Shown in pieces: positions 1 through 64,000 of a stretch of DNA of 64,000 nucleotides (position 1 is its first letter; each line of letters starts with the position of its first letter). This DNA comes from Acidilobaceae archaeon. Its GTDB lineage: Archaea > Thermoproteota > Thermoprotei_A > Sulfolobales > Acidilobaceae. Under the pieces are notes generated by a model. The model saw only the letters and a list, made by a program, of their open reading frames with translations. It was not told the origin of the DNA and did no database searches. A program made the translations under genes and the position numbers. Location: assembly GCA_027037535.1 (NCBI GenBank), contig JALVZQ010000003.1, positions 206,890 to 270,889 on the forward strand, written 5' to 3'.

Positions 1-231
1 TGTTTTGTACAAATCTATGCTATGTTTTCTTTTCTCTTCTCTCTCTTATTTTTTCTTGTTTTTAACTGGTTTTTTGTTTTCGTCCTTGTTGTATTCTATT
101 ATATTGTTTTTGTTTTTAAAGGTTGTGTTTCAAGTGGAAACGGTACGAACCTAGAGAAAAACATATAAACCCACCCATGAAAAACTCGCACCAAAAACAT
201 AAATAGAAGCAGTTAATGGCATGAGATGGTG
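1..231 (-). promoter_or_regulatory. Possible CRISPR leader running off the left edge
   Basis: Read on the minus strand, this gene-free stretch downstream of cas1 becomes a long A/G-rich, low-complexity tract, as crenarchaeal CRISPR leaders often are. A TATA-like element (minus-strand GTTTATATGT, 170-161) could start transcription leftwards out of the window. A short GTTTC-N5-GAAAC inverted repeat sits at 127-141. No repeat unit recurs here, so no array is visible. The leader call is inference from composition and from its place beside the adaptation genes. Confidence 0.35.
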
Positions 232-1209
232 TTATATTTTTGTGTAGTTTCTTTTATCCCATGTAAAGGTTATTCTATTTAGGGGACATTTTCCTTCTAA
301 GTGTCTTGCTAGGCATACTGCTTTTAGATAGATACCTGTGTGTATTGATTTCTTTGTCTTTTTGTGGCGTAGTGTTAGGAATTGGTATAGATGTTTTATT
401 GCTTGGTTTACGTGTTCTTGGGAGAGATCTCCGTCATTGTCGATCTTTGGTAGTCCATGTTTATTTATCATGTTTATTGTTGCATGTATTGCTAGTGGTT
501 TGTACATTTCTGTGAAGTCGAATGTGAGTGGGGTGCTGTATCTGGTTTTGTGTAGGAATCCCTGGGTCGGATCTAGTCCTGTGGCTGTTAGTGCTTTGGT
601 TGCTATGCTGTATATTACAGCGTACATTATTGATAGGGTTTTGTTGAATGGGTCAGGATGTCTTGGTTTTCTTCCTCTGAAATTGTATTCCTCTTTTAGT
701 GTTTTTAGGTAGTTGGGTTTGATTAGTGTTATAAGCGTTTTCCATAGTTTTGACGAGGTTAGGCTTTCCCATGTTCTTATTGTTTCTTCGTCGGTGTCTG
801 GGTTGCCTGTTAATCTGGGAGGATGAGGAATGGATGGGCTGGTTCCAGTGTAGTATTTGATTATGTGCTGTATTCCTTTTATTTTCGATTTTATGTATTC
901 TAGTGCTATTTCATGCTTTTTCTCTGTGCTAAGAGTGTATTGGAGGTATCTTATGTGGTTTGATCTTGTTTTTATTGGGTTGTGTAGGATTGCAATGGAG
1001 TCTTTTGCGATAATAGAGAGTGGTATGTTGTGATATGCTAGTACAGGTGGTAGGCCGCTGGAGATTTTGATTGTGGATCCTATGACTAGGACTGCTTCGA
1101 TGTCTCTTAGTGGTCTGTCTATGATTTCATCGTCGGTTTTCTTTATTCTAATTATGGATCTGCTCTTTACTTGTAGTTCTTTTGCTTTTCTTATGATTAA
1201 TAGTCTCAT
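232..1209 (-). CDS. cas1: CRISPR-associated endonuclease Cas1
   Basis: Cas1 is the metal-dependent integrase that, with Cas2, inserts new spacers into the CRISPR array. The 325-residue length is normal. An N-terminal beta-rich domain is followed by a helical catalytic domain with candidate metal ligands E148 (in TWESL), H220 (in QGFLHKTRY) and D231/E234 (in FDFTEMYKP), in the order and spacing expected for the family. It is the last gene of the cas operon: its ATG lies directly after the cas4 stop, so the two are probably translationally coupled. The leader-like tract follows it. Confidence 0.95.
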   Translation of the reverse strand: MRLLIIRKAKELQVKSRSIIRIKKTDDEIIDRPLRDIEAVLVIGSTIKISSGLPPVLAYHNIPLSIIAKDSIAILHNPIKTRSNHIRYLQYTLSTEKKHEIALEYIKSKIKGIQHIIKYYTGTSPSIPHPPRLTGNPDTDEETIRTWESLTSSKLWKTLITLIKPNYLKTLKEEYNFRGRKPRHPDPFNKTLSIMYAVIYSIATKALTATGLDPTQGFLHKTRYSTPLTFDFTEMYKPLAIHATINMINKHGLPKIDNDGDLSQEHVNQAIKHLYQFLTLRHKKTKKSIHTGIYLKAVCLARHLEGKCPLNRITFTWDKRNYTKI

Positions 1210-1785
1210 TTATATCCCTCTGTGTGGGCAGTAATGGACTAGCTCGCAGAGACTGCACATGTTGGGGTTGGGGCTAAAATCTTCTTTTGGCTTCGAGTAT
1301 ATCTTGTTGATTATTGTATAGTAGTCTCTCGATGATAGCAGTTTGTATTTAACCTTCTCGATACTTACTATGACCGTTATTATGGGTAGTCTATATTCAT
1401 GGTATAGTGCTATGGATTTTAATAATGCCTGCCAGGGTTTTGCAACGTGTATCCTAGTCGATGATACTTCGAAATAAATAATAACTTCGCGGTTTCCGTG
1501 TTTTAAGACTAGTGCTAAATCTATTTTTCCTATGCCGCATAACTGATCTCCGCTCTTGTGATCCGTGAAGGATAGCTTAACCTGTTTTTCTTTCATTAGG
1601 CTAATTATTTTAGAATTTTCTGGTATTATTCTTTGAATACTAGATTCTACTCTTTCAACAATGTTATCATGTAGTCTTTTGAGCTCGTCGGCAGTAGGGT
1701 AAATAGGTTGTTCAAAGGGAATTGTTCCACTCCAGTTTAGTTCCGCTGCAGCAGGACAAAGAATACTCCATCCCAGCAAGTTCAT
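1210..1785 (-). CDS. cas4: Cas4-family PD-(D/E)XK nuclease, E-x-K lysine apparently replaced
   Basis: Cas4 trims prespacers and selects PAM-bearing spacers during adaptation. With the ATG just after the cas2 stop the protein is 191 residues. It has the family's iron-sulfur cysteine pattern of one N-terminal Cys (C10) and three C-terminal ones (C177, C180, C186; C-x2-C-x5-C). D89 and E106 fit the nuclease core and Q119...Y128 the following helix motif. The usual E-x-K lysine is serine here (EVSS), so nuclease activity is uncertain. The open frame continues upstream to 2058, but that part lies entirely over cas2 and is a shadow. Confidence 0.85.
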   Translation of the reverse strand: MNLLGWSILCPAAAELNWSGTIPFEQPIYPTADELKRLHDNIVERVESSIQRIIPENSKIISLMKEKQVKLSFTDHKSGDQLCGIGKIDLALVLKHGNREVIIYFEVSSTRIHVAKPWQALLKSIALYHEYRLPIITVIVSIEKVKYKLLSSRDYYTIINKIYSKPKEDFSPNPNMCSLCELVHYCPHRGI

Positions 1786-1786
1786 T

Positions 1787-2077
1787 CTAGAGTACTTCGT
1801 ATTTTCTCTCCTGCACAACATAGAAGTCTTCGCCGTCAAATACAAGTGCCCTTTGGTACTCATCCTCTCTAACGACGATAATGAACACTGAATCGCCGTC
1901 CTTAACGAGTTTCTTAGCTTTTTCTGCCACGATCTTCGCCGTACTAGCCGTTCCAGGCCCTGCGTAGACACTTCTGTTAACTCTAGCAAGGCCCAGTCGT
2001 TGGAGATATCTCCGCAACTTTCCCCGTCGAGATTCTTCACCGATATCGTATGCGACAATCACAATCACCTCAAGCAC
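1787..2077 (-). CDS. cas2: CRISPR-associated protein Cas2
   Basis: Cas2 is the small dimeric ferredoxin-fold partner of Cas1 in the spacer-integration complex. The 96 residues start with a hydrophobic first strand ending in AYDIG (D11 is the conserved Asp), then a charged helix, the R/Y-rich segment RVNRSVYAGP, and a second hydrophobic strand SVFIIVV, all typical. It lies 17 nt after cas3' and ends one base before the cas4 ATG, so cas2-cas4-cas1 are read from the same transcript as the interference genes. Confidence 0.93.
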   Translation of the reverse strand: MLEVIVIVAYDIGEESRRGKLRRYLQRLGLARVNRSVYAGPGTASTAKIVAEKAKKLVKDGDSVFIIVVREDEYQRALVFDGEDFYVVQERKYEVL

Positions 2078-2094
2078 ACCCTACGCGTAAAAAG

Positions 2095-4188
2095 TTATAC
2101 GAAGATAAGGGCATAGGATTTGTCTGCATTGTAAACTATCTGAACTCCTTCACCAGTATATGAAAGATATTCTGATAGTTCTTTCCTAGTAGATATTACG
2201 TACGCTAGGTTTTCAGGGTTTGACACTTCTAATACTAGTTCGTCTGTAGGTGTTTCTATAGTGAAAGTTCCTTTCAAGAACTCAATTATATAGCTAATAG
2301 GAAGTAGTTTGCCATCCAACAGTTTTGGATTGTTATTGACCTTTAGCCGTAATCTACTTCTTGACTTCGTAAATTCTATTATCAACGTATCGCCTAGCAC
2401 GTCGATTATATTGAAGTTTCTCGTTATTAATCCTATGCTTTCTTCTTTTTTCTTCATTGTTATATTATCGATATATTTTGTCCTGAAGCCTGTCTTCCTG
2501 AACATTATTAGTTTACTTATAAGTGTTGGCGGTCCGATTACATTGTTGAGTAGTTCAATAGCATCTTTGGGCGATAGATCTATTAAATTGAGTAAAGGTC
2601 TAACTCCGGTTACTCTCGACATTGAAGCTATTGTTAGAGCTTTAATTAGGTTTCTTCTTGTTTTTCGAATGTGGGCGGGAAGGAACCTGCTTGTATCCCT
2701 GGAACGCTTAGTATAGTTAGGATAAGTCTGAAGTATCCAAGACACTAATTCAGGATATGTTAGTTTTGGCGGTATAGGATTTTCGTCTAGCGAGTTTTCT
2801 GGAATAAATAGTATTATTGTAGAGTCCAATCCTTTTCTACCAATTCTGCCTATTCTTTGTATTACATCTTCTCCGCTAACTCCACCAGTTATTCCTAGAG
2901 TTACTTTTCCAAGGTTTACTCCTTGTGTAGTTGATTCTGACCCTACAATTATCGGGGCTCCAGGAGTACAATCATTTTTTGGAACCAGTCTGGCCATGCA
3001 TTCGACCTTGAATCCTTTATTGATGAGGGTTTCTTTAAGTTGTTGCACCATCCATAATTTCTCTAATATTAGCAGGGCTCTTTCATCTTTTGAGTCATTG
3101 TATTCTTTGAGTAGTCCTAGAAGCTTTTCCGGTACATATGTTATTATGTGTTCAGAGGCTTCGTAGTAGGCTCCCAATCCTTTCTTACTTGTTGTTACAG
3201 GTATAACCATAAGCTTTGTTGATCCTTTAACCGGAAATCCTATACTTGAGATATCTGCAGTTATGCTCGTTGGTTTGAGTCCTGTATCCAGTAGGCCTTG
3301 TATAGTGTCTTGTGCAGGCGTCGCCGACGATAATATGACTGGTAGACCATGCCAGTGTTTGAATATGCTGAGTATTGAGTATAAAGCGTCTAATTCGTAT
3401 GGACCATATAGATGGAATTCATCTATAAATAGTGGATGACGAAGTATATGTTCAACTACTGCTCGTTGTGCGGACTCTTGTTGTCTTGTCATAACACCTG
3501 TTTTCCGCAAGATGTCTTCGATTTTCTCGGGATCCTTACCTTCTGCTATCGCTAGCAGTATGTTATGGAGAGCTTTACCAACATTTTCAAAGCTCATATA
3601 CGCGCCTGTAAATATTAATAGAAACGTGTCTGGTGTGGAGAAGACAATTGTATATATTCCCTCTTTTCTTTTTCGAAGTATTTTTCTAGCATAGTTGTAG
3701 AGGATTTCTCTTTTTGGAGTGCCATCTTCGGAGATAATTGATTTACTAGATAAAGCCAACAGTGCAACATACTTATCGCCGCACCAAGAGTCTTGGGCTC
3801 CTAGTATTTCTTCACTTAATTGGTATATTCTTAGAGGTTCTATACAATCATAGTCCTCATCGCCGCAAATCTTGCTTTCAGGATATACCTCCTTGCCGCC
3901 TAAAGCTTCTCTTATTATTGAGATTATGGTTTCTATTTGGTTCCTTAGTAATGTATTGTTTGGATAAAGTGCTACAAACCCGTTCGTGGACTCTCCAGTA
4001 AAACCAGGTGATAAGAGTAGAGATAGGGTTTTCCCCGATCCTGTAGGAGCCTCAAGTACTAGATCATTCTTCTCCTCTAAGAGTTTATGTAGGCTGTGTT
4101 GAAAACTGTTCAACCTATATTTTCCGAGATAAGAGTTGGACCAAGGTATGGAAAATGATGGAATTTTAACAATATAAGGTAGACTCAT
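2095..4188 (-). CDS. cas3: Type I-D Cas3' helicase (no HD domain)
   Basis: This superfamily-2 helicase should unwind and translocate on target DNA after Cascade binding. Visible motifs are Walker A APTGSGKT (47-54), DEFH (256-259), SSATP (287-291) and, near residue 440, the arginine-finger motif QRIGRIGRKG. There is no N-terminal HD nuclease; in type I-D that domain resides in Cas10d, where it is indeed found in this operon. Its ATG overlaps the csc1 stop (ATGA), indicating translational coupling. The 697-residue length fits Cas3' proteins. Confidence 0.9.
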   Translation of the reverse strand: MSLPYIVKIPSFSIPWSNSYLGKYRLNSFQHSLHKLLEEKNDLVLEAPTGSGKTLSLLLSPGFTGESTNGFVALYPNNTLLRNQIETIISIIREALGGKEVYPESKICGDEDYDCIEPLRIYQLSEEILGAQDSWCGDKYVALLALSSKSIISEDGTPKREILYNYARKILRKRKEGIYTIVFSTPDTFLLIFTGAYMSFENVGKALHNILLAIAEGKDPEKIEDILRKTGVMTRQQESAQRAVVEHILRHPLFIDEFHLYGPYELDALYSILSIFKHWHGLPVILSSATPAQDTIQGLLDTGLKPTSITADISSIGFPVKGSTKLMVIPVTTSKKGLGAYYEASEHIITYVPEKLLGLLKEYNDSKDERALLILEKLWMVQQLKETLINKGFKVECMARLVPKNDCTPGAPIIVGSESTTQGVNLGKVTLGITGGVSGEDVIQRIGRIGRKGLDSTIILFIPENSLDENPIPPKLTYPELVSWILQTYPNYTKRSRDTSRFLPAHIRKTRRNLIKALTIASMSRVTGVRPLLNLIDLSPKDAIELLNNVIGPPTLISKLIMFRKTGFRTKYIDNITMKKKEESIGLITRNFNIIDVLGDTLIIEFTKSRSRLRLKVNNNPKLLDGKLLPISYIIEFLKGTFTIETPTDELVLEVSNPENLAYVISTRKELSEYLSYTGEGVQIVYNADKSYALIFV

Positions 4189-4883
4189 GACAATGACCTC
4201 TCAGACTTTAACGCAGGTAGAGTAATTGTTTTACGTCGTGTGGTTCCTTGATTGATTGAATAAATGTAGGCTTTCGAGGCTGTTCCTAGAAATGCAATAT
4301 CTCCAGCGGGATGGTTTATAATAACTATTCCACCTGAGGTCTCAACAACGTCACCTAAATTATAATAGTGTGTTACTCGACTGTTTTCCGCTACTTTGGG
4401 AGTTACCGGATAGAGTCGAATATGTAATGTTCCTGCTCTCTTGGAGCCAATACGTGTTATAAGTCTGGACGGCAGCTTATATTCGGATATAATTAGAGTT
4501 TCAAGAATGCTCCCCGGTAGGAGTACAGTGTTTCTTGCAATATCTGGATATGCGAAACGTCCTTTGCCTTTTGCTTCTACGAATCCTTCGCCCTTGGCAG
4601 AAAGAAATATGGTTTGTTGAACAGCCTTAACTGTGTAGAGCGGATAGCTATAGATACCAAATCTATGAAAGAGATCGAGTGGCTGTTTATATAATGTTTT
4701 GCCTCCTATAGAACTGTACCCTACATCGGGGTCGGCTACATATCCGGCTAGTGCTAATACAAATCCATAATTATGGAACACGGGAAGCATTAGATGAATA
4801 TATCCCATTGACTCGGGTCTAGCACTTGTATGATACCACAATATCCCATCGACTCTTATAGTGGCATGATAGAAAAATGCCAT
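4185..4883 (-). CDS. csc1: Cas5-group protein Csc1 (type I-D Cascade)
   Basis: Csc1/Cas5d caps the 5' handle of the crRNA in the type I-D effector complex. The start is placed at the second methionine (ATG 4883) because a good ribosome site (AAGGTGA) lies 7 nt before it; a TTG two codons upstream is the alternative. The 232-residue protein begins with a beta-strand-rich RAMP-like half (FFYHATIRVDG) and has glycine-rich turns in its middle. Identification rests on size, fold-like pattern and position between csc2 and cas3'. Confidence 0.8.
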   Translation of the reverse strand: MAFFYHATIRVDGILWYHTSARPESMGYIHLMLPVFHNYGFVLALAGYVADPDVGYSSIGGKTLYKQPLDLFHRFGIYSYPLYTVKAVQQTIFLSAKGEGFVEAKGKGRFAYPDIARNTVLLPGSILETLIISEYKLPSRLITRIGSKRAGTLHIRLYPVTPKVAENSRVTHYYNLGDVVETSGGIVIINHPAGDIAFLGTASKAYIYSINQGTTRRKTITLPALKSERSLS

Positions 4884-4920
4884 TGTCAACTCACCTTCAT
4901 GAGATACGTCAATGCATCAT

Positions 4921-5949
4921 TCATTTCTTCTTGCCTGATGCAAACGATATCCACTTCACCATCTGTTCCGCAAAATCTATGCTACTCTTCCATAAGTCAA
5001 GCATTGTATTGTCTGATAGTACTTCTTCGACATCTTCGTTAGTTAGTCTTATGAATCCGTATTTCTTCAGGTAGTCTCCTAGTTTTGAGAGGATCTCGGA
5101 GGGTTTACGGGAGCCCGCAAGATTATCTGCTAATTCGAGCGCCGTTGTCGAGCTGTGTGTGCCGCATCTGATACCTGCTAGTCGTATTTTAACTGTTCCA
5201 TATACTCCTGATCTTCCTCCAATTTCTTCTACGTGTATAAGTGATCCAAGTACTGCAAGGAGTTCTGGTAAGGTAACATCAGTTATAACTGCTCTTCCTA
5301 TGAAGATCGTTCCGGGTTCCACATGGATTTCAGTGTATAGTGATTGTCCCGTTGTAGAAAGCATTCCCTCGGATACTTTGTTGTGGGTCGCAGGGAGTAT
5401 ACCCTCGACTGTTGCGAATGCTGGATCAAAATGTATCCTTGTCTTTATACCAACGCTCATTCCCGAGATTGGCTTAAGTTGTTGTGATGTAAGTGCCACG
5501 CCAAATATGGTGCATGAAGGACAGTATCCATCCATACCTAGGTCTGTCGCTTTCTCTCCTCCACTTGCGAGCGGAGGTTGTATAGTGCAGTTCCATCCAG
5601 ACTTTAAATGCTCTGATGCTTTTGTGAACCCTAGTTCCTGTGCTTTTCGTATAAATTTGTTGACCTCGTCACTATGGTTGTTATAATGGTTTCTTAGAAG
5701 CTGCAAAAGAGTTCTTCTAGTAACAGCTTGTAGTTTTTCAGGAAGTATTACTGGCACTCGATGGCCTGATTCTGGTAGGGTTACTGCATTGATATCTCCA
5801 GGACCTTCTGTTCGGAGTAGTAGATAGTTGCCAGCCTCGACTATGAATACTACTTCTATTCTTTTAGCCATAGGATAAATACGGTTATTTTCACCTATCG
5901 ATCTCAAACAACTAGAGATTTTATTTATCCATGCAGACTCTTTACTCAT
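4921..5949 (-). CDS. csc2: Cas7-group backbone protein Csc2 (type I-D Cascade)
   Basis: Csc2 forms the helical backbone that coats the crRNA spacer. The 342-residue protein carries the family signature DGYCPSCTIFGVAL, a zinc-binding-like CPSC segment in the RRM-type fold, a long basic strand (KRIEVVFIVEAGNYLLLRTE) and glycine-rich loops such as GGRSGVYG. A strong ribosome site (GAGGTG) precedes the ATG. It sits between the small gene and csc1, the usual I-D arrangement. Confidence 0.9.
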   Translation of the reverse strand: MSKESAWINKISSCLRSIGENNRIYPMAKRIEVVFIVEAGNYLLLRTEGPGDINAVTLPESGHRVPVILPEKLQAVTRRTLLQLLRNHYNNHSDEVNKFIRKAQELGFTKASEHLKSGWNCTIQPPLASGGEKATDLGMDGYCPSCTIFGVALTSQQLKPISGMSVGIKTRIHFDPAFATVEGILPATHNKVSEGMLSTTGQSLYTEIHVEPGTIFIGRAVITDVTLPELLAVLGSLIHVEEIGGRSGVYGTVKIRLAGIRCGTHSSTTALELADNLAGSRKPSEILSKLGDYLKKYGFIRLTNEDVEEVLSDNTMLDLWKSSIDFAEQMVKWISFASGKKK

Positions 5950-5982
5950 CTATATTTCACCTCCCAACTATAGAGTGGAGAG

Positions 5983-6414
5983 CTATGTGCCCGTCTGGGC
6001 ACTGGAAAAAATTAATGAAAGTAAATTTTTACCTCCCGGAGGAAGATTATAGCGTGCCATTTCTGCAATAGAGGATAACAACATGTTCATTAACTGTATT
6101 TTTGCCCCCATTGGGAGATTTTCCGTTGTTTCTTTGAATCTTTTTAGTAATCCTTCTAGTAGAAGTGTGTAACATTCTCTAGCTTGGCCATATAATTCTT
6201 CGGGAACATAGGCATGTGCTAGTTCAGGTATGTATTCATCTGCTTTATCCCAAACCGTAAATAACAAGGTTTCGAGTGCTCTTCTGATTTCTTTAGTATA
6301 GACGTGAGTCGATGTAGCGCCTCTTTTGTTACCGACGTATTTCATTAGGGCAGCCAAACGCTCACTATAGTAATCTATTCCCCTCGAGGGATCATACCTG
6401 CATTCCTCCAACAC
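5983..6414 (-). CDS. Small helical protein, probable stand-alone Cas11d small subunit
   Basis: The 143-residue product is predicted almost entirely helical (for example YTKEIRRALETLLFTVWDKA) with no catalytic motif. It starts with GTG behind a GAGGTG site, 14 nt after the end of cas10d and just before csc2. In characterised I-D systems the small subunit Cas11d is made from an internal start inside cas10d. Here cas10d is short (622 residues) and this separate gene occupies the equivalent position, so it is most simply a detached Cas11d. A Csa5-like small subunit is the alternative. The assignment is inference from context. Confidence 0.6.
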   Translation of the reverse strand: MLEECRYDPSRGIDYYSERLAALMKYVGNKRGATSTHVYTKEIRRALETLLFTVWDKADEYIPELAHAYVPEELYGQARECYTLLLEGLLKRFKETTENLPMGAKIQLMNMLLSSIAEMARYNLPPGGKNLLSLIFSSAQTGT

Positions 6415-6427
6415 ATCTAATACACCT

Positions 6428-8296
6428 CTAAGCTACATGACCGGTTCGGAGGAAAAGATCCTCAATTAACGAATATAATCTGGGAGACGAATATTGAAGC
6501 AAGCTAGGAGAAATATCGGGTGGGTATGAAAGTACTTCAAATACAGCAGGGACTCCTTTTTCATCGGATTTCACATATTTTCTCCAGTATAGGTGGCCAA
6601 TGGCTGAGAGCGTTAGGGTAACGTATGGTGTATATTTTCCAATCTTTTTATCAGAAGGACTGAAATAGTAGAGCGGTCTTATACCATCCATATAGGACAA
6701 TAATAAATCGCTTGGAGATATAGGAGGGACATCGTCTATTACTAGTGGATAAAAGCCCCAAGTGCTAACAATTCCGGAGAGCGATAATAGTTTTGCATCT
6801 AGCTCAGCCTGTTTTCTGGAGACTCTGCTTATAGATACGAATATTCTAGAAGAGAACGCATCAATCTCGTATCCCAGACCACTAGATGACCCAATGTTTG
6901 TTAATACTTTGTCGAGAAAGCCTCCAGTGAAATACTCGTGTAATTGCAGGTCGTTGACTATTGTTTTCGTACCAATCGACGTTACGAGGGAATTAAGCAT
7001 TTTTCCAAGGTCGTCTAGTGCCGATAGAGGTATAGGTGATTTAATGATTGTAGTTAAAAACGCGTCAAAACGTGCTTTTAACATTGACTCGCCAATACAT
7101 AAAGGACATACACCGAAACCTGAGAGATTTTGCATTAATTGGTTAAGATTCTTTGGTGGCACGAACCTATTCCATTTCTCTGTTTTCCAATTCTTATTTA
7201 CGAATTGTAGAAAATCGCCTGTAACAGCTACAGGTGTTATCATTCCGCAGATGGTACATTTGACAACCTTCTTTACTGCTTTTGTATCGACAAATTTGAG
7301 ATTCTTTACCGTGATGTTTTTGAGCTGATTAGCAACATTATGTGGAAGGATGGGAAGTTCCTTGTTTTTCCGCCGATATCTTGTTCCGTAGTAGATTAAA
7401 ACTATTTCATAGGCACTTTTTGAGGAATCGGGCCATAGGCTTTTTTCGCAGTCTCGTTTAGTAAGTCGCTTCATTTTATCGCATTCCGGGGGTCTGTTTT
7501 TCTTACTTTTTCCGGTGCATTTCTTTATACAGTCCTTGTCTTTGCAGCAATTAGAATAGATTTCGAGCTCATCCTCTAAGGTATCCGGAAGGCCGAGGCT
7601 TGTTTCTCGGACTAAATTGTCCCAGTCAAGTTCTAGCAGATCAGTTAGATTATTGCTATTGTTTAGTATAATTAGGCCGGAAGGAAGCGAAATTGGTATT
7701 ATTACATTATTCTCTTCTGACTCTATTTTCTTAAGTTTATTATATAACGCATTCGTTATTTGTGTCCTTATCAATGTGTGGGGAATGCCGATATCGGCGT
7801 AGAGTATATTTAGTTTATCAGGTAATTGTTGTGAGGCTTCTGCAACGAGGGAATATAGCTCTGCCGGATTATTGGTTCCTTGCATTCTATCAGATAACCA
7901 TAATAAATTCCATACCCAATCGGGATATGTAGGGTCTTTTCTGGTCTCCGCTGGATTTGTACGTACATATTTAGAAAGGAATGATGCTTCTCTCGTGTCA
8001 TAGCCTATTTCTTCTAGTTTTGCTTGTATCCATTCTTCTAATTTGAGGAGATTTTTCGATCCTAATTTTTGACCTAGATCATGCAAGAAGCCGATTATAA
8101 ACGATTCTTTTTCGTCTGGTGCATCGTCCAGTTCATAAGCGTCAGCATATGACTGTGTTAATTCCTCGAATAAAACCGCTACACTATAGCTGTGGACTAG
8201 TAAGCTTATGCTTGTCCAGTATTTTGCTGGTAGTGCTGATAGTGGTGGTGGTAGGAGTGTGTATGCTATTTTTAGTCTTTGTTGTGGTGGGAGCAT
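6428..8296 (-). CDS. cas10d: Cas10d/Csc3, large subunit of type I-D Cascade with HD nuclease domain
   Basis: This is the signature protein of type I-D. The N-terminus holds an HD nuclease: H35 in LLVHSYS and the HD pair H72-D73 in FLHDLGQ. A zinc-finger-like quartet is formed by C347/C350 and C397/C400 (CTIC, CPLC), and a second Cys-rich patch lies at 250-283. No GGDD cyclase motif is visible, so cyclic-oligoadenylate synthesis is not expected. At 622 residues it seems to lack the C-terminal small-subunit module, matching the separate gene downstream. It is the first gene of the operon, with ribosome site GAGGTG and a TATA-like CTATAAATA about 40 nt upstream. Confidence 0.88.
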   Translation of the reverse strand: MLPPQQRLKIAYTLLPPPLSALPAKYWTSISLLVHSYSVAVLFEELTQSYADAYELDDAPDEKESFIIGFLHDLGQKLGSKNLLKLEEWIQAKLEEIGYDTREASFLSKYVRTNPAETRKDPTYPDWVWNLLWLSDRMQGTNNPAELYSLVAEASQQLPDKLNILYADIGIPHTLIRTQITNALYNKLKKIESEENNVIIPISLPSGLIILNNSNNLTDLLELDWDNLVRETSLGLPDTLEDELEIYSNCCKDKDCIKKCTGKSKKNRPPECDKMKRLTKRDCEKSLWPDSSKSAYEIVLIYYGTRYRRKNKELPILPHNVANQLKNITVKNLKFVDTKAVKKVVKCTICGMITPVAVTGDFLQFVNKNWKTEKWNRFVPPKNLNQLMQNLSGFGVCPLCIGESMLKARFDAFLTTIIKSPIPLSALDDLGKMLNSLVTSIGTKTIVNDLQLHEYFTGGFLDKVLTNIGSSSGLGYEIDAFSSRIFVSISRVSRKQAELDAKLLSLSGIVSTWGFYPLVIDDVPPISPSDLLLSYMDGIRPLYYFSPSDKKIGKYTPYVTLTLSAIGHLYWRKYVKSDEKGVPAVFEVLSYPPDISPSLLQYSSPRLYSLIEDLFLRTGHVA

Positions 8297-8375
8297 TGGT
8301 CCACCTCTGTTTCATTATGGTAATAGTATTATTATTTATAGTTTTGCTATTGTTATGGTTTACTATATTTTATTA

Positions 8376-8389
8376 ACCCTTTGAAGGGT
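8376..8389. promoter_or_regulatory. Palindrome between divergent cas10d and csa3 promoters
   Basis: ACCCTT-TG-AAGGGT is a perfect inverted repeat with 6-bp arms. It lies between the TATA-like ACTATATTTT (8362-8371) and the csa3 start, and also upstream of the cas10d promoter on the other strand. This is where an archaeal repressor would block polymerase recruitment. Csa3 itself, a dimeric wHTH protein encoded next to it, is the obvious candidate ligand; that link is inference. Confidence 0.45.
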
Positions 8390-8400
8390 GACTATATTTA

Positions 8401-9069
8401 TTGGTGTTTGACGTGTCTTCATGCTTAGTGGTACCCGTGGGTGTGACTCTTCAAACGGTCATGGAGTTTGTTGAGGATCCTAGGATTGGCGAGGTTTCTT
8501 GTGTTATTGGCGTGACTGTTGAGGGTTTTTTAGACGTTAAGGAGAAAATCTTCAAGCAGCTAGAGGAACTAGTAGAGGAACTAGGTGCTCGTTTATATAA
8601 GATAGTTCTTAAACCGTTGAGTCCCGGTGACGTGGCTAGGATCATGGAGGTATTATTGGAGGAGTCTCCGGGGATTGTGGTTGTTTCCTTGCTTAGTGGG
8701 AGTCGTTACCTGTATCCTGTAGTTGTCCAGGCAGTACTCTATTATGTTATGAATAATAATGCCAAGGGCTATATGTTGGTTGGAGTCGAGGGCGGTGTGT
8801 CCGAGCTGGTTCCATTGGCAGGCTTCTATGTGTATAGGCTTGAGAGGAGGCAGAGAGTTTTGTTCGAGCAGATATATGGTATAGAGGGAGATGTTATACG
8901 TGTCAAGGAGGACTTGATAATGCGGTATGGTTATGGGAGGTCGATCTATAAGGTTATACGGGAGTTGGAGAGGAAGGGTTTGATCCTGCATGGCAGGAAT
9001 ATTATTGCGAAGACTTTTCCTGGAAAGGTATTGTATAGGCTTATGAAGTTGGAGGCTGGAAAGGGTTGA
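8401..9069 (+). CDS. csa3: Csa3-type CRISPR regulator (CARF domain plus winged HTH)
   Basis: Csa3 proteins sense a ligand through a Rossmann-like CARF domain and control cas or CRISPR transcription. Residues 1-130 alternate beta strands and helices (CLVVPVGVTL, GIVVVSLLSGS), and the last 70 residues form a winged HTH (YGRSIYKVIRELERKGLI). The start is uncertain: TTG 8401 gives 222 residues, with in-frame GTGs at 8404, 8413 and 8428 as alternatives. It is divergent from the cas operon and its TGA overlaps the cas6 start, so the two are co-transcribed. Confidence 0.85.
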   Translation: MVFDVSSCLVVPVGVTLQTVMEFVEDPRIGEVSCVIGVTVEGFLDVKEKIFKQLEELVEELGARLYKIVLKPLSPGDVARIMEVLLEESPGIVVVSLLSGSRYLYPVVVQAVLYYVMNNNAKGYMLVGVEGGVSELVPLAGFYVYRLERRQRVLFEQIYGIEGDVIRVKEDLIMRYGYGRSIYKVIRELERKGLILHGRNIIAKTFPGKVLYRLMKLEAGKG

Positions 9070-9899
9070 GGGCTTACAGGGCTATCCTCGAAGTTCATTC
9101 TGGCAGGCCCGTGTATGAGTTTACGGGGGTACATGTCAAGACCCTGATCTATGCGTTGGCCAAGGAGCTACGGATATTCAGGGGGATTCGGGGGATTGTT
9201 TCGCCTGTACATCTCTCTCCCCTGTTTAGAGTGGGCAAGGGCGATATGGAGTTGGGAGACCTTGCCTCCCCCATGTATCGATGGGAAAGGGAGAGGGGTG
9301 AATGGGTACTTAAACCTGTAGAGCTGGAGGGAGAATACATTTTCCATTTCGGCGGAGACGACGTGATAGCGTCTAAGATAGCATCGTATCTAGAAGAGCT
9401 CCGTTCGCCGCTGGCGGTGAAAATAGGCGATTCCATAGTTACTTATAAGTTAGAAAAGTTAGAGGACGTAACTGATTCCATACGTGAGAAGGTTAGTGTC
9501 GGTAACCGTGTAAGGGTCTATCTAAAGGCTCCGGCTATGATATTCAATGTTTTTACGCGGAGTAAGCTGCCTAAATTCAGTCCTTCCGCCGTCGAGGTAT
9601 TAATGGTGCCATATATGCTTGTCATTGGGGCGCAGACGTTTTCCCAGGGGATCCTGGACTCGTCCCTCGAGATCCTCGGCGGACTCGTGGAGACCTGGTA
9701 TAGTTTAAACACGTTGAGGCCTGTGATGATCCCATATAAGGGTAAGAGAGAGGTGGCATTGATGGGCCAGGTCACGTACATAGTGGAGGTATCGCCGAGG
9801 CATAGGCGTAGAGTGGAGGATATACTAGTTGTTGCCGAGACATCTGGCATCGGGGAATCCCGGCAGAATGGCTTCGGTACCGTGGTTGTACAGGCTTAG
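9066..9899 (+). CDS. cas6: Cas6-family crRNA-processing endoribonuclease
   Basis: Cas6 cuts pre-crRNA within the repeat. The 277-residue protein shows the two-RAMP organisation and ends with the diagnostic glycine-rich loop ESRQNGFGTVVV. Conserved hydrophobic strands precede it (EVALMGQVTYIVEV). The TTG start overlaps the csa3 stop (TTGA), so it is the second gene of the csa3-cas6 operon, transcribed away from the Cascade genes. No catalytic His can be fixed by inspection. Confidence 0.85.
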   Translation: MRAYRAILEVHSGRPVYEFTGVHVKTLIYALAKELRIFRGIRGIVSPVHLSPLFRVGKGDMELGDLASPMYRWERERGEWVLKPVELEGEYIFHFGGDDVIASKIASYLEELRSPLAVKIGDSIVTYKLEKLEDVTDSIREKVSVGNRVRVYLKAPAMIFNVFTRSKLPKFSPSAVEVLMVPYMLVIGAQTFSQGILDSSLEILGGLVETWYSLNTLRPVMIPYKGKREVALMGQVTYIVEVSPRHRRRVEDILVVAETSGIGESRQNGFGTVVVQA

Positions 9900-10866
9900 C
9901 AGGCTAGCGGTGCTGTATTCCCTGGGGCCGTGACCCAGGTAGTATTCTGTTTTTCTCGAACTCTTTGAGGTATCGTCGGCTATAGAAGTAGTAGGTTTTT
10001 CCATGCAGAGGTTTTGTATCGTGCAGTTTATAGATCAATTATACCACATATAGGATGAGAGAGTTTTAGCTGCATCATTTATTCTGTCTTCGACGGATAT
10101 GGTTGTTCCTTTTTGTTTTCCTGGTTTCTCGAAGGAGGCCTGTGTTCCGGATATGTGTTTTCTCTTTGATTTTTCTTATGGTATCTGTTATTCATAGGCA
10201 TGCTTGTGGCTGGTCGTCTATGATGGTGTAGACGTTGCAATCAGCTCTGTTAACCGGGGAGTTAACACCTGTTTCTGGGACAAAATCCTTCTCCCCAACA
10301 GAGACCTTCCTTCCAGCCGCAACACCCGTTATCCCATACCCCGGTATCCCCTCGGCCCTTATTAAGATGGCGAGAATACTTTTCATTAAAAAAGAGTAGT
10401 CTACTATTGCACGTGCAACCGGATGACTATTCTCCTGCTCAAGCAAAGAAGCAAGCCAAGTCCCCAGACTTTGGAGACGCAGATTCTCCGGCGGGAATGA
10501 TTGGAATACGGGCTGGATATATGGTTCGAGCTAATGTTTTTCCGCACACTAGTCGTCGTACTACTCATATTAATTAAGAATAATCCCTCAGGGCGAGTAA
10601 CAACGTAGCAATGAGCTCAGTCAGACGAATAGAGAGGAAAACTAGGAAGAGATAAGCAATAATAATACAGTAAAATAATTTTTCCGTCGAATCCATAATA
10701 GGATACCATTATGGTTCTCAAACCAAAAATTCTCCCTAGACCCAAATACATGTGTAGAAGACTCATATATCCATGGCTCTAGTTATACTCTCATCGAATA
10801 GCAAATCGATACAAGGGACTCCGAAAAACTAATATGAGGCAAAGACAACGAATCTATCAAAGGGGT
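9900..10866. other. Gene-poor stretch with decayed sequence between cas6 and tRNA-Ser
   Basis: No intact gene is convincing across these 967 bases. On the minus strand near 9905-10000 a short frame contains HGKTYYFYSRRYLKEFEKN, which reads like protein but stops quickly; it may be another remnant. A recognisable P-type ATPase fragment lies at 10192-10500. The rest (10500-10866) is AT-rich and shows only stops. The pattern suggests deletion or decay of former accessory genes beside the CRISPR locus. Confidence 0.6.
10192..10500 (-). pseudogene. Remnant of a P-type (P1B-like) cation-transporting ATPase
   Basis: The minus-strand frame encodes LEQENSHPVARAIVDY, the nucleotide-binding signature (HP motif) of heavy-metal P-type ATPases, followed by EGIPGYGITGVAAGRKVSVG, the next conserved block. 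Upstream in the same frame RLQSLGTWLASL extends the match. The fragment covers only about 100 residues of the roughly 700 expected. The phosphorylation motif DKTGT, the hinge and all membrane segments are missing, so it is a broken gene. The right boundary is approximate. Confidence 0.75.
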
Positions 10867-10954
10867 GCCGCGGTCGCCTAGCCTGGTTAGGGCGCCGGCC
10901 TGCTAAGCCGGTGGGGGAGACCCCGCGCGGGTTCAAATCCCGCCCGCGGCGCCA
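10867..10954 (+). tRNA. tRNA-Ser (anticodon GCT), CCA encoded
   Basis: The acceptor stem GCCGCGG pairs with CCGCGGC, followed by G and an encoded CCA (10952-10954). The anticodon arm CCGGCCTGCTAAGCCGG presents GCT, reading serine codons AGC/AGT. A long variable arm (TGGGGGAGACCCC) marks a class II tRNA, as required for serine. The T-arm carries GGTTCAAATCC. No intron is seen. Confidence 0.95.
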
Positions 10955-10955
10955 C

Positions 10956-10970
10956 AGGGGCTTTGCCCCT
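10956..10970 (+). terminator. Hairpin immediately downstream of tRNA-Ser
   Basis: AGGGGC-TTT-GCCCCT is a perfect 6-bp GC-rich stem with a 3-nt loop starting two bases after the encoded CCA. It is not followed by a T-run. It could aid termination or 3'-end processing, or be a scar of integration at the tRNA; the sequence alone does not decide. Confidence 0.35.
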
Positions 10971-11303
10971 CTATCCCTACGTTTTCTATATGGTCTGGTT
11001 TATACAGTTACTTAGGAAGCGTAATTCGAAAAGTAGCAGGTTTTCATGTTTTATAATTGTTTATTTATTCTGTGAATAAATAGATTTTTCATAAATTAGT
11101 GAAATTATTTATGAATATAATAAGTTTAAGGTATAGATAATTGTATTTAATTTAATGATATTTATATAATATATCTATCATACAATTAAATATAATATTA
11201 ATAGTGATATACATATAGTTGAGGGAAAATATTTTGTTTTCTATCAATGACATTTATATTTTATTTCAGTGTACAATCTTATCTCTTGGAGTGGTGTATT
11301 TGT
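10971..11303. promoter_or_regulatory. AT-rich upstream region of pgsC with inverted repeats
   Basis: This strongly AT-rich stretch has no convincing gene. It holds a 9-bp inverted repeat at 11062-11070/11074-11082 (arm TATTTATTC, 3-nt spacer), another at 11088-11096/11107-11115 (arm TTCATAAAT, 10-nt spacer) and distant AATTGTAT/ATACAATT arms around 11140-11200. Several TATA-like runs precede the pgsC ribosome site. Some repeats may be chance in such biased sequence. Confidence 0.4.
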
Positions 11304-11780
11304 ATGTATCTATATCTGGGAGTGTTTAAGGGGGACATATTAACAGCGCTTATCCTTATTATAGGGTTTCTAATAGGATTCATAGTATATAGTAAGTTTA
11401 AGGTTCAAATCGGGGGTGTGATAGCCACTCCTCTTCTGGTTCTCTACGTATTAAATTACCCAAAGTCAATAATAGTTTTCATTATAGCAGTTGTCATGAC
11501 ATATTTGGTTTTAGAAGTCTTAGTTGAAACTACACTAATGTATGGTAGAAGATTATATTATATTGGTGCAATTGTAAGTATAATAACAACATATATACTC
11601 ATGAAATATATAAGTATAGTGCAACCAGCATATTTCAGCATAATCCCGGCTATAATAGGGTATAATGTCTATCGTGAGAGTGAAAGCGTAGAAAACCTTG
11701 CTCGCTCAATTCTCATATGGTTACTCGAATTTTTATCTATCCTGGCTATAGCACTCGTTATAATATCCTTTGAGGGGTGA
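11304..11780 (+). CDS. PgsC/CapC-like membrane protein
   Basis: In bacteria PgsC is the membrane partner of the PgsB amide ligase that makes poly-gamma-glutamate. The ATG at 11304 has a strong site GGAGTGGTG 7 nt upstream and gives 158 residues, close to the 149 of Bacillus PgsC; an upstream ATG at 11247 would add 19 residues. There are four to five membrane segments. The segment LVETTLMYGRRLYYIGAIVS resembles the PgsC signature around LYGRR, and TYLVLEVLV the preceding helix. The stop overlaps the next gene's start. Base composition is more AT-rich than the neighbours. Confidence 0.7.
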   Translation: MYLYLGVFKGDILTALILIIGFLIGFIVYSKFKVQIGGVIATPLLVLYVLNYPKSIIVFIIAVVMTYLVLEVLVETTLMYGRRLYYIGAIVSIITTYILMKYISIVQPAYFSIIPAIIGYNVYRESESVENLARSILIWLLEFLSILAIALVIISFEG

Positions 11781-12907
11781 TGCTATTTAAAACATTTCAA
11801 ATAAGAAGGTTAGGGTTAAACGACTATAGATTATATCGTAGAAACTTAGCTAATTCAAATCATAGGATTGTTGTAGAGGGTATGAGAGGAAAATCTGGGC
11901 TGGTTGTAACACTTTATAAACTACTATATCGGAGAAACACAGAGATACTCGGGAAAATAACAGGGTTAGAACCAAAGATTTTTTACGAGGGAGAAATAAT
12001 TGACATAGACAGAGGTTCATCTAGAAAATTCTTCTTGGACGAGGAAAATGTGGGAATTATAACCAGGTATCCGGCGAAGATCTATATAGCAGAGAACCAA
12101 GCGATTACCCGTCTAACAATGAAGCATTTTCATAGAATATACAAACCCGATATAATAGTGATTCCAAACGTACGCTATGAACATATGGAAGGTCTTGGGG
12201 AAACAATAAGAGAAATAGCAGAGGCATTTGCTCTAGGATTCAGAAACACTAAATATGTTTTTTATGCTAAGTCTACTGAGAAATATGATGGAGAAGTCGA
12301 AAAAATATTCAGGAAATATACCAATAAATATGGAGTCAATCTTATAACTATAGACATACCGGAAAAAGAGAGAGAACTACCAGCTATTGAGCGAATATAT
12401 CTATCAGAAGTTATTCTAAAACATTTAGGTTTTAAAATAACCGAAGAGGAGAAAAAAGAGATATATAACGCCATAACAGAGAGTCTTAAGCCATCAATGT
12501 CTCCACTTGGAATCGAATGGTATGATGCAAGTAAAGTAAACGATCCGGAATCTACAGAGCTAGTGATAAAATACCTCCTCAGTAGAACTAATAAACCAAT
12601 ATACATTTTTGCATATTTAAGGAAAGACAGAGTTGACAGGACACAGGCTTTCCAATTATATTTCGAGAATCTTAGTAAAAATGACAGGATTAAAAAAGTA
12701 TGGGTTGCTGGAGCGTATCGTAGACTAATTCTTAAGAGGCTAGGAGAAAAAGGAGAAGCCATTAATGAGGAAGATATTATAAGAATAGTAAATATAGTAA
12801 GAAGCCATAATGGAATGCTAATTTTAGCAGTTAACGGGGTGAATCCATTCGTAGACAAAGTAAGAGGTATTCTCTCAGGATCAGAGTCTTTCAGTAGGAA
12901 TAATTAA
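11777..12907 (+). CDS. PgsB/CapB-like amide ligase (Mur-ligase-type P-loop)
   Basis: PgsB/CapB is the ATP-dependent ligase that joins glutamates through gamma-carboxyls. The 376 residues match the family length (about 390). The N-terminal segment RIVVEGMRGKSGLV (P-loop GMRGKSG, 35-41) followed by LGKITGLEP reproduces the CapB pattern GTRGKS...KTTGT. A conserved AENQAITRL and IVIPNVRYEHMEGLG follow, comparable to the CapB segment with the DHxxxxG ligand loop. The start is GTG 11777 or ATG 11780, both overlapping pgsC. PgsA/CapA is absent nearby, so the real polymer or product is unknown. Confidence 0.75.
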   Translation: MMLFKTFQIRRLGLNDYRLYRRNLANSNHRIVVEGMRGKSGLVVTLYKLLYRRNTEILGKITGLEPKIFYEGEIIDIDRGSSRKFFLDEENVGIITRYPAKIYIAENQAITRLTMKHFHRIYKPDIIVIPNVRYEHMEGLGETIREIAEAFALGFRNTKYVFYAKSTEKYDGEVEKIFRKYTNKYGVNLITIDIPEKERELPAIERIYLSEVILKHLGFKITEEEKKEIYNAITESLKPSMSPLGIEWYDASKVNDPESTELVIKYLLSRTNKPIYIFAYLRKDRVDRTQAFQLYFENLSKNDRIKKVWVAGAYRRLILKRLGEKGEAINEEDIIRIVNIVRSHNGMLILAVNGVNPFVDKVRGILSGSESFSRNN

Positions 12908-12918
12908 TTCTCAGTAGG

Positions 12919-13146
12919 TTAATTATTCTCTTTTTCTAGGCATCTTAGTACTAGTGCTAGTAGTATTGGTTCGAGGGGGTCGTGCATAGGGGTATACCTG
13001 TAGGCGTCGACTATATCGTATACTTTTTCTAGGGCTTCTAGTAGCAGTTCTCGGTCCCGGGGATTTTTCAGATGGTGTGCTAGCCTTCGTAGGCGTTTGA
13101 GCTCTTCCTCTACAGGTATTCTAGTAGATGGCGCTGTCCGTCCCAT
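12919..13146 (-). CDS. Small helical protein of unknown function beside the RadA-like gene
   Basis: The 75-residue charged protein is predicted to be mainly two or three helices (EEELKRLRRLAHHLK, RELLLEALEKVYDIVDAY). No family is recognised. Its ATG lies inside the end of the RadA-like gene (37-nt overlap, other frame), so the two are probably translated from one message and may act together. It converges on the PgsB-like gene. Confidence 0.6.
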   Translation of the reverse strand: MGRTAPSTRIPVEEELKRLRRLAHHLKNPRDRELLLEALEKVYDIVDAYRYTPMHDPLEPILLALVLRCLEKENN

Positions 13147-13766
13147 CTAAATCCCACCTCAAGCTCAGACATAGGCACAGTTATAGACCTGGGTACTGGG
13201 CGGGCGACGTGTTTTACTAGTGTCGCGTACAGTCCTCGGGCCCTCGCTACGAGTCTTACTATAACGTGTACTGTGTGGTGGTGGAATTGCCCGCCCTCGG
13301 GGAATTTGCCCTTGCCCATCCTGGTCGACTGGTTGAAGACAAGCACGTAGCGGTCGTGTAGCGATGCTTCTTTTAGCGCGGATGTTATAGGTGTGAGCTT
13401 GTCGTAGCTTGTCCAGCTCCGGGGCGCGTAGAGGTATGGGTTGGAGACTATGATTGTGTGTGAGCCTGTGGAGACGGCTTCCCTGATGAGGCCGGGAACG
13501 TCTTGGAGCCTGAATGCGCGGGCTACTAGTATATTGTCCTCGTATCCTCTCCTGAACCTCACGAGTCTCCTCAACAGGTACGGATCCAGGCCCCCGAACT
13601 CCTGGACATGGACAACTGTTACAGGGCCCCTCTTAGAGGCCTCGGCTATTGCATGGTGTAGTACTAGGCGGACGCCCTGCTCCCATCCATATAGCTCGAC
13701 TATCCATCCTGGCCTGACAGGGCCTATTAGGTAGTCGAGGCTTGGAACACCTGTAAGCTTCTTCAC
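13110..13766 (-). CDS. RadA/RecA-fold paralog lacking Walker A
   Basis: The 218-residue protein follows the RadA core. It starts TGVPSLDYLIG, then ELYGWEQGVRLVLHHAI where active RadA has the P-loop GxxxxGKT, then VLVFNQSTRMG (RadA TNQV strand) and PEGGQFHHHTVHVIVRL (RadA P-GG...H...R). The P-loop lysine is gone, and the Walker B strand reads TIIVSNP without Asp. It should keep the fold but not hydrolyse ATP. It starts with GTG and is divergent from the PolB2 gene 180 bp away, suggesting an accessory role for that polymerase. Confidence 0.7.
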   Translation of the reverse strand: MKKLTGVPSLDYLIGPVRPGWIVELYGWEQGVRLVLHHAIAEASKRGPVTVVHVQEFGGLDPYLLRRLVRFRRGYEDNILVARAFRLQDVPGLIREAVSTGSHTIIVSNPYLYAPRSWTSYDKLTPITSALKEASLHDRYVLVFNQSTRMGKGKFPEGGQFHHHTVHVIVRLVARARGLYATLVKHVARPVPRSITVPMSELEVGFRWDGQRHLLEYL

Positions 13767-13946
13767 TGTACCGGGTCCCCTCCGGGCTATCTAGGATAAG
13801 ATGATACTTCCCTGTTATAGGAGTCTCCCGATGAAGAGTCCCTAGCCGGGGACCCGGTATGCCGGGAGAACACCTTGTAGACCACGTGTATTAGACAGGA
13901 TACTCTCGGAGAAGCGGAGTATAGGATTGGAGCACTCTCTCCCACT

Positions 13947-16028
13947 ATGCAGAGACAGGATCTCGTATCGACGAAATACAACATTGATCCTTCAAAGAAT
14001 CCCCGTGGAGAGGCTAGAGGGGAAAGAGAGGTTTCACCGGGATTGGAGGGGGTTCTCTTAGACGCGTATCCTTCCAAGGATAAGGGACTAGAACTAGCTA
14101 TAGCCACGGAGAACGGAATAGAGAGGATAACATATAACGCCAGCTACAAGATCTATCTAAGACCCCTCCGTACCGAGCCAAGAAGAATCCTACGGGGTCT
14201 CGAAGCCGATGATATAGATGCATGGGTAGAGGAGTGGCTTCTCCCACCATGGTACGCTGCTAGGGGACAGATAATAGTACTAGAATCAAGCAGGTTAAGG
14301 CTCCTTACGAGTATCGCATCAATACTCCAAGACCAGGGACTAGTACGACAAGTCAATAACTATCCCGGGCCCCACATAAGGGCTCTATGGAGCCAAGGCC
14401 TAACTCCGGGAACAAGGATAGAATACTATAAGGGTAATTTAAGACTCCTAGAGGATCCATGGGACCCACTCTACCCGGTGCCAAGCCTCCGCATAGCCAG
14501 GATAAGAGCCTACTCCTGGCACGGGCCGGTAGTTGCGCCATGGGAAGAGCCCAGAGAGATAATCGCCGAGTGCTGTGGAGAAAGACGTATAACGAGGGAC
14601 CCGGGCGAGGTCCTAGACCTGTTAAGAAGCTGGAGACCGCACCTTGTAGATGCCAGAATACCTGATCGCTGGAGCCTCCCACTGGATCAGGGACCCGGAT
14701 GGTACTGGTACGATCCCGACAAGAACCTTGTCTCTCCCTGGGGACTCCTCGAATGGATGAGGGTCTCAAGCCTACCCTATAGGGAGGCGCACGGGGCACC
14801 TATCGGAAAAATACTCACCGCGGCCGAAGCACGCGAAGCCTATAAGAGAAGATACCTCATAGACCCATCTACTCCACGCTACGAGAAGCCTAGACTTGTC
14901 AAGAGACTCATAGACGCGGACATGGCAGGGGCAGCGAGGATCCCGCGGCCCGGGCTCTACTGGGATATAATACAGCTAGATTACTCGAGCCTGTATCCCA
15001 GCCTCATAAGCATCCATAATATCAGTGCTGAGACAGTAAACAACCCCTATTGTAGGAATACAAGGGAAGCACCGTTTATAGGGCATAGGATATGCGTCGA
15101 GTCCCGGGGACTAGTAAGCAAGGTGCTAGGAGAACTAGTACAGCGTAGACAAATGATAAAGGAGGCCAAGCCAAGGGATCCCCGGGTAAAGGAGAGGAGC
15201 GAGGCCCTGAAATGGATACTCGTATCAGGCTTCGGATACCTAGGATATAGGAATAGCCTGTTCGGAAGCATAAGCGCCTACGAGACAGTGACCGCCTACG
15301 CAAGGAGAGCACTGGCGATAGCGGAAGAAACCGCGTCCAGACACGGGTACAAGGTCATACACGCGATAGTAGACTCCATATTCCTAGAACCAAGAAACCC
15401 CAACATAAGCATAGAAGAGCTAGCCCAGGAGATAACGCGGAGAGTAGGGGTAAAGCTACGGATAGAAGCACGCTACAAGTGGCTCTACATTCCATCCACG
15501 ATGAAAGGCACCGGAGCCGTGAACAAATACTATGGATCACTCCTAGACGGGGGCATAAAGCTACGCGGGATAATGGCAATACGCGGAGACACGCCCCCAT
15601 TAATAGCGAGGAGTCAAAGAGCAGCGATAAACCTGCTGGCCAGGGCCAAGACCCCGGTGGAGCTGGAGGAGCTCGCAGAGAACAAGGTAGCCCCACTCCT
15701 AGAAAAAATACAGAGCCTAATAGAGTCCGGAGAAGCCCAGCCCAGGCTACTCGTTATAAAGAAGAAGCAGAGAGACTCGGAGAGACGCACGCCATGGCGC
15801 AGAGCGTCCAAGGACAAGCTAGTAGACTACGTTAAATATATTGTAACCCTCAGGGGTCCATGGCCAGTCTGGCAAGGCCCACCAGTCTCATACGATAAAC
15901 ACTATTATCTCAGACTATTATACTCGATGATCCAAGAGCTACCCTCCACCACTACAATAGCTAGGATACGGGAAAACCTGGCTGAAAAGATAATGGGTCA
16001 GAAAAGGCCAATTCTATCATCACCATAG
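13947..16028 (+). CDS. Family B DNA polymerase of the PolB2 (Dpo2-like) group
   Basis: The 693-residue protein has a family B polymerase core. Motif A is LDYSSLYPS (D345), motif B KWILVSGFGYLGY (K422), and motif C reads AIVDS (474-477) where active enzymes have DTDS, so the first motif C aspartate is replaced. The N-terminal 330 residues are short and show no DxE exonuclease motif. This altered motif C and lost exonuclease are hallmarks of crenarchaeal PolB2, a group implicated in DNA-damage tolerance. It is divergent from the RadA-like gene. The start is uncertain; the first 30 residues are poorly structured. Confidence 0.85.
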   Translation: MQRQDLVSTKYNIDPSKNPRGEARGEREVSPGLEGVLLDAYPSKDKGLELAIATENGIERITYNASYKIYLRPLRTEPRRILRGLEADDIDAWVEEWLLPPWYAARGQIIVLESSRLRLLTSIASILQDQGLVRQVNNYPGPHIRALWSQGLTPGTRIEYYKGNLRLLEDPWDPLYPVPSLRIARIRAYSWHGPVVAPWEEPREIIAECCGERRITRDPGEVLDLLRSWRPHLVDARIPDRWSLPLDQGPGWYWYDPDKNLVSPWGLLEWMRVSSLPYREAHGAPIGKILTAAEAREAYKRRYLIDPSTPRYEKPRLVKRLIDADMAGAARIPRPGLYWDIIQLDYSSLYPSLISIHNISAETVNNPYCRNTREAPFIGHRICVESRGLVSKVLGELVQRRQMIKEAKPRDPRVKERSEALKWILVSGFGYLGYRNSLFGSISAYETVTAYARRALAIAEETASRHGYKVIHAIVDSIFLEPRNPNISIEELAQEITRRVGVKLRIEARYKWLYIPSTMKGTGAVNKYYGSLLDGGIKLRGIMAIRGDTPPLIARSQRAAINLLARAKTPVELEELAENKVAPLLEKIQSLIESGEAQPRLLVIKKKQRDSERRTPWRRASKDKLVDYVKYIVTLRGPWPVWQGPPVSYDKHYYLRLLYSMIQELPSTTTIARIRENLAEKIMGQKRPILSSP

Positions 16029-16237
16029 GCCGATATGGTTCAACGATAGCTGGTTCATCACTCCAAGAACATAGATGCCTCGTATCTACGGTAATAATAT
16101 TATTAGCTAGGAGCTAGAGCCGTGTCTCCCGCAATGAATTATAACCGGGCTAGGGCCTGCTATAAACTGGACGAGGACTGTCCCTAGCCCCAAGACTATA
16201 CAGGCTACGAGTCATTATCCAGGGGTGCGTGTATCCT

Positions 16238-16969
16238 ATGGCAGGAGTAGAATTAGAGGTAAGGGAGAAGGTTCTACTCATAGTCTTCTCAGAGCCCGAG
16301 AAGTTCAATCCCCTAAGCACAGGTACTCTAAACAAGATAAGGCAAATAGTAGAATCATACCATGACAACCCTAAACCTCTCCTGATAACGGGGAAAGGCA
16401 AACTATTCAGTGCAGGCATAGACCTCTCAGAGGTAGCATCATCCACCTCTCCACAGGAGGCCCAGAAACCCTTCAAAGCACTCGTCGAGACAATAAGCGT
16501 CCTCCTCGAATATCCCGCCCCCACCGGGGTATACTTGAACGGCCCCGCCATAGCAGGAGGCGGAGAAATCGCCCTGGCAACAGACTTCATCTACGCCAAT
16601 CCCAAAGCCTGGCTACAATGGCCAGAAGTCAAATGGAACATCATAGCACCACTCTTCCTAGCTCTCTCCAAGAAAACAGGGCTCCCCCGGCTAGCCTCAC
16701 TCAACATGGATGCAGGAAAGATCCCGGCTGAGGACGCCTACAAGATGGGCATAGTATCAGGATTACTCCCGTCACTCGACGAGGCATTAAAGGCAATGGA
16801 GCAAGTCTACAACCTATACGTGTCTAACAAGTTCGCGTTTAGGATACTTCTAGAGGAAACCAGGAGCTGGAAGAAGACAGCTGTCACCGAGATAGCCTAT
16901 AAGCTGGTTGACGCAGCGGCCTCGGACGAGTTAATAGAGAGGGCCCGCCGCTTCCTCTCCAAGAAATAA
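16238..16969 (+). CDS. Enoyl-CoA hydratase/isomerase (crotonase) family protein
   Basis: Crotonases act on acyl-CoA thioesters through an oxyanion hole. The 243 residues show the first oxyanion-hole region GKGKLFSAGIDLSEV, the second NGPAIAGGGEIALATDF, and the substrate-pocket WPEVKWNIIAP. The Glu pair of classical hydratases is only partly kept, so isomerase or another activity is possible. ATG 16238 is chosen because AGGGGTG lies 10 nt upstream; a GTG at 16229 is too close to that site. It stands alone and may relate functionally to the acyl-CoA synthetase at 20-22 kb. Confidence 0.85.
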   Translation: MAGVELEVREKVLLIVFSEPEKFNPLSTGTLNKIRQIVESYHDNPKPLLITGKGKLFSAGIDLSEVASSTSPQEAQKPFKALVETISVLLEYPAPTGVYLNGPAIAGGGEIALATDFIYANPKAWLQWPEVKWNIIAPLFLALSKKTGLPRLASLNMDAGKIPAEDAYKMGIVSGLLPSLDEALKAMEQVYNLYVSNKFAFRILLEETRSWKKTAVTEIAYKLVDAAASDELIERARRFLSKK

Positions 16970-16999
16970 CTTTTCCTCCAAGGATCATAACACTCCCTT

Positions 17000-17830
17000 C
17001 TACCTTGTTTTTACCACTAGTGTCCCGTTTACTAGAGGATCCTGTACTAGGTCTCCTAGAAGTACGGGAAGATCACCGGGCTCGTGGCCCTCTAGCAATA
17101 GTTTGACGACTTCAAGTGTGACTTGGTCCATATAGTTCTGTGTTATTTCCCCCTTCCAGCCTATGAACGCCTTTGCCCCCTTATCGAGGAAGACATCGGC
17201 CAGTATACTATCATTCGAGGTATAGCATCCCGCGGCAATTACTATTGTATCGTTTTTGAAGTTGCCTAAATGTTGTTCTAGGTATTCAGGGCTGACTGCA
17301 ATATATTTTGGAAGGGTCTCAAGGATAGTCTCGTTTAACTCGACCCCCGGCGGGGGTATAACTGCGAGTGCTAAGAGGCCGTTCTTTAGGTTCTCGTCTA
17401 TGTATCCATTGTATAATGCTTTTGCCTCCTCGTATCTGAGGCCCGTATAGATATACGATCCTAGAGGCCTCTCTGGATCATCGTTGTAGGCGCCGTGGGC
17501 CCGTATAACTATGAAGTCGAACTTGTTCAAGGAGACTAGAGGATCAAGAGTAGCGTTTATTCCCTGGTACACGTATACCTGGTATCCATTGCTCTCCAGT
17601 AATGACACAAGCTCATTGATAAGGGTCTCGTTAGGATACTCTCTATAAAGGCTATCATATATGAGTGCAGTCTTATTCTCCTCCAGGGGAACAATAGGCT
17701 GTGGAGGAGTACCTTCAGTTCTACCACTGTATAGTAGAAATACTGCGGCGAGAACAACCACTACCATGACTATGGCGCCAACTAGGCTTTTAGAGAAGCG
17801 TGGTCTAGTACTATCCTTCTTTTTCCCCAA
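17000..17830 (-). CDS. Membrane-anchored protein with caspase-fold-like (clan CD) domain
   Basis: A short basic N-terminus is followed by one membrane helix (about 16-34) and a 240-residue soluble domain probably facing outside. Two motifs recall clan CD peptidases (caspase, CHAT, gingipain types): FDFIVIRAHGA with H112 at the end of a hydrophobic strand, and TIVIAAGCYTSND with C202 at the end of another, followed by DKGAKAFIGWKGEIT. This is the His-Cys dyad layout. The family is not named with certainty. It is convergent with the crotonase, with no obvious partner. Confidence 0.55.
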   Translation of the reverse strand: MGKKKDSTRPRFSKSLVGAIVMVVVVLAAVFLLYSGRTEGTPPQPIVPLEENKTALIYDSLYREYPNETLINELVSLLESNGYQVYVYQGINATLDPLVSLNKFDFIVIRAHGAYNDDPERPLGSYIYTGLRYEEAKALYNGYIDENLKNGLLALAVIPPPGVELNETILETLPKYIAVSPEYLEQHLGNFKNDTIVIAAGCYTSNDSILADVFLDKGAKAFIGWKGEITQNYMDQVTLEVVKLLLEGHEPGDLPVLLGDLVQDPLVNGTLVVKTR

Positions 17831-18089
17831 CTATACGGTCACCCTGCAAAGGTATCTGTTCCCACGGACCGCAACGCCCCTCCATCTCAGCTAAGGGTGG
17901 GGTCCTCATCGCCAAGAGGACAGGCTCAGCCCCAAAGGTCTACATCACCTTATAATAAGATAGGTACTCTGACTCTCCCAGGGCCTAATTGTGTCTATCC
18001 AGTAGACATATCTGTTTTCCAGGGAGCTTAATACTGTTTAATATTATTCCCGTAAGGAGAATAGACTTCTTGGAAAAAGGGTTTGATAA

Positions 18090-19085
18090 ATGATGAAATA
18101 TAAGAACCTGGGAAAGAACGGTCCCAAAGTAAGCCTTGTTGGCCTAGGATTCTGGCAGGCAGGGGGAAGACAGTGGAAATACTCATCGCCGAATTGGATA
18201 AAGGAAGTAGTTGAGGCTGCACATGCTAGGGGAATAAACTTTCTTGATACAGCTGAGATTTATGGTAATGGTCGAAGCGAACAGCTCCTTGGCCGAGCTC
18301 TAAAGGAGCTAGGGCTTAGGGAGGAGTTTATTGTCGCGAGTAAAATCGCCGGATACAGGGTTATCGAATGGGATATAATGAAGGGAATAGACGGTATAAC
18401 TAGGCGCCTAGGCTCTAAGCCCGACATAGTACAGGCTCATTGGCCTCCTCCAATAATAGTTGACGTCTGCAGGATAGTCCGCTCCCTGGAGAAAGCGGTG
18501 ATAATGGGGAAAACAGGATATTATGGCCTCAGCAACTATCCCGGAAACCTACTGAGTAAAGCACTAGAGTGCTCGAAGAGGATCGAGCCGGTCTCTAACC
18601 AGATACAGTATCATCTAGGCTATAGATCTGGGGAGAACGACGTCTTCCCTGTGGCGGAGAGGAGTGGGGTAGGAATTCTTGCGTGGAGTCCGCTTGCAAA
18701 GGGAGCCTTGGCGGGGCTCAGAGAGGCCAAGGATCCGGCCCAGAAACGGGACCCCGTGTTCAAGGCAGTAGCCAGAGATGACCGGCTCCAAAAAACACTG
18801 GATACTATTGCTAGGAAATACGAGACTAGTATAGCATCTGTGTCTCTGGCCTGGATAATAGCTAAGGGTGCAATACCCATACCTGGCACCCGTAAACCCA
18901 TGAGGGTCAAGGAATATGCTTTAGCGGTAGACGTGGAGCTCTCCAGTGAAGACATAAATCTACTCGACGAGGTAACCAGAGTCTACGTATCTAGATGGGG
19001 AGACTCCTATAGGGCCTTACAGTATATGAGATATATCCCATGCCTTTTCCAGAGACTAGCGATAAAGGTTATGAGGGGAGTTTAG
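18090..19085 (+). CDS. Aldo/keto reductase
   Basis: This is a NAD(P)H-dependent TIM-barrel oxidoreductase. The sequence begins MKYKNLGKNGPKVSLVGLG and carries NFLDTAEIYGNGRSE, holding the catalytic Asp and Tyr, VASKIAG with the catalytic Lys, and QAHWPPP at the His position. The cofactor end has GILAWSPLAKGALAG and PIPGTRKPMRV. The 331-residue length is standard. Two ATGs in tandem (18090 and 18093) are possible starts. Its 3' end overlaps the convergent thyX by 4 bases. The substrate cannot be told. Confidence 0.9.
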   Translation: MMKYKNLGKNGPKVSLVGLGFWQAGGRQWKYSSPNWIKEVVEAAHARGINFLDTAEIYGNGRSEQLLGRALKELGLREEFIVASKIAGYRVIEWDIMKGIDGITRRLGSKPDIVQAHWPPPIIVDVCRIVRSLEKAVIMGKTGYYGLSNYPGNLLSKALECSKRIEPVSNQIQYHLGYRSGENDVFPVAERSGVGILAWSPLAKGALAGLREAKDPAQKRDPVFKAVARDDRLQKTLDTIARKYETSIASVSLAWIIAKGAIPIPGTRKPMRVKEYALAVDVELSSEDINLLDEVTRVYVSRWGDSYRALQYMRYIPCLFQRLAIKVMRGV

Positions 19086-20026
19086 ATTTCGCGGAGAGCA
19101 TCCCTATAGGCGCTCTGCAGACATGCCCTTATACCTTTCCTCCGTATAAGCTCTGGACACGCCTCAATAGTGAACTCTACCCGGCCAGAAACTAGGTCGA
19201 CCAGTTGTCTTGGTTCTCTCCGCTGTAGATTCTCACTGTAGACGCATCTAGGCCCAGCCCATTTGAAGAGACGGGGATGAACCTTCATGAGAAGACTCCA
19301 AAGCCCCCAAGCAATCCTCCTTATCTCCCACTGGGCCCTGGTACACATTCTAAGCGGCAAGAAGCTCTGTACTAGCTCCCTCGCATTCATAGTAACTATT
19401 ATCCTCGTCCTCACACTATGAGGAATAATGAACCTAGCATCCTCTCTCTGAACGCCATGCGAGAGGAGCCTATAGTACTCTGAGGAGGCGCTAAGTAGAT
19501 GAGAGATGTATCCTGCTAAGGCCTCTCCTCTTATACTCTCTGGGACGACGTAGGCTTTAACGGCTAGCCTGTATTGATTCCCAGCGTCTAGTTCTCTACT
19601 GGCCCTCTCTAGTACCCTGCTATAACAACTGTATGCACTTCTCATCGACTCCTGTGTCTTACCAGGCTTAGACGGACAGGATTCTCCTAGAAGGCTTGAT
19701 GCCTCTAGGGCCATTTCACGGAGAACGCCTTCGGTATAGCGCATGCTTTGCTGTGTGTAGCTTGCTATCCTGTGTCTCACTAGCTGATGACTACATACTC
19801 TACTACATCCCTCCACTATCCAAGTATAACTGCTATGCTCCCAAGGGCTGAAGTGAGCCCTTCTTAGCGTCTCCTTAATCCATTCCTCTACTTCGCCGTC
19901 GTCTAGTCCTAGTAGGTGATCTATGCTTTTGCGTGATAGGCTGAGCTTAGAGGCCGAGGCAATGAGTCTGTCTCCGTCAGCCGTGTACTTGACTAGAAGG
20001 ACTCGTATTCCGCCTGGAAGATTTAT
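19082..20026 (-). CDS. thyX: Flavin-dependent thymidylate synthase ThyX, apparently with an ATA start
   Basis: ThyX makes dTMP from dUMP using methylene-tetrahydropterin and FAD. The signature RHRIASYTQQSMR (R84 in the extended numbering) is complete. The usual GTG start (19816) would cut off the conserved region: the same frame continues upstream with AHFSPWEHSSYTW and RVLLVKYTADGDRLIASA, typical ThyX N-terminal sequence. No ATG, GTG or TTG occurs before the stop at 20047-20045. An ATA at 20026-20024 lies 8 nt after GGAG (20038-20035) and about 60 nt below a TATA-like CTTTATA, giving 314 residues. The start is inferred. Confidence 0.85.
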   Translation of the reverse strand: MNLPGGIRVLLVKYTADGDRLIASASKLSLSRKSIDHLLGLDDGEVEEWIKETLRRAHFSPWEHSSYTWIVEGCSRVCSHQLVRHRIASYTQQSMRYTEGVLREMALEASSLLGESCPSKPGKTQESMRSAYSCYSRVLERASRELDAGNQYRLAVKAYVVPESIRGEALAGYISHLLSASSEYYRLLSHGVQREDARFIIPHSVRTRIIVTMNARELVQSFLPLRMCTRAQWEIRRIAWGLWSLLMKVHPRLFKWAGPRCVYSENLQRREPRQLVDLVSGRVEFTIEACPELIRRKGIRACLQSAYRDALREI

Positions 20027-20144
20027 TGATAAGTCTCCTATTTCTTACCCCCCATAGTAAGGATCAGTCCATTGCCAGGGTATAAAGAATGATTATGTCA
20101 TTGAGGATATTGTAAGGGGGAAAGAATGTTGGAGAGTCTAGCGC

Positions 20145-21854
20145 CTACTGTTTCTGCTTCTTTATCTCCTCTTCTCTGAGGAGTCTGCGGAGGATCTTTC
20201 CTACAGCGCTCTTTGGTAGGTCGTCTCTGAACTCTACTGCTTTGGGTACCTTGTAGGGTGCTAGGTGTTTCCTCGCGTATTCGATTATGTCTTGTTCGGT
20301 TACCTTGCCCTTGCACTCGGGTTTGAGTACTATGAATGCCTTGGGGTACTCGAAGTATTCTGGGTGTGGTACTCCTATGACTGCTGCTTCCTGGATGCAT
20401 TCGTGCTTGTATAGGACTTCTTCTATCTCTCTTGGGAATACGCTGTAGCCCTTATACTTGATTATGTCCTTCTTCCTGTCTACTATGAAGAAGTATCCTT
20501 CCTCATCCATCTTGGCCATGTCTCCGGTCCTTACCCAGCGCCTGCCGCAGCACTCGAAGAAGACCTTCTTGTTCTCTTCGGGCATGTTATGGTATCCCTT
20601 CATGACCTGTGGCCCGCTTATTACGAGCTCTCCTACCTCTCCTGGGGGTAGTAGGACTGGCTCCTCGGGATCTGCTACCGCAGCTATAGTGGATGGTACT
20701 GGTACTCCTATGCTTCCCACTTTTGCCTTTCCTAGGATCGGGTTAACGTGTGTGACAGGGCTTGTCTCGGTGAGGCCGTATCCCTCTCTTAGCTTGGCTC
20801 CTGTTAGCTCCTCGAACTTCTTGGCTACCGCTACTGGCAGTGGGGCGGCCCCGCTTATACAGGCTTCCAGGCTTGTCAGGTCGAACTTCTTTACTTCTGG
20901 ATGGTTAATGATGCTGATATACATTAGTGGCACGCCGTGGAACATGTTTGCCCTGAACTTGGCTATTGCCCTCATTACTTGTTTGACATCCCATCTCGGG
21001 AAGACAAGTATTGTTGCTGCCCTGTAGATACCTGTGTTGAGCACTGCTGTCTGTCCATAGATGTGGAACCATGGTAGTGCTCCTACGAAGACGTCTTTTC
21101 CTTTGACTCCCCTCTTATACCACGAGTCGATCTGTAACACGTTCGAGAGGAGGTTGTAGTGGGTGAGCTCTGCTCCCTTGGGCACTCCGGTCGTCCCACC
21201 GGTGTACATGAGAGCAGCGATATCGTTCTTGGGGTCGACCTTTACCGGCTCATCGATCGGCTGGTATTCTTTGAGGATATTCTTGAGCAGCTTGTTTCGA
21301 TCGTCCTCTGTTATCTTTGGTGGCTTATACTTTAGCTTGTATAGGAATGCCTTGATTCCTGGGAGATAGTCTTGTATGCCTGTCCATACTATTTCTCTCA
21401 CCGTGCCGGGTACTCCTGCCTCGACCTTGTCCTTGAATACGTCGATGGCGACTAGGATCTTGGCCCCGTTGTCTTCGAGCTGGTGATGGATCTCGCTAGG
21501 ACTATAGAGTACGTTCATGGGAGAGACTGTTGCTCCCGCCATTAGTGTACCATAGTAGGCTATGGCGAACATTGGGCTGTTGGGGAGGAATAGTCCTACT
21601 ACATCGCCTTTTCCTACCCCGCGGGATTTTAGATAAGATGCGAATCTCTTAGCGCTGTCGAGGAGCTCTTTGTAGGATACGTTTCTGCCTAGGAAGTGTA
21701 GCGCTGTTCTGTTCGGGAATTGTTCGGCGGCTTGCTCTAGGATCCAGTATAATGGTTTTTCTGGTATTTCTATTTCAGATGGTACTCCTTCATCGTAGCT
21801 TTTGAGCCAGGGTTTTGAAGAGTATTTTTCAAATGCTTCTTGAGGACTGGCCAT
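20145..21854 (-). CDS. Long-chain acyl-CoA synthetase (AMP-forming)
   Basis: This adenylate-forming enzyme activates a carboxylic acid to acyl-AMP and then acyl-CoA. The 569 residues contain the P-loop-like AMP motif YTGGTTGVPKGAE, GYGLTETSPVTHVNP, RWVRTGDMAKMDEEGYFFI and the C-terminal hinge DRKKDIIKYKGYSVFP with catalytic Lys near KSAVGKILRR. The N-terminus (YWILEQAAEQFPNRTA) is also typical. FadD-like specificity is likely but not proven. It is a single gene with its own promoter region. Confidence 0.93.
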   Translation of the reverse strand: MASPQEAFEKYSSKPWLKSYDEGVPSEIEIPEKPLYWILEQAAEQFPNRTALHFLGRNVSYKELLDSAKRFASYLKSRGVGKGDVVGLFLPNSPMFAIAYYGTLMAGATVSPMNVLYSPSEIHHQLEDNGAKILVAIDVFKDKVEAGVPGTVREIVWTGIQDYLPGIKAFLYKLKYKPPKITEDDRNKLLKNILKEYQPIDEPVKVDPKNDIAALMYTGGTTGVPKGAELTHYNLLSNVLQIDSWYKRGVKGKDVFVGALPWFHIYGQTAVLNTGIYRAATILVFPRWDVKQVMRAIAKFRANMFHGVPLMYISIINHPEVKKFDLTSLEACISGAAPLPVAVAKKFEELTGAKLREGYGLTETSPVTHVNPILGKAKVGSIGVPVPSTIAAVADPEEPVLLPPGEVGELVISGPQVMKGYHNMPEENKKVFFECCGRRWVRTGDMAKMDEEGYFFIVDRKKDIIKYKGYSVFPREIEEVLYKHECIQEAAVIGVPHPEYFEYPKAFIVLKPECKGKVTEQDIIEYARKHLAPYKVPKAVEFRDDLPKSAVGKILRRLLREEEIKKQKQ

Positions 21855-22048
21855 GTATCTAGCACCTTACTAATAGAGATTCTTTATCCCTTTTTAAAAT
21901 GGTGCCTAGCGTGGTTATACGTACTTTTTATTTTTGTATAAATTATAACAATGAATTATTATCAGAAACATTAATTTTTATCTATGTATAGACAAGCAAC
22001 AAATACAAACGAGCTAGCACACTAACAAACAATGAGGTGAAGAGCAAC

Positions 22049-22330
22049 ATGCCAAAGGTAAGAGCCCACCTCCTAGTACATGGACGAGTCCAAGGAGTCT
22101 TCTTCCGGGCAAACATGAAGCGAGTAGCAGAAGAAAACAATGTTACAGGATGGGTAAGAAACCTGCCAGACGGCAGAACAGTAGAAGCCGTCCTAGAAGG
22201 AGAAAGGGAAAACGTTGAAAGAGTAGTCTGCTGGGCACTTCACGGACCCCCTGCAGCAAGAGTAGAAGCCCTCGAGGTAAAATTCGAAGAATACAAGGGA
22301 GAATTCAAAGAAATGAGCATAAGGTACTAG
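22049..22330 (+). CDS. Acylphosphatase
   Basis: This small enzyme hydrolyses acyl phosphates. The 93 residues carry the active-site loop [12 protein letters not shown] (catalytic Arg within GVFFR) and the second motif [18 protein letters not shown] with the catalytic Asn. ATG 22049 is chosen because GAGGTGA lies 9 nt upstream; the GTG at 22037 is part of that ribosome site. It is convergent with herA, with only 5 bp between stops. Confidence 0.95.
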
Positions 22331-22335
22331 GCTCT

Positions 22336-24462
22336 CTAGCCGAAAAGCGCCGATACATCGAAGTGGAGTGTTACTGGCGGACAAGTCCTAGCCATGATAG
22401 CTGTTTCCCTAAAGACATGGCTCTGAATAATCATCTGCCTATCCCTCAGTCTTGGAATATACGGCTTATACTCTGGATCAATATCTAGTCTCTCTAGCTG
22501 GTGCCTCTCTGTTCTCAGAACGATCTTTGTATTAGCAAGCTGCAGGATTATATCATGTAGGTCGCGTGGGCTGTGAGAAGCAAACAATAATCCAATACCC
22601 CTCGCTCTCCCAAGACGGGCGATACGCGAGATAGTTGATGCTATCTGTCTAGTTGCCTCCAGTTCCTCCCTGCTACCATGCTCCTGGGGGAAGAACTGGT
22701 GGGCCTCGTCAACCACTACTAGGATAGGAAGAGATCGTTTCCTTTCCCTGTAGACTCTCTGTTTCCATACAGCCAGGCGATCCAGCAACCTATATGCTAT
22801 AAGCCTAGATCCCTCCTGGCCTGAGAACGCTGTGTCCAATGCTGGTTTAAGATCAATTACTATCGGCATACTGTGCTCCTCTGCTATCTCGATGAGCGTC
22901 TTCCAGCTAGGCTCATTCCTTACGCTCACACTTTGGGACTTGGAATCAACACGGATAACATCGATTAAGCCAGACTCAAGAGCACTAGCCAGCCTCCTAT
23001 ATAACGACTCTAGGGTTCCAGAATGAGGACGCATCTTTTCTAGTATATCGTAGAGATAGCCCACCATGTCGATAAGGGGAATATCAGAATTACCGTACTT
23101 ATACCTAGCGTATGAGTTCTCTAAATCATTAATGGAGTAATCTCCTTCTTCCACATACATACGTTCTATAACGACGTCTTTAGCAGAGTCAAGATCGTAC
23201 TCTTTTCTATATCTATCTCTATTCTTTGACTGAATAGTCGAGAGATACGCCTTCACAGCCGCTAGTACCGTGGGTAGCGGCGGATAGAATCCATAATCCT
23301 TGTGGAACCTCGTCCTCAATACTCTAAGCAGGTCTCTGGCAAACATTGTCATTCCAGGTATCATGCCGAAAAGATTCTCGGTCCCGGTCATAGTAGTATT
23401 AATAGTATATGGCGTTATGATTATACTTGCCCCGACGACGTCTATCATAAAGTACTCGATACCTCCTTTCTTAACACGAACAATACCGAAGTTCTTTCTG
23501 TCATCGATAAGAGGAGAGATAGCCTCTTCAACATATTCTCTTATCGTTGCGCGGAGAGGATCGTCCGCGGATCTTAGCATCTCCACTGTTACTGGCAGCA
23601 CAACTAGTACTCCCCGGGGATGCCTTAGCCTCCCCTTGTTAGCCTTGTACACCGGATCCTGGGACAACTGCTTCCGCGACTCTGGTCTAGGAGGAAACGG
23701 TAATTGGACATAGTCTTGATTCATATCTATTATGACTGCGGCAAGCTTCGGCTTCCCGGCAGAGTATATTGATGATACCATGTTTTTAATCAAGGTCGTC
23801 TTACCGCTCCCAGTTGTGCCGAGAACCAGGACGTGTTGGAGTACAGCCTTATAAGGAAGATAGACTGGGATACCGGCGTTCTTAACTATACCGGCAGGAT
23901 GCGCCAATGAGCCGAGGAGGATTCCCTCGTCTGGGAGAGCTAGTAGGCGCATGATTACCCATGGCAATGGATCGATGACAGGAGACTGGGGCTCTATACT
24001 CGATGATGCCGGAGAGGGATCAATTAGATCAGGATATCTTGCCTCCATAAGAGGCTCGGCCTCGATAATAGTTGAGGTGGCGACTGAGCCCGTGTCAGGT
24101 TCAAGGCTGTACTGTGAGATAGGAGGCTCGACCCCTATCTTTGCGAGGGCATCTTGTCTAAGTATACGAGTGATCCTTAGGAGGACGACGTTTAGTGTTT
24201 TAGGATCTATTACAGCTAGATAATCTCCTATCCTGTAGAGACTTGAGGAGCCAGAATAGTAGGTTTCCGGATCGACCTCGATCTTTATGGTTTCTCCAGG
24301 CCCTACAGTCACATCCCAGTACCGCGTGGTTCTCCCCACAATAACTCCGAGCTCCTCGGCTACACCGTACGCTCGCCTATACATCTCATCGAGTCTCTCT
24401 GCGAGGCCCGGAGAGCCGAGGCCTCCTAATAGTGTGCCGAGATCCTTCTTGTCTTTCTCCAT
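22336..24462 (-). CDS. herA: HerA-type DNA translocase/helicase
   Basis: HerA is a hexameric ATPase that works with NurA nuclease in 5'-end resection for recombinational repair. It has an N-terminal HAS-barrel-like region, Walker A GTTGSGKTTLI, AVIIDMNQDY, Walker B ILVVVDEAHQFF, and the late motif RIARLGRARGIGLLFASHSPRDL. At 708 residues it is longer than the roughly 500 of Sulfolobus HerA, the extra length lying in the mid-region. It starts 37 nt inside the 3' end of nurA, which is upstream, so the pair is co-transcribed. Mre11/Rad50 are not in the window. Confidence 0.92.
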   Translation of the reverse strand: MEKDKKDLGTLLGGLGSPGLAERLDEMYRRAYGVAEELGVIVGRTTRYWDVTVGPGETIKIEVDPETYYSGSSSLYRIGDYLAVIDPKTLNVVLLRITRILRQDALAKIGVEPPISQYSLEPDTGSVATSTIIEAEPLMEARYPDLIDPSPASSSIEPQSPVIDPLPWVIMRLLALPDEGILLGSLAHPAGIVKNAGIPVYLPYKAVLQHVLVLGTTGSGKTTLIKNMVSSIYSAGKPKLAAVIIDMNQDYVQLPFPPRPESRKQLSQDPVYKANKGRLRHPRGVLVVLPVTVEMLRSADDPLRATIREYVEEAISPLIDDRKNFGIVRVKKGGIEYFMIDVVGASIIITPYTINTTMTGTENLFGMIPGMTMFARDLLRVLRTRFHKDYGFYPPLPTVLAAVKAYLSTIQSKNRDRYRKEYDLDSAKDVVIERMYVEEGDYSINDLENSYARYKYGNSDIPLIDMVGYLYDILEKMRPHSGTLESLYRRLASALESGLIDVIRVDSKSQSVSVRNEPSWKTLIEIAEEHSMPIVIDLKPALDTAFSGQEGSRLIAYRLLDRLAVWKQRVYRERKRSLPILVVVDEAHQFFPQEHGSREELEATRQIASTISRIARLGRARGIGLLFASHSPRDLHDIILQLANTKIVLRTERHQLERLDIDPEYKPYIPRLRDRQMIIQSHVFRETAIMARTCPPVTLHFDVSALFG

Positions 24463-25724
24463 GACGCTTCGGCCTCCAGGAGATTATCGTAGGAGAGGCT
24501 TCCACCGGACTCCACTATTCTAGAGGCTAGATAATCATGTATTGCCCTGCTAATATGCTTGGATCTATAATCGGAGACGTGTATGGAGACTGGCGTGGTG
24601 CTACCCCTTAACACGGAGTCGTAGGCGAGTATATGGTATGCTGATAGCTTCAGTTCTCCCAGTATATTGGATGTGGACTCTGTGTATTCCAGTCTATAGG
24701 TTCTTGGTACTAGGGAGTGTTGCCATTTTCCAGCTGGTATAGCCGTGTATTCTAGTATCTTCACGTATGGCTGGTTTGTCTTTTTAGAGTAGAGGAATGT
24801 TATCTTGGGGCTACTGTATATTGATCCGGGGACTATCCTTGTGCAGTGTGTGTAGTAGTGGGCTAGTATTTTTTGGTCGGAATATTCTCCTCCCTTCCTG
24901 AAGCATTGGGATAGTCGTGGCGATCCCTTTACAACCCTGTCTAGTATGAGGCTGTGTTCTAGCCGTTTAACTACGCCTATTACGGGTACTCCCTTTGCCT
25001 CGAGCCGGTGTATTGCTTGCAGACGTGTTATGAGGAGTTGTTGCCAGGACTCGGTGTATTCGTTCTTATACTCGTGGTATTTTTCGTGGGCCATGGTTAG
25101 AGGATATACTGGGCCATCTACTAGTACTACTGGCTGTATATCTATTCTGTCTGCGAGTTCCTCGATTATCGTTGGGGCTACTTTGTCGAGTAGCCAGTTT
25201 TCTAGTAGGAGTCTTAGCTCGTCTTGGGCTTGTTCGATGCTGTATGCGGCGTTGTAGTTGTATCCTGCCGGGTTTTTTGTTATTATAATAGGATTGTTTG
25301 CTGAGGGGATTTCGTGGGGGAGTAATGGTATAAGGAAGCCCGGGCCCTGTAGGTTTAGCTCTGTTGATGAGAGCGAGGGGTATTCTATTGTATGTGTTGA
25401 TCCTATTGTGAGTGTCGCTGCGCCTATTATGAGTGATCCGTGTGAGAGGTCGATGCTCCTGCTACTGCTATCTATTCCTATTGTTACTAGTTTATGGTTT
25501 AGCCGGGATATTCTGTGTTTTACGAGTTTGATTGTTCTTGGCGCTAGGAGCCTGTTTATCACGTGGTCTAGTATTATGCTGAAGTTTCCTCGGTGTTCGA
25601 GGGGTTCTCTTATTTCTAGGAGCTGGTCTAGTCTCATGGGATCGCTGTAGGGCTGTGTATAGTTGTCGTTCTCGCCTAGTAGCGTGCTTGTTGCTTCTAG
25701 TAGTCTTAGCAGGCTAGGAGTCAT
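24426..25724 (-). CDS. nurA: NurA 5'-3' nuclease
   Basis: NurA is the HerA-partner nuclease. With the ATG at 25724 the product is 432 residues. Conserved blocks are VTIGIDSSSRSID (first metal Asp), VVLVDGPVYPLT (second Asp) and KGVPVIGVVKRLE. The open frame continues to 25889, but the added 55 residues would overlap the end of the neighbouring amidohydrolase gene and read like a shadow, so the inner ATG is preferred. It is first in the nurA-herA operon. Confidence 0.85.
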   Translation of the reverse strand: MTPSLLRLLEATSTLLGENDNYTQPYSDPMRLDQLLEIREPLEHRGNFSIILDHVINRLLAPRTIKLVKHRISRLNHKLVTIGIDSSSRSIDLSHGSLIIGAATLTIGSTHTIEYPSLSSTELNLQGPGFLIPLLPHEIPSANNPIIITKNPAGYNYNAAYSIEQAQDELRLLLENWLLDKVAPTIIEELADRIDIQPVVLVDGPVYPLTMAHEKYHEYKNEYTESWQQLLITRLQAIHRLEAKGVPVIGVVKRLEHSLILDRVVKGSPRLSQCFRKGGEYSDQKILAHYYTHCTRIVPGSIYSSPKITFLYSKKTNQPYVKILEYTAIPAGKWQHSLVPRTYRLEYTESTSNILGELKLSAYHILAYDSVLRGSTTPVSIHVSDYRSKHISRAIHDYLASRIVESGGSLSYDNLLEAEASWRKTRRISAHY

Positions 25725-25824
25725 ACGTTGACACCTTGGATAATTTTGTCTATCCTTGTCCAGTTGAATATGGGGAGGTAATACCTTATGTATATAATAT
25801 GATATATCCGCAGGCCCCTCCCTC

Positions 25825-26775
25825 CTACAACCTGCCAAGCATCCGGAGGAGTCTCTCAGCATTATCGTGGAGAATAGCTCGCTTAGCATCGCTACTTATA
25901 TCGAGCTTCAAGATATCCCTAATAGAGTCCTCTATAGTAAAACCTACGAGGTATGGGAAATCGCTACCGAACAAGATCTTATCATATCCGACCTCCTCGA
26001 CAGCACGCTCAACAAACAAGGGATCCACAGCACTCGTATCCATCCACACGTTGTCAACGTTGTAGGCCTGCAATGCTTCTCTAAAATAGATGCCTGGCAT
26101 AATAGCGCTATAGGATCCCATATGGGCGATAATGAAAGGAATATCAGGGAACTTCTTAGCCGCCTCCGCGACAAACTTTGGCCTCGCATATCTACACATC
26201 TTAGGGAGCTCCCAGAGGCCAGGATCACAGCCTGTATGGACTATAACTAAACCATTGATGCCTTCAACAAACCTGTATAACTTATAGAGCTTGCTGGAGG
26301 AAGGACTTATACAGTGGAGAGTAGGATATATCTTGACGCCTAGAAGCTTATCCCGGTAAACACGCATTCTTTCTATTACTTTATCAACGCCATAGTCGGG
26401 ATTATAGCTCCCAACCGGATAGAGCCTCCCGGGATATTTCTCAACTGCTTTCACTACTTCTTCGGTCCTTCGCCTGTGTTCTATTAGTAATTGGACGTGT
26501 TCATCGATACCCTTGTCGGGCTCAAAGATGAGTGTTCGGATACTACGAATAGGGCTATGGGCCACATAGTCGAGTATTTCTTGGACTGCGTTTCTGACGT
26601 ATTTGGGGTTAACGCGTTTCTTAAAGCTCTCAACACCACCCTCTATGGCTATAACCACAGCCCTCTCTACATTAGCTTCGTCCAGCTTCTTTACCAGGTA
26701 ATCGGCGGCAGCTATAGGATCCTTGTACCTATATGGTAGGTGCACGTGGAAGTCTATTACTGGGCCGTAATCCAT
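25825..26775 (-). CDS. Amidohydrolase-2 family metal-dependent hydrolase
   Basis: This TIM-barrel hydrolase or decarboxylase resembles COG2159. It begins with the metal motif VIDFHVHLP (HxH) and continues with KIYPTLHC, LVIVHTGC, FIIAHMGSY and FGSDFPYLVG near the C-terminus, the standard order of metal and catalytic residues. Length is 316. The stop lies about 100 bp upstream of nurA on the same strand. The substrate is unknown. Confidence 0.88.
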   Translation of the reverse strand: MDYGPVIDFHVHLPYRYKDPIAAADYLVKKLDEANVERAVVIAIEGGVESFKKRVNPKYVRNAVQEILDYVAHSPIRSIRTLIFEPDKGIDEHVQLLIEHRRRTEEVVKAVEKYPGRLYPVGSYNPDYGVDKVIERMRVYRDKLLGVKIYPTLHCISPSSSKLYKLYRFVEGINGLVIVHTGCDPGLWELPKMCRYARPKFVAEAAKKFPDIPFIIAHMGSYSAIMPGIYFREALQAYNVDNVWMDTSAVDPLFVERAVEEVGYDKILFGSDFPYLVGFTIEDSIRDILKLDISSDAKRAILHDNAERLLRMLGRL

Positions 26776-26867
26776 GGCTTACCCCATCAATATCCACATA
26801 GTTATGTTATCTACGTAGAGTAATTAACTTAGAGAGATACAACACTAATAAACAAGGTACATCTAAG

Positions 26868-27806
26868 ATGAAGAAGAATCCCCAGAACGAATACGAGTTA
26901 TACAGAGAGTTGGCTAGAATAACCCATTCAGAATACTGCCTAGACTATGATGCATGTCCTCTGCAGGATACTAATCTTGTCGTCAACATCGATGGGTACT
27001 CCGAAGTATACAGCAGGTATAGTTGGATCAATATCGATGCATGGGCTTACCGAGCAGTAATGGCCTCGCTCTCAGACATAATTACTGTAGGTGGGCAACC
27101 TATAGCAGTCATGGTGAGCCTGGGCGTAAATAATAGAGAGGAAGCATTCGAGGCATCACACGGAGTGAAGATGGCTTCTCAAGATGCAAGCGTTAAGGTG
27201 CTCAAATCCGATACTAATCTAGCCCGATACGAGAGATGGATTGATATAGCATCAATCGGTATAACTCATAGGACTCCCATTTCACGTAGGGCACCTAGAA
27301 ACGCTAAGAAAAATGCCTTGATAGTACAGCTCGGTTACTCGGGGTACGGATTACTCGAGAGCATGATTGCAAACGGAAAAATACAATATGAACAAATACC
27401 AGGATGGCTGATATACAGGAGGCCACCGCTTAACGCCTGGAAAGTATTGTCAAGATGCGAAGTTATTGCTGGAATGGATAATAGTGACGGCCTAGGCTAT
27501 ACGCTTTCAACTTTAGGATACCTTAACGGCTTAGACATATATTTAGAAGAAATAGCTATCGAGCCGAAAGTAGTGAAAATACTCGACGAAGAAGAAATTA
27601 ATATGGATATTCGAATAGTGCTTGGATCCTGGGAAGACTACAATCTAGTATATCTCGTAGAAGAAGACTTTGTCGATTGCCTTGAACGGAACTGTAGAAT
27701 GGAGAATATACCGTTTACAATTATGGGATGGGCGGAGGAAGGTTCTGGGAAACTAATATACAAGGGACGGATAGTAGATAACGGGAAAGGATGGAGTTGG
27801 ATCTAA
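26868..27806 (+). CDS. ThiL/PurM-superfamily protein (AIR synthase-like)
   Basis: The protein follows the two-domain PurM fold: RAVMASLSDIITVGGQPIAV matches the ThiL/PurM 'nlSDiaamGg.P' segment, LKSDTN the GGDT motif, GMDNSDGLGYTLS the second 'DvSDGL' and GSWEDYNLVYLV the late 'GEDYeLlf'. Several metal-binding Asp of thiamine-phosphate kinase are altered (LKSDTN for GGDT), so true ThiL activity is doubtful. Other members include hydrogenase HypE-like and selenophosphate synthetase proteins. 312 residues, single gene. Confidence 0.7.
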   Translation: MKKNPQNEYELYRELARITHSEYCLDYDACPLQDTNLVVNIDGYSEVYSRYSWINIDAWAYRAVMASLSDIITVGGQPIAVMVSLGVNNREEAFEASHGVKMASQDASVKVLKSDTNLARYERWIDIASIGITHRTPISRRAPRNAKKNALIVQLGYSGYGLLESMIANGKIQYEQIPGWLIYRRPPLNAWKVLSRCEVIAGMDNSDGLGYTLSTLGYLNGLDIYLEEIAIEPKVVKILDEEEINMDIRIVLGSWEDYNLVYLVEEDFVDCLERNCRMENIPFTIMGWAEEGSGKLIYKGRIVDNGKGWSWI

Positions 27807-27873
27807 AAATTTCAAGGGAATAGAAGACTGTGTATGCTGTGTAGATTCTAGAAGGTGTACCTGATACGATAAT

Positions 27874-28221
27874 TTATTGGTTGGTCTTGGATTGGATTCT
27901 GTCTTTTATCCTCTCTGCTAGTTTTATTATGTTTTTCTTAGTAGGTTCAACCTTTACGAGTTTATAGTAGTATCGTCCCCTGTCTATTATTTCTCCCCGT
28001 ATGCTTTCTATTTCAATTCTTAGATTTCTTACTTCTTCTGCAAGGTCGTCTTCTTCCGCTAGAATTAGGACTTGGTGGGCCTCTTGTAATGCGTCTGATA
28101 AATCGCCTGTTCTTATGGTTTTTGGGGCCTCTCGTCCAAGCTCCTTTATCTCGTCCGCTATTTTAAGAGCCCATTTAAGAATGAGGTCGTTAAGACTCTT
28201 CTCTTTTCTTTGATCGGTCAA
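27874..28221 (-). CDS. Uncharacterised charged helical protein
   Basis: The 115-residue product is rich in Glu, Lys and Arg, with long predicted helices (LAEEVRNLRIEIESIRGEI) and no recognised domain. It looks soluble, with no signal peptide. It is followed upstream on the same strand by another small unknown gene (28303-28644), 81 bp apart, and the two may form a unit. Confidence 0.55.
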   Translation of the reverse strand: MTDQRKEKSLNDLILKWALKIADEIKELGREAPKTIRTGDLSDALQEAHQVLILAEEDDLAEEVRNLRIEIESIRGEIIDRGRYYYKLVKVEPTKKNIIKLAERIKDRIQSKTNQ

Positions 28222-28302
28222 ATCAGCCCACCCTAAACTCCATATAATTAGACTATGCTTTCGCCCCTAATTATTCTTATTTATAGACGTGTTCTAGGTA
28301 TA

Positions 28303-28644
28303 CTAATAGTATCCATATATTCTTTGAAGTCTTGAGATAAGTCCATCTATACGGTTCACAAGGTAATCTATGCCGGTGACGTAGAGAGTATTATTTTTCT
28401 CCATCCTGTATCGTATGGCCCGTGATAGCTTTATTAAGAGATCGATTTCAGTTGTCACACCGCTGTATGGTCTCTTTATTAGCTGTGGTGTTCGGTCTAG
28501 GTCTTCAACTAGCTCCCTGATCTCGAGGAGGGCTTCTTCCAGTCCTCCAAAATAGATTGATTCAGGAATGTTTAATCGCTGCTTATAAAGGTAAATAATT
28601 GACTGCCAGACGTCTTCTACCCCTGTGAGGCTGTTCCGGGGCAA
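28303..28644 (-). CDS. Uncharacterised helical protein
   Basis: The 113-residue soluble helical protein contains SIIYLYKQRLNIPES and LLIKLSRAIRYRMEKN. No motif is recognised. It has the same orientation as the small gene at 27874-28221 and is of similar size and composition, but the two sequences are not clearly alike. Downstream of it (on the genome, 28645-28940) is a 296-bp AT-rich gap with promoter-like TATA runs and no gene. Confidence 0.55.
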   Translation of the reverse strand: MPRNSLTGVEDVWQSIIYLYKQRLNIPESIYFGGLEEALLEIRELVEDLDRTPQLIKRPYSGVTTEIDLLIKLSRAIRYRMEKNNTLYVTGIDYLVNRIDGLISRLQRIYGYY

Positions 28645-28940
28645 TTGTATGCACCTTTCTCAGAATGTGGGATCTCGGTGGGAGTTTATATAGATTTCCA
28701 GAGGCTACGAGAATAATGTGTTTTTATAGAGATTGTCAAGGCTGCTGGCAGTTGATTTTTATTAAGGTTATAATATTGAATAAGATCACTAGTATACTCC
28801 TAGATATAATATCACGTTAATACAATACATATATTTGTATTAAGCCAAGGTGTTAGGTTTAAAATCTAGTTTAATCATATATATGAAGCGGTGAGATAGC
28901 CTCCGATCCCCCTTAATACAAAGAGAGGTATCAGGACTTG

Positions 28941-29393
28941 ATGAAGCCAGAAAGAGAATACAAAGAATATACAAGCACACTTGAAGAGATAAAGAAATTA
29001 CATGTAATGATCGACCCAAAATACTTCCGAGAAGAGCTCCTCCAAAACTTCAAGAACAAGCTCAGTTCATCTCTATCGCGTAAACTAGCAATCGAAGAAG
29101 TATGGATAAACGACCTCCTACTCCAGGGAGAAATAGTAGGCGAAGTAGTAGACCAGAAAGTTGAAGACGTAATAGTAACATTGGAAACCTTCGTATATAG
29201 AGAACCCGAAGCAGAGTACCTTGCTATACTTGCCAGCGACGAATACGAAGTAAGATTATATGATAGCATCCATTTATCAGGTCTTGCTATAATATCACCC
29301 GAGTTTAAACTCGAGGGACTCCTGGCATTCGACAGCTTCCTAGAGCTTCCAGTAGAAGGAGAAATAACCAAGATCCCAGTCAAGAAAATATAA
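28941..29393 (+). CDS. Uncharacterised protein
   Basis: The 150-residue product has an N-terminal charged helical half (YKEYTSTLEEIKKLHVM) and a C-terminal beta-rich half (EVRLYDSIHLSGLAIISPEF). No known family is seen. ATG 28941 follows GAGGTA at suitable distance; a TTG lies one codon earlier. The gene stands alone between AT-rich gaps; 29394-29662 shows nothing convincing. Confidence 0.55.
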   Translation: MKPEREYKEYTSTLEEIKKLHVMIDPKYFREELLQNFKNKLSSSLSRKLAIEEVWINDLLLQGEIVGEVVDQKVEDVIVTLETFVYREPEAEYLAILASDEYEVRLYDSIHLSGLAIISPEFKLEGLLAFDSFLELPVEGEITKIPVKKI

Positions 29394-29662
29394 TTAGGAC
29401 ACCAATCTCTCGCTAATATAATCCATACAGTCTACCAGAGTACATTAAACCAAGCCTTCTATATCATTCAATTATAACGAGGATCAATCCGAGGGTACTC
29501 TCATCACTAGATCAGCCCTAAAGCGCTACTATCATCTCCCATATAAGTTACTGAATTCGTAGAGTTAATTAAAACAATCATAAACCATACCGGAAAATTT
29601 GTTAAGAGAGAAATCCTTCGAGGATCCTAAAAATACCTAGGAGTCCTGTCTAATAAAACGCG

Positions 29663-30160
29663 GTGTACAGAGCTATGGCCTATCCAGGGTTTCACGCATC
29701 AAAATGGATAACACCTCTCATAGAGAGACAAATCCAGCCCGCGGGCATAGATCTACGGATCTCAAAAATATTCGTGTTCAAGGGACGAGGACAGCTCGGA
29801 GCTGAATCTAAAAAGCTGGCGGAGACAATAGAATTAGAGCCTTATGAAAATAAATGGGTTCTAGAGAAGGGAGCCTATAAAATAAGGTTTGCAGAGATAG
29901 TTAGTGTGCCAGAAGACGCGGTTGGATTCTGCTATCCTAGGAGCAGCTTGCTGAGGATGGGCGCGTCCCTTCTATGCGCTGTCTGGGATCCAGGCTATAT
30001 GGGTAGAGGAGAATCCCTCCTTATAGTAGAGAACCCCCATGGCATCGAGATAGAAAGAGATGCGAGGATTGCACAACTAGTATTCATAAAGCTAGTGGAG
30101 AAACCCCAGAAGACATATGATGGCTCATATCAAGGAGAGAATATCACGGATCTAGACTAG
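29663..30160 (+). CDS. dUTPase / dCTP deaminase family nucleotidohydrolase
   Basis: These enzymes keep uracil out of DNA and supply dUMP for thymidylate synthesis. The 165 residues show GIDLRISKIFVF, the PRSSLLRMG motif, WDPGYMGRGES, IERDARIAQLVFIKL and the C-terminal YDGSYQGEN, which is the archaeal trimeric dUTPase/DCD pattern. Start GTG 29663 gives a nearly leaderless message after CCTAAAAATAC at about 29627; ATG 29675 is the alternative. dUMP from this enzyme is the ThyX substrate. Confidence 0.9.
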   Translation: MYRAMAYPGFHASKWITPLIERQIQPAGIDLRISKIFVFKGRGQLGAESKKLAETIELEPYENKWVLEKGAYKIRFAEIVSVPEDAVGFCYPRSSLLRMGASLLCAVWDPGYMGRGESLLIVENPHGIEIERDARIAQLVFIKLVEKPQKTYDGSYQGENITDLD

Positions 30161-30513
30161 ATACCTAAGAAACGAAGCATGATAATAGCGGCGACAGTAT
30201 AGATACTCGCCGCGATCAAGCTCATAAGTATTTCTCTCCTTGATAAGTCAGGCTTAAAGGCCTTTCCATATCCGTACGCCATGAGTAAGATGCCTACTAT
30301 ATTAGTTACCCAGTATGAGGCGACGAACAAGAGATCGAAGTACTCTGTTCCTATTAGGTATGAGGCAAGTTTAGCCATAGTGAGTGCTAATGGTATGTTT
30401 ACTACTAGGTCGTTCCACCAAGATGCAGGTGATAATATGAATCCCACAGTGCCTATTATAGAGCCATATATTCGCACCATAAACTGGCTCCTTATCCTCT
30501 TCAGCGACAGCAC
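30157..30513 (-). CDS. Small membrane protein of unknown function
   Basis: The 118 residues contain three to four hydrophobic segments (IIGTVGFILSP, LFVASYWVTNIVGILLMAYG, LMSLIAASIYTVAAIIMLRF) separated by short loops, so it is an integral membrane protein. The N-terminus is basic (SLKRIRSQFMVR). No family is recognised. Its stop overlaps that of the dUTPase gene on the other strand. Confidence 0.55.
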   Translation of the reverse strand: MLSLKRIRSQFMVRIYGSIIGTVGFILSPASWWNDLVVNIPLALTMAKLASYLIGTEYFDLLFVASYWVTNIVGILLMAYGYGKAFKPDLSRREILMSLIAASIYTVAAIIMLRFLGI

Positions 30514-30688
30514 TGTACCATCGCCTCCCGGCTATTTAACTTGGATTCACCGCGTTGTCTTCCCGTGTTCGGCTTCGCCTCAAGTATGATACGTTGCCCA
30601 CAGGAATCTCAAAGGACAAGGGTAGAAATAAAATTATGGAATATAATAGGCCGAGTTATCGGGAATGCATAAAGTAGTTAGATGATTG

Positions 30689-32197
30689 CTACTTGAGGTA
30701 TTTTGATGACAGGTACTGGTTGAAGTATTCTGGGTTGACTTCTTCTCCTGTGGCTATCTTTATGAGTTCTTTAGGCGGATATGTTGACCCCCACATGTGT
30801 ACTAGTTTTCGTAGCTCGTCTTTTAGCCTTGTTATTCCTTCGGTACCTTGTGATAAGAGCTCTTCTAGTTTCTCCTTTGACTCTATTGTTTGCTTTATCT
30901 GTGCTGCTATAACGTTTCCTAGAGTGTATGTGGGGAAGTATCCTATTGTTCCATGGCTCCAGTGTATGTCCTGGAGTACTCCCTCCGCATCATTCCTGGG
31001 CCTTATTCCTAGTAGTTTCTCCATCATGTTGTTCCATTCAACAGGTACTTCGTCAACGTTTAGCTCTCCCGTGATGAGCTTTTTCTCTATCTCGTAGCGT
31101 AGATATATGTGGAAGTTGTAGGTCACTTCATCTGCCTCGACTCTTATCAAGCTTGGCCTTACTGTGTTAACGTACCGGTATATTTCTTCGGCGCTGTATT
31201 CTCTGGTGAAGTCGAGATATTTGTCCAGTATAGGTTTCATTAAGGTTACAAATGGCATGCTTCTCCCTACAATGTTCTCCCAGAACCTGCTCTGGCTCTC
31301 GTGTACACCTAGGCTTACGCCTCCTGCTATGGGGGTCATTGCTAGTTTCTCGTCTACTTGTAGCTCGTAGAGCGCATGGCCGAATTCGTGTATCACACTA
31401 TATATTGTGTGCTTAAAGTTGATGCCTTCGTAGCGGGTTGTTATTCTTACATCCTTTACTCCCATATTGACTGTGAAGGGATGAGGGCTCACGTCTAGTC
31501 TTGCCCTATCCCATGGGAATCCTAGGAGATCCAGTATCTCCTTGTTTACCTTCTCCATCTTCTCCCTGTCATATGAGACTTTCTCTAATGGATGCTGACT
31601 CGGATAATAACCGTCTGAGAGGACCTTCTCCAGGACCTTTTTACTATGGGGGATGATCGCGTCGAATACCCTGTCCATATCGTCTATTGTTAGTCCCTCC
31701 TCGTAAATGTCCAGGAGAGCGTTGTAGGGGTGCTTCTCGTATCCTAGGTACTCGGCTGTTTTCCTAGCGAGATCAACTATTTTCTCGAGGTAGGGCTTGA
31801 ACTTGGAGAAGTCTGACTTCTGCTTGGCCTCGACCCATACATGCACTGCTTCTCCTGTCACCTTTGTGTACTCATATACGTGTTCTGGTGGAAGCTTCTT
31901 TAACTGTGTGACTGCTCTATCGAGTACCCTTACAACTCCCTTCTCATAGGGATTCAGCGAGTCGACTTTCTTCTTGGCCTCCTCGAGTAGTTCTACTAGT
32001 TCGGGTCTTAGCACCAGTTGTTGGCTTAGAACACTCAGCTCTGCGCGGGCAACGCTTCTCTCCTTTGCTCCTTCCCTGGGCATATAGGTCTCGCTATCCC
32101 ATCCCATAAGGGCTTGTGCATGCCCTATAGCCCATATGACACGGTACTTTTCGATCAGTTTCTTAATGGTGTCGTCTACGAATACTTGATCTACCAT
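30689..32197 (-). CDS. M32 metallo-carboxypeptidase (Taq type)
   Basis: This zinc carboxypeptidase removes C-terminal residues with broad specificity. The 502 residues include [11 protein letters not shown] (HExxH with both zinc His and catalytic Glu), the third zinc ligand region [11 protein letters not shown], and [19 protein letters not shown], all diagnostic of M32 thermostable carboxypeptidases. A cytosolic location is expected, as no signal peptide is present. It is divergent from gcvH. Confidence 0.95.
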
Positions 32198-32310
32198 TCA
32201 GGAGTCCCCTCCAGGCTTCTAGCGTATGTCTACCTACTTATATTGAATATATACATATGGCAAACGCAAATATCGGGCCAGCCACAGAATATACCTGTGG
32301 TGCATCCCTA

Positions 32311-32733
32311 ATGGCTAGGTATGAGGTCAAAGTAGGAAGCCTAACGGTTGTAATAGATGACGAACTCCTTTATACGGAATCAGACGAGTGGATTAGCGTA
32401 GACGGAGACACGGCAACAGTAGGTATAACTGACTATGCGCAGAAAAAACTGAAAGACATAGTAGGAGTGGAGCTCCCAGAACCAGGAGACCATGTATCAC
32501 GAGGAGACTCGGTCGCAGTCGTGGAATCCATAAAAGCGGCCGCCGACGTGTATGCTCCATTAACGGGAGAGATAACCGAGGTGAACGAGGAGCTCTATGA
32601 TGCTCCCGAGCTTATAAACCAGGATCCTTATGGGAAAGGTTGGTTATTCAAGATAAAAATGGAGAAGAAAGGAGAGCTAGACAACCTCCTGAACCATGAA
32701 GAATATGTAGAGAAGATTAAGAAAGAGTCTTAG
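32311..32733 (+). CDS. gcvH: Glycine cleavage system H protein
   Basis: GcvH carries the aminomethyl group on a lipoyl-lysine between the P, T and L proteins. The lipoylation motif [13 protein letters not shown] (K75) is intact, and [22 protein letters not shown] is standard. ATG 32311 (140 residues) is preferred; ATG 32257 would add 18 residues and lies only about 20 nt from the TATA-like TTATATTGAATATA. The P-protein genes are 25 kb away in this window. Confidence 0.95.
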
Positions 32734-32880
32734 ATTCCTTCTTTCTCTTTATTTCTACATAAATGACAATTATAATTTAAACTAGTGGAGAGTAAACTTC
32801 TTTAACCTAGGATGATATTTATAATAATGAAAACAATTCATCTAAATACATCACTATATGGTTTTGAGGGTTATAAGCAA

Positions 32881-33780
32881 ATGCGTCATATAAATCAGCT
32901 AGGTACAGTAATAGTACTGGTGCTGGTTTTAGTCACGGCTCTCATTAATCCATTTAGTGTTGGCGCCATAGCGAGCGTAGCCGATGGGAATAGTTCTTCC
33001 GACGTGATAGTCGACACCTATTGGTTGGGAAACGTCTATTGTATAGTATTGAACTCTTCTAAATTCGAGCAGCGAGGCCATGTGTTTATCTATCACAAAT
33101 ACACTGAGGGATACACGGGGTATTTCTCTCAACTATCATGGTTATTGAATGGATCTAGTATAATTTATCAAGAGTCGGGCGGGAATATCACAATGCACAA
33201 AGATTATGCTATATTTCAGCCAGGTGTGGATAATACTACTATCTCAGCAATACTGTCTAGCCTTCTAAATATCGGCGAAGACGAGATAAGAAATGTAAGA
33301 TTATACTATTACGAGGGTACTGACTCTGGGATATTGGTAGCGTTTACTGTTGGGGCCGAGTGTGCTAGTTACCAAGTGGATAGTAATGATATTGTATGGC
33401 GTATCAATGAATATCTAGAGATAACCGTTGATAAACTAGTGATAGTAGACTTATTGGAGAGCTATGATATTGCCAAGCATGACGCTAGTAGAATCTATGA
33501 GGTGCTGGGGGACTCTAACCCCTACGTTAGGGCTATAGGGTATTATAGCGAGGCTGAGTTACCTGTAGTGGTTGTGGAAGGGGATATTCCTAATTCGGCT
33601 CTGGACGAGCTTGTGGATACTATGAATAATATTGCTGTGGGTTATGTTCTTGTTATTGTTGATCATGATCCGGTAGTGGTGGAACCATTGCCTCTTCGCG
33701 AGAATAGTTTGCTAATGCTAGGAGCTGTCTTTGTACTCGCTATAATATTAGCTGGAGTCTTTTATTATTGGAAACGCTAG
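32881..33780 (+). CDS. Secreted/membrane-anchored protein of unknown function
   Basis: A signal-peptide-like N-terminus (GTVIVLVLVLVTALINP) is followed by a 240-residue extracellular domain rich in Tyr, Asp and Asn-x-Ser/Thr sites, and one C-terminal membrane helix (LGAVFVLAIILAGVFYYWKR). It would be anchored by its C-terminus with the bulk outside. ATG 32881 is chosen because GAGGG lies about 10 nt upstream and a TATA-like ATATTTATAA occurs near 32815; ATG 32812 is an upstream alternative. No family is recognised. The 218-bp gap after it leads to sdhA. Confidence 0.65.
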   Translation: MRHINQLGTVIVLVLVLVTALINPFSVGAIASVADGNSSSDVIVDTYWLGNVYCIVLNSSKFEQRGHVFIYHKYTEGYTGYFSQLSWLLNGSSIIYQESGGNITMHKDYAIFQPGVDNTTISAILSSLLNIGEDEIRNVRLYYYEGTDSGILVAFTVGAECASYQVDSNDIVWRINEYLEITVDKLVIVDLLESYDIAKHDASRIYEVLGDSNPYVRAIGYYSEAELPVVVVEGDIPNSALDELVDTMNNIAVGYVLVIVDHDPVVVEPLPLRENSLLMLGAVFVLAIILAGVFYYWKR

Positions 33781-33934
33781 TCTCCTAATGTTATTATCAT
33801 AGAGAGATCTATTTTCTGTTGATGTATGGGAGAGCTCTTTGGTGTTTACTCCCCGGTTAACAATGTAATGGGGGCGGAACCACCATATTTACATATATCG
33901 GATCGAATTTCATAGGGATAACCTTATGGTTTGC

Positions 33935-33943
33935 TTTTAAATA
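33935..33943 (+). promoter_or_regulatory. TATA box of the sdh operon
   Basis: TTTTAAATA lies about 60 bp before the sdhA TTG start, and AGAGGGGAC just upstream of the TTG (33988-33996) is the ribosome site. Transcription would start near 33965. No other promoter-like element separates sdhA, C, D and B, so one message is likely. Confidence 0.5.
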
Positions 33944-33999
33944 TGATTAATAGATATAGAGAGATAAACTGAATAGACAAATGTGTAGAGGGGACAGTT

Positions 34000-35754
34000 T
34001 TGCCGAGCGTGGAGACGATAGAACACGATGTAGTGGTTCTGGGAACAGGTATTGCTGGCCTGAGAGCAGCAATAGAGATCAAGAGAAAATATGGTGACAA
34101 GATAAATGTCGCCCTAATTAGCAAGATACACATCATGAGGAGCCATAGTGTCAGCGCAGAAGGGGGAACAGCAGCCGTACTCTATCCCGAGGAGGGAGAC
34201 AGTTTTGCTCTCCACGCATGGGATACTGTTAAAGGAAGCGACTTCCTAGCAGATCAGGACTCAGTATGGCTAATGGTAAAACTACTCCCAGAAGAGATAA
34301 GGCTCCTAGAGAACTGGGGCCTCCCCTGGAGCAGGCGCCCAGATGGGAGAATAGCCCAGAGGCCCTTCGGAGGACATAGCCATCCTAGAGCAACATTCGC
34401 CGCAGACAAAACTGGTTTCTTCGAGATGCAGACTCTCTATAATAAACTACTTGAATTTGATAACTGGGAACGCTACGACGAGTGGTTCATAACCAACATA
34501 GTAGTAGAAGACAACCAGTACAAAGGCCTCTACGCCATTAACATGAGAGACGGCAACCTCTACTACTTCAAGAGCAAAGCCGCTATAATCGCTATGGGTG
34601 GAGGAGGAAGACTCTACAACTTCACAACATATGCACACACGGTCACAGCAGACGGATACGCTGTAGGATTCAGAGCAGGAGTACCAGTAAAAGACCCTGA
34701 GTTCATACAGTTCCACCCAACAGGACTAGTCCCAAGCGGAATCCTAATAACGGAAGGTGCCAGAGGAGAGGGAGGCTACCTGATCAATAACAAAGGAGAG
34801 AGATTCATGCTGAGGAGCGACTGTGCACCGACCAAGGGAGAGCTGGCGCCGAGAGACATAGTATCGAGATGTGAGATGAAGGAGATACTCGAGGGCAGAG
34901 GCTTCAAGGACGAGGTCTCTGGTCTAGGATACGTTAAGCTAGATCTAACACACCTAGGCGAGGACAAGATAAACGAGAGACTACCAGCAGTCAGAGAAAT
35001 AGCCATTAGGTACGCGGGAGTAGACCCAGTCGAAGAACCCATACCTGTGAGGCCAGCAGCACACTATACTATGGGAGGACTACACACAGACAAGTACTAT
35101 AGGGTCCTCAACGAGGACGGTGTATGGATAAAAGGACTATTCGCTGCAGGAGAAGTAGCTGCATCAAGCGTACACGGAGCCAACAGGCTTGGAAGCAATA
35201 GCACTGCAGAGTGTCTAACCAGTGGGAGACTAGCCGGACTCCTAGCAGCAGAGTACGTGCTCAGGACGCCAGAAGTGCCAAGCGCCTCACCAGATAGGCA
35301 TGCAAAAGAGGAATCCTGGGTATTCGGATTATTAAAGAGGGAGTCAGGAGTACCAAGCTATGAGATAAGGAGAAAAGTAAGAAACGTCATGGGAGAGTAC
35401 TTCTACGTGTTCAGGACAGGAGACGGGATGAGGGAGGCCCTATCCCAAATAATAGAACTAAGAAAGCTTATGAGAACCCAGATGTATGTCGAGGATAAGA
35501 GCAAAGTATACAATACGGATCTACAAGCAGCGATAGAAACCATCAACATGCTCGACGCCGCACTAGTAGCTGTTAAGGCAGGCCTAAACAGGACCGAGAG
35601 CAGAGGAGCCCACTACAGGCTAGACTATCCAAAGAGAGACGATGATAACTGGCTAAAGCACACACTAGTACTGAGGAACGGAGAGGACGATATAAGAATC
35701 ACCTACAGTCCAGTCGCGATAACGACTTGGAAGCCTGTAGAGAGGAAGTACTAG
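34000..35754 (+). CDS. sdhA: Succinate dehydrogenase/fumarate reductase flavoprotein subunit
   Basis: SdhA oxidises succinate at a covalently bound FAD. The 584 residues show the FAD-binding VVLGTGIAGLRAAIE, the FAD-linking His region MRSHSVSAEGGTAA, FIQFHPTGL, TEGARGEGGYL, and RPAAHYTMGGL with active-site residues. TTG start is supported by the AGAGGGGAC site. Four genes (A, C, D, B) follow closely, spacing 4-20 nt. This points to respiration with succinate or fumarate in the organism. Confidence 0.97.
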   Translation: MPSVETIEHDVVVLGTGIAGLRAAIEIKRKYGDKINVALISKIHIMRSHSVSAEGGTAAVLYPEEGDSFALHAWDTVKGSDFLADQDSVWLMVKLLPEEIRLLENWGLPWSRRPDGRIAQRPFGGHSHPRATFAADKTGFFEMQTLYNKLLEFDNWERYDEWFITNIVVEDNQYKGLYAINMRDGNLYYFKSKAAIIAMGGGGRLYNFTTYAHTVTADGYAVGFRAGVPVKDPEFIQFHPTGLVPSGILITEGARGEGGYLINNKGERFMLRSDCAPTKGELAPRDIVSRCEMKEILEGRGFKDEVSGLGYVKLDLTHLGEDKINERLPAVREIAIRYAGVDPVEEPIPVRPAAHYTMGGLHTDKYYRVLNEDGVWIKGLFAAGEVAASSVHGANRLGSNSTAECLTSGRLAGLLAAEYVLRTPEVPSASPDRHAKEESWVFGLLKRESGVPSYEIRRKVRNVMGEYFYVFRTGDGMREALSQIIELRKLMRTQMYVEDKSKVYNTDLQAAIETINMLDAALVAVKAGLNRTESRGAHYRLDYPKRDDDNWLKHTLVLRNGEDDIRITYSPVAITTWKPVERKY

Positions 35755-35767
35755 TGGGGTGGTCGTG

Positions 35768-36235
35768 ATGGCAGAGGAGAAATCCAAGGTCATAGACAAT
35801 AGGCCAGGATGGATCGCAAGCATAAATCCCTGGGTACTGCGAGTCGTAAACAACCCCGAGAGAGTAGCATTCGTGCTCCACAGAGTAACAGGAATACTCA
35901 TGGCCCTGATAATAATGGCACACATATTCGTAACAGGAACGCCTGCCCATACAGGATGGGAGGCCTGGGTAGAAGAAATAAACAAGGCACAAGGATTCAG
36001 CCTAGTGACACTCTACTTCTTCTTCTTCGCCGGCATAGCATGGTTCCACGGACTCAACGGTATAAGACTACTACTAGTAGAATTCTTCGGAGTATGCATT
36101 GGAAAACCGGAGAAACCGAAGCCACCATATATTGCGCCAAGCCTTAAGGCATGCCAGAGAAAGCTACTGTACCTCGTATTCCTGCTATGGCCAATACTCT
36201 GGGCGATAACAGGATATATTGTATTCTTCAAGTAG
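35768..36235 (+). CDS. sdhC: Succinate dehydrogenase membrane anchor subunit C
   Basis: The protein anchors the flavoprotein/iron-sulfur part and binds heme b and quinone. The 155 residues contain AFVLHRVTGILMALIIMAHI (the conserved HR..G motif with heme-ligand His candidates), TLYFFFFAGIAWFHGLNG (second segment with His) and a third membrane helix at the end. ATG 35768 is preferred, with GGGGTGG as ribosome site; upstream GTGs at 35759 and 35765 are in frame. Lies 13 nt after sdhA. Confidence 0.85.
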   Translation: MAEEKSKVIDNRPGWIASINPWVLRVVNNPERVAFVLHRVTGILMALIIMAHIFVTGTPAHTGWEAWVEEINKAQGFSLVTLYFFFFAGIAWFHGLNGIRLLLVEFFGVCIGKPEKPKPPYIAPSLKACQRKLLYLVFLLWPILWAITGYIVFFK

Positions 36236-36248
36236 GGGGTGTGGTAGA

Positions 36249-36605
36249 ATGGTGAAGAAAGGAACAGTCCAGGCAATCGTCCAGTACATTACCGCGATAC
36301 TACTCATATTCCTACTAACATGGCACCTCGTGATTAGAGTACCATGGCTAAGAGGAGTAGAAACCTTCAAAGACACACTATCACCAAACCTAGTATATCA
36401 CGAAATAAACGCCTACGGAGTACTACTACTGGTATTCGCCTACGCTGCACTACTACACGGCTTCAACGGCCTACGCGGAATACTACTAGAATGGACAAGT
36501 GGAAAATACAAGAATCTCATAACGATAGTCATCGTCATACTCATAGTGGTTTTCGGCGCGCTGGCAACATACACGGTGATAGGGACTCCAAATCCAAATC
36601 CATGA
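36249..36605 (+). CDS. sdhD: Succinate dehydrogenase membrane anchor subunit D
   Basis: Second small anchor of complex II. The 118 residues have three membrane helices, with TWHLVIRVPW in the first and YAALLHGFNGLRGILLEW in the second, both His-bearing like heme-ligating helices. ATG 36249 follows the purine-rich GGGGGTG. The frame extends upstream to 36219 within sdhC, which is not used. Two helical anchors correspond to a type A arrangement. Confidence 0.8.
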   Translation: MVKKGTVQAIVQYITAILLIFLLTWHLVIRVPWLRGVETFKDTLSPNLVYHEINAYGVLLLVFAYAALLHGFNGLRGILLEWTSGKYKNLITIVIVILIVVFGALATYTVIGTPNPNP

Positions 36606-36625
36606 TGTAGAGGAGGTGGTATAAG

Positions 36626-37543
36626 ATGACGTTTGATCCACAGGCAGCGACGAGAACTCCGCCCAAGAAAGTAATCTTCAGGATAAAAAGATACGATCCA
36701 GAAAAAGACAAGACCTGGTGGGAAGAATACGAGGTAGAAACCTACAGAGGAATGACAGTGCTCGACGCACTCCTCAAAATCAAGGAAGAAATAGACCACA
36801 CAATAGTAATGCGATACAGTTGTAGAATGGGAGTCTGCGGTAGCTGTGGAATGGTAATCAACGGCATGCCACGACTAGCATGCCAGACACAAATCTCAGA
36901 GGTAGCATCAGAGGCCAAACCAGTGATCGAGCTGGAACCACTAAAGAACTATCCAGTAATCAAAGATCTCTTAACTGACTTTACAAAATTCTTCAACAAG
37001 CATAGGAGCGTTAAACCCTACCTGATACGGAAGAACAAGGAAGAAGTAGAGAAGGGAGACGCAGAATTCCTAATGACTCCGGAAGAGCACAAGGAGCTCT
37101 ACGAGTACACGCTATGTATAGCATGTGGCCTCTGCTACAGTGCCTGTCCAGTAGCAGCTAGCGACGAGAGATTCCTAGGCCCACAGGCCCTAGCCTACGT
37201 ATGGCGCTACGTGAGCGATCCAAGAGACGAAGCCTGGAAAGAAAGACTAGAAGCAGTCGACGTAGAAGAAGGACCGTGGAGCTGTCACTACGCAGCATCA
37301 TGTAGCGCAGTATGTCCGAAGATGGTTGATCCAGGAGCAGCAATCCAGAGACTAAGAAGCGTCCTGATAAAATACAAGCTAGGCCTATTCAAGAAGAAAA
37401 CAGCGAAGAAAGCAGTAATACCCAAAGAACAAGTAAAGCCAAAGAAACCACTACCACCAGAATCAAAACTAGTAGAAGGAGTAGACATCGAAGCACTGGA
37501 CAAAGCCCCAGTAGAAATACCTGTCGAAGAACTAATATCCTAG
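36626..37543 (+). CDS. sdhB: Succinate dehydrogenase iron-sulfur subunit
   Basis: SdhB passes electrons through three clusters. The [2Fe-2S] Cys set is in RYSCRMGVCGSCGMVING...RLACQT, the [4Fe-4S] set is CIACGLCYSACP, and the [3Fe-4S] set is CHYAASCSAVCPK. All ligands are present. The 305 residues end with a Lys/Pro-rich tail (about 50 residues) absent from bacterial SdhB. A very good ribosome site GAGGAGGTGG precedes the ATG. Last gene of the operon. Confidence 0.97.
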   Translation: MTFDPQAATRTPPKKVIFRIKRYDPEKDKTWWEEYEVETYRGMTVLDALLKIKEEIDHTIVMRYSCRMGVCGSCGMVINGMPRLACQTQISEVASEAKPVIELEPLKNYPVIKDLLTDFTKFFNKHRSVKPYLIRKNKEEVEKGDAEFLMTPEEHKELYEYTLCIACGLCYSACPVAASDERFLGPQALAYVWRYVSDPRDEAWKERLEAVDVEEGPWSCHYAASCSAVCPKMVDPGAAIQRLRSVLIKYKLGLFKKKTAKKAVIPKEQVKPKKPLPPESKLVEGVDIEALDKAPVEIPVEELIS

Positions 37544-37639
37544 AAACATATAGTCATATTAATCCATTATTTTTCCAACTAGCTAGTTATTATTTTATTA
37601 TTTTTTGTTATTTAAAAGAAAGAAGTAATATGTATTATT

Positions 37640-37655
37640 TAAAGCTAAAGCTTTA
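37640..37655. promoter_or_regulatory. Palindrome overlapping the promoter of the secreted-protein/FtsX operon
   Basis: TAAAGCT-AA-AGCTTTA is a perfect inverted repeat with 7-bp arms. It is joined directly to the TATA-like TTTATATATT (37652-37661), so a bound protein would control initiation. The ribosome site AGGTGAT and TTG start at 37697 follow. No regulator gene is next to it. Confidence 0.5.
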
Positions 37656-37696
37656 TATATTAAGGTAACGTTATATATATAGAGATAGGTGATATA

Positions 37697-38248
37697 TTGA
37701 GAGATTTTAATATAGATCTTACAATACTCTCAATAGTAATAACAATAATGCTTGTATTAACAGGCATAAATGTAATGGCTCAAACCAATACAATCCAAGA
37801 AGATCTCACGCCAAATGTACTATGGGAGTACCAAATGACTTTTGATCCTATAGTTTTGGAGGACCCTAGCGAAGTAACAAGGGGTACAGGATTTATATCT
37901 GCTGCATATGTTTTTCTAGATATATTGCATTTTACAGCAGAACTAGATCAGGTTGCAAATAGACCGGTAGTTACAGCAACATCTACCGATTACTTGCCGC
38001 CACCGGAAGTTGTAGTGTTTACACTTGAAGAATCTGTCTTCTTAAAAGACTATGGTTATTTATATGTATGGAAGTATGATCAGTACATAACATTATATAA
38101 AGATGCTAATGTCTATGTTTTTGCAATATTTAATACATATTCGTACTATGACGGAATATACTATGGAGCAGTAGGACATGATGATATTATTTACGATCAA
38201 TATGATGTAGCGTATTTTGAGCAGACGGCAGGCGGTGACTGGGAGTGA
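37697..38248 (+). CDS. Secreted protein of unknown function, first gene of an FtsX-type transporter operon
   Basis: The 183-residue product starts with a signal peptide or anchor (ILSIVITIMLVLTGINVMAQ), then an acidic, Tyr-rich domain (LYVWKYDQYITLYKD, SYYDGIYYGAVGHDD) with no family recognised. TTG start follows AGGTGAT. Its TGA overlaps the GTG start of the permease, implying coupled synthesis. It may be a substrate-binding, exported or periplasmic-type partner of the transporter. Confidence 0.65.
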   Translation: MRDFNIDLTILSIVITIMLVLTGINVMAQTNTIQEDLTPNVLWEYQMTFDPIVLEDPSEVTRGTGFISAAYVFLDILHFTAELDQVANRPVVTATSTDYLPPPEVVVFTLEESVFLKDYGYLYVWKYDQYITLYKDANVYVFAIFNTYSYYDGIYYGAVGHDDIIYDQYDVAYFEQTAGGDWE

Positions 38249-39504
38249 GAAATGATAATGAATATAATTCAAAAAATTTCTCTTTTAAAATTTTATTTTA
38301 CAATTTAAAAAATAAGAAGTTTTTTCTATTGAAATTCTCTATATTATTCCTTATAATAATGTTTGTTATACAATTTATGTTTATCCCCTACGAGTATTAT
38401 AAGTTCCAGGTTGTCGAGCCAATCGAGAGATCAGAAGCCGATTATCAAGTTACACTGCTGCCTAACAAGAACTCTAGAGAAATGACATACCTCGAATTTA
38501 TAGGGCAACTACAGAATTGTAGTAAGAAAGCAGGATATGACGTAATCATCGTAGGTGAAGGAACCGGAGTTACCCTAAAAATAGCTGATAACAAGAAGCA
38601 AAGCACTTTCTACAGGTATTCTGATAAGGTGATCATCTATCCATTATCCGATATTGTATTATATAATCTAACGACCGCAAATCACCTTCTAAAGGGATCC
38701 CATCCTAAAGGAGATAATGACGTTTTATTAAACTATGCGTTCTACAAACGTGTCTCGCCAGAGTCTGACGTATATTTTACTGAATCTGTAAGTGCACGTG
38801 TAGCAGGGATAGTCATAGCACCGCTTTTAGACTCTCACGGAGTAATCGTAGATGATGCAGTATACTTCAGGATTTTTGGAGGAGTCGATATAGACAATGT
38901 GACTAGAGCCAATATAGATCTGGCTAGCTCTGATATGTGGAAATACTATATAAAAATCAAGGCGAGTCCCGGGATTAGTACAGATAAATCTTATCCAGAT
39001 ATAGTGAAACAGTGCTTTTCTTCTTCAATCGGAGAACAAAATATTAGAGTGGTCAGCAAGGAAAGCTTGCTACAGGATAGTTATGAAAGGCTTAATAGAC
39101 ATGCAGTTAAACCGGATTCTCCTACCTTTATAGATCTAGTGTTGGGAATCATAGTCTTAATTGTTGTAACTTACAAGTTTGTGAATGATCTAATAAACTA
39201 TAATTCAAGAATTATTACTTTTATGATGATTAACGGCTATGATATGGCGTCAATGATAAAGCTGTTTGTGCTCGAGGTCATAATAGTACTCGGATCCGTC
39301 TCATTATTGTCACTAATAGCTGTCTCGATATTCTATATAAGGGTTCTTCTCGAAGGCTCTAGCTTCCCGCTCACAATTGTAATTGGATGGAACCTGAAAT
39401 ATTTCATGATAGCAGCAGTACCTATGCTAGTAGTCTCAGTATTGTTCTCCGTGTATGGTCTGAAGAGGAAAAGTATACGTGTCTTGATTAACGAGGTGTC
39501 TTAA
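38245..39504 (+). CDS. FtsX-like ABC permease
   Basis: The 419-residue protein has one N-terminal helix (FSILFLIIMFVIQFMFIP), a large extracellular domain of about 230 residues and three C-terminal helices (LVLGIIVLIVVTYKFV, LFVLEVIIVLGSVSLLSLIAV, IAAVPMLVVSVLFSVYGL), which is the MacB/FtsX permease topology. GTG start overlaps the previous stop. The next gene is its ATPase. Such mechanotransmission-type complexes act on surface or secreted substrates rather than as simple importers. Confidence 0.75.
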   Translation: MRNDNEYNSKNFSFKILFYNLKNKKFFLLKFSILFLIIMFVIQFMFIPYEYYKFQVVEPIERSEADYQVTLLPNKNSREMTYLEFIGQLQNCSKKAGYDVIIVGEGTGVTLKIADNKKQSTFYRYSDKVIIYPLSDIVLYNLTTANHLLKGSHPKGDNDVLLNYAFYKRVSPESDVYFTESVSARVAGIVIAPLLDSHGVIVDDAVYFRIFGGVDIDNVTRANIDLASSDMWKYYIKIKASPGISTDKSYPDIVKQCFSSSIGEQNIRVVSKESLLQDSYERLNRHAVKPDSPTFIDLVLGIIVLIVVTYKFVNDLINYNSRIITFMMINGYDMASMIKLFVLEVIIVLGSVSLLSLIAVSIFYIRVLLEGSSFPLTIVIGWNLKYFMIAAVPMLVVSVLFSVYGLKRKSIRVLINEVS

Positions 39505-39506
39505 GG

Positions 39507-40208
39507 ATGAAGCCAATTATACAGTTAATAAATGTCTCAAGACGAGTCACTTATACCGGATCAGTGTTCGAGCTAAGGAACATTAATATGACGGTTTATC
39601 CTAATGAGATCGTACTATTATTGGGCCGGACAGGAAGTGGAAAAACAAGTATTTTCCACATTATTGCCGGCTTTGATAAGCCTGATAGCGGGAGCGTGTA
39701 TGTATGTGGATATAATGTAATAGAGAAAGGTTTTTCATGGGTACTAGCCGAATGCGTCAGCTATATGCCGCAGAAACCATTACTTATTCCAGGTCTAACC
39801 GTTAGGGAGAACGTAATATATGCAACGAAAGGAAAATCAGATGGAAGTGAAATAGTGGAGTCTGTAGGAGAACAGCTAGGATTAACTAGTATAATGGATA
39901 AAAAAGTGTCGATACTTAGTGGTGGAGAGCAGCGCCTGGCGAGCTTATTGGTGGCTTTGGCTAGAAATAAGCCGATCCTGTTGCTCGATGAACCTACGAT
40001 ATTCCTCGATGCAGAGCGTAGATCATATGTAATACAGTTTGTTGCATCGCTGAAGCGTGAAAGAACGGTACTTATAGCTACCCATGATCCCGCGGTGTTG
40101 AAGATTGCGGATAGGATATATGTGGTTGAGGATGGAAAAGTAAGTGAAACCAGTCGTCACGAGATACTTAGGTCGCTGTATGCTGAGAATGAAGATGGCG
40201 AAAGCTGA
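39507..40208 (+). CDS. ABC transporter ATPase (LolD/MacB type)
   Basis: Energises the FtsX-like permease. The 233 residues have Walker A LLGRTGSGKTSIF, signature LSGGEQRLASLLVALA, Walker B ILLLDEPTIFLD and H-loop LIATHDP. Its length and the closeness of the signature to the LolD form fit a FtsX-type partner. It follows the permease by 2 nt. A 73-bp gap separates it from the convergent ABC exporter. Confidence 0.93.
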   Translation: MKPIIQLINVSRRVTYTGSVFELRNINMTVYPNEIVLLLGRTGSGKTSIFHIIAGFDKPDSGSVYVCGYNVIEKGFSWVLAECVSYMPQKPLLIPGLTVRENVIYATKGKSDGSEIVESVGEQLGLTSIMDKKVSILSGGEQRLASLLVALARNKPILLLDEPTIFLDAERRSYVIQFVASLKRERTVLIATHDPAVLKIADRIYVVEDGKVSETSRHEILRSLYAENEDGES

Positions 40209-40281
40209 GTGGCTACTAGATATTATGTTAATCGTTTTTATATTATTATAAATATTACTTACAATACTATGATATGATCCG

Positions 40282-42018
40282 CTAACCTTTCTGCGATACA
40301 TATAGTCGATAGAAGTATCCTTCTTTTCTCATGAGTTCTTTAAAGCTTCCATCCTCAATTATTTCTCCGCTATCTATCACGATTATCCTATCAACAATTT
40401 TTGTAACAGCTAGCCTGTGGGCTATTATTATACTCGTCCTGCCCTGGAGTAGTCTCCTCAGAGCCCTATGTATAAGATGCTCTGTTTTAGAATCTACACT
40501 TGAAAGAGCCTCATCTAATACGATTATATCTGGGTCGCGTATGAGGGCTCGTGCAAGGGATATTAGTTGTTTTTCTCCAACGCTCAATAGTTTTCCTGCT
40601 TCTCCTGCAGGTGTATCGTATCCTTGGGGGAGCCTTATTATGAATTCGTGTATTCCAAGCTCTTTACATACATTTACTACGTCTTCCTTTGTAGCATTGG
40701 GGTTTGCTATTTGGATGTTCTCTGCTATTGTTCCAGGAAACAAGTATGTTTCCTGTGGAACATATCCTATTCTAGCCCTTATGCTCCTCTTATCTAGTAG
40801 TCTGCTGTCTTTTCCGTCATAGAGTATTTGGCCCTTGGTAGGATCATAGAACCGCATTATTAGGTTTGCAAGAGTTGTTTTCCCTGCCCCCGTTCTACCG
40901 ACTAGGGCAATTGTCTCTCCTGGCTTAATGTGGAGATTTACATTCTTTAGCACCGGGTTTCCTGGCTCGTATTCGAACCAGACTTCGCGGAGCTCTATTT
41001 CTCCTTTGAGCCTGTCTATTTTTTCGCCTGTTGTTTCCTCGGTGTTTTCATCGTCTAGAACCTCGTATATTCTGACGAGGGATGCTAGTGCTGATTGAAG
41101 GCTATCATACATGCTTACTACATTGTTTATTGGTCCCCTGAACCTCTGAGTGTATTGGACGAATGCTACTACTATTCCGAGGCTAACTGCTCCCGTGTAT
41201 GCTAGATAGGATCCGTAACCTAGTACTACTACTATGCTGATGAGGGAGGATATGTTCATGAGCGGCCAGAAGAAGCCCATGTAGTAGGCGACCCTCATAT
41301 AGGCCCTAACAGTTTCCTTGGAGGCCCGGCTGAACTCTTCTTCTACCATCGGCTCTCTTCCAAACGCTTTCACGGTCTCTATACCGCTCACAGATTCTTC
41401 GACGATAGTTGAGATCTTTGCTATCTTCTGTCTGGTGTCCCTGTATGCCCTGTAGATCCTTCCGCCGAAATACTTTGATATGAATACCATCAAGGGAATA
41501 GTTGACATGGCGACAACGGTTAACCGAACATCAAGGAGTAGCATTGCGCCTATGATTCCTATTAGGCTCAGGAGGCTGCCTATACCGCCTAGTAGCCCTG
41601 ACACGAGTACATCGTTAACCATGCTCGTGTCGTTTATTATCCTAGAGACTAGATCTCCAGTTTTCTTATCTTTGAAATAGTCTAGTTTAGAATCAAGTAG
41701 TTTTCTCTGTAGCCGTGCGCGTAGATCGAAGAGTACACGTTGCCCGAATACCTGTACTGTATATGTTTGAAGGGTTGTGAATAGCCATTGCCCTGTTAAC
41801 GCGATAAGATAAAGTAGTGCGATCCCTGCTAGCTCCTCGAATCTGCCTGGAACTATGTATTCGTCTATTGCTATTCTCAGGATGTATGGCGCGGCGAGAG
41901 TAGAGATCGTAGAGCCTATTATTGCAAACAATATGAGGGCAAGGAGTTTTCTATGTACAAATGCTTCGGTTAGGAATCTTTTGAATATTGCTAGGCTATT
42001 CTGGTTCTTTCTTTTCAA
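40282..42018 (-). CDS. ABC exporter half-transporter with consensus ATP site residues
   Basis: A fused membrane and ATPase half-transporter of 578 residues with six membrane helices in the first 320. Nucleotide domain: Walker A LVGRTGAGKTTLANL, signature LSVGEKQLISLARAL, Walker B IIVLDEALSSVD with catalytic Glu, and H-loop IIIAHRLAV. It overlaps the preceding half-transporter by 4 nt, so the two surely form a heterodimer. Drug, lipid or peptide export is the general role; the substrate is unknown. Confidence 0.93.
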   Translation of the reverse strand: MKRKNQNSLAIFKRFLTEAFVHRKLLALILFAIIGSTISTLAAPYILRIAIDEYIVPGRFEELAGIALLYLIALTGQWLFTTLQTYTVQVFGQRVLFDLRARLQRKLLDSKLDYFKDKKTGDLVSRIINDTSMVNDVLVSGLLGGIGSLLSLIGIIGAMLLLDVRLTVVAMSTIPLMVFISKYFGGRIYRAYRDTRQKIAKISTIVEESVSGIETVKAFGREPMVEEEFSRASKETVRAYMRVAYYMGFFWPLMNISSLISIVVVLGYGSYLAYTGAVSLGIVVAFVQYTQRFRGPINNVVSMYDSLQSALASLVRIYEVLDDENTEETTGEKIDRLKGEIELREVWFEYEPGNPVLKNVNLHIKPGETIALVGRTGAGKTTLANLIMRFYDPTKGQILYDGKDSRLLDKRSIRARIGYVPQETYLFPGTIAENIQIANPNATKEDVVNVCKELGIHEFIIRLPQGYDTPAGEAGKLLSVGEKQLISLARALIRDPDIIVLDEALSSVDSKTEHLIHRALRRLLQGRTSIIIAHRLAVTKIVDRIIVIDSGEIIEDGSFKELMRKEGYFYRLYVSQKG

Positions 42019-43781
42019 CCTGCATCACCGTGGCTAGAAAGGATGCTCCAGTAGTGTCCTTTCCGTTTTATTAGCTCTTCATGTGTACCTTGTTCGACTA
42101 TCTTGCCATCCACCATCACGATTATCATATCTGCGAAGACGCGGAGACTGGGCCTCTGAGATACAATGATCATGGTTCTATCCTTAGCTATGTCTTTGAG
42201 ATCTTCTACGAGCATCTTTTCAGTCTCGGCATCTAGATTAGAGACCGGATCATCGAGTAGAAGAATCTTTGGATCCAGTAAGAGGGCTCTGGCGAGAGCA
42301 ATACGTTGTCTCTGGCCTCCGGAGAGAGTGACTCCTTTCTCTCCTACAATAGTCTCATAGCCGTTAGGGAGGCTAGCTATGAAGTCATGGATTTTCGCTA
42401 TTTTTGCAGCTCTCACTATTTCTTCAATGCTAGCATCCGGCTTCGCAAGAGCGATATTTTCTCTAATGCTCCTGTTGAATATGAAGGGCTCCTGGGGAAC
42501 GTATGCTATTATTCTCCTGAGCGTGCTATTCCTAATCCTTCTCAGATCTACTCCATCAATCAGAATCCTACCTGAGTCTGGCACGTATAGTCGGGCTATG
42601 AGTTTTAATAAGGTGCTTTTACCCGATCCGGGAGGACCAGTGATTAGGACTTTCTCTCCTGGCGGGACATGTAGGGAGACGCCGTCTAGTACCTTTTTCC
42701 CATCCTTGTATGAGAAGGTAACTTGCTCTACTCTTACATCTCCTTGTGGACTGCGTAGATCGACAGCGTTTTCCGGATCCGTATGACTCGGCGCTGTGTC
42801 GATTATTTCGAATAATCTGGCGGCTGCTGCCACTGTTCTCTGCATGTCTCCGATTATGAATCCTAGAGCTCTGAGAGGCCATGTCATTGTTAGCATGTAT
42901 GTTAGGAAAGCTACTAGGACGCCGACTGTCAGGGCTCCACCTATTATAGCTCGTCCTCCAATTAGGAGGATTCCAGTCATTGAGGCTCCCATGACGAGGA
43001 AGGGGAGGTTTCCATAGATGCTTGTTATCCGCGTGGCCTTTACCGAGTAATCATAGAGTTTCTTGTTCTCATCTTGGAATCGGCTGAATAAGCTGTCTTC
43101 GAGTGCGAGGATTTTTACTGTCTTTATGCCGGCTATGAGGCCCGTGGATACTGCTGCTACGCTTCCTGTCTGGTGTCTTACCTTGTCGTATACTGGTCTC
43201 ACCTTCACCGCGTATATGGCGTTTATAGTCATTACTACTGCTATTGTGGCAAGAGCTACTAGTGTTAGGCTTGTGCTCATGCTTAGCATGTAGTAGGCTG
43301 ATATGCCTATTAGGAAGCTGGAGTAGACCAGCATGCGGAGCCTAAATGATAGGAATCCAGTTATTCTCTCAGCGTCATTTGTTATTCTGCTTATTAGTTG
43401 TCCGACGAGCGTCTTGTTGAAGAATTCCATATTCTGTCTCTGGACTGCCCTGAACGCGTCTAGCCTGAGCCGATAGACTGCTTCCTGTGATGCTTTAACT
43501 AGGAGTATCCTCCCGGTAAAGCTGAATATGCCGTTGAGTATTCCTGCCCCTAGTATTAGGAGACTGTAGTATATTGCTGTCTGCGTGCTTCCCTGCGATA
43601 TTCCTAGGTCTATCGCGTCTTTTATTAGTACGGGGATTATGGCGTTGGTATAGGCCATGAGGATAATTAGTATTATTGCGGAGGCGAAGCGTGGAGTGTT
43701 GTTTCTGAGGTATGAGAGTATCCTGAGTATGCTTGTAAATCCATAGTGTCTCGATGATTCAGGTAGAGCATCATTAGACAT
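42015..43781 (-). CDS. ABC exporter half-transporter with degenerate ATP site
   Basis: A 588-residue half-transporter with six membrane helices, then Walker A ITGPPGSGKSTLLKL, a perfect signature LSGGQRQRIALARAL, and Walker B LLLDDPVSNLD where the catalytic Glu is Asp. The H-loop reads IVSQRPS, with Gln in place of His. With the partner downstream this yields one active and one degenerate site, as in TM287/288-type exporters. First of the two-gene operon. Confidence 0.93.
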   Translation of the reverse strand: MSNDALPESSRHYGFTSILRILSYLRNNTPRFASAIILIILMAYTNAIIPVLIKDAIDLGISQGSTQTAIYYSLLILGAGILNGIFSFTGRILLVKASQEAVYRLRLDAFRAVQRQNMEFFNKTLVGQLISRITNDAERITGFLSFRLRMLVYSSFLIGISAYYMLSMSTSLTLVALATIAVVMTINAIYAVKVRPVYDKVRHQTGSVAAVSTGLIAGIKTVKILALEDSLFSRFQDENKKLYDYSVKATRITSIYGNLPFLVMGASMTGILLIGGRAIIGGALTVGVLVAFLTYMLTMTWPLRALGFIIGDMQRTVAAAARLFEIIDTAPSHTDPENAVDLRSPQGDVRVEQVTFSYKDGKKVLDGVSLHVPPGEKVLITGPPGSGKSTLLKLIARLYVPDSGRILIDGVDLRRIRNSTLRRIIAYVPQEPFIFNRSIRENIALAKPDASIEEIVRAAKIAKIHDFIASLPNGYETIVGEKGVTLSGGQRQRIALARALLLDPKILLLDDPVSNLDAETEKMLVEDLKDIAKDRTMIIVSQRPSLRVFADMIIVMVDGKIVEQGTHEELIKRKGHYWSILSSHGDAG

Positions 43782-43919
43782 TGTTCATCGTTCCACTTGA
43801 ACATGTGAATATATCGTGGAGCTATATAATTCTACTATCCATACCATCCCAGGAGAGTAAACTACGGATATCAACATAATTAATCCAGTATACCCCACAT
43901 CACCCTTGGTGCATAACTC

Positions 43920-44972
43920 ATGACAATAAGAGAAAGCCTCTTCGACATTGCTAAAAGCTACGACAAGATACTTGTCTTCGGCGCGGGAGGAGGCGGAGAC
44001 GCGCTCGGCGCACTAATGGTATGGAATCGGCTAAAAGATCTCGGAGCCCAGCCATTGCTGGGAAGCGTCGTCTGGGAAAGATTCGTTATCGATCCCTTCC
44101 CCGGACCTATTCCTCTCGAGGTAATGGTCAACGCTGATCCACTGGGCTGGAGTATTGGACTCGTAGGCCCTGATTCATTCGCTAACAGGTATGGGTTCCA
44201 GGTCAGGCCCCAAGTAGCAAGAGTAGCGAAATATACTGGTGGAAAAACGATATTCCTTGACTTATCGAAGGGAGCCGAAGGCCTCCTAGAGGCTCTCCTA
44301 GTGGCAAAAGAAGAATTGGGGGTCGACGCAATAATAGGGGTCGACACGGGAGGAGATATACTGGCGAAGGGATGCGAAGATAACCTATGGAGCCCTCTTG
44401 CCGATGCATTATCATTATACGCCATGGCCGAGTCCAGTATTGACTCCTATACAGTAGTATTGTCTCCTGGAGCCGATGGCGAATTATCCGAGGAAGAGGT
44501 CCTACAAAGGGTATCAGCGATTGCAAGAAATAATGGCCTTCTCGAAGTCTTTGGATTATCCAGAAAAGATTATCTCCTGGGCAAAGAAGCGGAACAGGAA
44601 GTCGTGAGCGAGGCCAGTAAGATCCCGCTAAGAGCCTTCGAGGGAGAATACGGAGTTGTCACGATAAGAGGAGGCACTAGAAGAGTCAAGATCTCGCCTG
44701 TACAGTCATCTGCCTATCTCTTGGATACCCATATGGTGTATAAGGAGAGCCCTCTAGCAAAATCGGTTGCTGGAACACGTGGCATTAGCCAGGCAAGCCA
44801 GGTACTAAACAAGTACTGTATAGTCACAGAGCTAGATCTAGAGCAGGAGCTCTCTAGGCTAAAGGAGCATGGAAGCCAGCGGCAAGTGACGCTCGTAGAG
44901 GTCAGAAGGAGTATTATGAATAAGCTTATACGGAGAGGCTGTAGACCACTAGAATGTGGCTCCAGGGACTAG
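43920..44972 (+). CDS. DUF1152 family protein
   Basis: The 350-residue protein opens with a glycine-rich nucleotide-binding-like stretch (ILVFGAGGGGDALGALM), followed by IIGVDTGGDILAKG and SPGADGEL, the pattern of archaeal DUF1152 proteins. Function is unknown; the Rossmann-like start hints at a nucleotide or metal-binding enzyme. Its stop overlaps that of the convergent ribbon-helix-helix gene by 4 bases. Confidence 0.75.
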   Translation: MTIRESLFDIAKSYDKILVFGAGGGGDALGALMVWNRLKDLGAQPLLGSVVWERFVIDPFPGPIPLEVMVNADPLGWSIGLVGPDSFANRYGFQVRPQVARVAKYTGGKTIFLDLSKGAEGLLEALLVAKEELGVDAIIGVDTGGDILAKGCEDNLWSPLADALSLYAMAESSIDSYTVVLSPGADGELSEEEVLQRVSAIARNNGLLEVFGLSRKDYLLGKEAEQEVVSEASKIPLRAFEGEYGVVTIRGGTRRVKISPVQSSAYLLDTHMVYKESPLAKSVAGTRGISQASQVLNKYCIVTELDLEQELSRLKEHGSQRQVTLVEVRRSIMNKLIRRGCRPLECGSRD

Positions 44973-45325
44973 TCCCTTTCTACTAGTGCCTCCTTATACA
45001 TTTTGTTTCGAGTTAGTTGGGCTAATATATCATCCATGTAATCTAGTCGTTCGTGTAGATACGTGAACATTTCCTCTAGCTGTCTTATCTTGCCTTCTAC
45101 CTTCATTAGACTCACTCTAGTGTTTTTCTCGATGCGGTCGAGTTTCTTGGCTAGCATGTCTATTTCTCTGGATTGAGTACTATTTGTGGGGGCTAGGAAT
45201 CCATTGTTTAGCCCGACTCGGATATAGAGCTTTATAAGGTCTGTTACCTGTATTCCCAGCTCTGCAGCTTTTATCTTCAAGTCTCTGTATACTTTATCTG
45301 GCAGTGATAGGTGTACTGTTGGCAA
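44969..45325 (-). CDS. Ribbon-helix-helix protein with C-terminal coiled coil
   Basis: The 118 residues start with the ribbon-helix-helix motif VHLSLPDKVYRDLKIKAAELG then DLIKLYIRVGL, as in CopG/Arc regulators, followed by an amphipathic coiled-coil half (DMLAKKLDRIEKNTRVSLM, EEMFTYLHERLDYMDDILA). The coiled coil may serve for oligomerisation or partner binding. Probable DNA-binding regulator; target unknown. Confidence 0.65.
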   Translation of the reverse strand: MPTVHLSLPDKVYRDLKIKAAELGIQVTDLIKLYIRVGLNNGFLAPTNSTQSREIDMLAKKLDRIEKNTRVSLMKVEGKIRQLEEMFTYLHERLDYMDDILAQLTRNKMYKEALVERD

Positions 45326-45501
45326 ATGTCTTCCCCTAGTAAGAGAAAGATCGGCATCCTTAATAACTATTACTATTTCAGTATTCTTCTTTTAAGAGAA
45401 ATATCGGGATGGGAAGTGGATTAATCTTATCTAGGGTGCGAAAAGACCGGTATTACCATGGCTCTAGTCGTATCAGTACAAAGAAAATACAGGTGGTAAG
45501 C

Positions 45502-45672
45502 ATGCGCGTAGTGAGTTTCAAAGTGGATGAGGAATTGCTAGAGGTTTTAGAAGAGTATGCTCGTAGAAAGAATATAACGAAAAGCGAGATAATTAGAAGA
45601 GCCCTCAGGAACTATATAATGAATACCAATGACAAGCCTTTCATAACGAGAAGGATAAAGATATACTCCTGA
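45502..45672 (+). CDS. CopG-family ribbon-helix-helix regulator
   Basis: The 56-residue protein is a minimal CopG domain: RVVSFKVDEELLEVLEEYAR as ribbon and first helix, then NITKSEIIRRALRNYIM as the second helix. The ATG follows GGTGGTAAGC, and the longer frame from 45409 would add a non-family N-terminus. It acts as a dimer on DNA; the target is not visible. The 270-bp gap after it, before the FAD oxidoreductase, is AT-rich with no gene seen. Confidence 0.8.
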   Translation: MRVVSFKVDEELLEVLEEYARRKNITKSEIIRRALRNYIMNTNDKPFITRRIKIYS

Positions 45673-45942
45673 AGATATTTTTCCGGCCGGGGACAAGTGT
45701 ATATTGATATTTTCTTGTGAGTTTAATAGCATACTTTGTATCAACACCATAATATAAACTGTTGTTATTACGCAGGTTTTGAAAAAGCTATTTCTGATTG
45801 TAATGTCCTGTGAATACATATTATAGAGAATAGAAATATTCTACGAAAAATAGTATGTATTCGTCGTAAATATCGAATAACGGAAATATTATAAATTCTT
45901 ATATGAGAAAATATAACAAGGACACACGCCGGTGATCCTAAA

Positions 45943-47229
45943 ATGTACGATTACGTTATAGTGGGAGCAGGAATCATAGGATTATCAACCGCATATCACA
46001 TAAAGAAACAGAGACCAGACTCCTCCATCCTAATAATAGATAAAGCGCCTGGTCCAGGAGCCGGAGATACCAGTAAAAGCGCTGCAGCTTTTAGAGTATT
46101 CTTCACTAATAGAGTAAACTTTGCTCTAGCGCATAGTAGTGTAGAATTCTACAAGCATATCCAGGAGCAAGAGGGATTCGACCTTTCAATGAGATATGTT
46201 GGATACTTGTTCATGCCTGACAAAGAGCTAATGGAGAATATGAAAATAGGACTAAAAGAAGCCGACAAAAGAGGACTCCCATACAAGATTCTCGACCCAA
46301 AAGAACTCGAGGAGAAACTAGGAATACGTACTATTGTGGAGGGACTAGAGGAAGCAGAGATCATGGATGCAGAAAACATTGAGGCGGGAATACTAATAGA
46401 AAACGCCGGTATCCTCATGCCGGACAGACTAGTCCAATATTATTATGAAAAGCTTAAGTCTATGAATGTGGAGTTCGCATTCGAGACGCGTGTAACAGGG
46501 TTCAAACTGATGCCCAGAAACCCTCTAGGAATAGAAGGTGAACCATTCCCATGGCAAGATACACGAGTAGACGCGGTAATAGTTAATGGAGACAGAGAGC
46601 TACAGGCGAGAAAAAAGATAATCGTAGCCGCGGGAGCATGGACTCCCTTCCTCCTCGAACCAATAGGAGTAGACTCCTTCAGCAGGCCGAAGAAACGACA
46701 GATATTTGTCATAAAAGCCGACACCCTCGAGAAAAAGAAGACACTCTACGCAAAAGGACTAAACAATGAAGGGATAAGCCCCATGCTCATATTACCCAAC
46801 GGTGCATACCTGAGGCCGGCGCCGGAAGAAGACGCGTTCTGGACGGGATACAGTGACGAGCTAGGAAGACCCTTCATGCTAGAAGAAGATCCTGTCCCCG
46901 AGGAGCGCTTCTACCTATACGGTATACATCCGATGATAAGCCTATATCTGCCGCAGTTCGAGGGCTCGAACCCTGTTAGCATGTGGGCAGGCCACTACGA
47001 CATGAGCTTCGATGGAATGCCAGTGGTATTCGAAGCATATGAGAGCGACCTAATAGTCTCAGCGGGCACGAGCGGGTCAGGAATACTGAAAGGGGATGGT
47101 ATAGGAGCAGTGACAGCTGCACTTGCTCTAGGAAAAGATGAGGCGGAACTATTCACGGGTGAGACGCTAAAAGTAAAATGGCTTGGATTAACCGAGAGAC
47201 TCCTTGAAAAAGAATACATGATAATATAA
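45943..47229 (+). CDS. FAD-dependent amine/amino-acid oxidoreductase (DAO family)
   Basis: The 428-residue protein begins with the dinucleotide fold VIVGAGIIGLSTAYHI and contains SAAAFRVFF, ENAGILMPDRLVQYYYEKL, VAAGAWTPFLLEP and C-terminal SAGTSGSGILKGDGIG, a DAO-family pattern near sarcosine/glycine oxidases and dimethylglycine dehydrogenases. The exact substrate is not clear. With Gcv proteins in the same genome, glycine-derivative oxidation is one possibility. Single gene, ribosome site GGTGATC upstream. Confidence 0.85.
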   Translation: MYDYVIVGAGIIGLSTAYHIKKQRPDSSILIIDKAPGPGAGDTSKSAAAFRVFFTNRVNFALAHSSVEFYKHIQEQEGFDLSMRYVGYLFMPDKELMENMKIGLKEADKRGLPYKILDPKELEEKLGIRTIVEGLEEAEIMDAENIEAGILIENAGILMPDRLVQYYYEKLKSMNVEFAFETRVTGFKLMPRNPLGIEGEPFPWQDTRVDAVIVNGDRELQARKKIIVAAGAWTPFLLEPIGVDSFSRPKKRQIFVIKADTLEKKKTLYAKGLNNEGISPMLILPNGAYLRPAPEEDAFWTGYSDELGRPFMLEEDPVPEERFYLYGIHPMISLYLPQFEGSNPVSMWAGHYDMSFDGMPVVFEAYESDLIVSAGTSGSGILKGDGIGAVTAALALGKDEAELFTGETLKVKWLGLTERLLEKEYMII

Positions 47230-47252
47230 GCCCCTAGGATTCAAGTGATCTT

Positions 47253-48044
47253 CTAGCATACTATATTTTCTGATCCTCCATCAATGTTTAGAACAGTATA
47301 AACTGTGTATTCTGGCAATGCAACAATAGTCCTTATAAGGGCTAGAACGTCATCATATGATGCTAACCTTTTTAGAGACGTCATTTTCTCTCGGATATGC
47401 TTCCACATTTCTCTGGGATCTATCCCCTGGCGCCTCGATACAAGTCTTATTGTTTCCTCGGCTCCAGGAGTCTTCATACTTCCGAAACGTGCCTCTATTA
47501 TCATTAGTTTAGAAGGGTACGAGTACGCGGTTCTCTTGAGCAATAAACTAAGCCCCCGCCGAACAGCATCTGCCACAGTCAATAACTCGTGTCCTGGACT
47601 GGTAATGGTAAAGCTATTGAAGACTAGTACGCGGGTTCTCCCATTGTTATACATGATGAGGTTCCGGAGAAGCCTATGAGTCGAGGCGAGATATAGCGAG
47701 GTAGCCTCGAGCCAGCAACTCCACGGTACTTCGGGGATTCTAGAGGGCTCGCATATTGGATTTCCATAGCTGATAAATAGATAATCGATCTTATCCATGT
47801 ATGAATATGTTTCTTTGAAAAGCCTGTCTATGTCTTCTGGACTACGAAGATCGCCGGGCACACCGAGAATTAATAAGTTATCATACCTGTACTTTTTCAA
47901 CTCAGTGATGGTTTCTATTAGTCTTTGTTTATTTCTGGAGAAGAGCACTAGGTTGAATCCTTCATCGACTAGGGCTCTGGCCGTATGGTATCCTAGTCCT
48001 TTTGATGCTCCTGTAACTATTGCCCATTTAGAAGGGTCCTTCAT
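47253..48044 (-). CDS. Short-chain dehydrogenase/reductase
   Basis: The 263-residue Rossmann oxidoreductase has the cofactor motif TGASKGLGYHTARALV, the NAG-equivalent region FISYGNP, the catalytic-Ser strand VFNSFTITSP, and C-terminal LNIDGGS. The active-site YxxxK is not clearly in its usual place (Ser is followed by DAVRRGLSLLLKR), so catalysis may differ from classical members. ATG 48044 is preferred to TTG 48047. 85 bp separate it from alba. Confidence 0.75.
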   Translation of the reverse strand: MKDPSKWAIVTGASKGLGYHTARALVDEGFNLVLFSRNKQRLIETITELKKYRYDNLLILGVPGDLRSPEDIDRLFKETYSYMDKIDYLFISYGNPICEPSRIPEVPWSCWLEATSLYLASTHRLLRNLIMYNNGRTRVLVFNSFTITSPGHELLTVADAVRRGLSLLLKRTAYSYPSKLMIIEARFGSMKTPGAEETIRLVSRRQGIDPREMWKHIREKMTSLKRLASYDDVLALIRTIVALPEYTVYTVLNIDGGSENIVC

Positions 48045-48094
48045 CAATACTGGCGCCCATATTGGAAATAATTTGGTTGGATTCGGTTAAATTT

Positions 48095-48143
48095 AGGAGG
48101 GCCCCCCGGGTCTCTTGTCATGTGGAGCCTTACTGGCCCTCCT
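48095..48143 (-). terminator. Hairpin at the 3' end of alba
   Basis: Perfect 9-bp arms AGGAGGGCC (48095-48103) and GGCCCTCCT (48135-48143) bracket a 31-nt loop. In the alba message the first arm lies in the last codons and the stop codon falls in the loop. AAATTTAA follows. It may act in termination, stability or feedback. Confidence 0.4.
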
Positions 48144-48432
48144 GTTTTGGTTTTGCTACTACTATTTCTATTACGCTTACTCTTCTCTTCTTGCCGTCTG
48201 GCGATTCTAGTACTTCGCTTCCTATCTTTATGTCTTTGACGACTAGGTTTTTGATGAATAGGTTCTTTAGGCTCTCAACAGTGTCTACTGCGGTGCAGAT
48301 GTTGCGTCCTCTCGCTCTTATTATTATTTCTTCTGCGCCTTCTTGTTCTAGGAGTCTTAGTGCTGCGAGTACATAGTTCATGACGGGTTTTTTGCCGATG
48401 AGTATTGCGTTTGTGCTCTGAGGTTCTACCAT
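48130..48432 (-). CDS. alba: Alba chromatin and RNA-binding protein
   Basis: Alba coats DNA and RNA as a dimer in most archaea. The 100 residues carry the acetylatable lysine motif [14 protein letters not shown], followed by the RNA/DNA-binding [14 protein letters not shown] and the C-terminal beta hairpin VSVIEIVV. Length is standard. It is followed by an unusual hairpin at its 3' end and has a separate promoter region of about 70 bp. Confidence 0.96.
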
Positions 48433-48500
48433 TTCTCTTTCCCTCTTGATTGTTTCCTTATACTGTGTGCTATTCTGCCGTTATGTCACGTATATAAACG

Positions 48501-50465
48501 TTAGTCGGTTTTGGGCTTTAGAGATTTAATATCTAGGTGTTCAGCGAGCCATTCTAGGATGGCTTCTAGTCTTGCGATCTTGCGTTTTGGGCTTCCCGTT
48601 CTTGATAGATCGTGGTTTTCTTTGGGGAATAGTACTAGCTTGGTTTTTACCCCGTTTACTTTTAGCGCTGTGTAGAGCTGTATTGCTTGGTCTAGGGGAC
48701 ACCTGTAGTCTTCTAGGCTGTGTATGATTAGGGTTGGTGTCTTTATCTTGTCCGCGTGGAATAATGGGCTTATCCTAATGTATTCTTGGGGGTCGCTCCA
48801 TGGAGTCGAACCGGTTACGTCGCGGGCGAAGTACCATCCTATATCGCTTGCACCATAGAAACTTGTCCAGTTACTACATCCTCTCTGGCTTATCGCGGCC
48901 TTGAACCTGTTGGTTCTTGTTATTATATAGTTGGTCATCCATCCACCATAGCTTCCTCCTCCTACTGCGGATCGTTCTGGGTCAAGTCGTTGCTCTACTA
49001 GTGGAGCGTTGTCGGCTATTAGGATGAGGTCTTCATAGTCGACTGTCCCGAATCTGCGTCTGAGATCGGCGAATTCCTCTGTGTAGCCGTCGCTTCCATG
49101 CGGGTTACCGTAGACTACTGCGATGCCGTTGCTTGCTAGTAGCTGGAACTCGTATATGAAGCCGTACCCGTAGCTTGTCTTTGGCCCGCCATGGATGTAG
49201 AGTATCCATGGAGTGCATTTCTCGCAGTCCGGCTGCTGCTTTGGCATCAGTATCCAGAAGTCTATGGGTTCGCCTTCTGCTCCGCTGATGGTGTATTTTG
49301 CGGGTTCAGGTAGCTGTAAGCCCTCTATCCATGAATTGAATATGGTTATTCTCCTTGACCCCTCCGCTTCATCCCATATGTAGAGCTCTTTCGGCATAGT
49401 AGGCGTCATTAGGGTGTAGATTATCTGTAGCCCACCATGGGTATCTACGCTGAACTCGTCTATGACAGCGTTATCCTGTCCTAAGACATGTTCTGGTTCT
49501 TCATAGTCTGGAGATGACCTGTAGATCTGAGTGCTCCCTGCTTTGTGGATTATAAAGTATATTGACCCATCATCCGCCCAGTATAGGTTCTTTCTACAAA
49601 CGGGGCCTCGTACATCGCTGTTAACAGCGCCGATAGTGTTTAGATCGAGGCTACATGTCACACATTGGATCTCGCCAGACTCTATGTCTACGATGTAGAT
49701 ATGGTAATGGGAGAAAACTCCGTTGTTCCTCCTAGACGCCCTTATTGCTAACTTGTCTCCGTCTGGGCTCCATTCTATGCTAGCGATTGTATAGCCGTCT
49801 AGGACTACTTTCTCGGTGCCGGTTTCGAGATCTAGGACGAGTAATGTATGCTGGTACGGTTCAAGCTCGTTCCTTGAAACTGCATATGCGACCATGTTCG
49901 CGTGCTTTGCCACACTAGCTGTTATGACTTTTTGATCCTCTCTGCTTAATTTTTCTTTGACTCCTCCAGGATAGCTTATCTTATATAGTATTGTTTTCCT
50001 GTCGAATATCCATCCAGGCCCGTTGAACCAGGGAGGAATACTCGTTATATCCCATCTCTCGCGCTCCTCTAATGGTTTCTCGTCCTTTCTCGTCGATGCT
50101 ATGACGATAAGGTTGTCGTGTTCTGGTGTCCAGCCGACAATAGACGCGGATCCTTTAAAGCTGGCGAGTTTCCATGGCTCTCCTCCTATCATAGATACAT
50201 AGATTCCAGTCTCCTTGGACTCGTCACGGGAAGAAGTAAACGTAATAGTGTCTGGCCCCGGCCCCCATATTGGGCACTTGTCGTTGGGGCCCTTTGTCAG
50301 GGGCTTGTACTGGTCTTCTTCGCCGAGCCATATACTGGTCTCGTACTTGTTCTCCTTATAGTTCGTCCGAGTCACTGTGAAGAGATAACGCTCACCGCCT
50401 ATAGAGAATATAGGGGCGCTGACTATGGTTATCCGCTCTATGTCTCTAGGTTTAAGCTTCTCCAA
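48501..50465 (-). CDS. S9-family serine peptidase (acylaminoacyl peptidase type)
   Basis: This oligopeptidase has an N-terminal beta-propeller (residues about 1-390; repeated Asp-box-like PDGDKLAI and similar strands) and a C-terminal alpha/beta hydrolase. The catalytic triad is Ser in VGGGSYGGWMTNY, Asp in IIHSLEDYRCP and His in FPKENHDLS. The oxyanion region ILYIHGGPKTSYGYG is present. 654 residues is near the usual length. Probable cytosolic peptide degradation. Confidence 0.93.
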   Translation of the reverse strand: MEKLKPRDIERITIVSAPIFSIGGERYLFTVTRTNYKENKYETSIWLGEEDQYKPLTKGPNDKCPIWGPGPDTITFTSSRDESKETGIYVSMIGGEPWKLASFKGSASIVGWTPEHDNLIVIASTRKDEKPLEERERWDITSIPPWFNGPGWIFDRKTILYKISYPGGVKEKLSREDQKVITASVAKHANMVAYAVSRNELEPYQHTLLVLDLETGTEKVVLDGYTIASIEWSPDGDKLAIRASRRNNGVFSHYHIYIVDIESGEIQCVTCSLDLNTIGAVNSDVRGPVCRKNLYWADDGSIYFIIHKAGSTQIYRSSPDYEEPEHVLGQDNAVIDEFSVDTHGGLQIIYTLMTPTMPKELYIWDEAEGSRRITIFNSWIEGLQLPEPAKYTISGAEGEPIDFWILMPKQQPDCEKCTPWILYIHGGPKTSYGYGFIYEFQLLASNGIAVVYGNPHGSDGYTEEFADLRRRFGTVDYEDLILIADNAPLVEQRLDPERSAVGGGSYGGWMTNYIITRTNRFKAAISQRGCSNWTSFYGASDIGWYFARDVTGSTPWSDPQEYIRISPLFHADKIKTPTLIIHSLEDYRCPLDQAIQLYTALKVNGVKTKLVLFPKENHDLSRTGSPKRKIARLEAILEWLAEHLDIKSLKPKTD

Positions 50466-50533
50466 TCCAGTAAAACACCCCAGTATCTTAGTAGAGCTGT
50501 AAATAAATAATCTGCGTTTCTAGAATTGAGAGT

Positions 50534-50794
50534 CTATGCTGGAGGACTCCTCCCGGCAAGAACATAGAATACGATCATTAATACAATGATAACGACCGCG
50601 AGTACAGCCGCTATGATAGCAGCCCTTCCACTTGATCCAAATATTATAGGGAAAGGTCCTATGACTACTACGCCACCCACCTCTGCTTTTCCTTCACCGC
50701 CTTGAAGCGCACTAATAAGGGACCCGAGGAATATAAGGACGATGCCAATAACCACTAGCAGTATACCGATCCCGACCAGGGCTTGAGACTCCAT
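50534..50794 (-). CDS. DUF131-type small membrane protein
   Basis: The 86 residues contain two hydrophobic helices (VGIGILLVVIGIVLIFLGSL and AIIAAVLAVVIIVLMIVFYV) with the intervening conserved loop GGVVVIGPFPIIFGSS, the archaeal DUF131 signature. Function is unknown. ATG 50794 follows GTGGTG; GTGs at 50806 and 50803 in the same frame look like part of that ribosome site. Confidence 0.8.
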   Translation of the reverse strand: MESQALVGIGILLVVIGIVLIFLGSLISALQGGEGKAEVGGVVVIGPFPIIFGSSGRAAIIAAVLAVVIIVLMIVFYVLAGRSPPA

Positions 50795-50840
50795 ACTACA
50801 CACCACTCTTCTAAGTAATCAAGAGGACCCGATATATTCG

Positions 50841-50848
50841 ATATATAT
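50841..50848 (+). promoter_or_regulatory. TATA box of the SRP RNA gene
   Basis: ATATATAT lies about 30 bp before the predicted 5' end of SRP RNA (50876), the normal archaeal spacing. A second ATATATTC occurs 9 bp upstream. Confidence 0.6.
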
Positions 50849-50875
50849 GGGTCCACGAAGATAATAGAACTACAC

Positions 50876-51211
50876 GGCGCGCGGGTAGGGCCGGGAGGGT
50901 CGCCGCCTCCCACGGGCCCACAGGGCCCGTCCCGAAGGCGCCAAGCGGGGGCCAGTAACCCGAGCCGTAGCCCGGAGGCCGCCGCAGGAGCCCAGCTACC
51001 CCAATGACCCCCGTCCTGCGGGGCCCACGGTGCCCGGAGTCTCCGCTGGAGAGCGGAGTGCTACCGGCTTAACCGGGGGAACCTGGCCAGGCCCGGAAGG
51101 GAGCAACCTGTCCCCGGCCGTGGGCGTTCGCAGGGTAGCGGGGTGAGGGGTACTGGGGGATACCTCCTGCGGCGGCTGATCCCGGGCTACGTGTCTCGGG
51201 GGCCGCGCGCC
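50876..51211 (+). ncRNA. 7S signal recognition particle RNA
   Basis: The GC-rich 336-nt stretch is closed by a terminal helix GGCGCGCGG / CCGCGCGCC (50876-50884 with 51203-51211), the archaeal helix 1. The conserved helix 8 tip is CCAGGCCCGGAAGGGAGCA with the GGAA tetraloop at about 51090-51110. GTAAC near 50957 fits the Alu-domain loop. It is the RNA scaffold of SRP, binding SRP19 and SRP54. The high GC compared with flanks supports it. Confidence 0.95.
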
Positions 51212-51237
51212 TCGTCTCATAGTATGAGAACAGTATC

Positions 51238-51684
51238 ATGCCTCGCGTGGGGTCTCTTGTCGTGGACTGCAAAGTGTTAGAGGATGTAAGGGCTTTCCAG
51301 ATAATGAGTAGCCCGGCTATAACTGTTTCGGGAGAAGCTAGGATAACGGATGCAGCCCGTAAAATGTATGAAAGCAATGTTGGCAGTGTCTTGGTTGTAG
51401 ATGATGAAAGAAAATTGATAGGTATACTTACACGCCGAGACCTCATATATCTGCTGGCCTCAGGTGTAGCGGTAAAGGATCCAAAGGTATCATTATATAT
51501 GAGTGAGAGCGTGATCACTGCAAAAGATGAGGACAATCTAAAGGAGATACTGGATAGGATGAGTGAGTCCGGGGTCAGGCATGTTGCTATAATAGATACC
51601 ATCGGGAGACCAAAGGGAGTTATAAGTATGTGGGATATCCTCATGTTCATAGCAAGGCACTGTATAACAGGTCTCCAGGAGTAG
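51238..51684 (+). CDS. CBS-domain pair protein
   Basis: The 148-residue protein is a stand-alone pair of CBS domains: IMSSPAITVSGEARITDAAR with GSVLVVDDERKLIGILTRRD in the first, and MSESVITAKDEDNLKEILDR with HVAIIDTIGRPKGVISMWD in the second. These modules bind adenosyl nucleotides and regulate other proteins. It begins 26 nt after the SRP RNA, so it may be on the same transcript or use a leaderless start. Confidence 0.9.
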   Translation: MPRVGSLVVDCKVLEDVRAFQIMSSPAITVSGEARITDAARKMYESNVGSVLVVDDERKLIGILTRRDLIYLLASGVAVKDPKVSLYMSESVITAKDEDNLKEILDRMSESGVRHVAIIDTIGRPKGVISMWDILMFIARHCITGLQE

Positions 51685-51774
51685 AACAATTCAATCGACA
51701 TTAGGATGCCCGGGGGGGGTTCACCGTATAGGAACAACCTATACAGTACCCGGTCCGATAACCGGTGAGCTTTA

Positions 51775-52911
51775 ATGAAGATATGCTTTATTGTAAATCC
51801 CTTCGCCGGTGCTGGAGGACGACTTGGATGGAAGGGAACAGACTGGCCACTACCACTCAAGCTAAAAAACAAGGATCCCCGGAGCCTACCCGCTTATCAA
51901 AGAGCCAGGAGATTCCTAGAAAAACTTCTAGCCTTAAAGGCTGAACCAGTGAATTTAATTGTGGCTCCCTGCTTTATGGGTCAGACGATACTTATAGACG
52001 TGGAACGAGTACTGGGTACAAGTGTTAAACCAACGATACTAGATTGTCCTACATGTAAATGGCCGACTACTCCAGACGATACACGGGCCTGTCTGAGAAA
52101 ATGCCTGGATATAGGAGCGGACCTCGTAGTTTTTCTAGGCGGAGACGGAACAGCTAGGCTAGTATATGACGTAATAGATGAAAAGATACCTGTCCTAGGA
52201 GTTCCGGGGGGAGTCAAAGTCTACAGCGGGGTCTTCGCCGAGTCCCCCGAGGCCGCGGCAGAAATAGTCAAGGAATTTATCGGTGGCAGGGTGATCTTCG
52301 AGGAGAGACCAGTACTTGACATCGATGAAGAAATGTTCCGGAAAAACCAACTACAAGTAAAGACCTACGGGTACCTAATAGTCCCGGTGTACGGAGACAC
52401 AGTAGTCTCGGGAAAAACCGTATATGTCTCAAGCGTCCAGTCAGAAATAGCCGAGATAGCAGAATACTTTAAAGACGAGATCTATAGGGACTGCACCCTC
52501 TACATCATGGGGCCGGGCTCCACTACGGCTAGAATAGCGTCTGTGCTAGGCATGGAAAAGACCCTCCTAGGCGTAGACGTCATACATAATAAGAGAATTA
52601 TTGCAAAGGACGTCAACGAGGAAGAATTAATTGAGATACTTCAAAGATACAAGTCACACAGGAAAATGATTATAGTCTCGCCTATTGGTGGACAAGGATT
52701 CGTTTTCGGGAGAGGCAACCAGCAGATATCTCCTAGGATAATCAGAGAAGTAGGGAAGGAAAACATACTTGTGGTATCTGCCCCCTCCAAGCTTAAACAT
52801 CTAAAGAAGCTAAGGGTAGACACGGGAGACCCTGAACTAGACCAGGAGCTCAGAGGATATATCCGGGTCCTCGTGGGATACGGAAAATACAAGATCATGA
52901 AACTCGACTAA
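51775..52911 (+). CDS. ATP-NAD kinase-like (DAGK-fold) protein
   Basis: The 378-residue protein begins IVNPFAGAGGRLGWKG, holds LVVFLGGDGTARLVYD (the GGDG nucleotide motif) and LGVPGGVKVYSGVFAESP, and has the late motif VSPIGGQGFVFGRGNQQ. This matches COG3199/AcoX-like NAD kinase homologs. The substrate is not certain. It ends 28 nt before the PP-loop gene, with overlapping regulation possible. Ribosome site GGTGA upstream. Confidence 0.85.
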   Translation: MKICFIVNPFAGAGGRLGWKGTDWPLPLKLKNKDPRSLPAYQRARRFLEKLLALKAEPVNLIVAPCFMGQTILIDVERVLGTSVKPTILDCPTCKWPTTPDDTRACLRKCLDIGADLVVFLGGDGTARLVYDVIDEKIPVLGVPGGVKVYSGVFAESPEAAAEIVKEFIGGRVIFEERPVLDIDEEMFRKNQLQVKTYGYLIVPVYGDTVVSGKTVYVSSVQSEIAEIAEYFKDEIYRDCTLYIMGPGSTTARIASVLGMEKTLLGVDVIHNKRIIAKDVNEEELIEILQRYKSHRKMIIVSPIGGQGFVFGRGNQQISPRIIREVGKENILVVSAPSKLKHLKKLRVDTGDPELDQELRGYIRVLVGYGKYKIMKLD

Positions 52912-52939
52912 AAGCCATGATCTTAGTGAGGAAAACGGC

Positions 52940-54268
52940 ATGAAGCAAAGATCGAGGTATGAGAAAAACAAGGATGTATCTGCCAGGATACCGAGGAAAA
53001 AGATAGGCTGGAACTATAGTGACAATGTACCAGTATTCGATGCGGGGAGAACTCTTCTTACTCCAATTAGAGACGTATGGATAATGAGCAGTGGTGAAAA
53101 ACATGAACTCATAGAAACACTAGTAGTGGCGACGGGCATAGACAAGGGCCTGTGGCAAAGAATATTCTCTCCTGTAACAATTGCTCATAGGATTCCTGCA
53201 CCTCTCGGCGAGTTCGCTATTGAGGTGTGGGGTCATGGGCTGAAACTATTATCTGCAGAGATCGATCCGAAGACATCATATTGGAGAATTTATCCTACAG
53301 GCGCCCTAGCGTCACTAACATATACGCTTGGTGGAGAGCCCGTAGAGCTACATGTTAGACGTCGGCTAAAAGGAACCAAAATAGAGATTCCAAGCTGCAA
53401 GGATATGGATCTCTGCCTCGTCAAATCAGGTAAATACGTAGGATTCGCCTCGAAAAGAGGAACAGGTTACAAGGTACGCGATATGGCCCCTACAGGCTTC
53501 AAAGTACTCAGTTCCTCGACAATAGAAGACTATGCAAGGGCAAACAGACCCTACATAGAGCGACTAGTCTCAGAAGCCAGAGAATTCATACGGCAACACG
53601 CAGGTGATCAACATGTCTATGTAGCAGTCAGCGGAGGAGCCGATAGCACCGCGGCCGCGCTATTAGCGGTAGAAGCACTGGGTCCAAGCAAGGTAACCCT
53701 AGTATACGCTGACACAAAGATGGAGTTCCCAGAATCACATGAAACGGTCAGGAAGCTAGCTGGCATGCTAGGTGTAAGACTCGACATTGTATCAGGTAGT
53801 TTCGACCCCGTAGCTGAAATATCTAGAAGGGGCCTAATGAGCAGGAAAAATAGATGGTGCACCAGGATACTCAAGCTCGAGCCACTGAGAAGATACTACT
53901 ATTCCAAGAACGCCAGGATAATAATTGATGGAGCCAGAGCATACGAGAGTACTACTCGAGCCGCCAATAAACGGGTAGGAGAGAATCCCGCGATACCAGG
54001 TATAAAACGCCTACTTCCAATCCTATACTGGACTAGGATGGAGGTTCAAGCCTACCTCATACTTAGAAACGCCCCTATCAATCCCCTCTACGAGAAAGGA
54101 CTAGTAAGAATAGGATGCATCCTATGCCCTGCTATGAGCCTCCACGAGCTCAGACTTGCAAGCAACCTGTATCCAGAGTTCTATGACCAGGTCGCATCCG
54201 CTATAGAGTCGCCTGGAGTGGTGGCTGCAAGAGAATTCATACTCGCGGGCAAATGGAGGAAACTATAA
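52940..54268 (+). CDS. PAPS-reductase-like PP-loop protein with N-terminal PUA-like part
   Basis: The second half carries the PP-loop VYVAVSGGADSTAAALLA, then VYADTKMEFPESHETVRKL, RKNRWCTRILKLEPLR and C-terminal cysteines RIGCILCPAMS, as in PAPS-reductase/ThiI-like adenylating enzymes. The N-terminal 200 residues resemble a PUA-type RNA-binding region (VKSGKYVGFASKRGTGYKV), so tRNA or RNA sulfuration is plausible rather than sulfate assimilation. Located 28 nt after the NAD-kinase-like gene. 442 residues. Confidence 0.75.
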   Translation: MKQRSRYEKNKDVSARIPRKKIGWNYSDNVPVFDAGRTLLTPIRDVWIMSSGEKHELIETLVVATGIDKGLWQRIFSPVTIAHRIPAPLGEFAIEVWGHGLKLLSAEIDPKTSYWRIYPTGALASLTYTLGGEPVELHVRRRLKGTKIEIPSCKDMDLCLVKSGKYVGFASKRGTGYKVRDMAPTGFKVLSSSTIEDYARANRPYIERLVSEAREFIRQHAGDQHVYVAVSGGADSTAAALLAVEALGPSKVTLVYADTKMEFPESHETVRKLAGMLGVRLDIVSGSFDPVAEISRRGLMSRKNRWCTRILKLEPLRRYYYSKNARIIIDGARAYESTTRAANKRVGENPAIPGIKRLLPILYWTRMEVQAYLILRNAPINPLYEKGLVRIGCILCPAMSLHELRLASNLYPEFYDQVASAIESPGVVAAREFILAGKWRKL

Positions 54269-54352
54269 ATTGTAAGCATATACCTACGTTAAATTGAAAT
54301 TTAATATAAATTCTGGCAACGCTCTTTATAAAAATACTATGGTGTACTAGGG

Positions 54353-55540
54353 TTGAATTTTGACTACATAGATTCTCCAATAAAAGAAAATACTCTCAAG
54401 AGATTCCTATTATCAACAATGCTTGTTTTCATAGCAGCAGTGTTCACAGTAAACGCCCCAAGCCTATTCCAGGGATACGGAGGAATAGTAGCTGCACTTA
54501 CAATCACCGCACTACTACTAAGCCCGGCATACGCTGCTGCAGCGACCTTTATAGGCTTCCTAGCCGCAGTACCAATAGTACTGTATGCTAAGACGATGTT
54601 CCTCATAGTCCTCATGGCGAGCATATTACTACGTCCATTAGCACCACTACTAGGATCGTATACTAAGAAAAAAGCAGGAGAATACGCTACAGGACTTGTA
54701 GTGGCTGCACTAGACTCTGTCTTGTCAACAATCATAGCAGTATTATATTATGGAGACGACGGAATACACATTGCATTATCCGTGTTTGACGTGATTACAG
54801 CACTACTGGCTGTAACCGTCTATAAACTATATCTTGAAGATAGGCTATTAGGACTGGTGTCAGCTCTAGGACTATTATTATTCATAGCAGGGAGCAAGTT
54901 TTACTTCTCCTATGCGTCACTAGCAGGACTTATAGCAATTCTACTAACATATTATGGACATGGTAAGATGGAGGCCTCTAGGGCAGCTGCTGCCGCATCA
55001 ATACTAGTCATAATACTAGGCTTAATAGCTGGCTATGCAAGTCTCCTGCTCAACCTAAAAATATTGTCATATCCCGTTGATCCCTCGAGCTATACGGACC
55101 AGCGATGGAGTATAAGCGGCGACAAGTGCGGTACTCTAGAAAACGTATTTGAAAACACCTATGACCCCATGAGGCTACGGATAGTAGGCGACTGTATGGT
55201 TGCAGAGGGAATCATAGAAAGCGTTCCCCATCTCTACAACGACGGAGACATATGTTTTGATATGAAGGTTACAGATAGTAACTATGAAACGTGGGCTAGC
55301 CTTGGAACAATAATCCTCCGGGGCGGCCTTCTCCACGTCGAGATCGTAGAAGCTGACCATACAAAAATACTAGGCGAGTACAACATGACTCTATGTCAAG
55401 GAGACATAGTGAGAGTATGGGGTCCTCTAGTGGTGGATACTGATCACGGGCAATGGAGCGAGATCCATCCAGTCCTCGGGCTAGAAATAACAAAACGAGG
55501 AAAAGGTCCATGCATAACATTCAATAATACAAGTCCATAA
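54353..55540 (+). CDS. Polytopic membrane protein with C-terminal OB-like domain
   Basis: About eight membrane helices occupy residues 15-235, followed by a 150-residue extracellular or cytosolic domain with strands typical of an OB fold (CMVAEGIIESVPHLYNDGDI, LLHVEIVEADHTKILGEYNM, GDIVRVWGPLVVDTDHGQ). Pairs of Cys in that domain may form disulfides. TTG start. No family recognised. It precedes an ABC-2 type transporter by 87 bp and may belong with it. Confidence 0.6.
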   Translation: MNFDYIDSPIKENTLKRFLLSTMLVFIAAVFTVNAPSLFQGYGGIVAALTITALLLSPAYAAAATFIGFLAAVPIVLYAKTMFLIVLMASILLRPLAPLLGSYTKKKAGEYATGLVVAALDSVLSTIIAVLYYGDDGIHIALSVFDVITALLAVTVYKLYLEDRLLGLVSALGLLLFIAGSKFYFSYASLAGLIAILLTYYGHGKMEASRAAAAASILVIILGLIAGYASLLLNLKILSYPVDPSSYTDQRWSISGDKCGTLENVFENTYDPMRLRIVGDCMVAEGIIESVPHLYNDGDICFDMKVTDSNYETWASLGTIILRGGLLHVEIVEADHTKILGEYNMTLCQGDIVRVWGPLVVDTDHGQWSEIHPVLGLEITKRGKGPCITFNNTSP

Positions 55541-55627
55541 CAATAGTAGTCCCCGGCTTTCCCATACCATAGAGATACCATATTATTATAGCGACAGTCA
55601 TGCCATCATACAGTAACGGCGAAAAAG

Positions 55628-56530
55628 TTGCGGGCCCCGATAATACTAGAAAACGTAACAAAAACATACGGTAACAAGAAAGCATTATTAAACGTATCCA
55701 TAACTGTTAAAGAGAAGAAAATCACTGGACTCCTAGGACCAAATGGTAGTGGAAAAACAACAATGATAAAAATAATACTAGGAATAATAAGAAAAGACAC
55801 GGGAAAAGTCCTCCTAAGAGGGACCGACCCATTTAAGGATCCCAGAGCAAGAGAGCACGTTGGATATATACCTGAGAGACCAGAGCTCCCAAATAGCATG
55901 CCTGTCAGAGAAGTTCTCATAACAGCGGCCAGGATCTATGGATCTACTAGTCCTAAAGATACAGTAGACGAGGCAATAAGCCTTGCAGGCTTAAGCGGTA
56001 ATGAATGGAAACGGTTCAAAGAGCTAAGCGCCGGGCTGAAACAGAGGGCAGCCATAGCCCATGCACTGATAAGCAATCCAGATATACTTATAGCGGATGA
56101 GCCGACCAGCAATCTCGACCCTATCGAGAGAGTACGTATACTCGATCTCCTCGTTGATCTTAACAGGAAAGAAAACCTAACCCTGCTATTCACAGGACAT
56201 GTCCTAGCCGAGGTAAGTAGAATTGCCGAGGACATTATCGTTCTCAGGAACGGAAAATTATTGTTCCAGGGATCTCCAAGAAATCTCATGGATATAGCAT
56301 CAATAGTAGCTATAAGGGCCAATGATCTAGTAAGGCTCTCAAAGCTTCTAGAAGAGCAGGGCTTCAAGACTAGATATACGCCGTTCAGTCTCACAGTATA
56401 TCTCTCTGGGCGAGAAGAGATTCCTAGACTAATGAAGGTTCTCGGAATACTAGCCGGTAGGCATGGAATAGACATTTACAGTATCGATACCGTGGAGGCC
56501 TCGCTAGAGGAAATGCTTAGGAGGGAGTAG
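55628..56530 (+). CDS. ABC transporter ATPase (ABC-2 type)
   Basis: Powers the permease encoded next. The 300 residues have Walker A LLGPNGSGKTTMIK, signature LSAGLKQRAAIAHALI, Walker B ILIADEPTSNLD, H-loop LLFTGHV and a C-terminal regulatory extension (KTRYTPFSLTVYLSG). TTG start. Such ATPases drive export of drugs, lipids or polysaccharide. The stop is 2 bp before the permease ATG. Confidence 0.92.
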   Translation: MRAPIILENVTKTYGNKKALLNVSITVKEKKITGLLGPNGSGKTTMIKIILGIIRKDTGKVLLRGTDPFKDPRAREHVGYIPERPELPNSMPVREVLITAARIYGSTSPKDTVDEAISLAGLSGNEWKRFKELSAGLKQRAAIAHALISNPDILIADEPTSNLDPIERVRILDLLVDLNRKENLTLLFTGHVLAEVSRIAEDIIVLRNGKLLFQGSPRNLMDIASIVAIRANDLVRLSKLLEEQGFKTRYTPFSLTVYLSGREEIPRLMKVLGILAGRHGIDIYSIDTVEASLEEMLRRE

Positions 56531-56532
56531 AC

Positions 56533-57282
56533 ATGAGTTTGAGAAGGATCTCTGGATTATTGTCCCTAGATCTATCAGATACGATAAGGCCTCCGCTACT
56601 CTACTTTATGGTTTTCGTGATTACTCTTCTAAGTGTAGTATTAGCCTATGTTCAATTGTTTTCGACCACGGAGAGCCTAGCGATGAATATTCTGAGGCCT
56701 ACACTGCTGGCTACAGCATTGTTCCTAGCACTACGGGGGGCATCAGGGATATCCCAGCTAATATCTAATAGGGTTATGGAGGTATACCTCTCCTATCCAG
56801 TCTCCAGGCTCTCTATCGCAATAGTACTATATATCAGCAGAGTAGTTGTTCCGAGCATTCTACTAATAACGATACCCCTACTGGCAGCAGGAATAGTTCT
56901 AGGGCCTCTTATTATGCAGGAACCCTCCAACTATATCCTCATGGGTGTCTCGTTCCTCGTGCAGGCATTGTTCTATGGAAGCGTATTTATACTCATAGCA
57001 CTTATCGCGAAGAGTACAGGTACAACCAGTATATTGAGCCTGTTATTCTACTTTTCATATAATATCATAGCACTAATACTATCATCAGTCTCCTCGTCGG
57101 TGACCTCTACAATGTTTAGGCTTGCCCAAGCCATGTCGTTCTATATGACAGTATACAACTCGCTGACAACGAATATTGAAGCCCTTAGACCATACCTATG
57201 GGAATATCTACTGGTTCCCCTACTCACGTTGCTCTCAGCACTAGCCTTTATACTAATATTATCTAGGAGGTTCGAACCATAA
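56533..57282 (+). CDS. ABC-2 type permease
   Basis: The 249 residues form six membrane helices (LLYFMVFVITLLSVVLAYV, LLITIPLLAAGIVLGPLI, VPLLTLLSALAFILILSR among them), consistent with the ABC-2/NatB-type permease. It follows the ATPase at 2 bp and overlaps the next gene's start by one base. Substrate unknown. Confidence 0.8.
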   Translation: MSLRRISGLLSLDLSDTIRPPLLYFMVFVITLLSVVLAYVQLFSTTESLAMNILRPTLLATALFLALRGASGISQLISNRVMEVYLSYPVSRLSIAIVLYISRVVVPSILLITIPLLAAGIVLGPLIMQEPSNYILMGVSFLVQALFYGSVFILIALIAKSTGTTSILSLLFYFSYNIIALILSSVSSSVTSTMFRLAQAMSFYMTVYNSLTTNIEALRPYLWEYLLVPLLTLLSALAFILILSRRFEP

Positions 57283-57917
57283 TGGATAAAAAACGACTCT
57301 TAGGGGGCTTAATGGCTTCAATTGGCCTTGCATTGTTAATCGGGGCGCTCATAGGCTCCATAATAGGAGTCAAGACGAGCCTATCATTTAGCGGAGAGGA
57401 TTATTTAGGAAATAATAAAGCCCTAATTATATCGCTATACAGCTCTACAAGCGAAGGAACAGCAGTAGTAGAGATCTCTAATGCAAGCCAGGTCTTCTAC
57501 ATATCAAATGTAACAGGTGATCCGAGAAGCCTTGTCAAGGCACTAACAGCTTTTAATATAAATGCGACCCAGAGCGAGTATAAGTATGATATGAGGCTGG
57601 GACTAGTATATGGTACCAGCAAGGTCGAGGCCAACAGCATGGTGCTATCTGCTCTTCCCTCCCTAAGCAAGGTGCTTAAATTCAATATAAAGGAAGCTTC
57701 TCCGGAAAACGGCGTATTCATAATCCGGGAAAACATGACTTCTGGCGAGGCACTGCTTGTCTTCGCTCTAGGCCAAACCGTAAGCTATAACGTCGAGTAT
57801 AATGTCTCGAACACGTACCGGCTACCTTACTCCTACGTTTATGCCATATCTGTAGCCGTGATAGTCGTCGGCATCCTAGTGAGTGCTCCGTGGAAGAAGA
57901 CTAATCCTTCTCCCTAA
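57282..57917 (+). CDS. Membrane-anchored protein of unknown function, third gene of ABC operon
   Basis: The 211-residue protein has a helix at each end (LMASIGLALLIGALIGSIIG and VYAISVAVIVVGILVSAPW) and an extracellular central part with several N-x-S/T sites. This is a plausible accessory of the ABC-2 transporter. It starts directly on the permease stop. Its 3' end overlaps convergent gcvPB by 17 bases. Confidence 0.7.
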   Translation: MDKKRLLGGLMASIGLALLIGALIGSIIGVKTSLSFSGEDYLGNNKALIISLYSSTSEGTAVVEISNASQVFYISNVTGDPRSLVKALTAFNINATQSEYKYDMRLGLVYGTSKVEANSMVLSALPSLSKVLKFNIKEASPENGVFIIRENMTSGEALLVFALGQTVSYNVEYNVSNTYRLPYSYVYAISVAVIVVGILVSAPWKKTNPSP

Positions 57918-59451
57918 CATGTCTAATATAGTATCTCCATGTAGGCGCCATCGTCTTGGGATGATTGGCGTAGACTTGGTCAACCCTCCTAACACTCGTG
58001 TTACGAGGCCACTCCTTAGGCTCAGAGGGATCTTCATGAGCGATCATGGCGATCTCGCGGAGAGCCTCAACATATGCATCTATGTTTTCAAGCGACTCCG
58101 TCTCGGTGAACTCTATCATTAAAGCCTCCTCGACTATGAGCGGGAAGTATATCGTTGGAGCGTAGAATCCTCTATCTAATAATCCCTTAGCAACATCCTC
58201 AGCAGTAACACCAGTCTCCTCTTTCAGGGGCTTTGCGCTTATCACAACCTCATGTTTTCTAGGCCTCCCGGGCCCGTAGAGGAGAGCATACTCCTTTACT
58301 TCGCTTATCCTTCTAATGAAGTAGTTTGTGTTAGCGACAGCTAGCTCTGTGGCCTTGCGTAGGCCCTCAGCACCCATGGATAGGATATAGATATATCCCC
58401 ACACTAGGGGAATCGTATTAAACCAGAACGCCCTCAGCCTCTTTACGCCATTTTTTCCGGTTGGCTTTATACGATATAATCCAGAGTCATCGTCAAAGAC
58501 TATTTCCGCGCCTGGAACAAGATCACTCAACATTAATCCCGTGTCGCCGACAGGTCGATCCTTAATACAGACAGGTCCTGCGCCAGGCCCTCCACCGCCG
58601 TGTGGACTACTGAAAGTCTTATGAATGTTTATGTGGGCAATGTCGAACCCCATATCTCCGGGGCGGGCATATCCCATTATACCGTTAAGGTTTGCTCCAT
58701 CATAGTATAGGAGCCCGTCAACCCTATGAATCATACGCGCTATATCGAGTATATTCTCCTCGAAGAGACCCAGTGTACTAGGATTTGTAATCATAAGGCC
58801 AGCCGTCGCGTCACCCACAGCTGCTTCAAGTGCACCGAGATCAACGTTACCGTCGTCGCCAGTAGGAATCTCGACTACCTTGAAACCAGCCATAGCTGCA
58901 CTACTAGGATTCGTGCCATGGGCACTATCTGGAACTATTATTTCTGCCTTGGCAGCAAGCTGGTTCTTCAGCCTATGATATTCTCTAATTGTTAAAACTC
59001 CAGCGAACTCTCCATGTGCTCCCGCAGCTGGATGGAGAATGCATTTATCCATCCCGGTTATCTCTGCAAGCCAAGATTGCAGCTCATATAATATTTCAAG
59101 GAGCCCCTGTACACGGTTCTCCGGCATGAGCGGATGCAGCTCAATAATTCTAGTGCTGAAGGAGTGTTTCAGCGCGATACGTGGATTATACTTCATCGTA
59201 CAGCTCCCGAGAGGAACCGGTCCCTCGTCTACTCCATAGGACATGTGTGAGAGCCTTGTATAGTGTCGGACTAGCTCGGTCTCTGTAACTCCGGGAATTG
59301 AGGGAGGATTAGCTCGTTTTATCTCGGCTGAGATAGGATTACTCCTGCTAACTTCCAAGAACTCGTCGGATCCCGCATAGGGTGTAGGGCTCCTATCTGG
59401 GTACTCTAGGAGGAGAGGTTCATCCCACTTAGCCTGTCTATATCTTTTCAC
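57901..59451 (-). CDS. gcvPB: Glycine dehydrogenase (decarboxylating) subunit 2
   Basis: The P-protein decarboxylates glycine on pyridoxal phosphate and passes aminomethyl to GcvH. In archaea it is split; this 516-residue half carries the PLP lysine in HINIHKTFSSPHGGGGPGAG. LGSCTMKYNPR and GAHGEFAGVLTIREYH are family-typical. It follows gcvPA by 4 bp, so both are made together as the heteromeric enzyme. Confidence 0.96.
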   Translation of the reverse strand: MKRYRQAKWDEPLLLEYPDRSPTPYAGSDEFLEVSRSNPISAEIKRANPPSIPGVTETELVRHYTRLSHMSYGVDEGPVPLGSCTMKYNPRIALKHSFSTRIIELHPLMPENRVQGLLEILYELQSWLAEITGMDKCILHPAAGAHGEFAGVLTIREYHRLKNQLAAKAEIIVPDSAHGTNPSSAAMAGFKVVEIPTGDDGNVDLGALEAAVGDATAGLMITNPSTLGLFEENILDIARMIHRVDGLLYYDGANLNGIMGYARPGDMGFDIAHINIHKTFSSPHGGGGPGAGPVCIKDRPVGDTGLMLSDLVPGAEIVFDDDSGLYRIKPTGKNGVKRLRAFWFNTIPLVWGYIYILSMGAEGLRKATELAVANTNYFIRRISEVKEYALLYGPGRPRKHEVVISAKPLKEETGVTAEDVAKGLLDRGFYAPTIYFPLIVEEALMIEFTETESLENIDAYVEALREIAMIAHEDPSEPKEWPRNTSVRRVDQVYANHPKTMAPTWRYYIRHVREKD

Positions 59452-59455
59452 GGGT

Positions 59456-60868
59456 TCACACCCCTCTTTCCCTTTTGAGGATATCGGCTAAGGCCTCAAC
59501 TAGCTCATCGATATGAGTACGGCTATGCATTTCAGTGACTGCAATTATACCGCAGTGTTCATCGATATAAGGGGCTCTGACGTCTTCGAGTCCAGGGCCA
59601 ATCAATATATCGTTTTTCTCTAGGATATCCGAGATCTCTCTAAACGGTTTCTCAAAGCAGACCGCCGTGTCTCTAAATGATTCATCTCCGATAGTAGTGA
59701 CGCCTATTTCGCCTAGTTTCTGTTTAAGATATATTGTACGTCCTCTAACCATATGTGCCAGAGCCTCTAGCCCATGTCTACCGTGACCTGCTATGAAGGC
59801 AGCTGCCGCCAAGGCCATAAGCGCCTCGTTTGTTGTAATGTTACTTGTTGCTTTCGCTCTCCTAATATGTTGTTCTCTTGTCTGGAGTATTAGTGAGAAC
59901 GCTCTGTTACCTTCCTTGTCACGTGTCAATCCTACGATCCTCCCGGGAAGCTGGCGGATGAGCCGTTTATCGTCTTTGACAGCTATTATTCCTAGGTAGG
60001 GTCCTCCATAGTTGAGTCCTAGTCCCAGTGGCTGGGCGTCTCCTACGGCTATATCTGCTCCGAGCTCGCCGGGTGGACTATAGATGGTTGAAGCAAGAGG
60101 ATCAGCTCCTACAATGACTAGTGTATTCTTATCGTGGGAGATTTCTGTGGCTTTCTTCAGGCCGGGATCTACTACTCCGAGGTAGCTAGGCATCTCGAAG
60201 TAGACGGCGGCTGTATCATTATCGATACGGGATTCCAGGTCTTCAAGGTCAAGTACCCCGTTTATTGTTCGGGTAAACTCGATAGCTACATTATGTGGGC
60301 CGAGGTAGGATTCCAGTACCTCGATGTGTCTAGGATTGATGGTATCGGGTAATATGACTTTCTTACGTCTACGTGTTATTCTTAGAGCCATTAACATGGC
60401 TTCAGCGAGACTTGTACTCCAATCGTAGTGGGAGGATACGACAACGTCCAGCTCATAGATCTCCGCAATGAGCGACTGGTACTCGAATAATGCCTGGAGG
60501 AGGCCTTGGCTCGCCTCTGGCTGGTATGGGGTATAGCTTGTTAGGAATTCTCCCATTGAGATAATGTAGTCTATATAGCTTGGCCTATAATGATACCATG
60601 CTCCTCCTCCGAGGAACGGAGGTATCTTGGGCCTAGTTATTTTGCTGAGTTTATTTGATAGAATTTGGTCAACTTCTTTCTCGCTTAAAGGCTTGCCGTA
60701 GCCTATTCTTAATTTATTCCACTCGTCTGCAGATAATCGTATCTCTGAGGGTATGTCTTTGAAGAGATCGTCAAAAGAGTTTAAGCCTAGTGTTTTTAGA
60801 AGCTTCTCTGTGTCTTCTCTTGATAATCCTGGAATCCACTTATCCAGCAACTCTTCTGACACCACCAT
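59456..60868 (-). CDS. gcvPA: Glycine dehydrogenase (decarboxylating) subunit 1
   Basis: The N-terminal half of P-protein, 470 residues, with FLGGGAWYHYRPSYIDYII, TPYQPEASQGLLQALFEYQ, and PGRIVGLTRDKEGNRAFSLI, the usual GcvPA landmarks. It lacks the PLP lysine, which sits in gcvPB. First gene of the pair. GcvH is elsewhere in the window and GcvT is not seen. Confidence 0.96.
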   Translation of the reverse strand: MVVSEELLDKWIPGLSREDTEKLLKTLGLNSFDDLFKDIPSEIRLSADEWNKLRIGYGKPLSEKEVDQILSNKLSKITRPKIPPFLGGGAWYHYRPSYIDYIISMGEFLTSYTPYQPEASQGLLQALFEYQSLIAEIYELDVVVSSHYDWSTSLAEAMLMALRITRRRKKVILPDTINPRHIEVLESYLGPHNVAIEFTRTINGVLDLEDLESRIDNDTAAVYFEMPSYLGVVDPGLKKATEISHDKNTLVIVGADPLASTIYSPPGELGADIAVGDAQPLGLGLNYGGPYLGIIAVKDDKRLIRQLPGRIVGLTRDKEGNRAFSLILQTREQHIRRAKATSNITTNEALMALAAAAFIAGHGRHGLEALAHMVRGRTIYLKQKLGEIGVTTIGDESFRDTAVCFEKPFREISDILEKNDILIGPGLEDVRAPYIDEHCGIIAVTEMHSRTHIDELVEALADILKRERGV

Positions 60869-61054
60869 CTACGGGTAGATAGAGCAGGATAGATGCTCTC
60901 CATGTTGCTACCGTGTTATGTGCTATGAATGTATTATTCTGTCGGAGAATAAATAACATGATAAGTAAGGCTTGTTATTATTCTGCAGGGGAGAACTATC
61001 ATGTAATCAAAAACTATGAAGAACTGTATTGAATGGAAAAATTATGAGGAAGAT

Positions 61055-62377
61055 TTACGGTAGTGGATAGAGTACTTGGCCCGTAGCATAGGTATCTGGC
61101 CAGATTATGACCTTTACTAGGTTGTTCCCCTCAAGCTGATACTGGACTAGCAGTACGTCGTGGGCTTCCTGGAATCCAGGGTATCCTCCTGGATACCAGT
61201 CTGAGCCTTGGAATCCTATTGGTCCATAGAATGTCATTAAGTGCATGTTTAGTAGTGCTTGTGATATTACTGTCGGGTCGACGCTCTTAGTCTCTTCCAT
61301 GGCTGCTTGAAGTAGGAGCCCAGCGGTGTATCCTATTGCAGCATAGTAGGAGGGTTCATCGCCGTACTTGTTCATGTATTTTGATACAAAGTCTTCTGTT
61401 GTAGTGTATCCGTACCAGTCTAGACCTAGGTTTGCAGCGTATATTGGATTGAAGGGTGCTACTGGCTCCCACTGTGATACATATATTACTCCCTCCATCA
61501 GGTTCCCAACTTGCTCGGATGCAGCATAGATGCTTGTTTCAGGCGCAAAGACTACTATTGCTTTTAGTGTTGTAATGTCTGCTTGTTTTAGACTTGTTAT
61601 TGCTTTTGCTAGTCCATCGCTGTTCACTGCTACGATGAATACGACTTGTGGATTAGCTCTTGTCTGGACCATTTCGTTGACTAATGACGACGGGTTATCG
61701 GTATATGATTTCTCGTATACTATGCTATAGCCGTGGAGGACGCTTATTTGTGACCTTAGCTTGGAGTAAATTGTAGTAGAGTATGTTGAGTTCTCATATA
61801 TTATAGCGATCTGTGTTATGTTGGGATCTATTTGTTGTAGTGCCTGAATAGTGGTCTGAATCTGCTTGGATAGTGGTGCCATTAGCATGAACGTGTACTT
61901 ATAGTTGATGCCTGTGAATAAGTCATCGTCGTCCGCGAATGTCAGGATGAGTGGTTTTTGGTTTGCTTCTGCGACGTCGATTACGGCGTCCGATAACTCG
62001 TTAGAGGCTGGTCCCACCAGGAATGTGACTTTGTCTGTTTTAATCATGGAATTATAAGCTGTTGCGGCCGTTACTTTGTCGTCTTTTACATCTTTACAGA
62101 CTAGTTCTACTCCATAGATTTTTCCGCCAGCGTCTATTCCATAGGTGTTTGCATCCTCTGCCCAGAGCTCGAGTCCCTTCATTATTTCTTGGCTTATCTC
62201 GGCAAATGGGCCTGTAGACGAGTATGAACACCCAATTTTGATTGTTGCCTCTGGAGTCTGAGGTGATAGCCCGTATTTCTTCATTGTTAGTAGTGCTCCG
62301 GCGTAGACGCCTGCTAGGATTACTATCACTATAATCGTAACCGTTATCTTGTTAGTTGTTTCCTTTTCTAGGACCAC
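61055..62377 (-). CDS. Branched-chain amino-acid-type ABC substrate-binding protein
   Basis: A periplasmic-binding-fold receptor for amino acids or similar solutes. An N-terminal membrane anchor (TVTIIVIVILAGVYAGALL) precedes IKIGCSYSSTGPFAEISQEI, the start of the LivK domain, followed by VTFLVGPASNELSDAVID, IAIIYENSTYSTTIYS and C-terminal IGYTAGLLLQAAME. The rest of the transporter (LivH/M/G/F) is not in the window; it may lie elsewhere. 440 residues. Confidence 0.88.
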   Translation of the reverse strand: MVLEKETTNKITVTIIVIVILAGVYAGALLTMKKYGLSPQTPEATIKIGCSYSSTGPFAEISQEIMKGLELWAEDANTYGIDAGGKIYGVELVCKDVKDDKVTAATAYNSMIKTDKVTFLVGPASNELSDAVIDVAEANQKPLILTFADDDDLFTGINYKYTFMLMAPLSKQIQTTIQALQQIDPNITQIAIIYENSTYSTTIYSKLRSQISVLHGYSIVYEKSYTDNPSSLVNEMVQTRANPQVVFIVAVNSDGLAKAITSLKQADITTLKAIVVFAPETSIYAASEQVGNLMEGVIYVSQWEPVAPFNPIYAANLGLDWYGYTTTEDFVSKYMNKYGDEPSYYAAIGYTAGLLLQAAMEETKSVDPTVISQALLNMHLMTFYGPIGFQGSDWYPGGYPGFQEAHDVLLVQYQLEGNNLVKVIIWPDTYATGQVLYPLP

Positions 62378-62501
62378 CTTACGCCCCCACTGGATACTAA
62401 CATTCTAAGTCTTATAAAATAGATTATTGTTAGCTAAGAAAAATGTAATTGGTATATACGAGTATTATCTAGTACGTGAAGTATGTTTATCGCTTTATGG
62501 A

Positions 62502-63455
62502 CTACTCAAAGCATTCTATTGATGCAGGCATATTTCTAGGAGTTACACTTATGACGTCTGCATCTACTCCTGCTATTCTAGATATAAGTTTAAGTGTTTT
62601 GACGTCGCTAGCCTCTCGATCCAATGTGGTGAGAGTGTATAGTGTAGGTCCCCAGCTACTTTGTGCTAAGAAGATACCGTCTCGCCAGGCCTCATCGACT
62701 ATCCTTGCTAGATCTGCTCTATAGGATCCTCCTTGAATCTTCGAGAAATAGGATCCGGTCGAGGACTGTATCTGTTTAAGACCTGTTACTGCTAGATCTA
62801 TGTCTTCGCTTATAACGCCTTTCATGAGGTCTATGAGACCCTGGTATGCAATTCTCTGCACCCTCTCCGGTGCTCTCCAGGGATTCTCGTATGGTATGAT
62901 TTGTTCTTCTTCTTCGCTAAAGCCTCTAGATAGCTTAGGGAGAACGAGGATTATTTTCCAGTTTGTTGGTAGGGCTGCATGCCATATTGGTTTGTGGCTT
63001 GGTGCGTTGTTTGTGGCTAGGATTCCTCCGTATAGGAAGGTTTGTATTCCTGCTGAGCTGGGGTATCCTCTCTTGAGCTTTAGTGCTAGTTGGTATGTTT
63101 TGTTTTTTGAGGGGGGTATTTTGTATTCGAGCGCGTATATTCCTGTTGCTATTGCTAGTAATGTTTGTGTTGTAGAACCTAGTCCATGGTGTCTCGGTAT
63201 TTTTTCATAGATAGTTATACAGTAGTTGTTTTGTGCGTTTAGTACTAGTTTTATTTGGTGTAGGATTTTTTCGATGTATGTGTCTGAAGGCTGTATTGTT
63301 GTTTTCTTACATTTCCGTATTGTTATTTTGTTTTTTGGATATGCCGCGTATATTCCGATGCTTGCCCATGCTAGTTTATTGGTTGTGGGGAGTGTGTGGA
63401 ATCCTCCGTGGAGTCTTGAGCCAGTTTCTATTCTGACATGATTGCATTGTGTCAT
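62502..63455 (-). CDS. Beta-ribofuranosylaminobenzene 5'-phosphate synthase
   Basis: This GHMP-kinase-fold enzyme joins PRPP with p-aminobenzoate, the first committed step to tetrahydromethanopterin-type carriers. The 317 residues include ETGSRLHGGFHTLP (family start), the GHMP loop PRHHGLGSTTQTLLAIA and GYPSSAGIQTFLYGGIL. This supports a methanopterin-like one-carbon cofactor for ThyX and the glycine system. Single gene. Confidence 0.9.
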   Translation of the reverse strand: MTQCNHVRIETGSRLHGGFHTLPTTNKLAWASIGIYAAYPKNKITIRKCKKTTIQPSDTYIEKILHQIKLVLNAQNNYCITIYEKIPRHHGLGSTTQTLLAIATGIYALEYKIPPSKNKTYQLALKLKRGYPSSAGIQTFLYGGILATNNAPSHKPIWHAALPTNWKIILVLPKLSRGFSEEEEQIIPYENPWRAPERVQRIAYQGLIDLMKGVISEDIDLAVTGLKQIQSSTGSYFSKIQGGSYRADLARIVDEAWRDGIFLAQSSWGPTLYTLTTLDREASDVKTLKLISRIAGVDADVISVTPRNMPASIECFE

Positions 63456-63625
63456 TCTCGTATACCTCGTCTACTTAGTTTACTAATGGTTTAAAGGATT
63501 CAAATGAAATAAGGGTTCCATATCATGTTGGTCGTACTCTAGTATGTATTCTAGATCCCCTGGTGCTACTCGGCTGACTTCTTTTAATAAACAGGGTTAT
63601 TAAGTCTTTCGATTGGTGAGACGGA

Positions 63626-63883
63626 ATGAGGCTCATCACAGTAAAGATGCCAGAAATATACGTTAACGGGATCGAAGAACTAGTAAAAGCCGGCCGCTAC
63701 TCCTCTAGAAGCGAGGTCATAAGGATAGCCGTAAGAGAACTCCTAAAAAGAGAACTATGGGGAGCCACAGTTCCCGTCGCTGAGAGACCAAAAATAGTCG
63801 GAATTGCACCAGTCGATCTAGGCATAGGAGAAGAAGAGATACCAGGAGCAGCATCAATAGAACTAGACTACGCCTACACTTAG
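63626..63883 (+). CDS. CopG-family ribbon-helix-helix regulator
   Basis: The 85 residues begin MRLITVKMPEIYVNGIEELV as the ribbon and first helix and continue RYSSRSEVIRIAVRELLKRE, a typical second helix. A 35-residue acidic tail follows (IGEEEIPGAASIELDYAYT). It should bind DNA as a dimer; the tail may bind a partner. The 117 bp after it to the window end hold no gene. Confidence 0.85.
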   Translation: MRLITVKMPEIYVNGIEELVKAGRYSSRSEVIRIAVRELLKRELWGATVPVAERPKIVGIAPVDLGIGEEEIPGAASIELDYAYT

Positions 63884-64000
63884 TGGATAACCGGATAATT
63901 GCTAAACCATATAATGGTTTTCAAGCGATCAATAGATTGTTAGACTAATACTTTACATTTAGAACTCTATGTTTTCACCTAGGAATTTCCCACGGATCCT

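Follow-up and report, generated by a model that had tools for sequence, protein, structure and literature searches.

A probable PolB2 mutasome locus with a dual-coded iRadA-PPB2 overlap in an Acidilobaceae archaeon

The trio of PolB2, iRadA and PPB2 (arCOG07300) was recorded by Makarova 2014 (PMC4104785), in a literature that termed PolB2 inactivated. The Sulfolobus enzyme, PolB2/Dpo2, is an experimentally proven, damage-inducible mismatch-extender translesion synthesis (TLS) polymerase (PMC7390963, PMC8764526), and it is in Sulfolobus only that TLS-extender activity and damage induction are known. The three proteins have been modelled with AlphaFold as a heteropentameric "PolB2 mutasome" of composition PolB2:iRadA:PPB2(3) (Timinskas 2025, PMC11791011). 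Bacteria have comparable assemblies in E. coli Pol V (UmuD'2C-RecA) and ImuA-ImuB-DnaE2, where a RecA-family protein likewise assists a damage-tolerance polymerase and where, in Pol V, a small subunit is also present. However, these polymerases belong to families other than the B-family of PolB2, and the RecA of Pol V is an active ATPase, whereas iRadA is inactive, RadA-derived and itself the bearer of a clamp motif.

The window, which is the whole 64,000-nucleotide stretch of an Acidilobaceae archaeon genome that was analysed, contains a locus (Table 1) with the gene neighbourhood of the PolB2 mutasome, both iRadA and PPB2 accompanying polB2. It is a thermophile's (heat-loving organism's) copy of the published system and not a new module. 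With the described mutasome (PMC11791011, PMC4104785) it shares the three genes, the absence of an exonuclease and a set of family motifs, and it is because of the match in these motifs (the MGRT arm of PPB2, the inactivated Walker A and C-terminal PCNA-box of iRadA, the motif C without its first Asp and D325 of PolB2) that the locus is read in this way. The published genes are co-directional whereas those of the window are divergent, with DM in place of D(K/R) in the polymerase. With Sulfolobus Dpo2 (PMC7390963, PMC8764526) the window polymerase has in common its family and the same motif loss, but the Sulfolobaceae loci that were seen have the order PPB2-PolB2-iRadA without the overlap found in the window, and their genomes also have PolY, from both of which the window genome differs. 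The probability that the locus encodes a PolB2 mutasome working as proposed is put at roughly 0.9. The present analysis establishes gene identities, the fold of iRadA, motif losses, co-occurrence and the conservation of dual coding.

Table 1. Features of the PolB2-iRadA-PPB2 locus, in window coordinates
Feature	Position	Strand	Remark
PPB2 (arCOG07300-type), 75 aa, N-terminal arm MGRTAPSTR	12919-13146	-	
37 nt shared by the 3' end of iRadA and the 5' end of PPB2, in two frames	13110-13146	-	
iRadA, RadA/Rad51-fold protein, 218 aa, lacking the N-terminal domain and Walker A	13110-13766	-	
C-terminal PIP-like box of iRadA, QRHLLEYL (FEN1 of the same genome ends QTSLDSWFG)	13113-13136	-	
PPB2 arm MGRTAPSTR, other frame of the overlap	13120-13146	-	
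Degenerate Walker A of iRadA, GWEQGVRL, against GEFGSGKTQ in the genome's active RadA	13665-13688	-	sequence
Intergenic region between the divergent genes; perfect inverted repeat of 12 bp, TACCGGGTCCCC (13769-13780) / GGGGACCCGGTA (13848-13859)	13769-13859	.	
PolB2 DNA polymerase	13947-16028	+	ORF of 693 aa; start probably TTG 14043 (661 aa)
Altered motif C of PolB2, IVDS (substituted at the first Asp but not at the second)	15366-15377	+	alignment

The three proteins and their motifs

The polymerase has the B-family palm, the motif C without its first Asp and the decayed exonuclease that characterise PolB2. Its only Pfam match is DNA_pol_B (PF00136, 2.9e-15), no exonuclease family being matched by Pfam in the open reading frame. 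Motif C reads HAIVDSIF, with D476 retained and the first Asp substituted, as in all 30 aligned homologues, and across 30 sequences D345 of motif A, K422 and D476 are invariant. Equally invariant among the 30 homologues is D325 of the D(K/R) motif, the next residue being M in the window clade, and residue 315, which adjoins this motif and is aromatic in 23/30 homologues, is replaced by Pro in the window. To judge from these residues, Pro315 and DM may alter the contacts with iRadA and PPB2, and the docking of iRadA may be weaker in this lineage. The true start of the protein is probably the TTG given in Table 1, since the homologues begin at MEG(V/L)xLDA and since residues 1-29 have a pLDDT <50. 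Activity of the window PolB2 cannot be assumed, because the PolB2 of the Aeropyrum clade has been described as a variant, mPolB2, whose active site carries further changes (PMC7390963).

iRadA is predicted with confidence to have a RecA-type core (pLDDT 92.7), whose best fold matches in the PDB are RAD51, DMC1 and RadA. As described for the iRadA of the mutasome, it comprises this core with no N-terminal domain and with its ATPase site lost: it lacks the Walker A GxxxxGKT of an active RadA/Rad51 recombinase and has YGWEQGVRL at the place of YGEFGSGKTQ in the RadA of the same genome. The one active RadA of the genome is encoded elsewhere (C5). Within PPB2, which in the described mutasome is a small helical protein, M1, G2 and R3 are invariant and T4 and R9 nearly so among 17 homologues, and the N-terminal arm in the window agrees with the published MGRT motif, Arg3 and Arg9 included.

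A sequence-only reading of this DNA had already described a polymerase with a broken DTDS motif (IVDS) and no exonuclease, a divergent RadA fold with GWEQGVRL in place of the P-loop and a 75-residue gene overlapping it, all of which is borne out here. Its suggestion of an archaeal translesion module also proved right, although such a module is not new. In the likeness that it drew to bacterial mutasomes, a RecA-family helper of a damage-tolerance polymerase is indeed common to both. An ImuA/ImuB system has an ImuB-type Y-family protein with a DnaE2 partner, while this genome encodes no PF00817 protein and the polymerase is of the B-family. Among described systems Pol V is a nearer counterpart than ImuA, because iRadA is an inactivated Rad51/RadA homologue.

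The overlap of iRadA and PPB2

In the window the iRadA and PPB2 genes have exactly 37 nt in common; over 24 non-redundant loci the overlap is 37, 40 or 49 nt, a recurrence by which it is not incidental. In one frame the shared nucleotides encode the MGRT arm of PPB2; in the frame at +1 to the PPB2 start they give the iRadA C-terminus W-D-G-Q-R-H-L-L-E-Y-L, which contains the PCNA-box. By its sequence this tail is likely a clamp-docking box of the kind that ends FEN1, and the host genome encodes three PCNA paralogues beside FEN1. The overlap does not appear in the main text of Timinskas 2025 (PMC11791011), and the dual coding of an iRadA clamp box and a PPB2 arm is apparently unreported.

Is the box selected in its own right, or does it simply fall out of the frame that encodes the PPB2 arm, with no binding to PCNA? 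The latter would account for the W of the motif, which is forced by ATG-GG, Met10 followed by a codon starting with G automatically giving W. It does not account for the box as a whole. When the PPB2 peptides were held fixed and synonymous codons were drawn from each locus's own usage, this codon shuffling led to an expectation of 0.8 boxes in the 24 non-redundant overlapping loci, against 20 observed and 0/44 in loci that do not overlap, although the loci are related, so that the trials are not independent and 20 versus 0.8 is not a formal probability. On this ground an origin of the box as a by-product was rejected. At the sites of Q, L, E, the aromatic and the final L the third positions hardly vary, but at the x sites they do. 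Overlapped loci are set apart in three further ways: the third base of codon 4 is A in 20/24 overlapped versus 12/44 non-overlapped loci, that of codon 7 is T in 22/24 versus 14/44, and PPB2 has Met10 in 14/24 overlapped loci versus 3/44 others. The aromatic is kept in different clades as W (TGG) or as Y (TAC), and PIP-like tails exist where there is no overlap, mostly in relaxed form (25/30 relaxed, 4/30 strict). An origin of the tail as a mere by-product is therefore considered unlikely.

Quite unlikely, too, is that the nucleotides owe their conservation to an RNA element or a signal for the translation of PPB2 and not to dual protein coding. PPB2 does start within the overlap, and translational coupling could arise from the iRadA frame that leads into it, but the variation that is seen keeps the iRadA residues within their amino-acid classes, as in the exchange of TGG for TAC, and the sites of variable iRadA residues are free. 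The favoured reading, held somewhat more readily than its denial, is that across a broad range of Thermoproteota selection acts on the iRadA clamp box together with the PPB2 active-site arm as a single dual-coding unit, in which two contacts, one with the clamp and one with polymerase and DNA, would be genetically locked together and would survive inversion of the locus against polB2.

Distribution and layout of the locus

The sequence-only reading had proposed a survey of PolB2 neighbourhoods for the RadA-like gene, in which a want of co-occurrence was to count against the module. No such want was found: 18 of 60 relatives bear iRadA, and the same 18/18 have a third, PolB2-type polymerase, an association stronger than chance, where the call relies on best matches of at least 187 bits versus at most 112 bits for other PolBs. 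PPB2 adjoins iRadA or PolB2 in 17/18 of these, and one further genome of the 60 has PolB2 at a contig edge. Order-wide, iRadA occurs in 78/214 genomes. A search for loci with a single PolB2 protein as query returned none, and one with an alignment returned 80. Y-family polymerases (PF00817) are present in 30/214 genomes of the order, all within one family (f11), and none was found in the window's 99.94%-complete genome.

Two genomes depart from the usual linkage. In Aeropyrum sp. (G033) PolB2 lies, at 12-2024 of locus L042, in two pieces of opposite orientation, one containing a TAG, ~20 kb from an intact iRadA-PPB2 pair on the same contig, which represents a broken gene, an inversion or an assembly error. 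In the other (G029; L021, L040), iRadA-PPB2 and PolB2 are on different contigs and no PolB2 lies within ~2.1 kb downstream or 3.1 kb upstream of iRadA-PPB2, so the trio may be unlinked there. PolB2 has been linked in the literature with genomes of low GC, to which Aeropyrum is already an exception (PMC7390963). The window clade does not follow this link, with a GC content of 44% in the window, 60% in a locus of the same genus (L025) and 58% in Aeropyrum.

In the window genome iRadA and PPB2 are on the minus strand and polB2 is divergent on the plus strand, and thus the trio is not a single operon. A PolB2 tree with 77 loci implies at least 5 changes in how iRadA is oriented to polB2 and at least 4 in the overlap state; the window layout is therefore a recurrent local rearrangement through which the genes stay together. 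The intergenic inverted repeat has its arms 67 nt apart, with one directly against the start codon of iRadA. Neither the exact 12-mer nor the exact pair is found at any other place in the genome. The repeat is not claimed as an operator, because none was found in the divergent locus of the same genus and because the RNA fold of the intergenic stretch is no more stable than its shuffles (z -0.55). The ANTTTC damage-response element of Sulfolobales is absent between 12131 and 18238, and a sigma-70 promoter scan, which does not cover archaeal promoters, gave no match.

Of the surrounding genes, two at 11247-12907 resemble those for poly-gamma-glutamate synthesis, PgsC and PgsB, at scores below the curated NCBIfam cut-offs, and are directly convergent with PPB2. 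HerA-like and NurA-like end-resection genes (22336-25889) lie ~6 kb from PolB2. The window further contains a Type I-D-like CRISPR-Cas cluster (232-9899), with Cas1, a Cas3d-like helicase, Cas5d, Csc2/Cas7d, Cas10d, a Csa3-related CARF regulator and Cas6, and an archaeal SRP RNA (50878-51209, plus strand).

That the trio is a decaying remnant, a PolB2 and a RadA copy devoid of catalysis that regulate replication or do nothing, is very improbable: the Walker A, the first catalytic Asp and the exonuclease are all lost, in keeping with the early description of PolB2 as inactivated, the additional changes of the Aeropyrum-clade variant and the broken, inverted PolB2 of G033, but the invariance of D345, K422 and D476, the persistence of the three genes together through rearrangements and the activity of Sulfolobus Dpo2 (PMC8764526) all stand against decay.

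A working model and its meaning for the host

As a working PolB2 mutasome, the three proteins would form the complex suggested by the published AlphaFold models. PolB2 would extend mismatched or lesion-distal primer ends, with iRadA as a catalytically dead RadA subunit that PolB2 would grip in the way that RadA grips the next RadA in a filament. Of the PPB2 trimer, one MGRT arm would be pushed into the PolB2-iRadA cleft close to the DNA, and the C-terminal PCNA-box of iRadA would tether the complex to the clamp. For the window organism we infer induction, clamp binding and a mutagenic role.

The trio is in this sense a known machine that is structurally unsolved in the PDB copy searched, which holds no solved structure of PolB2, iRadA or PPB2. 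If the dual-coding unit is real, the PCNA-box that is chosen determines the wobble positions in the PPB2 arm, and residue 10 of the arm as well. The overlap provides a cheap and sharp handle, as edits synonymous in one frame could change either the clamp box or the arm of PPB2 on its own. Since the host, like all searched genomes of the order outside that one family, is without Y-family polymerases, the trio is a candidate for the chief translesion polymerase of this organism.
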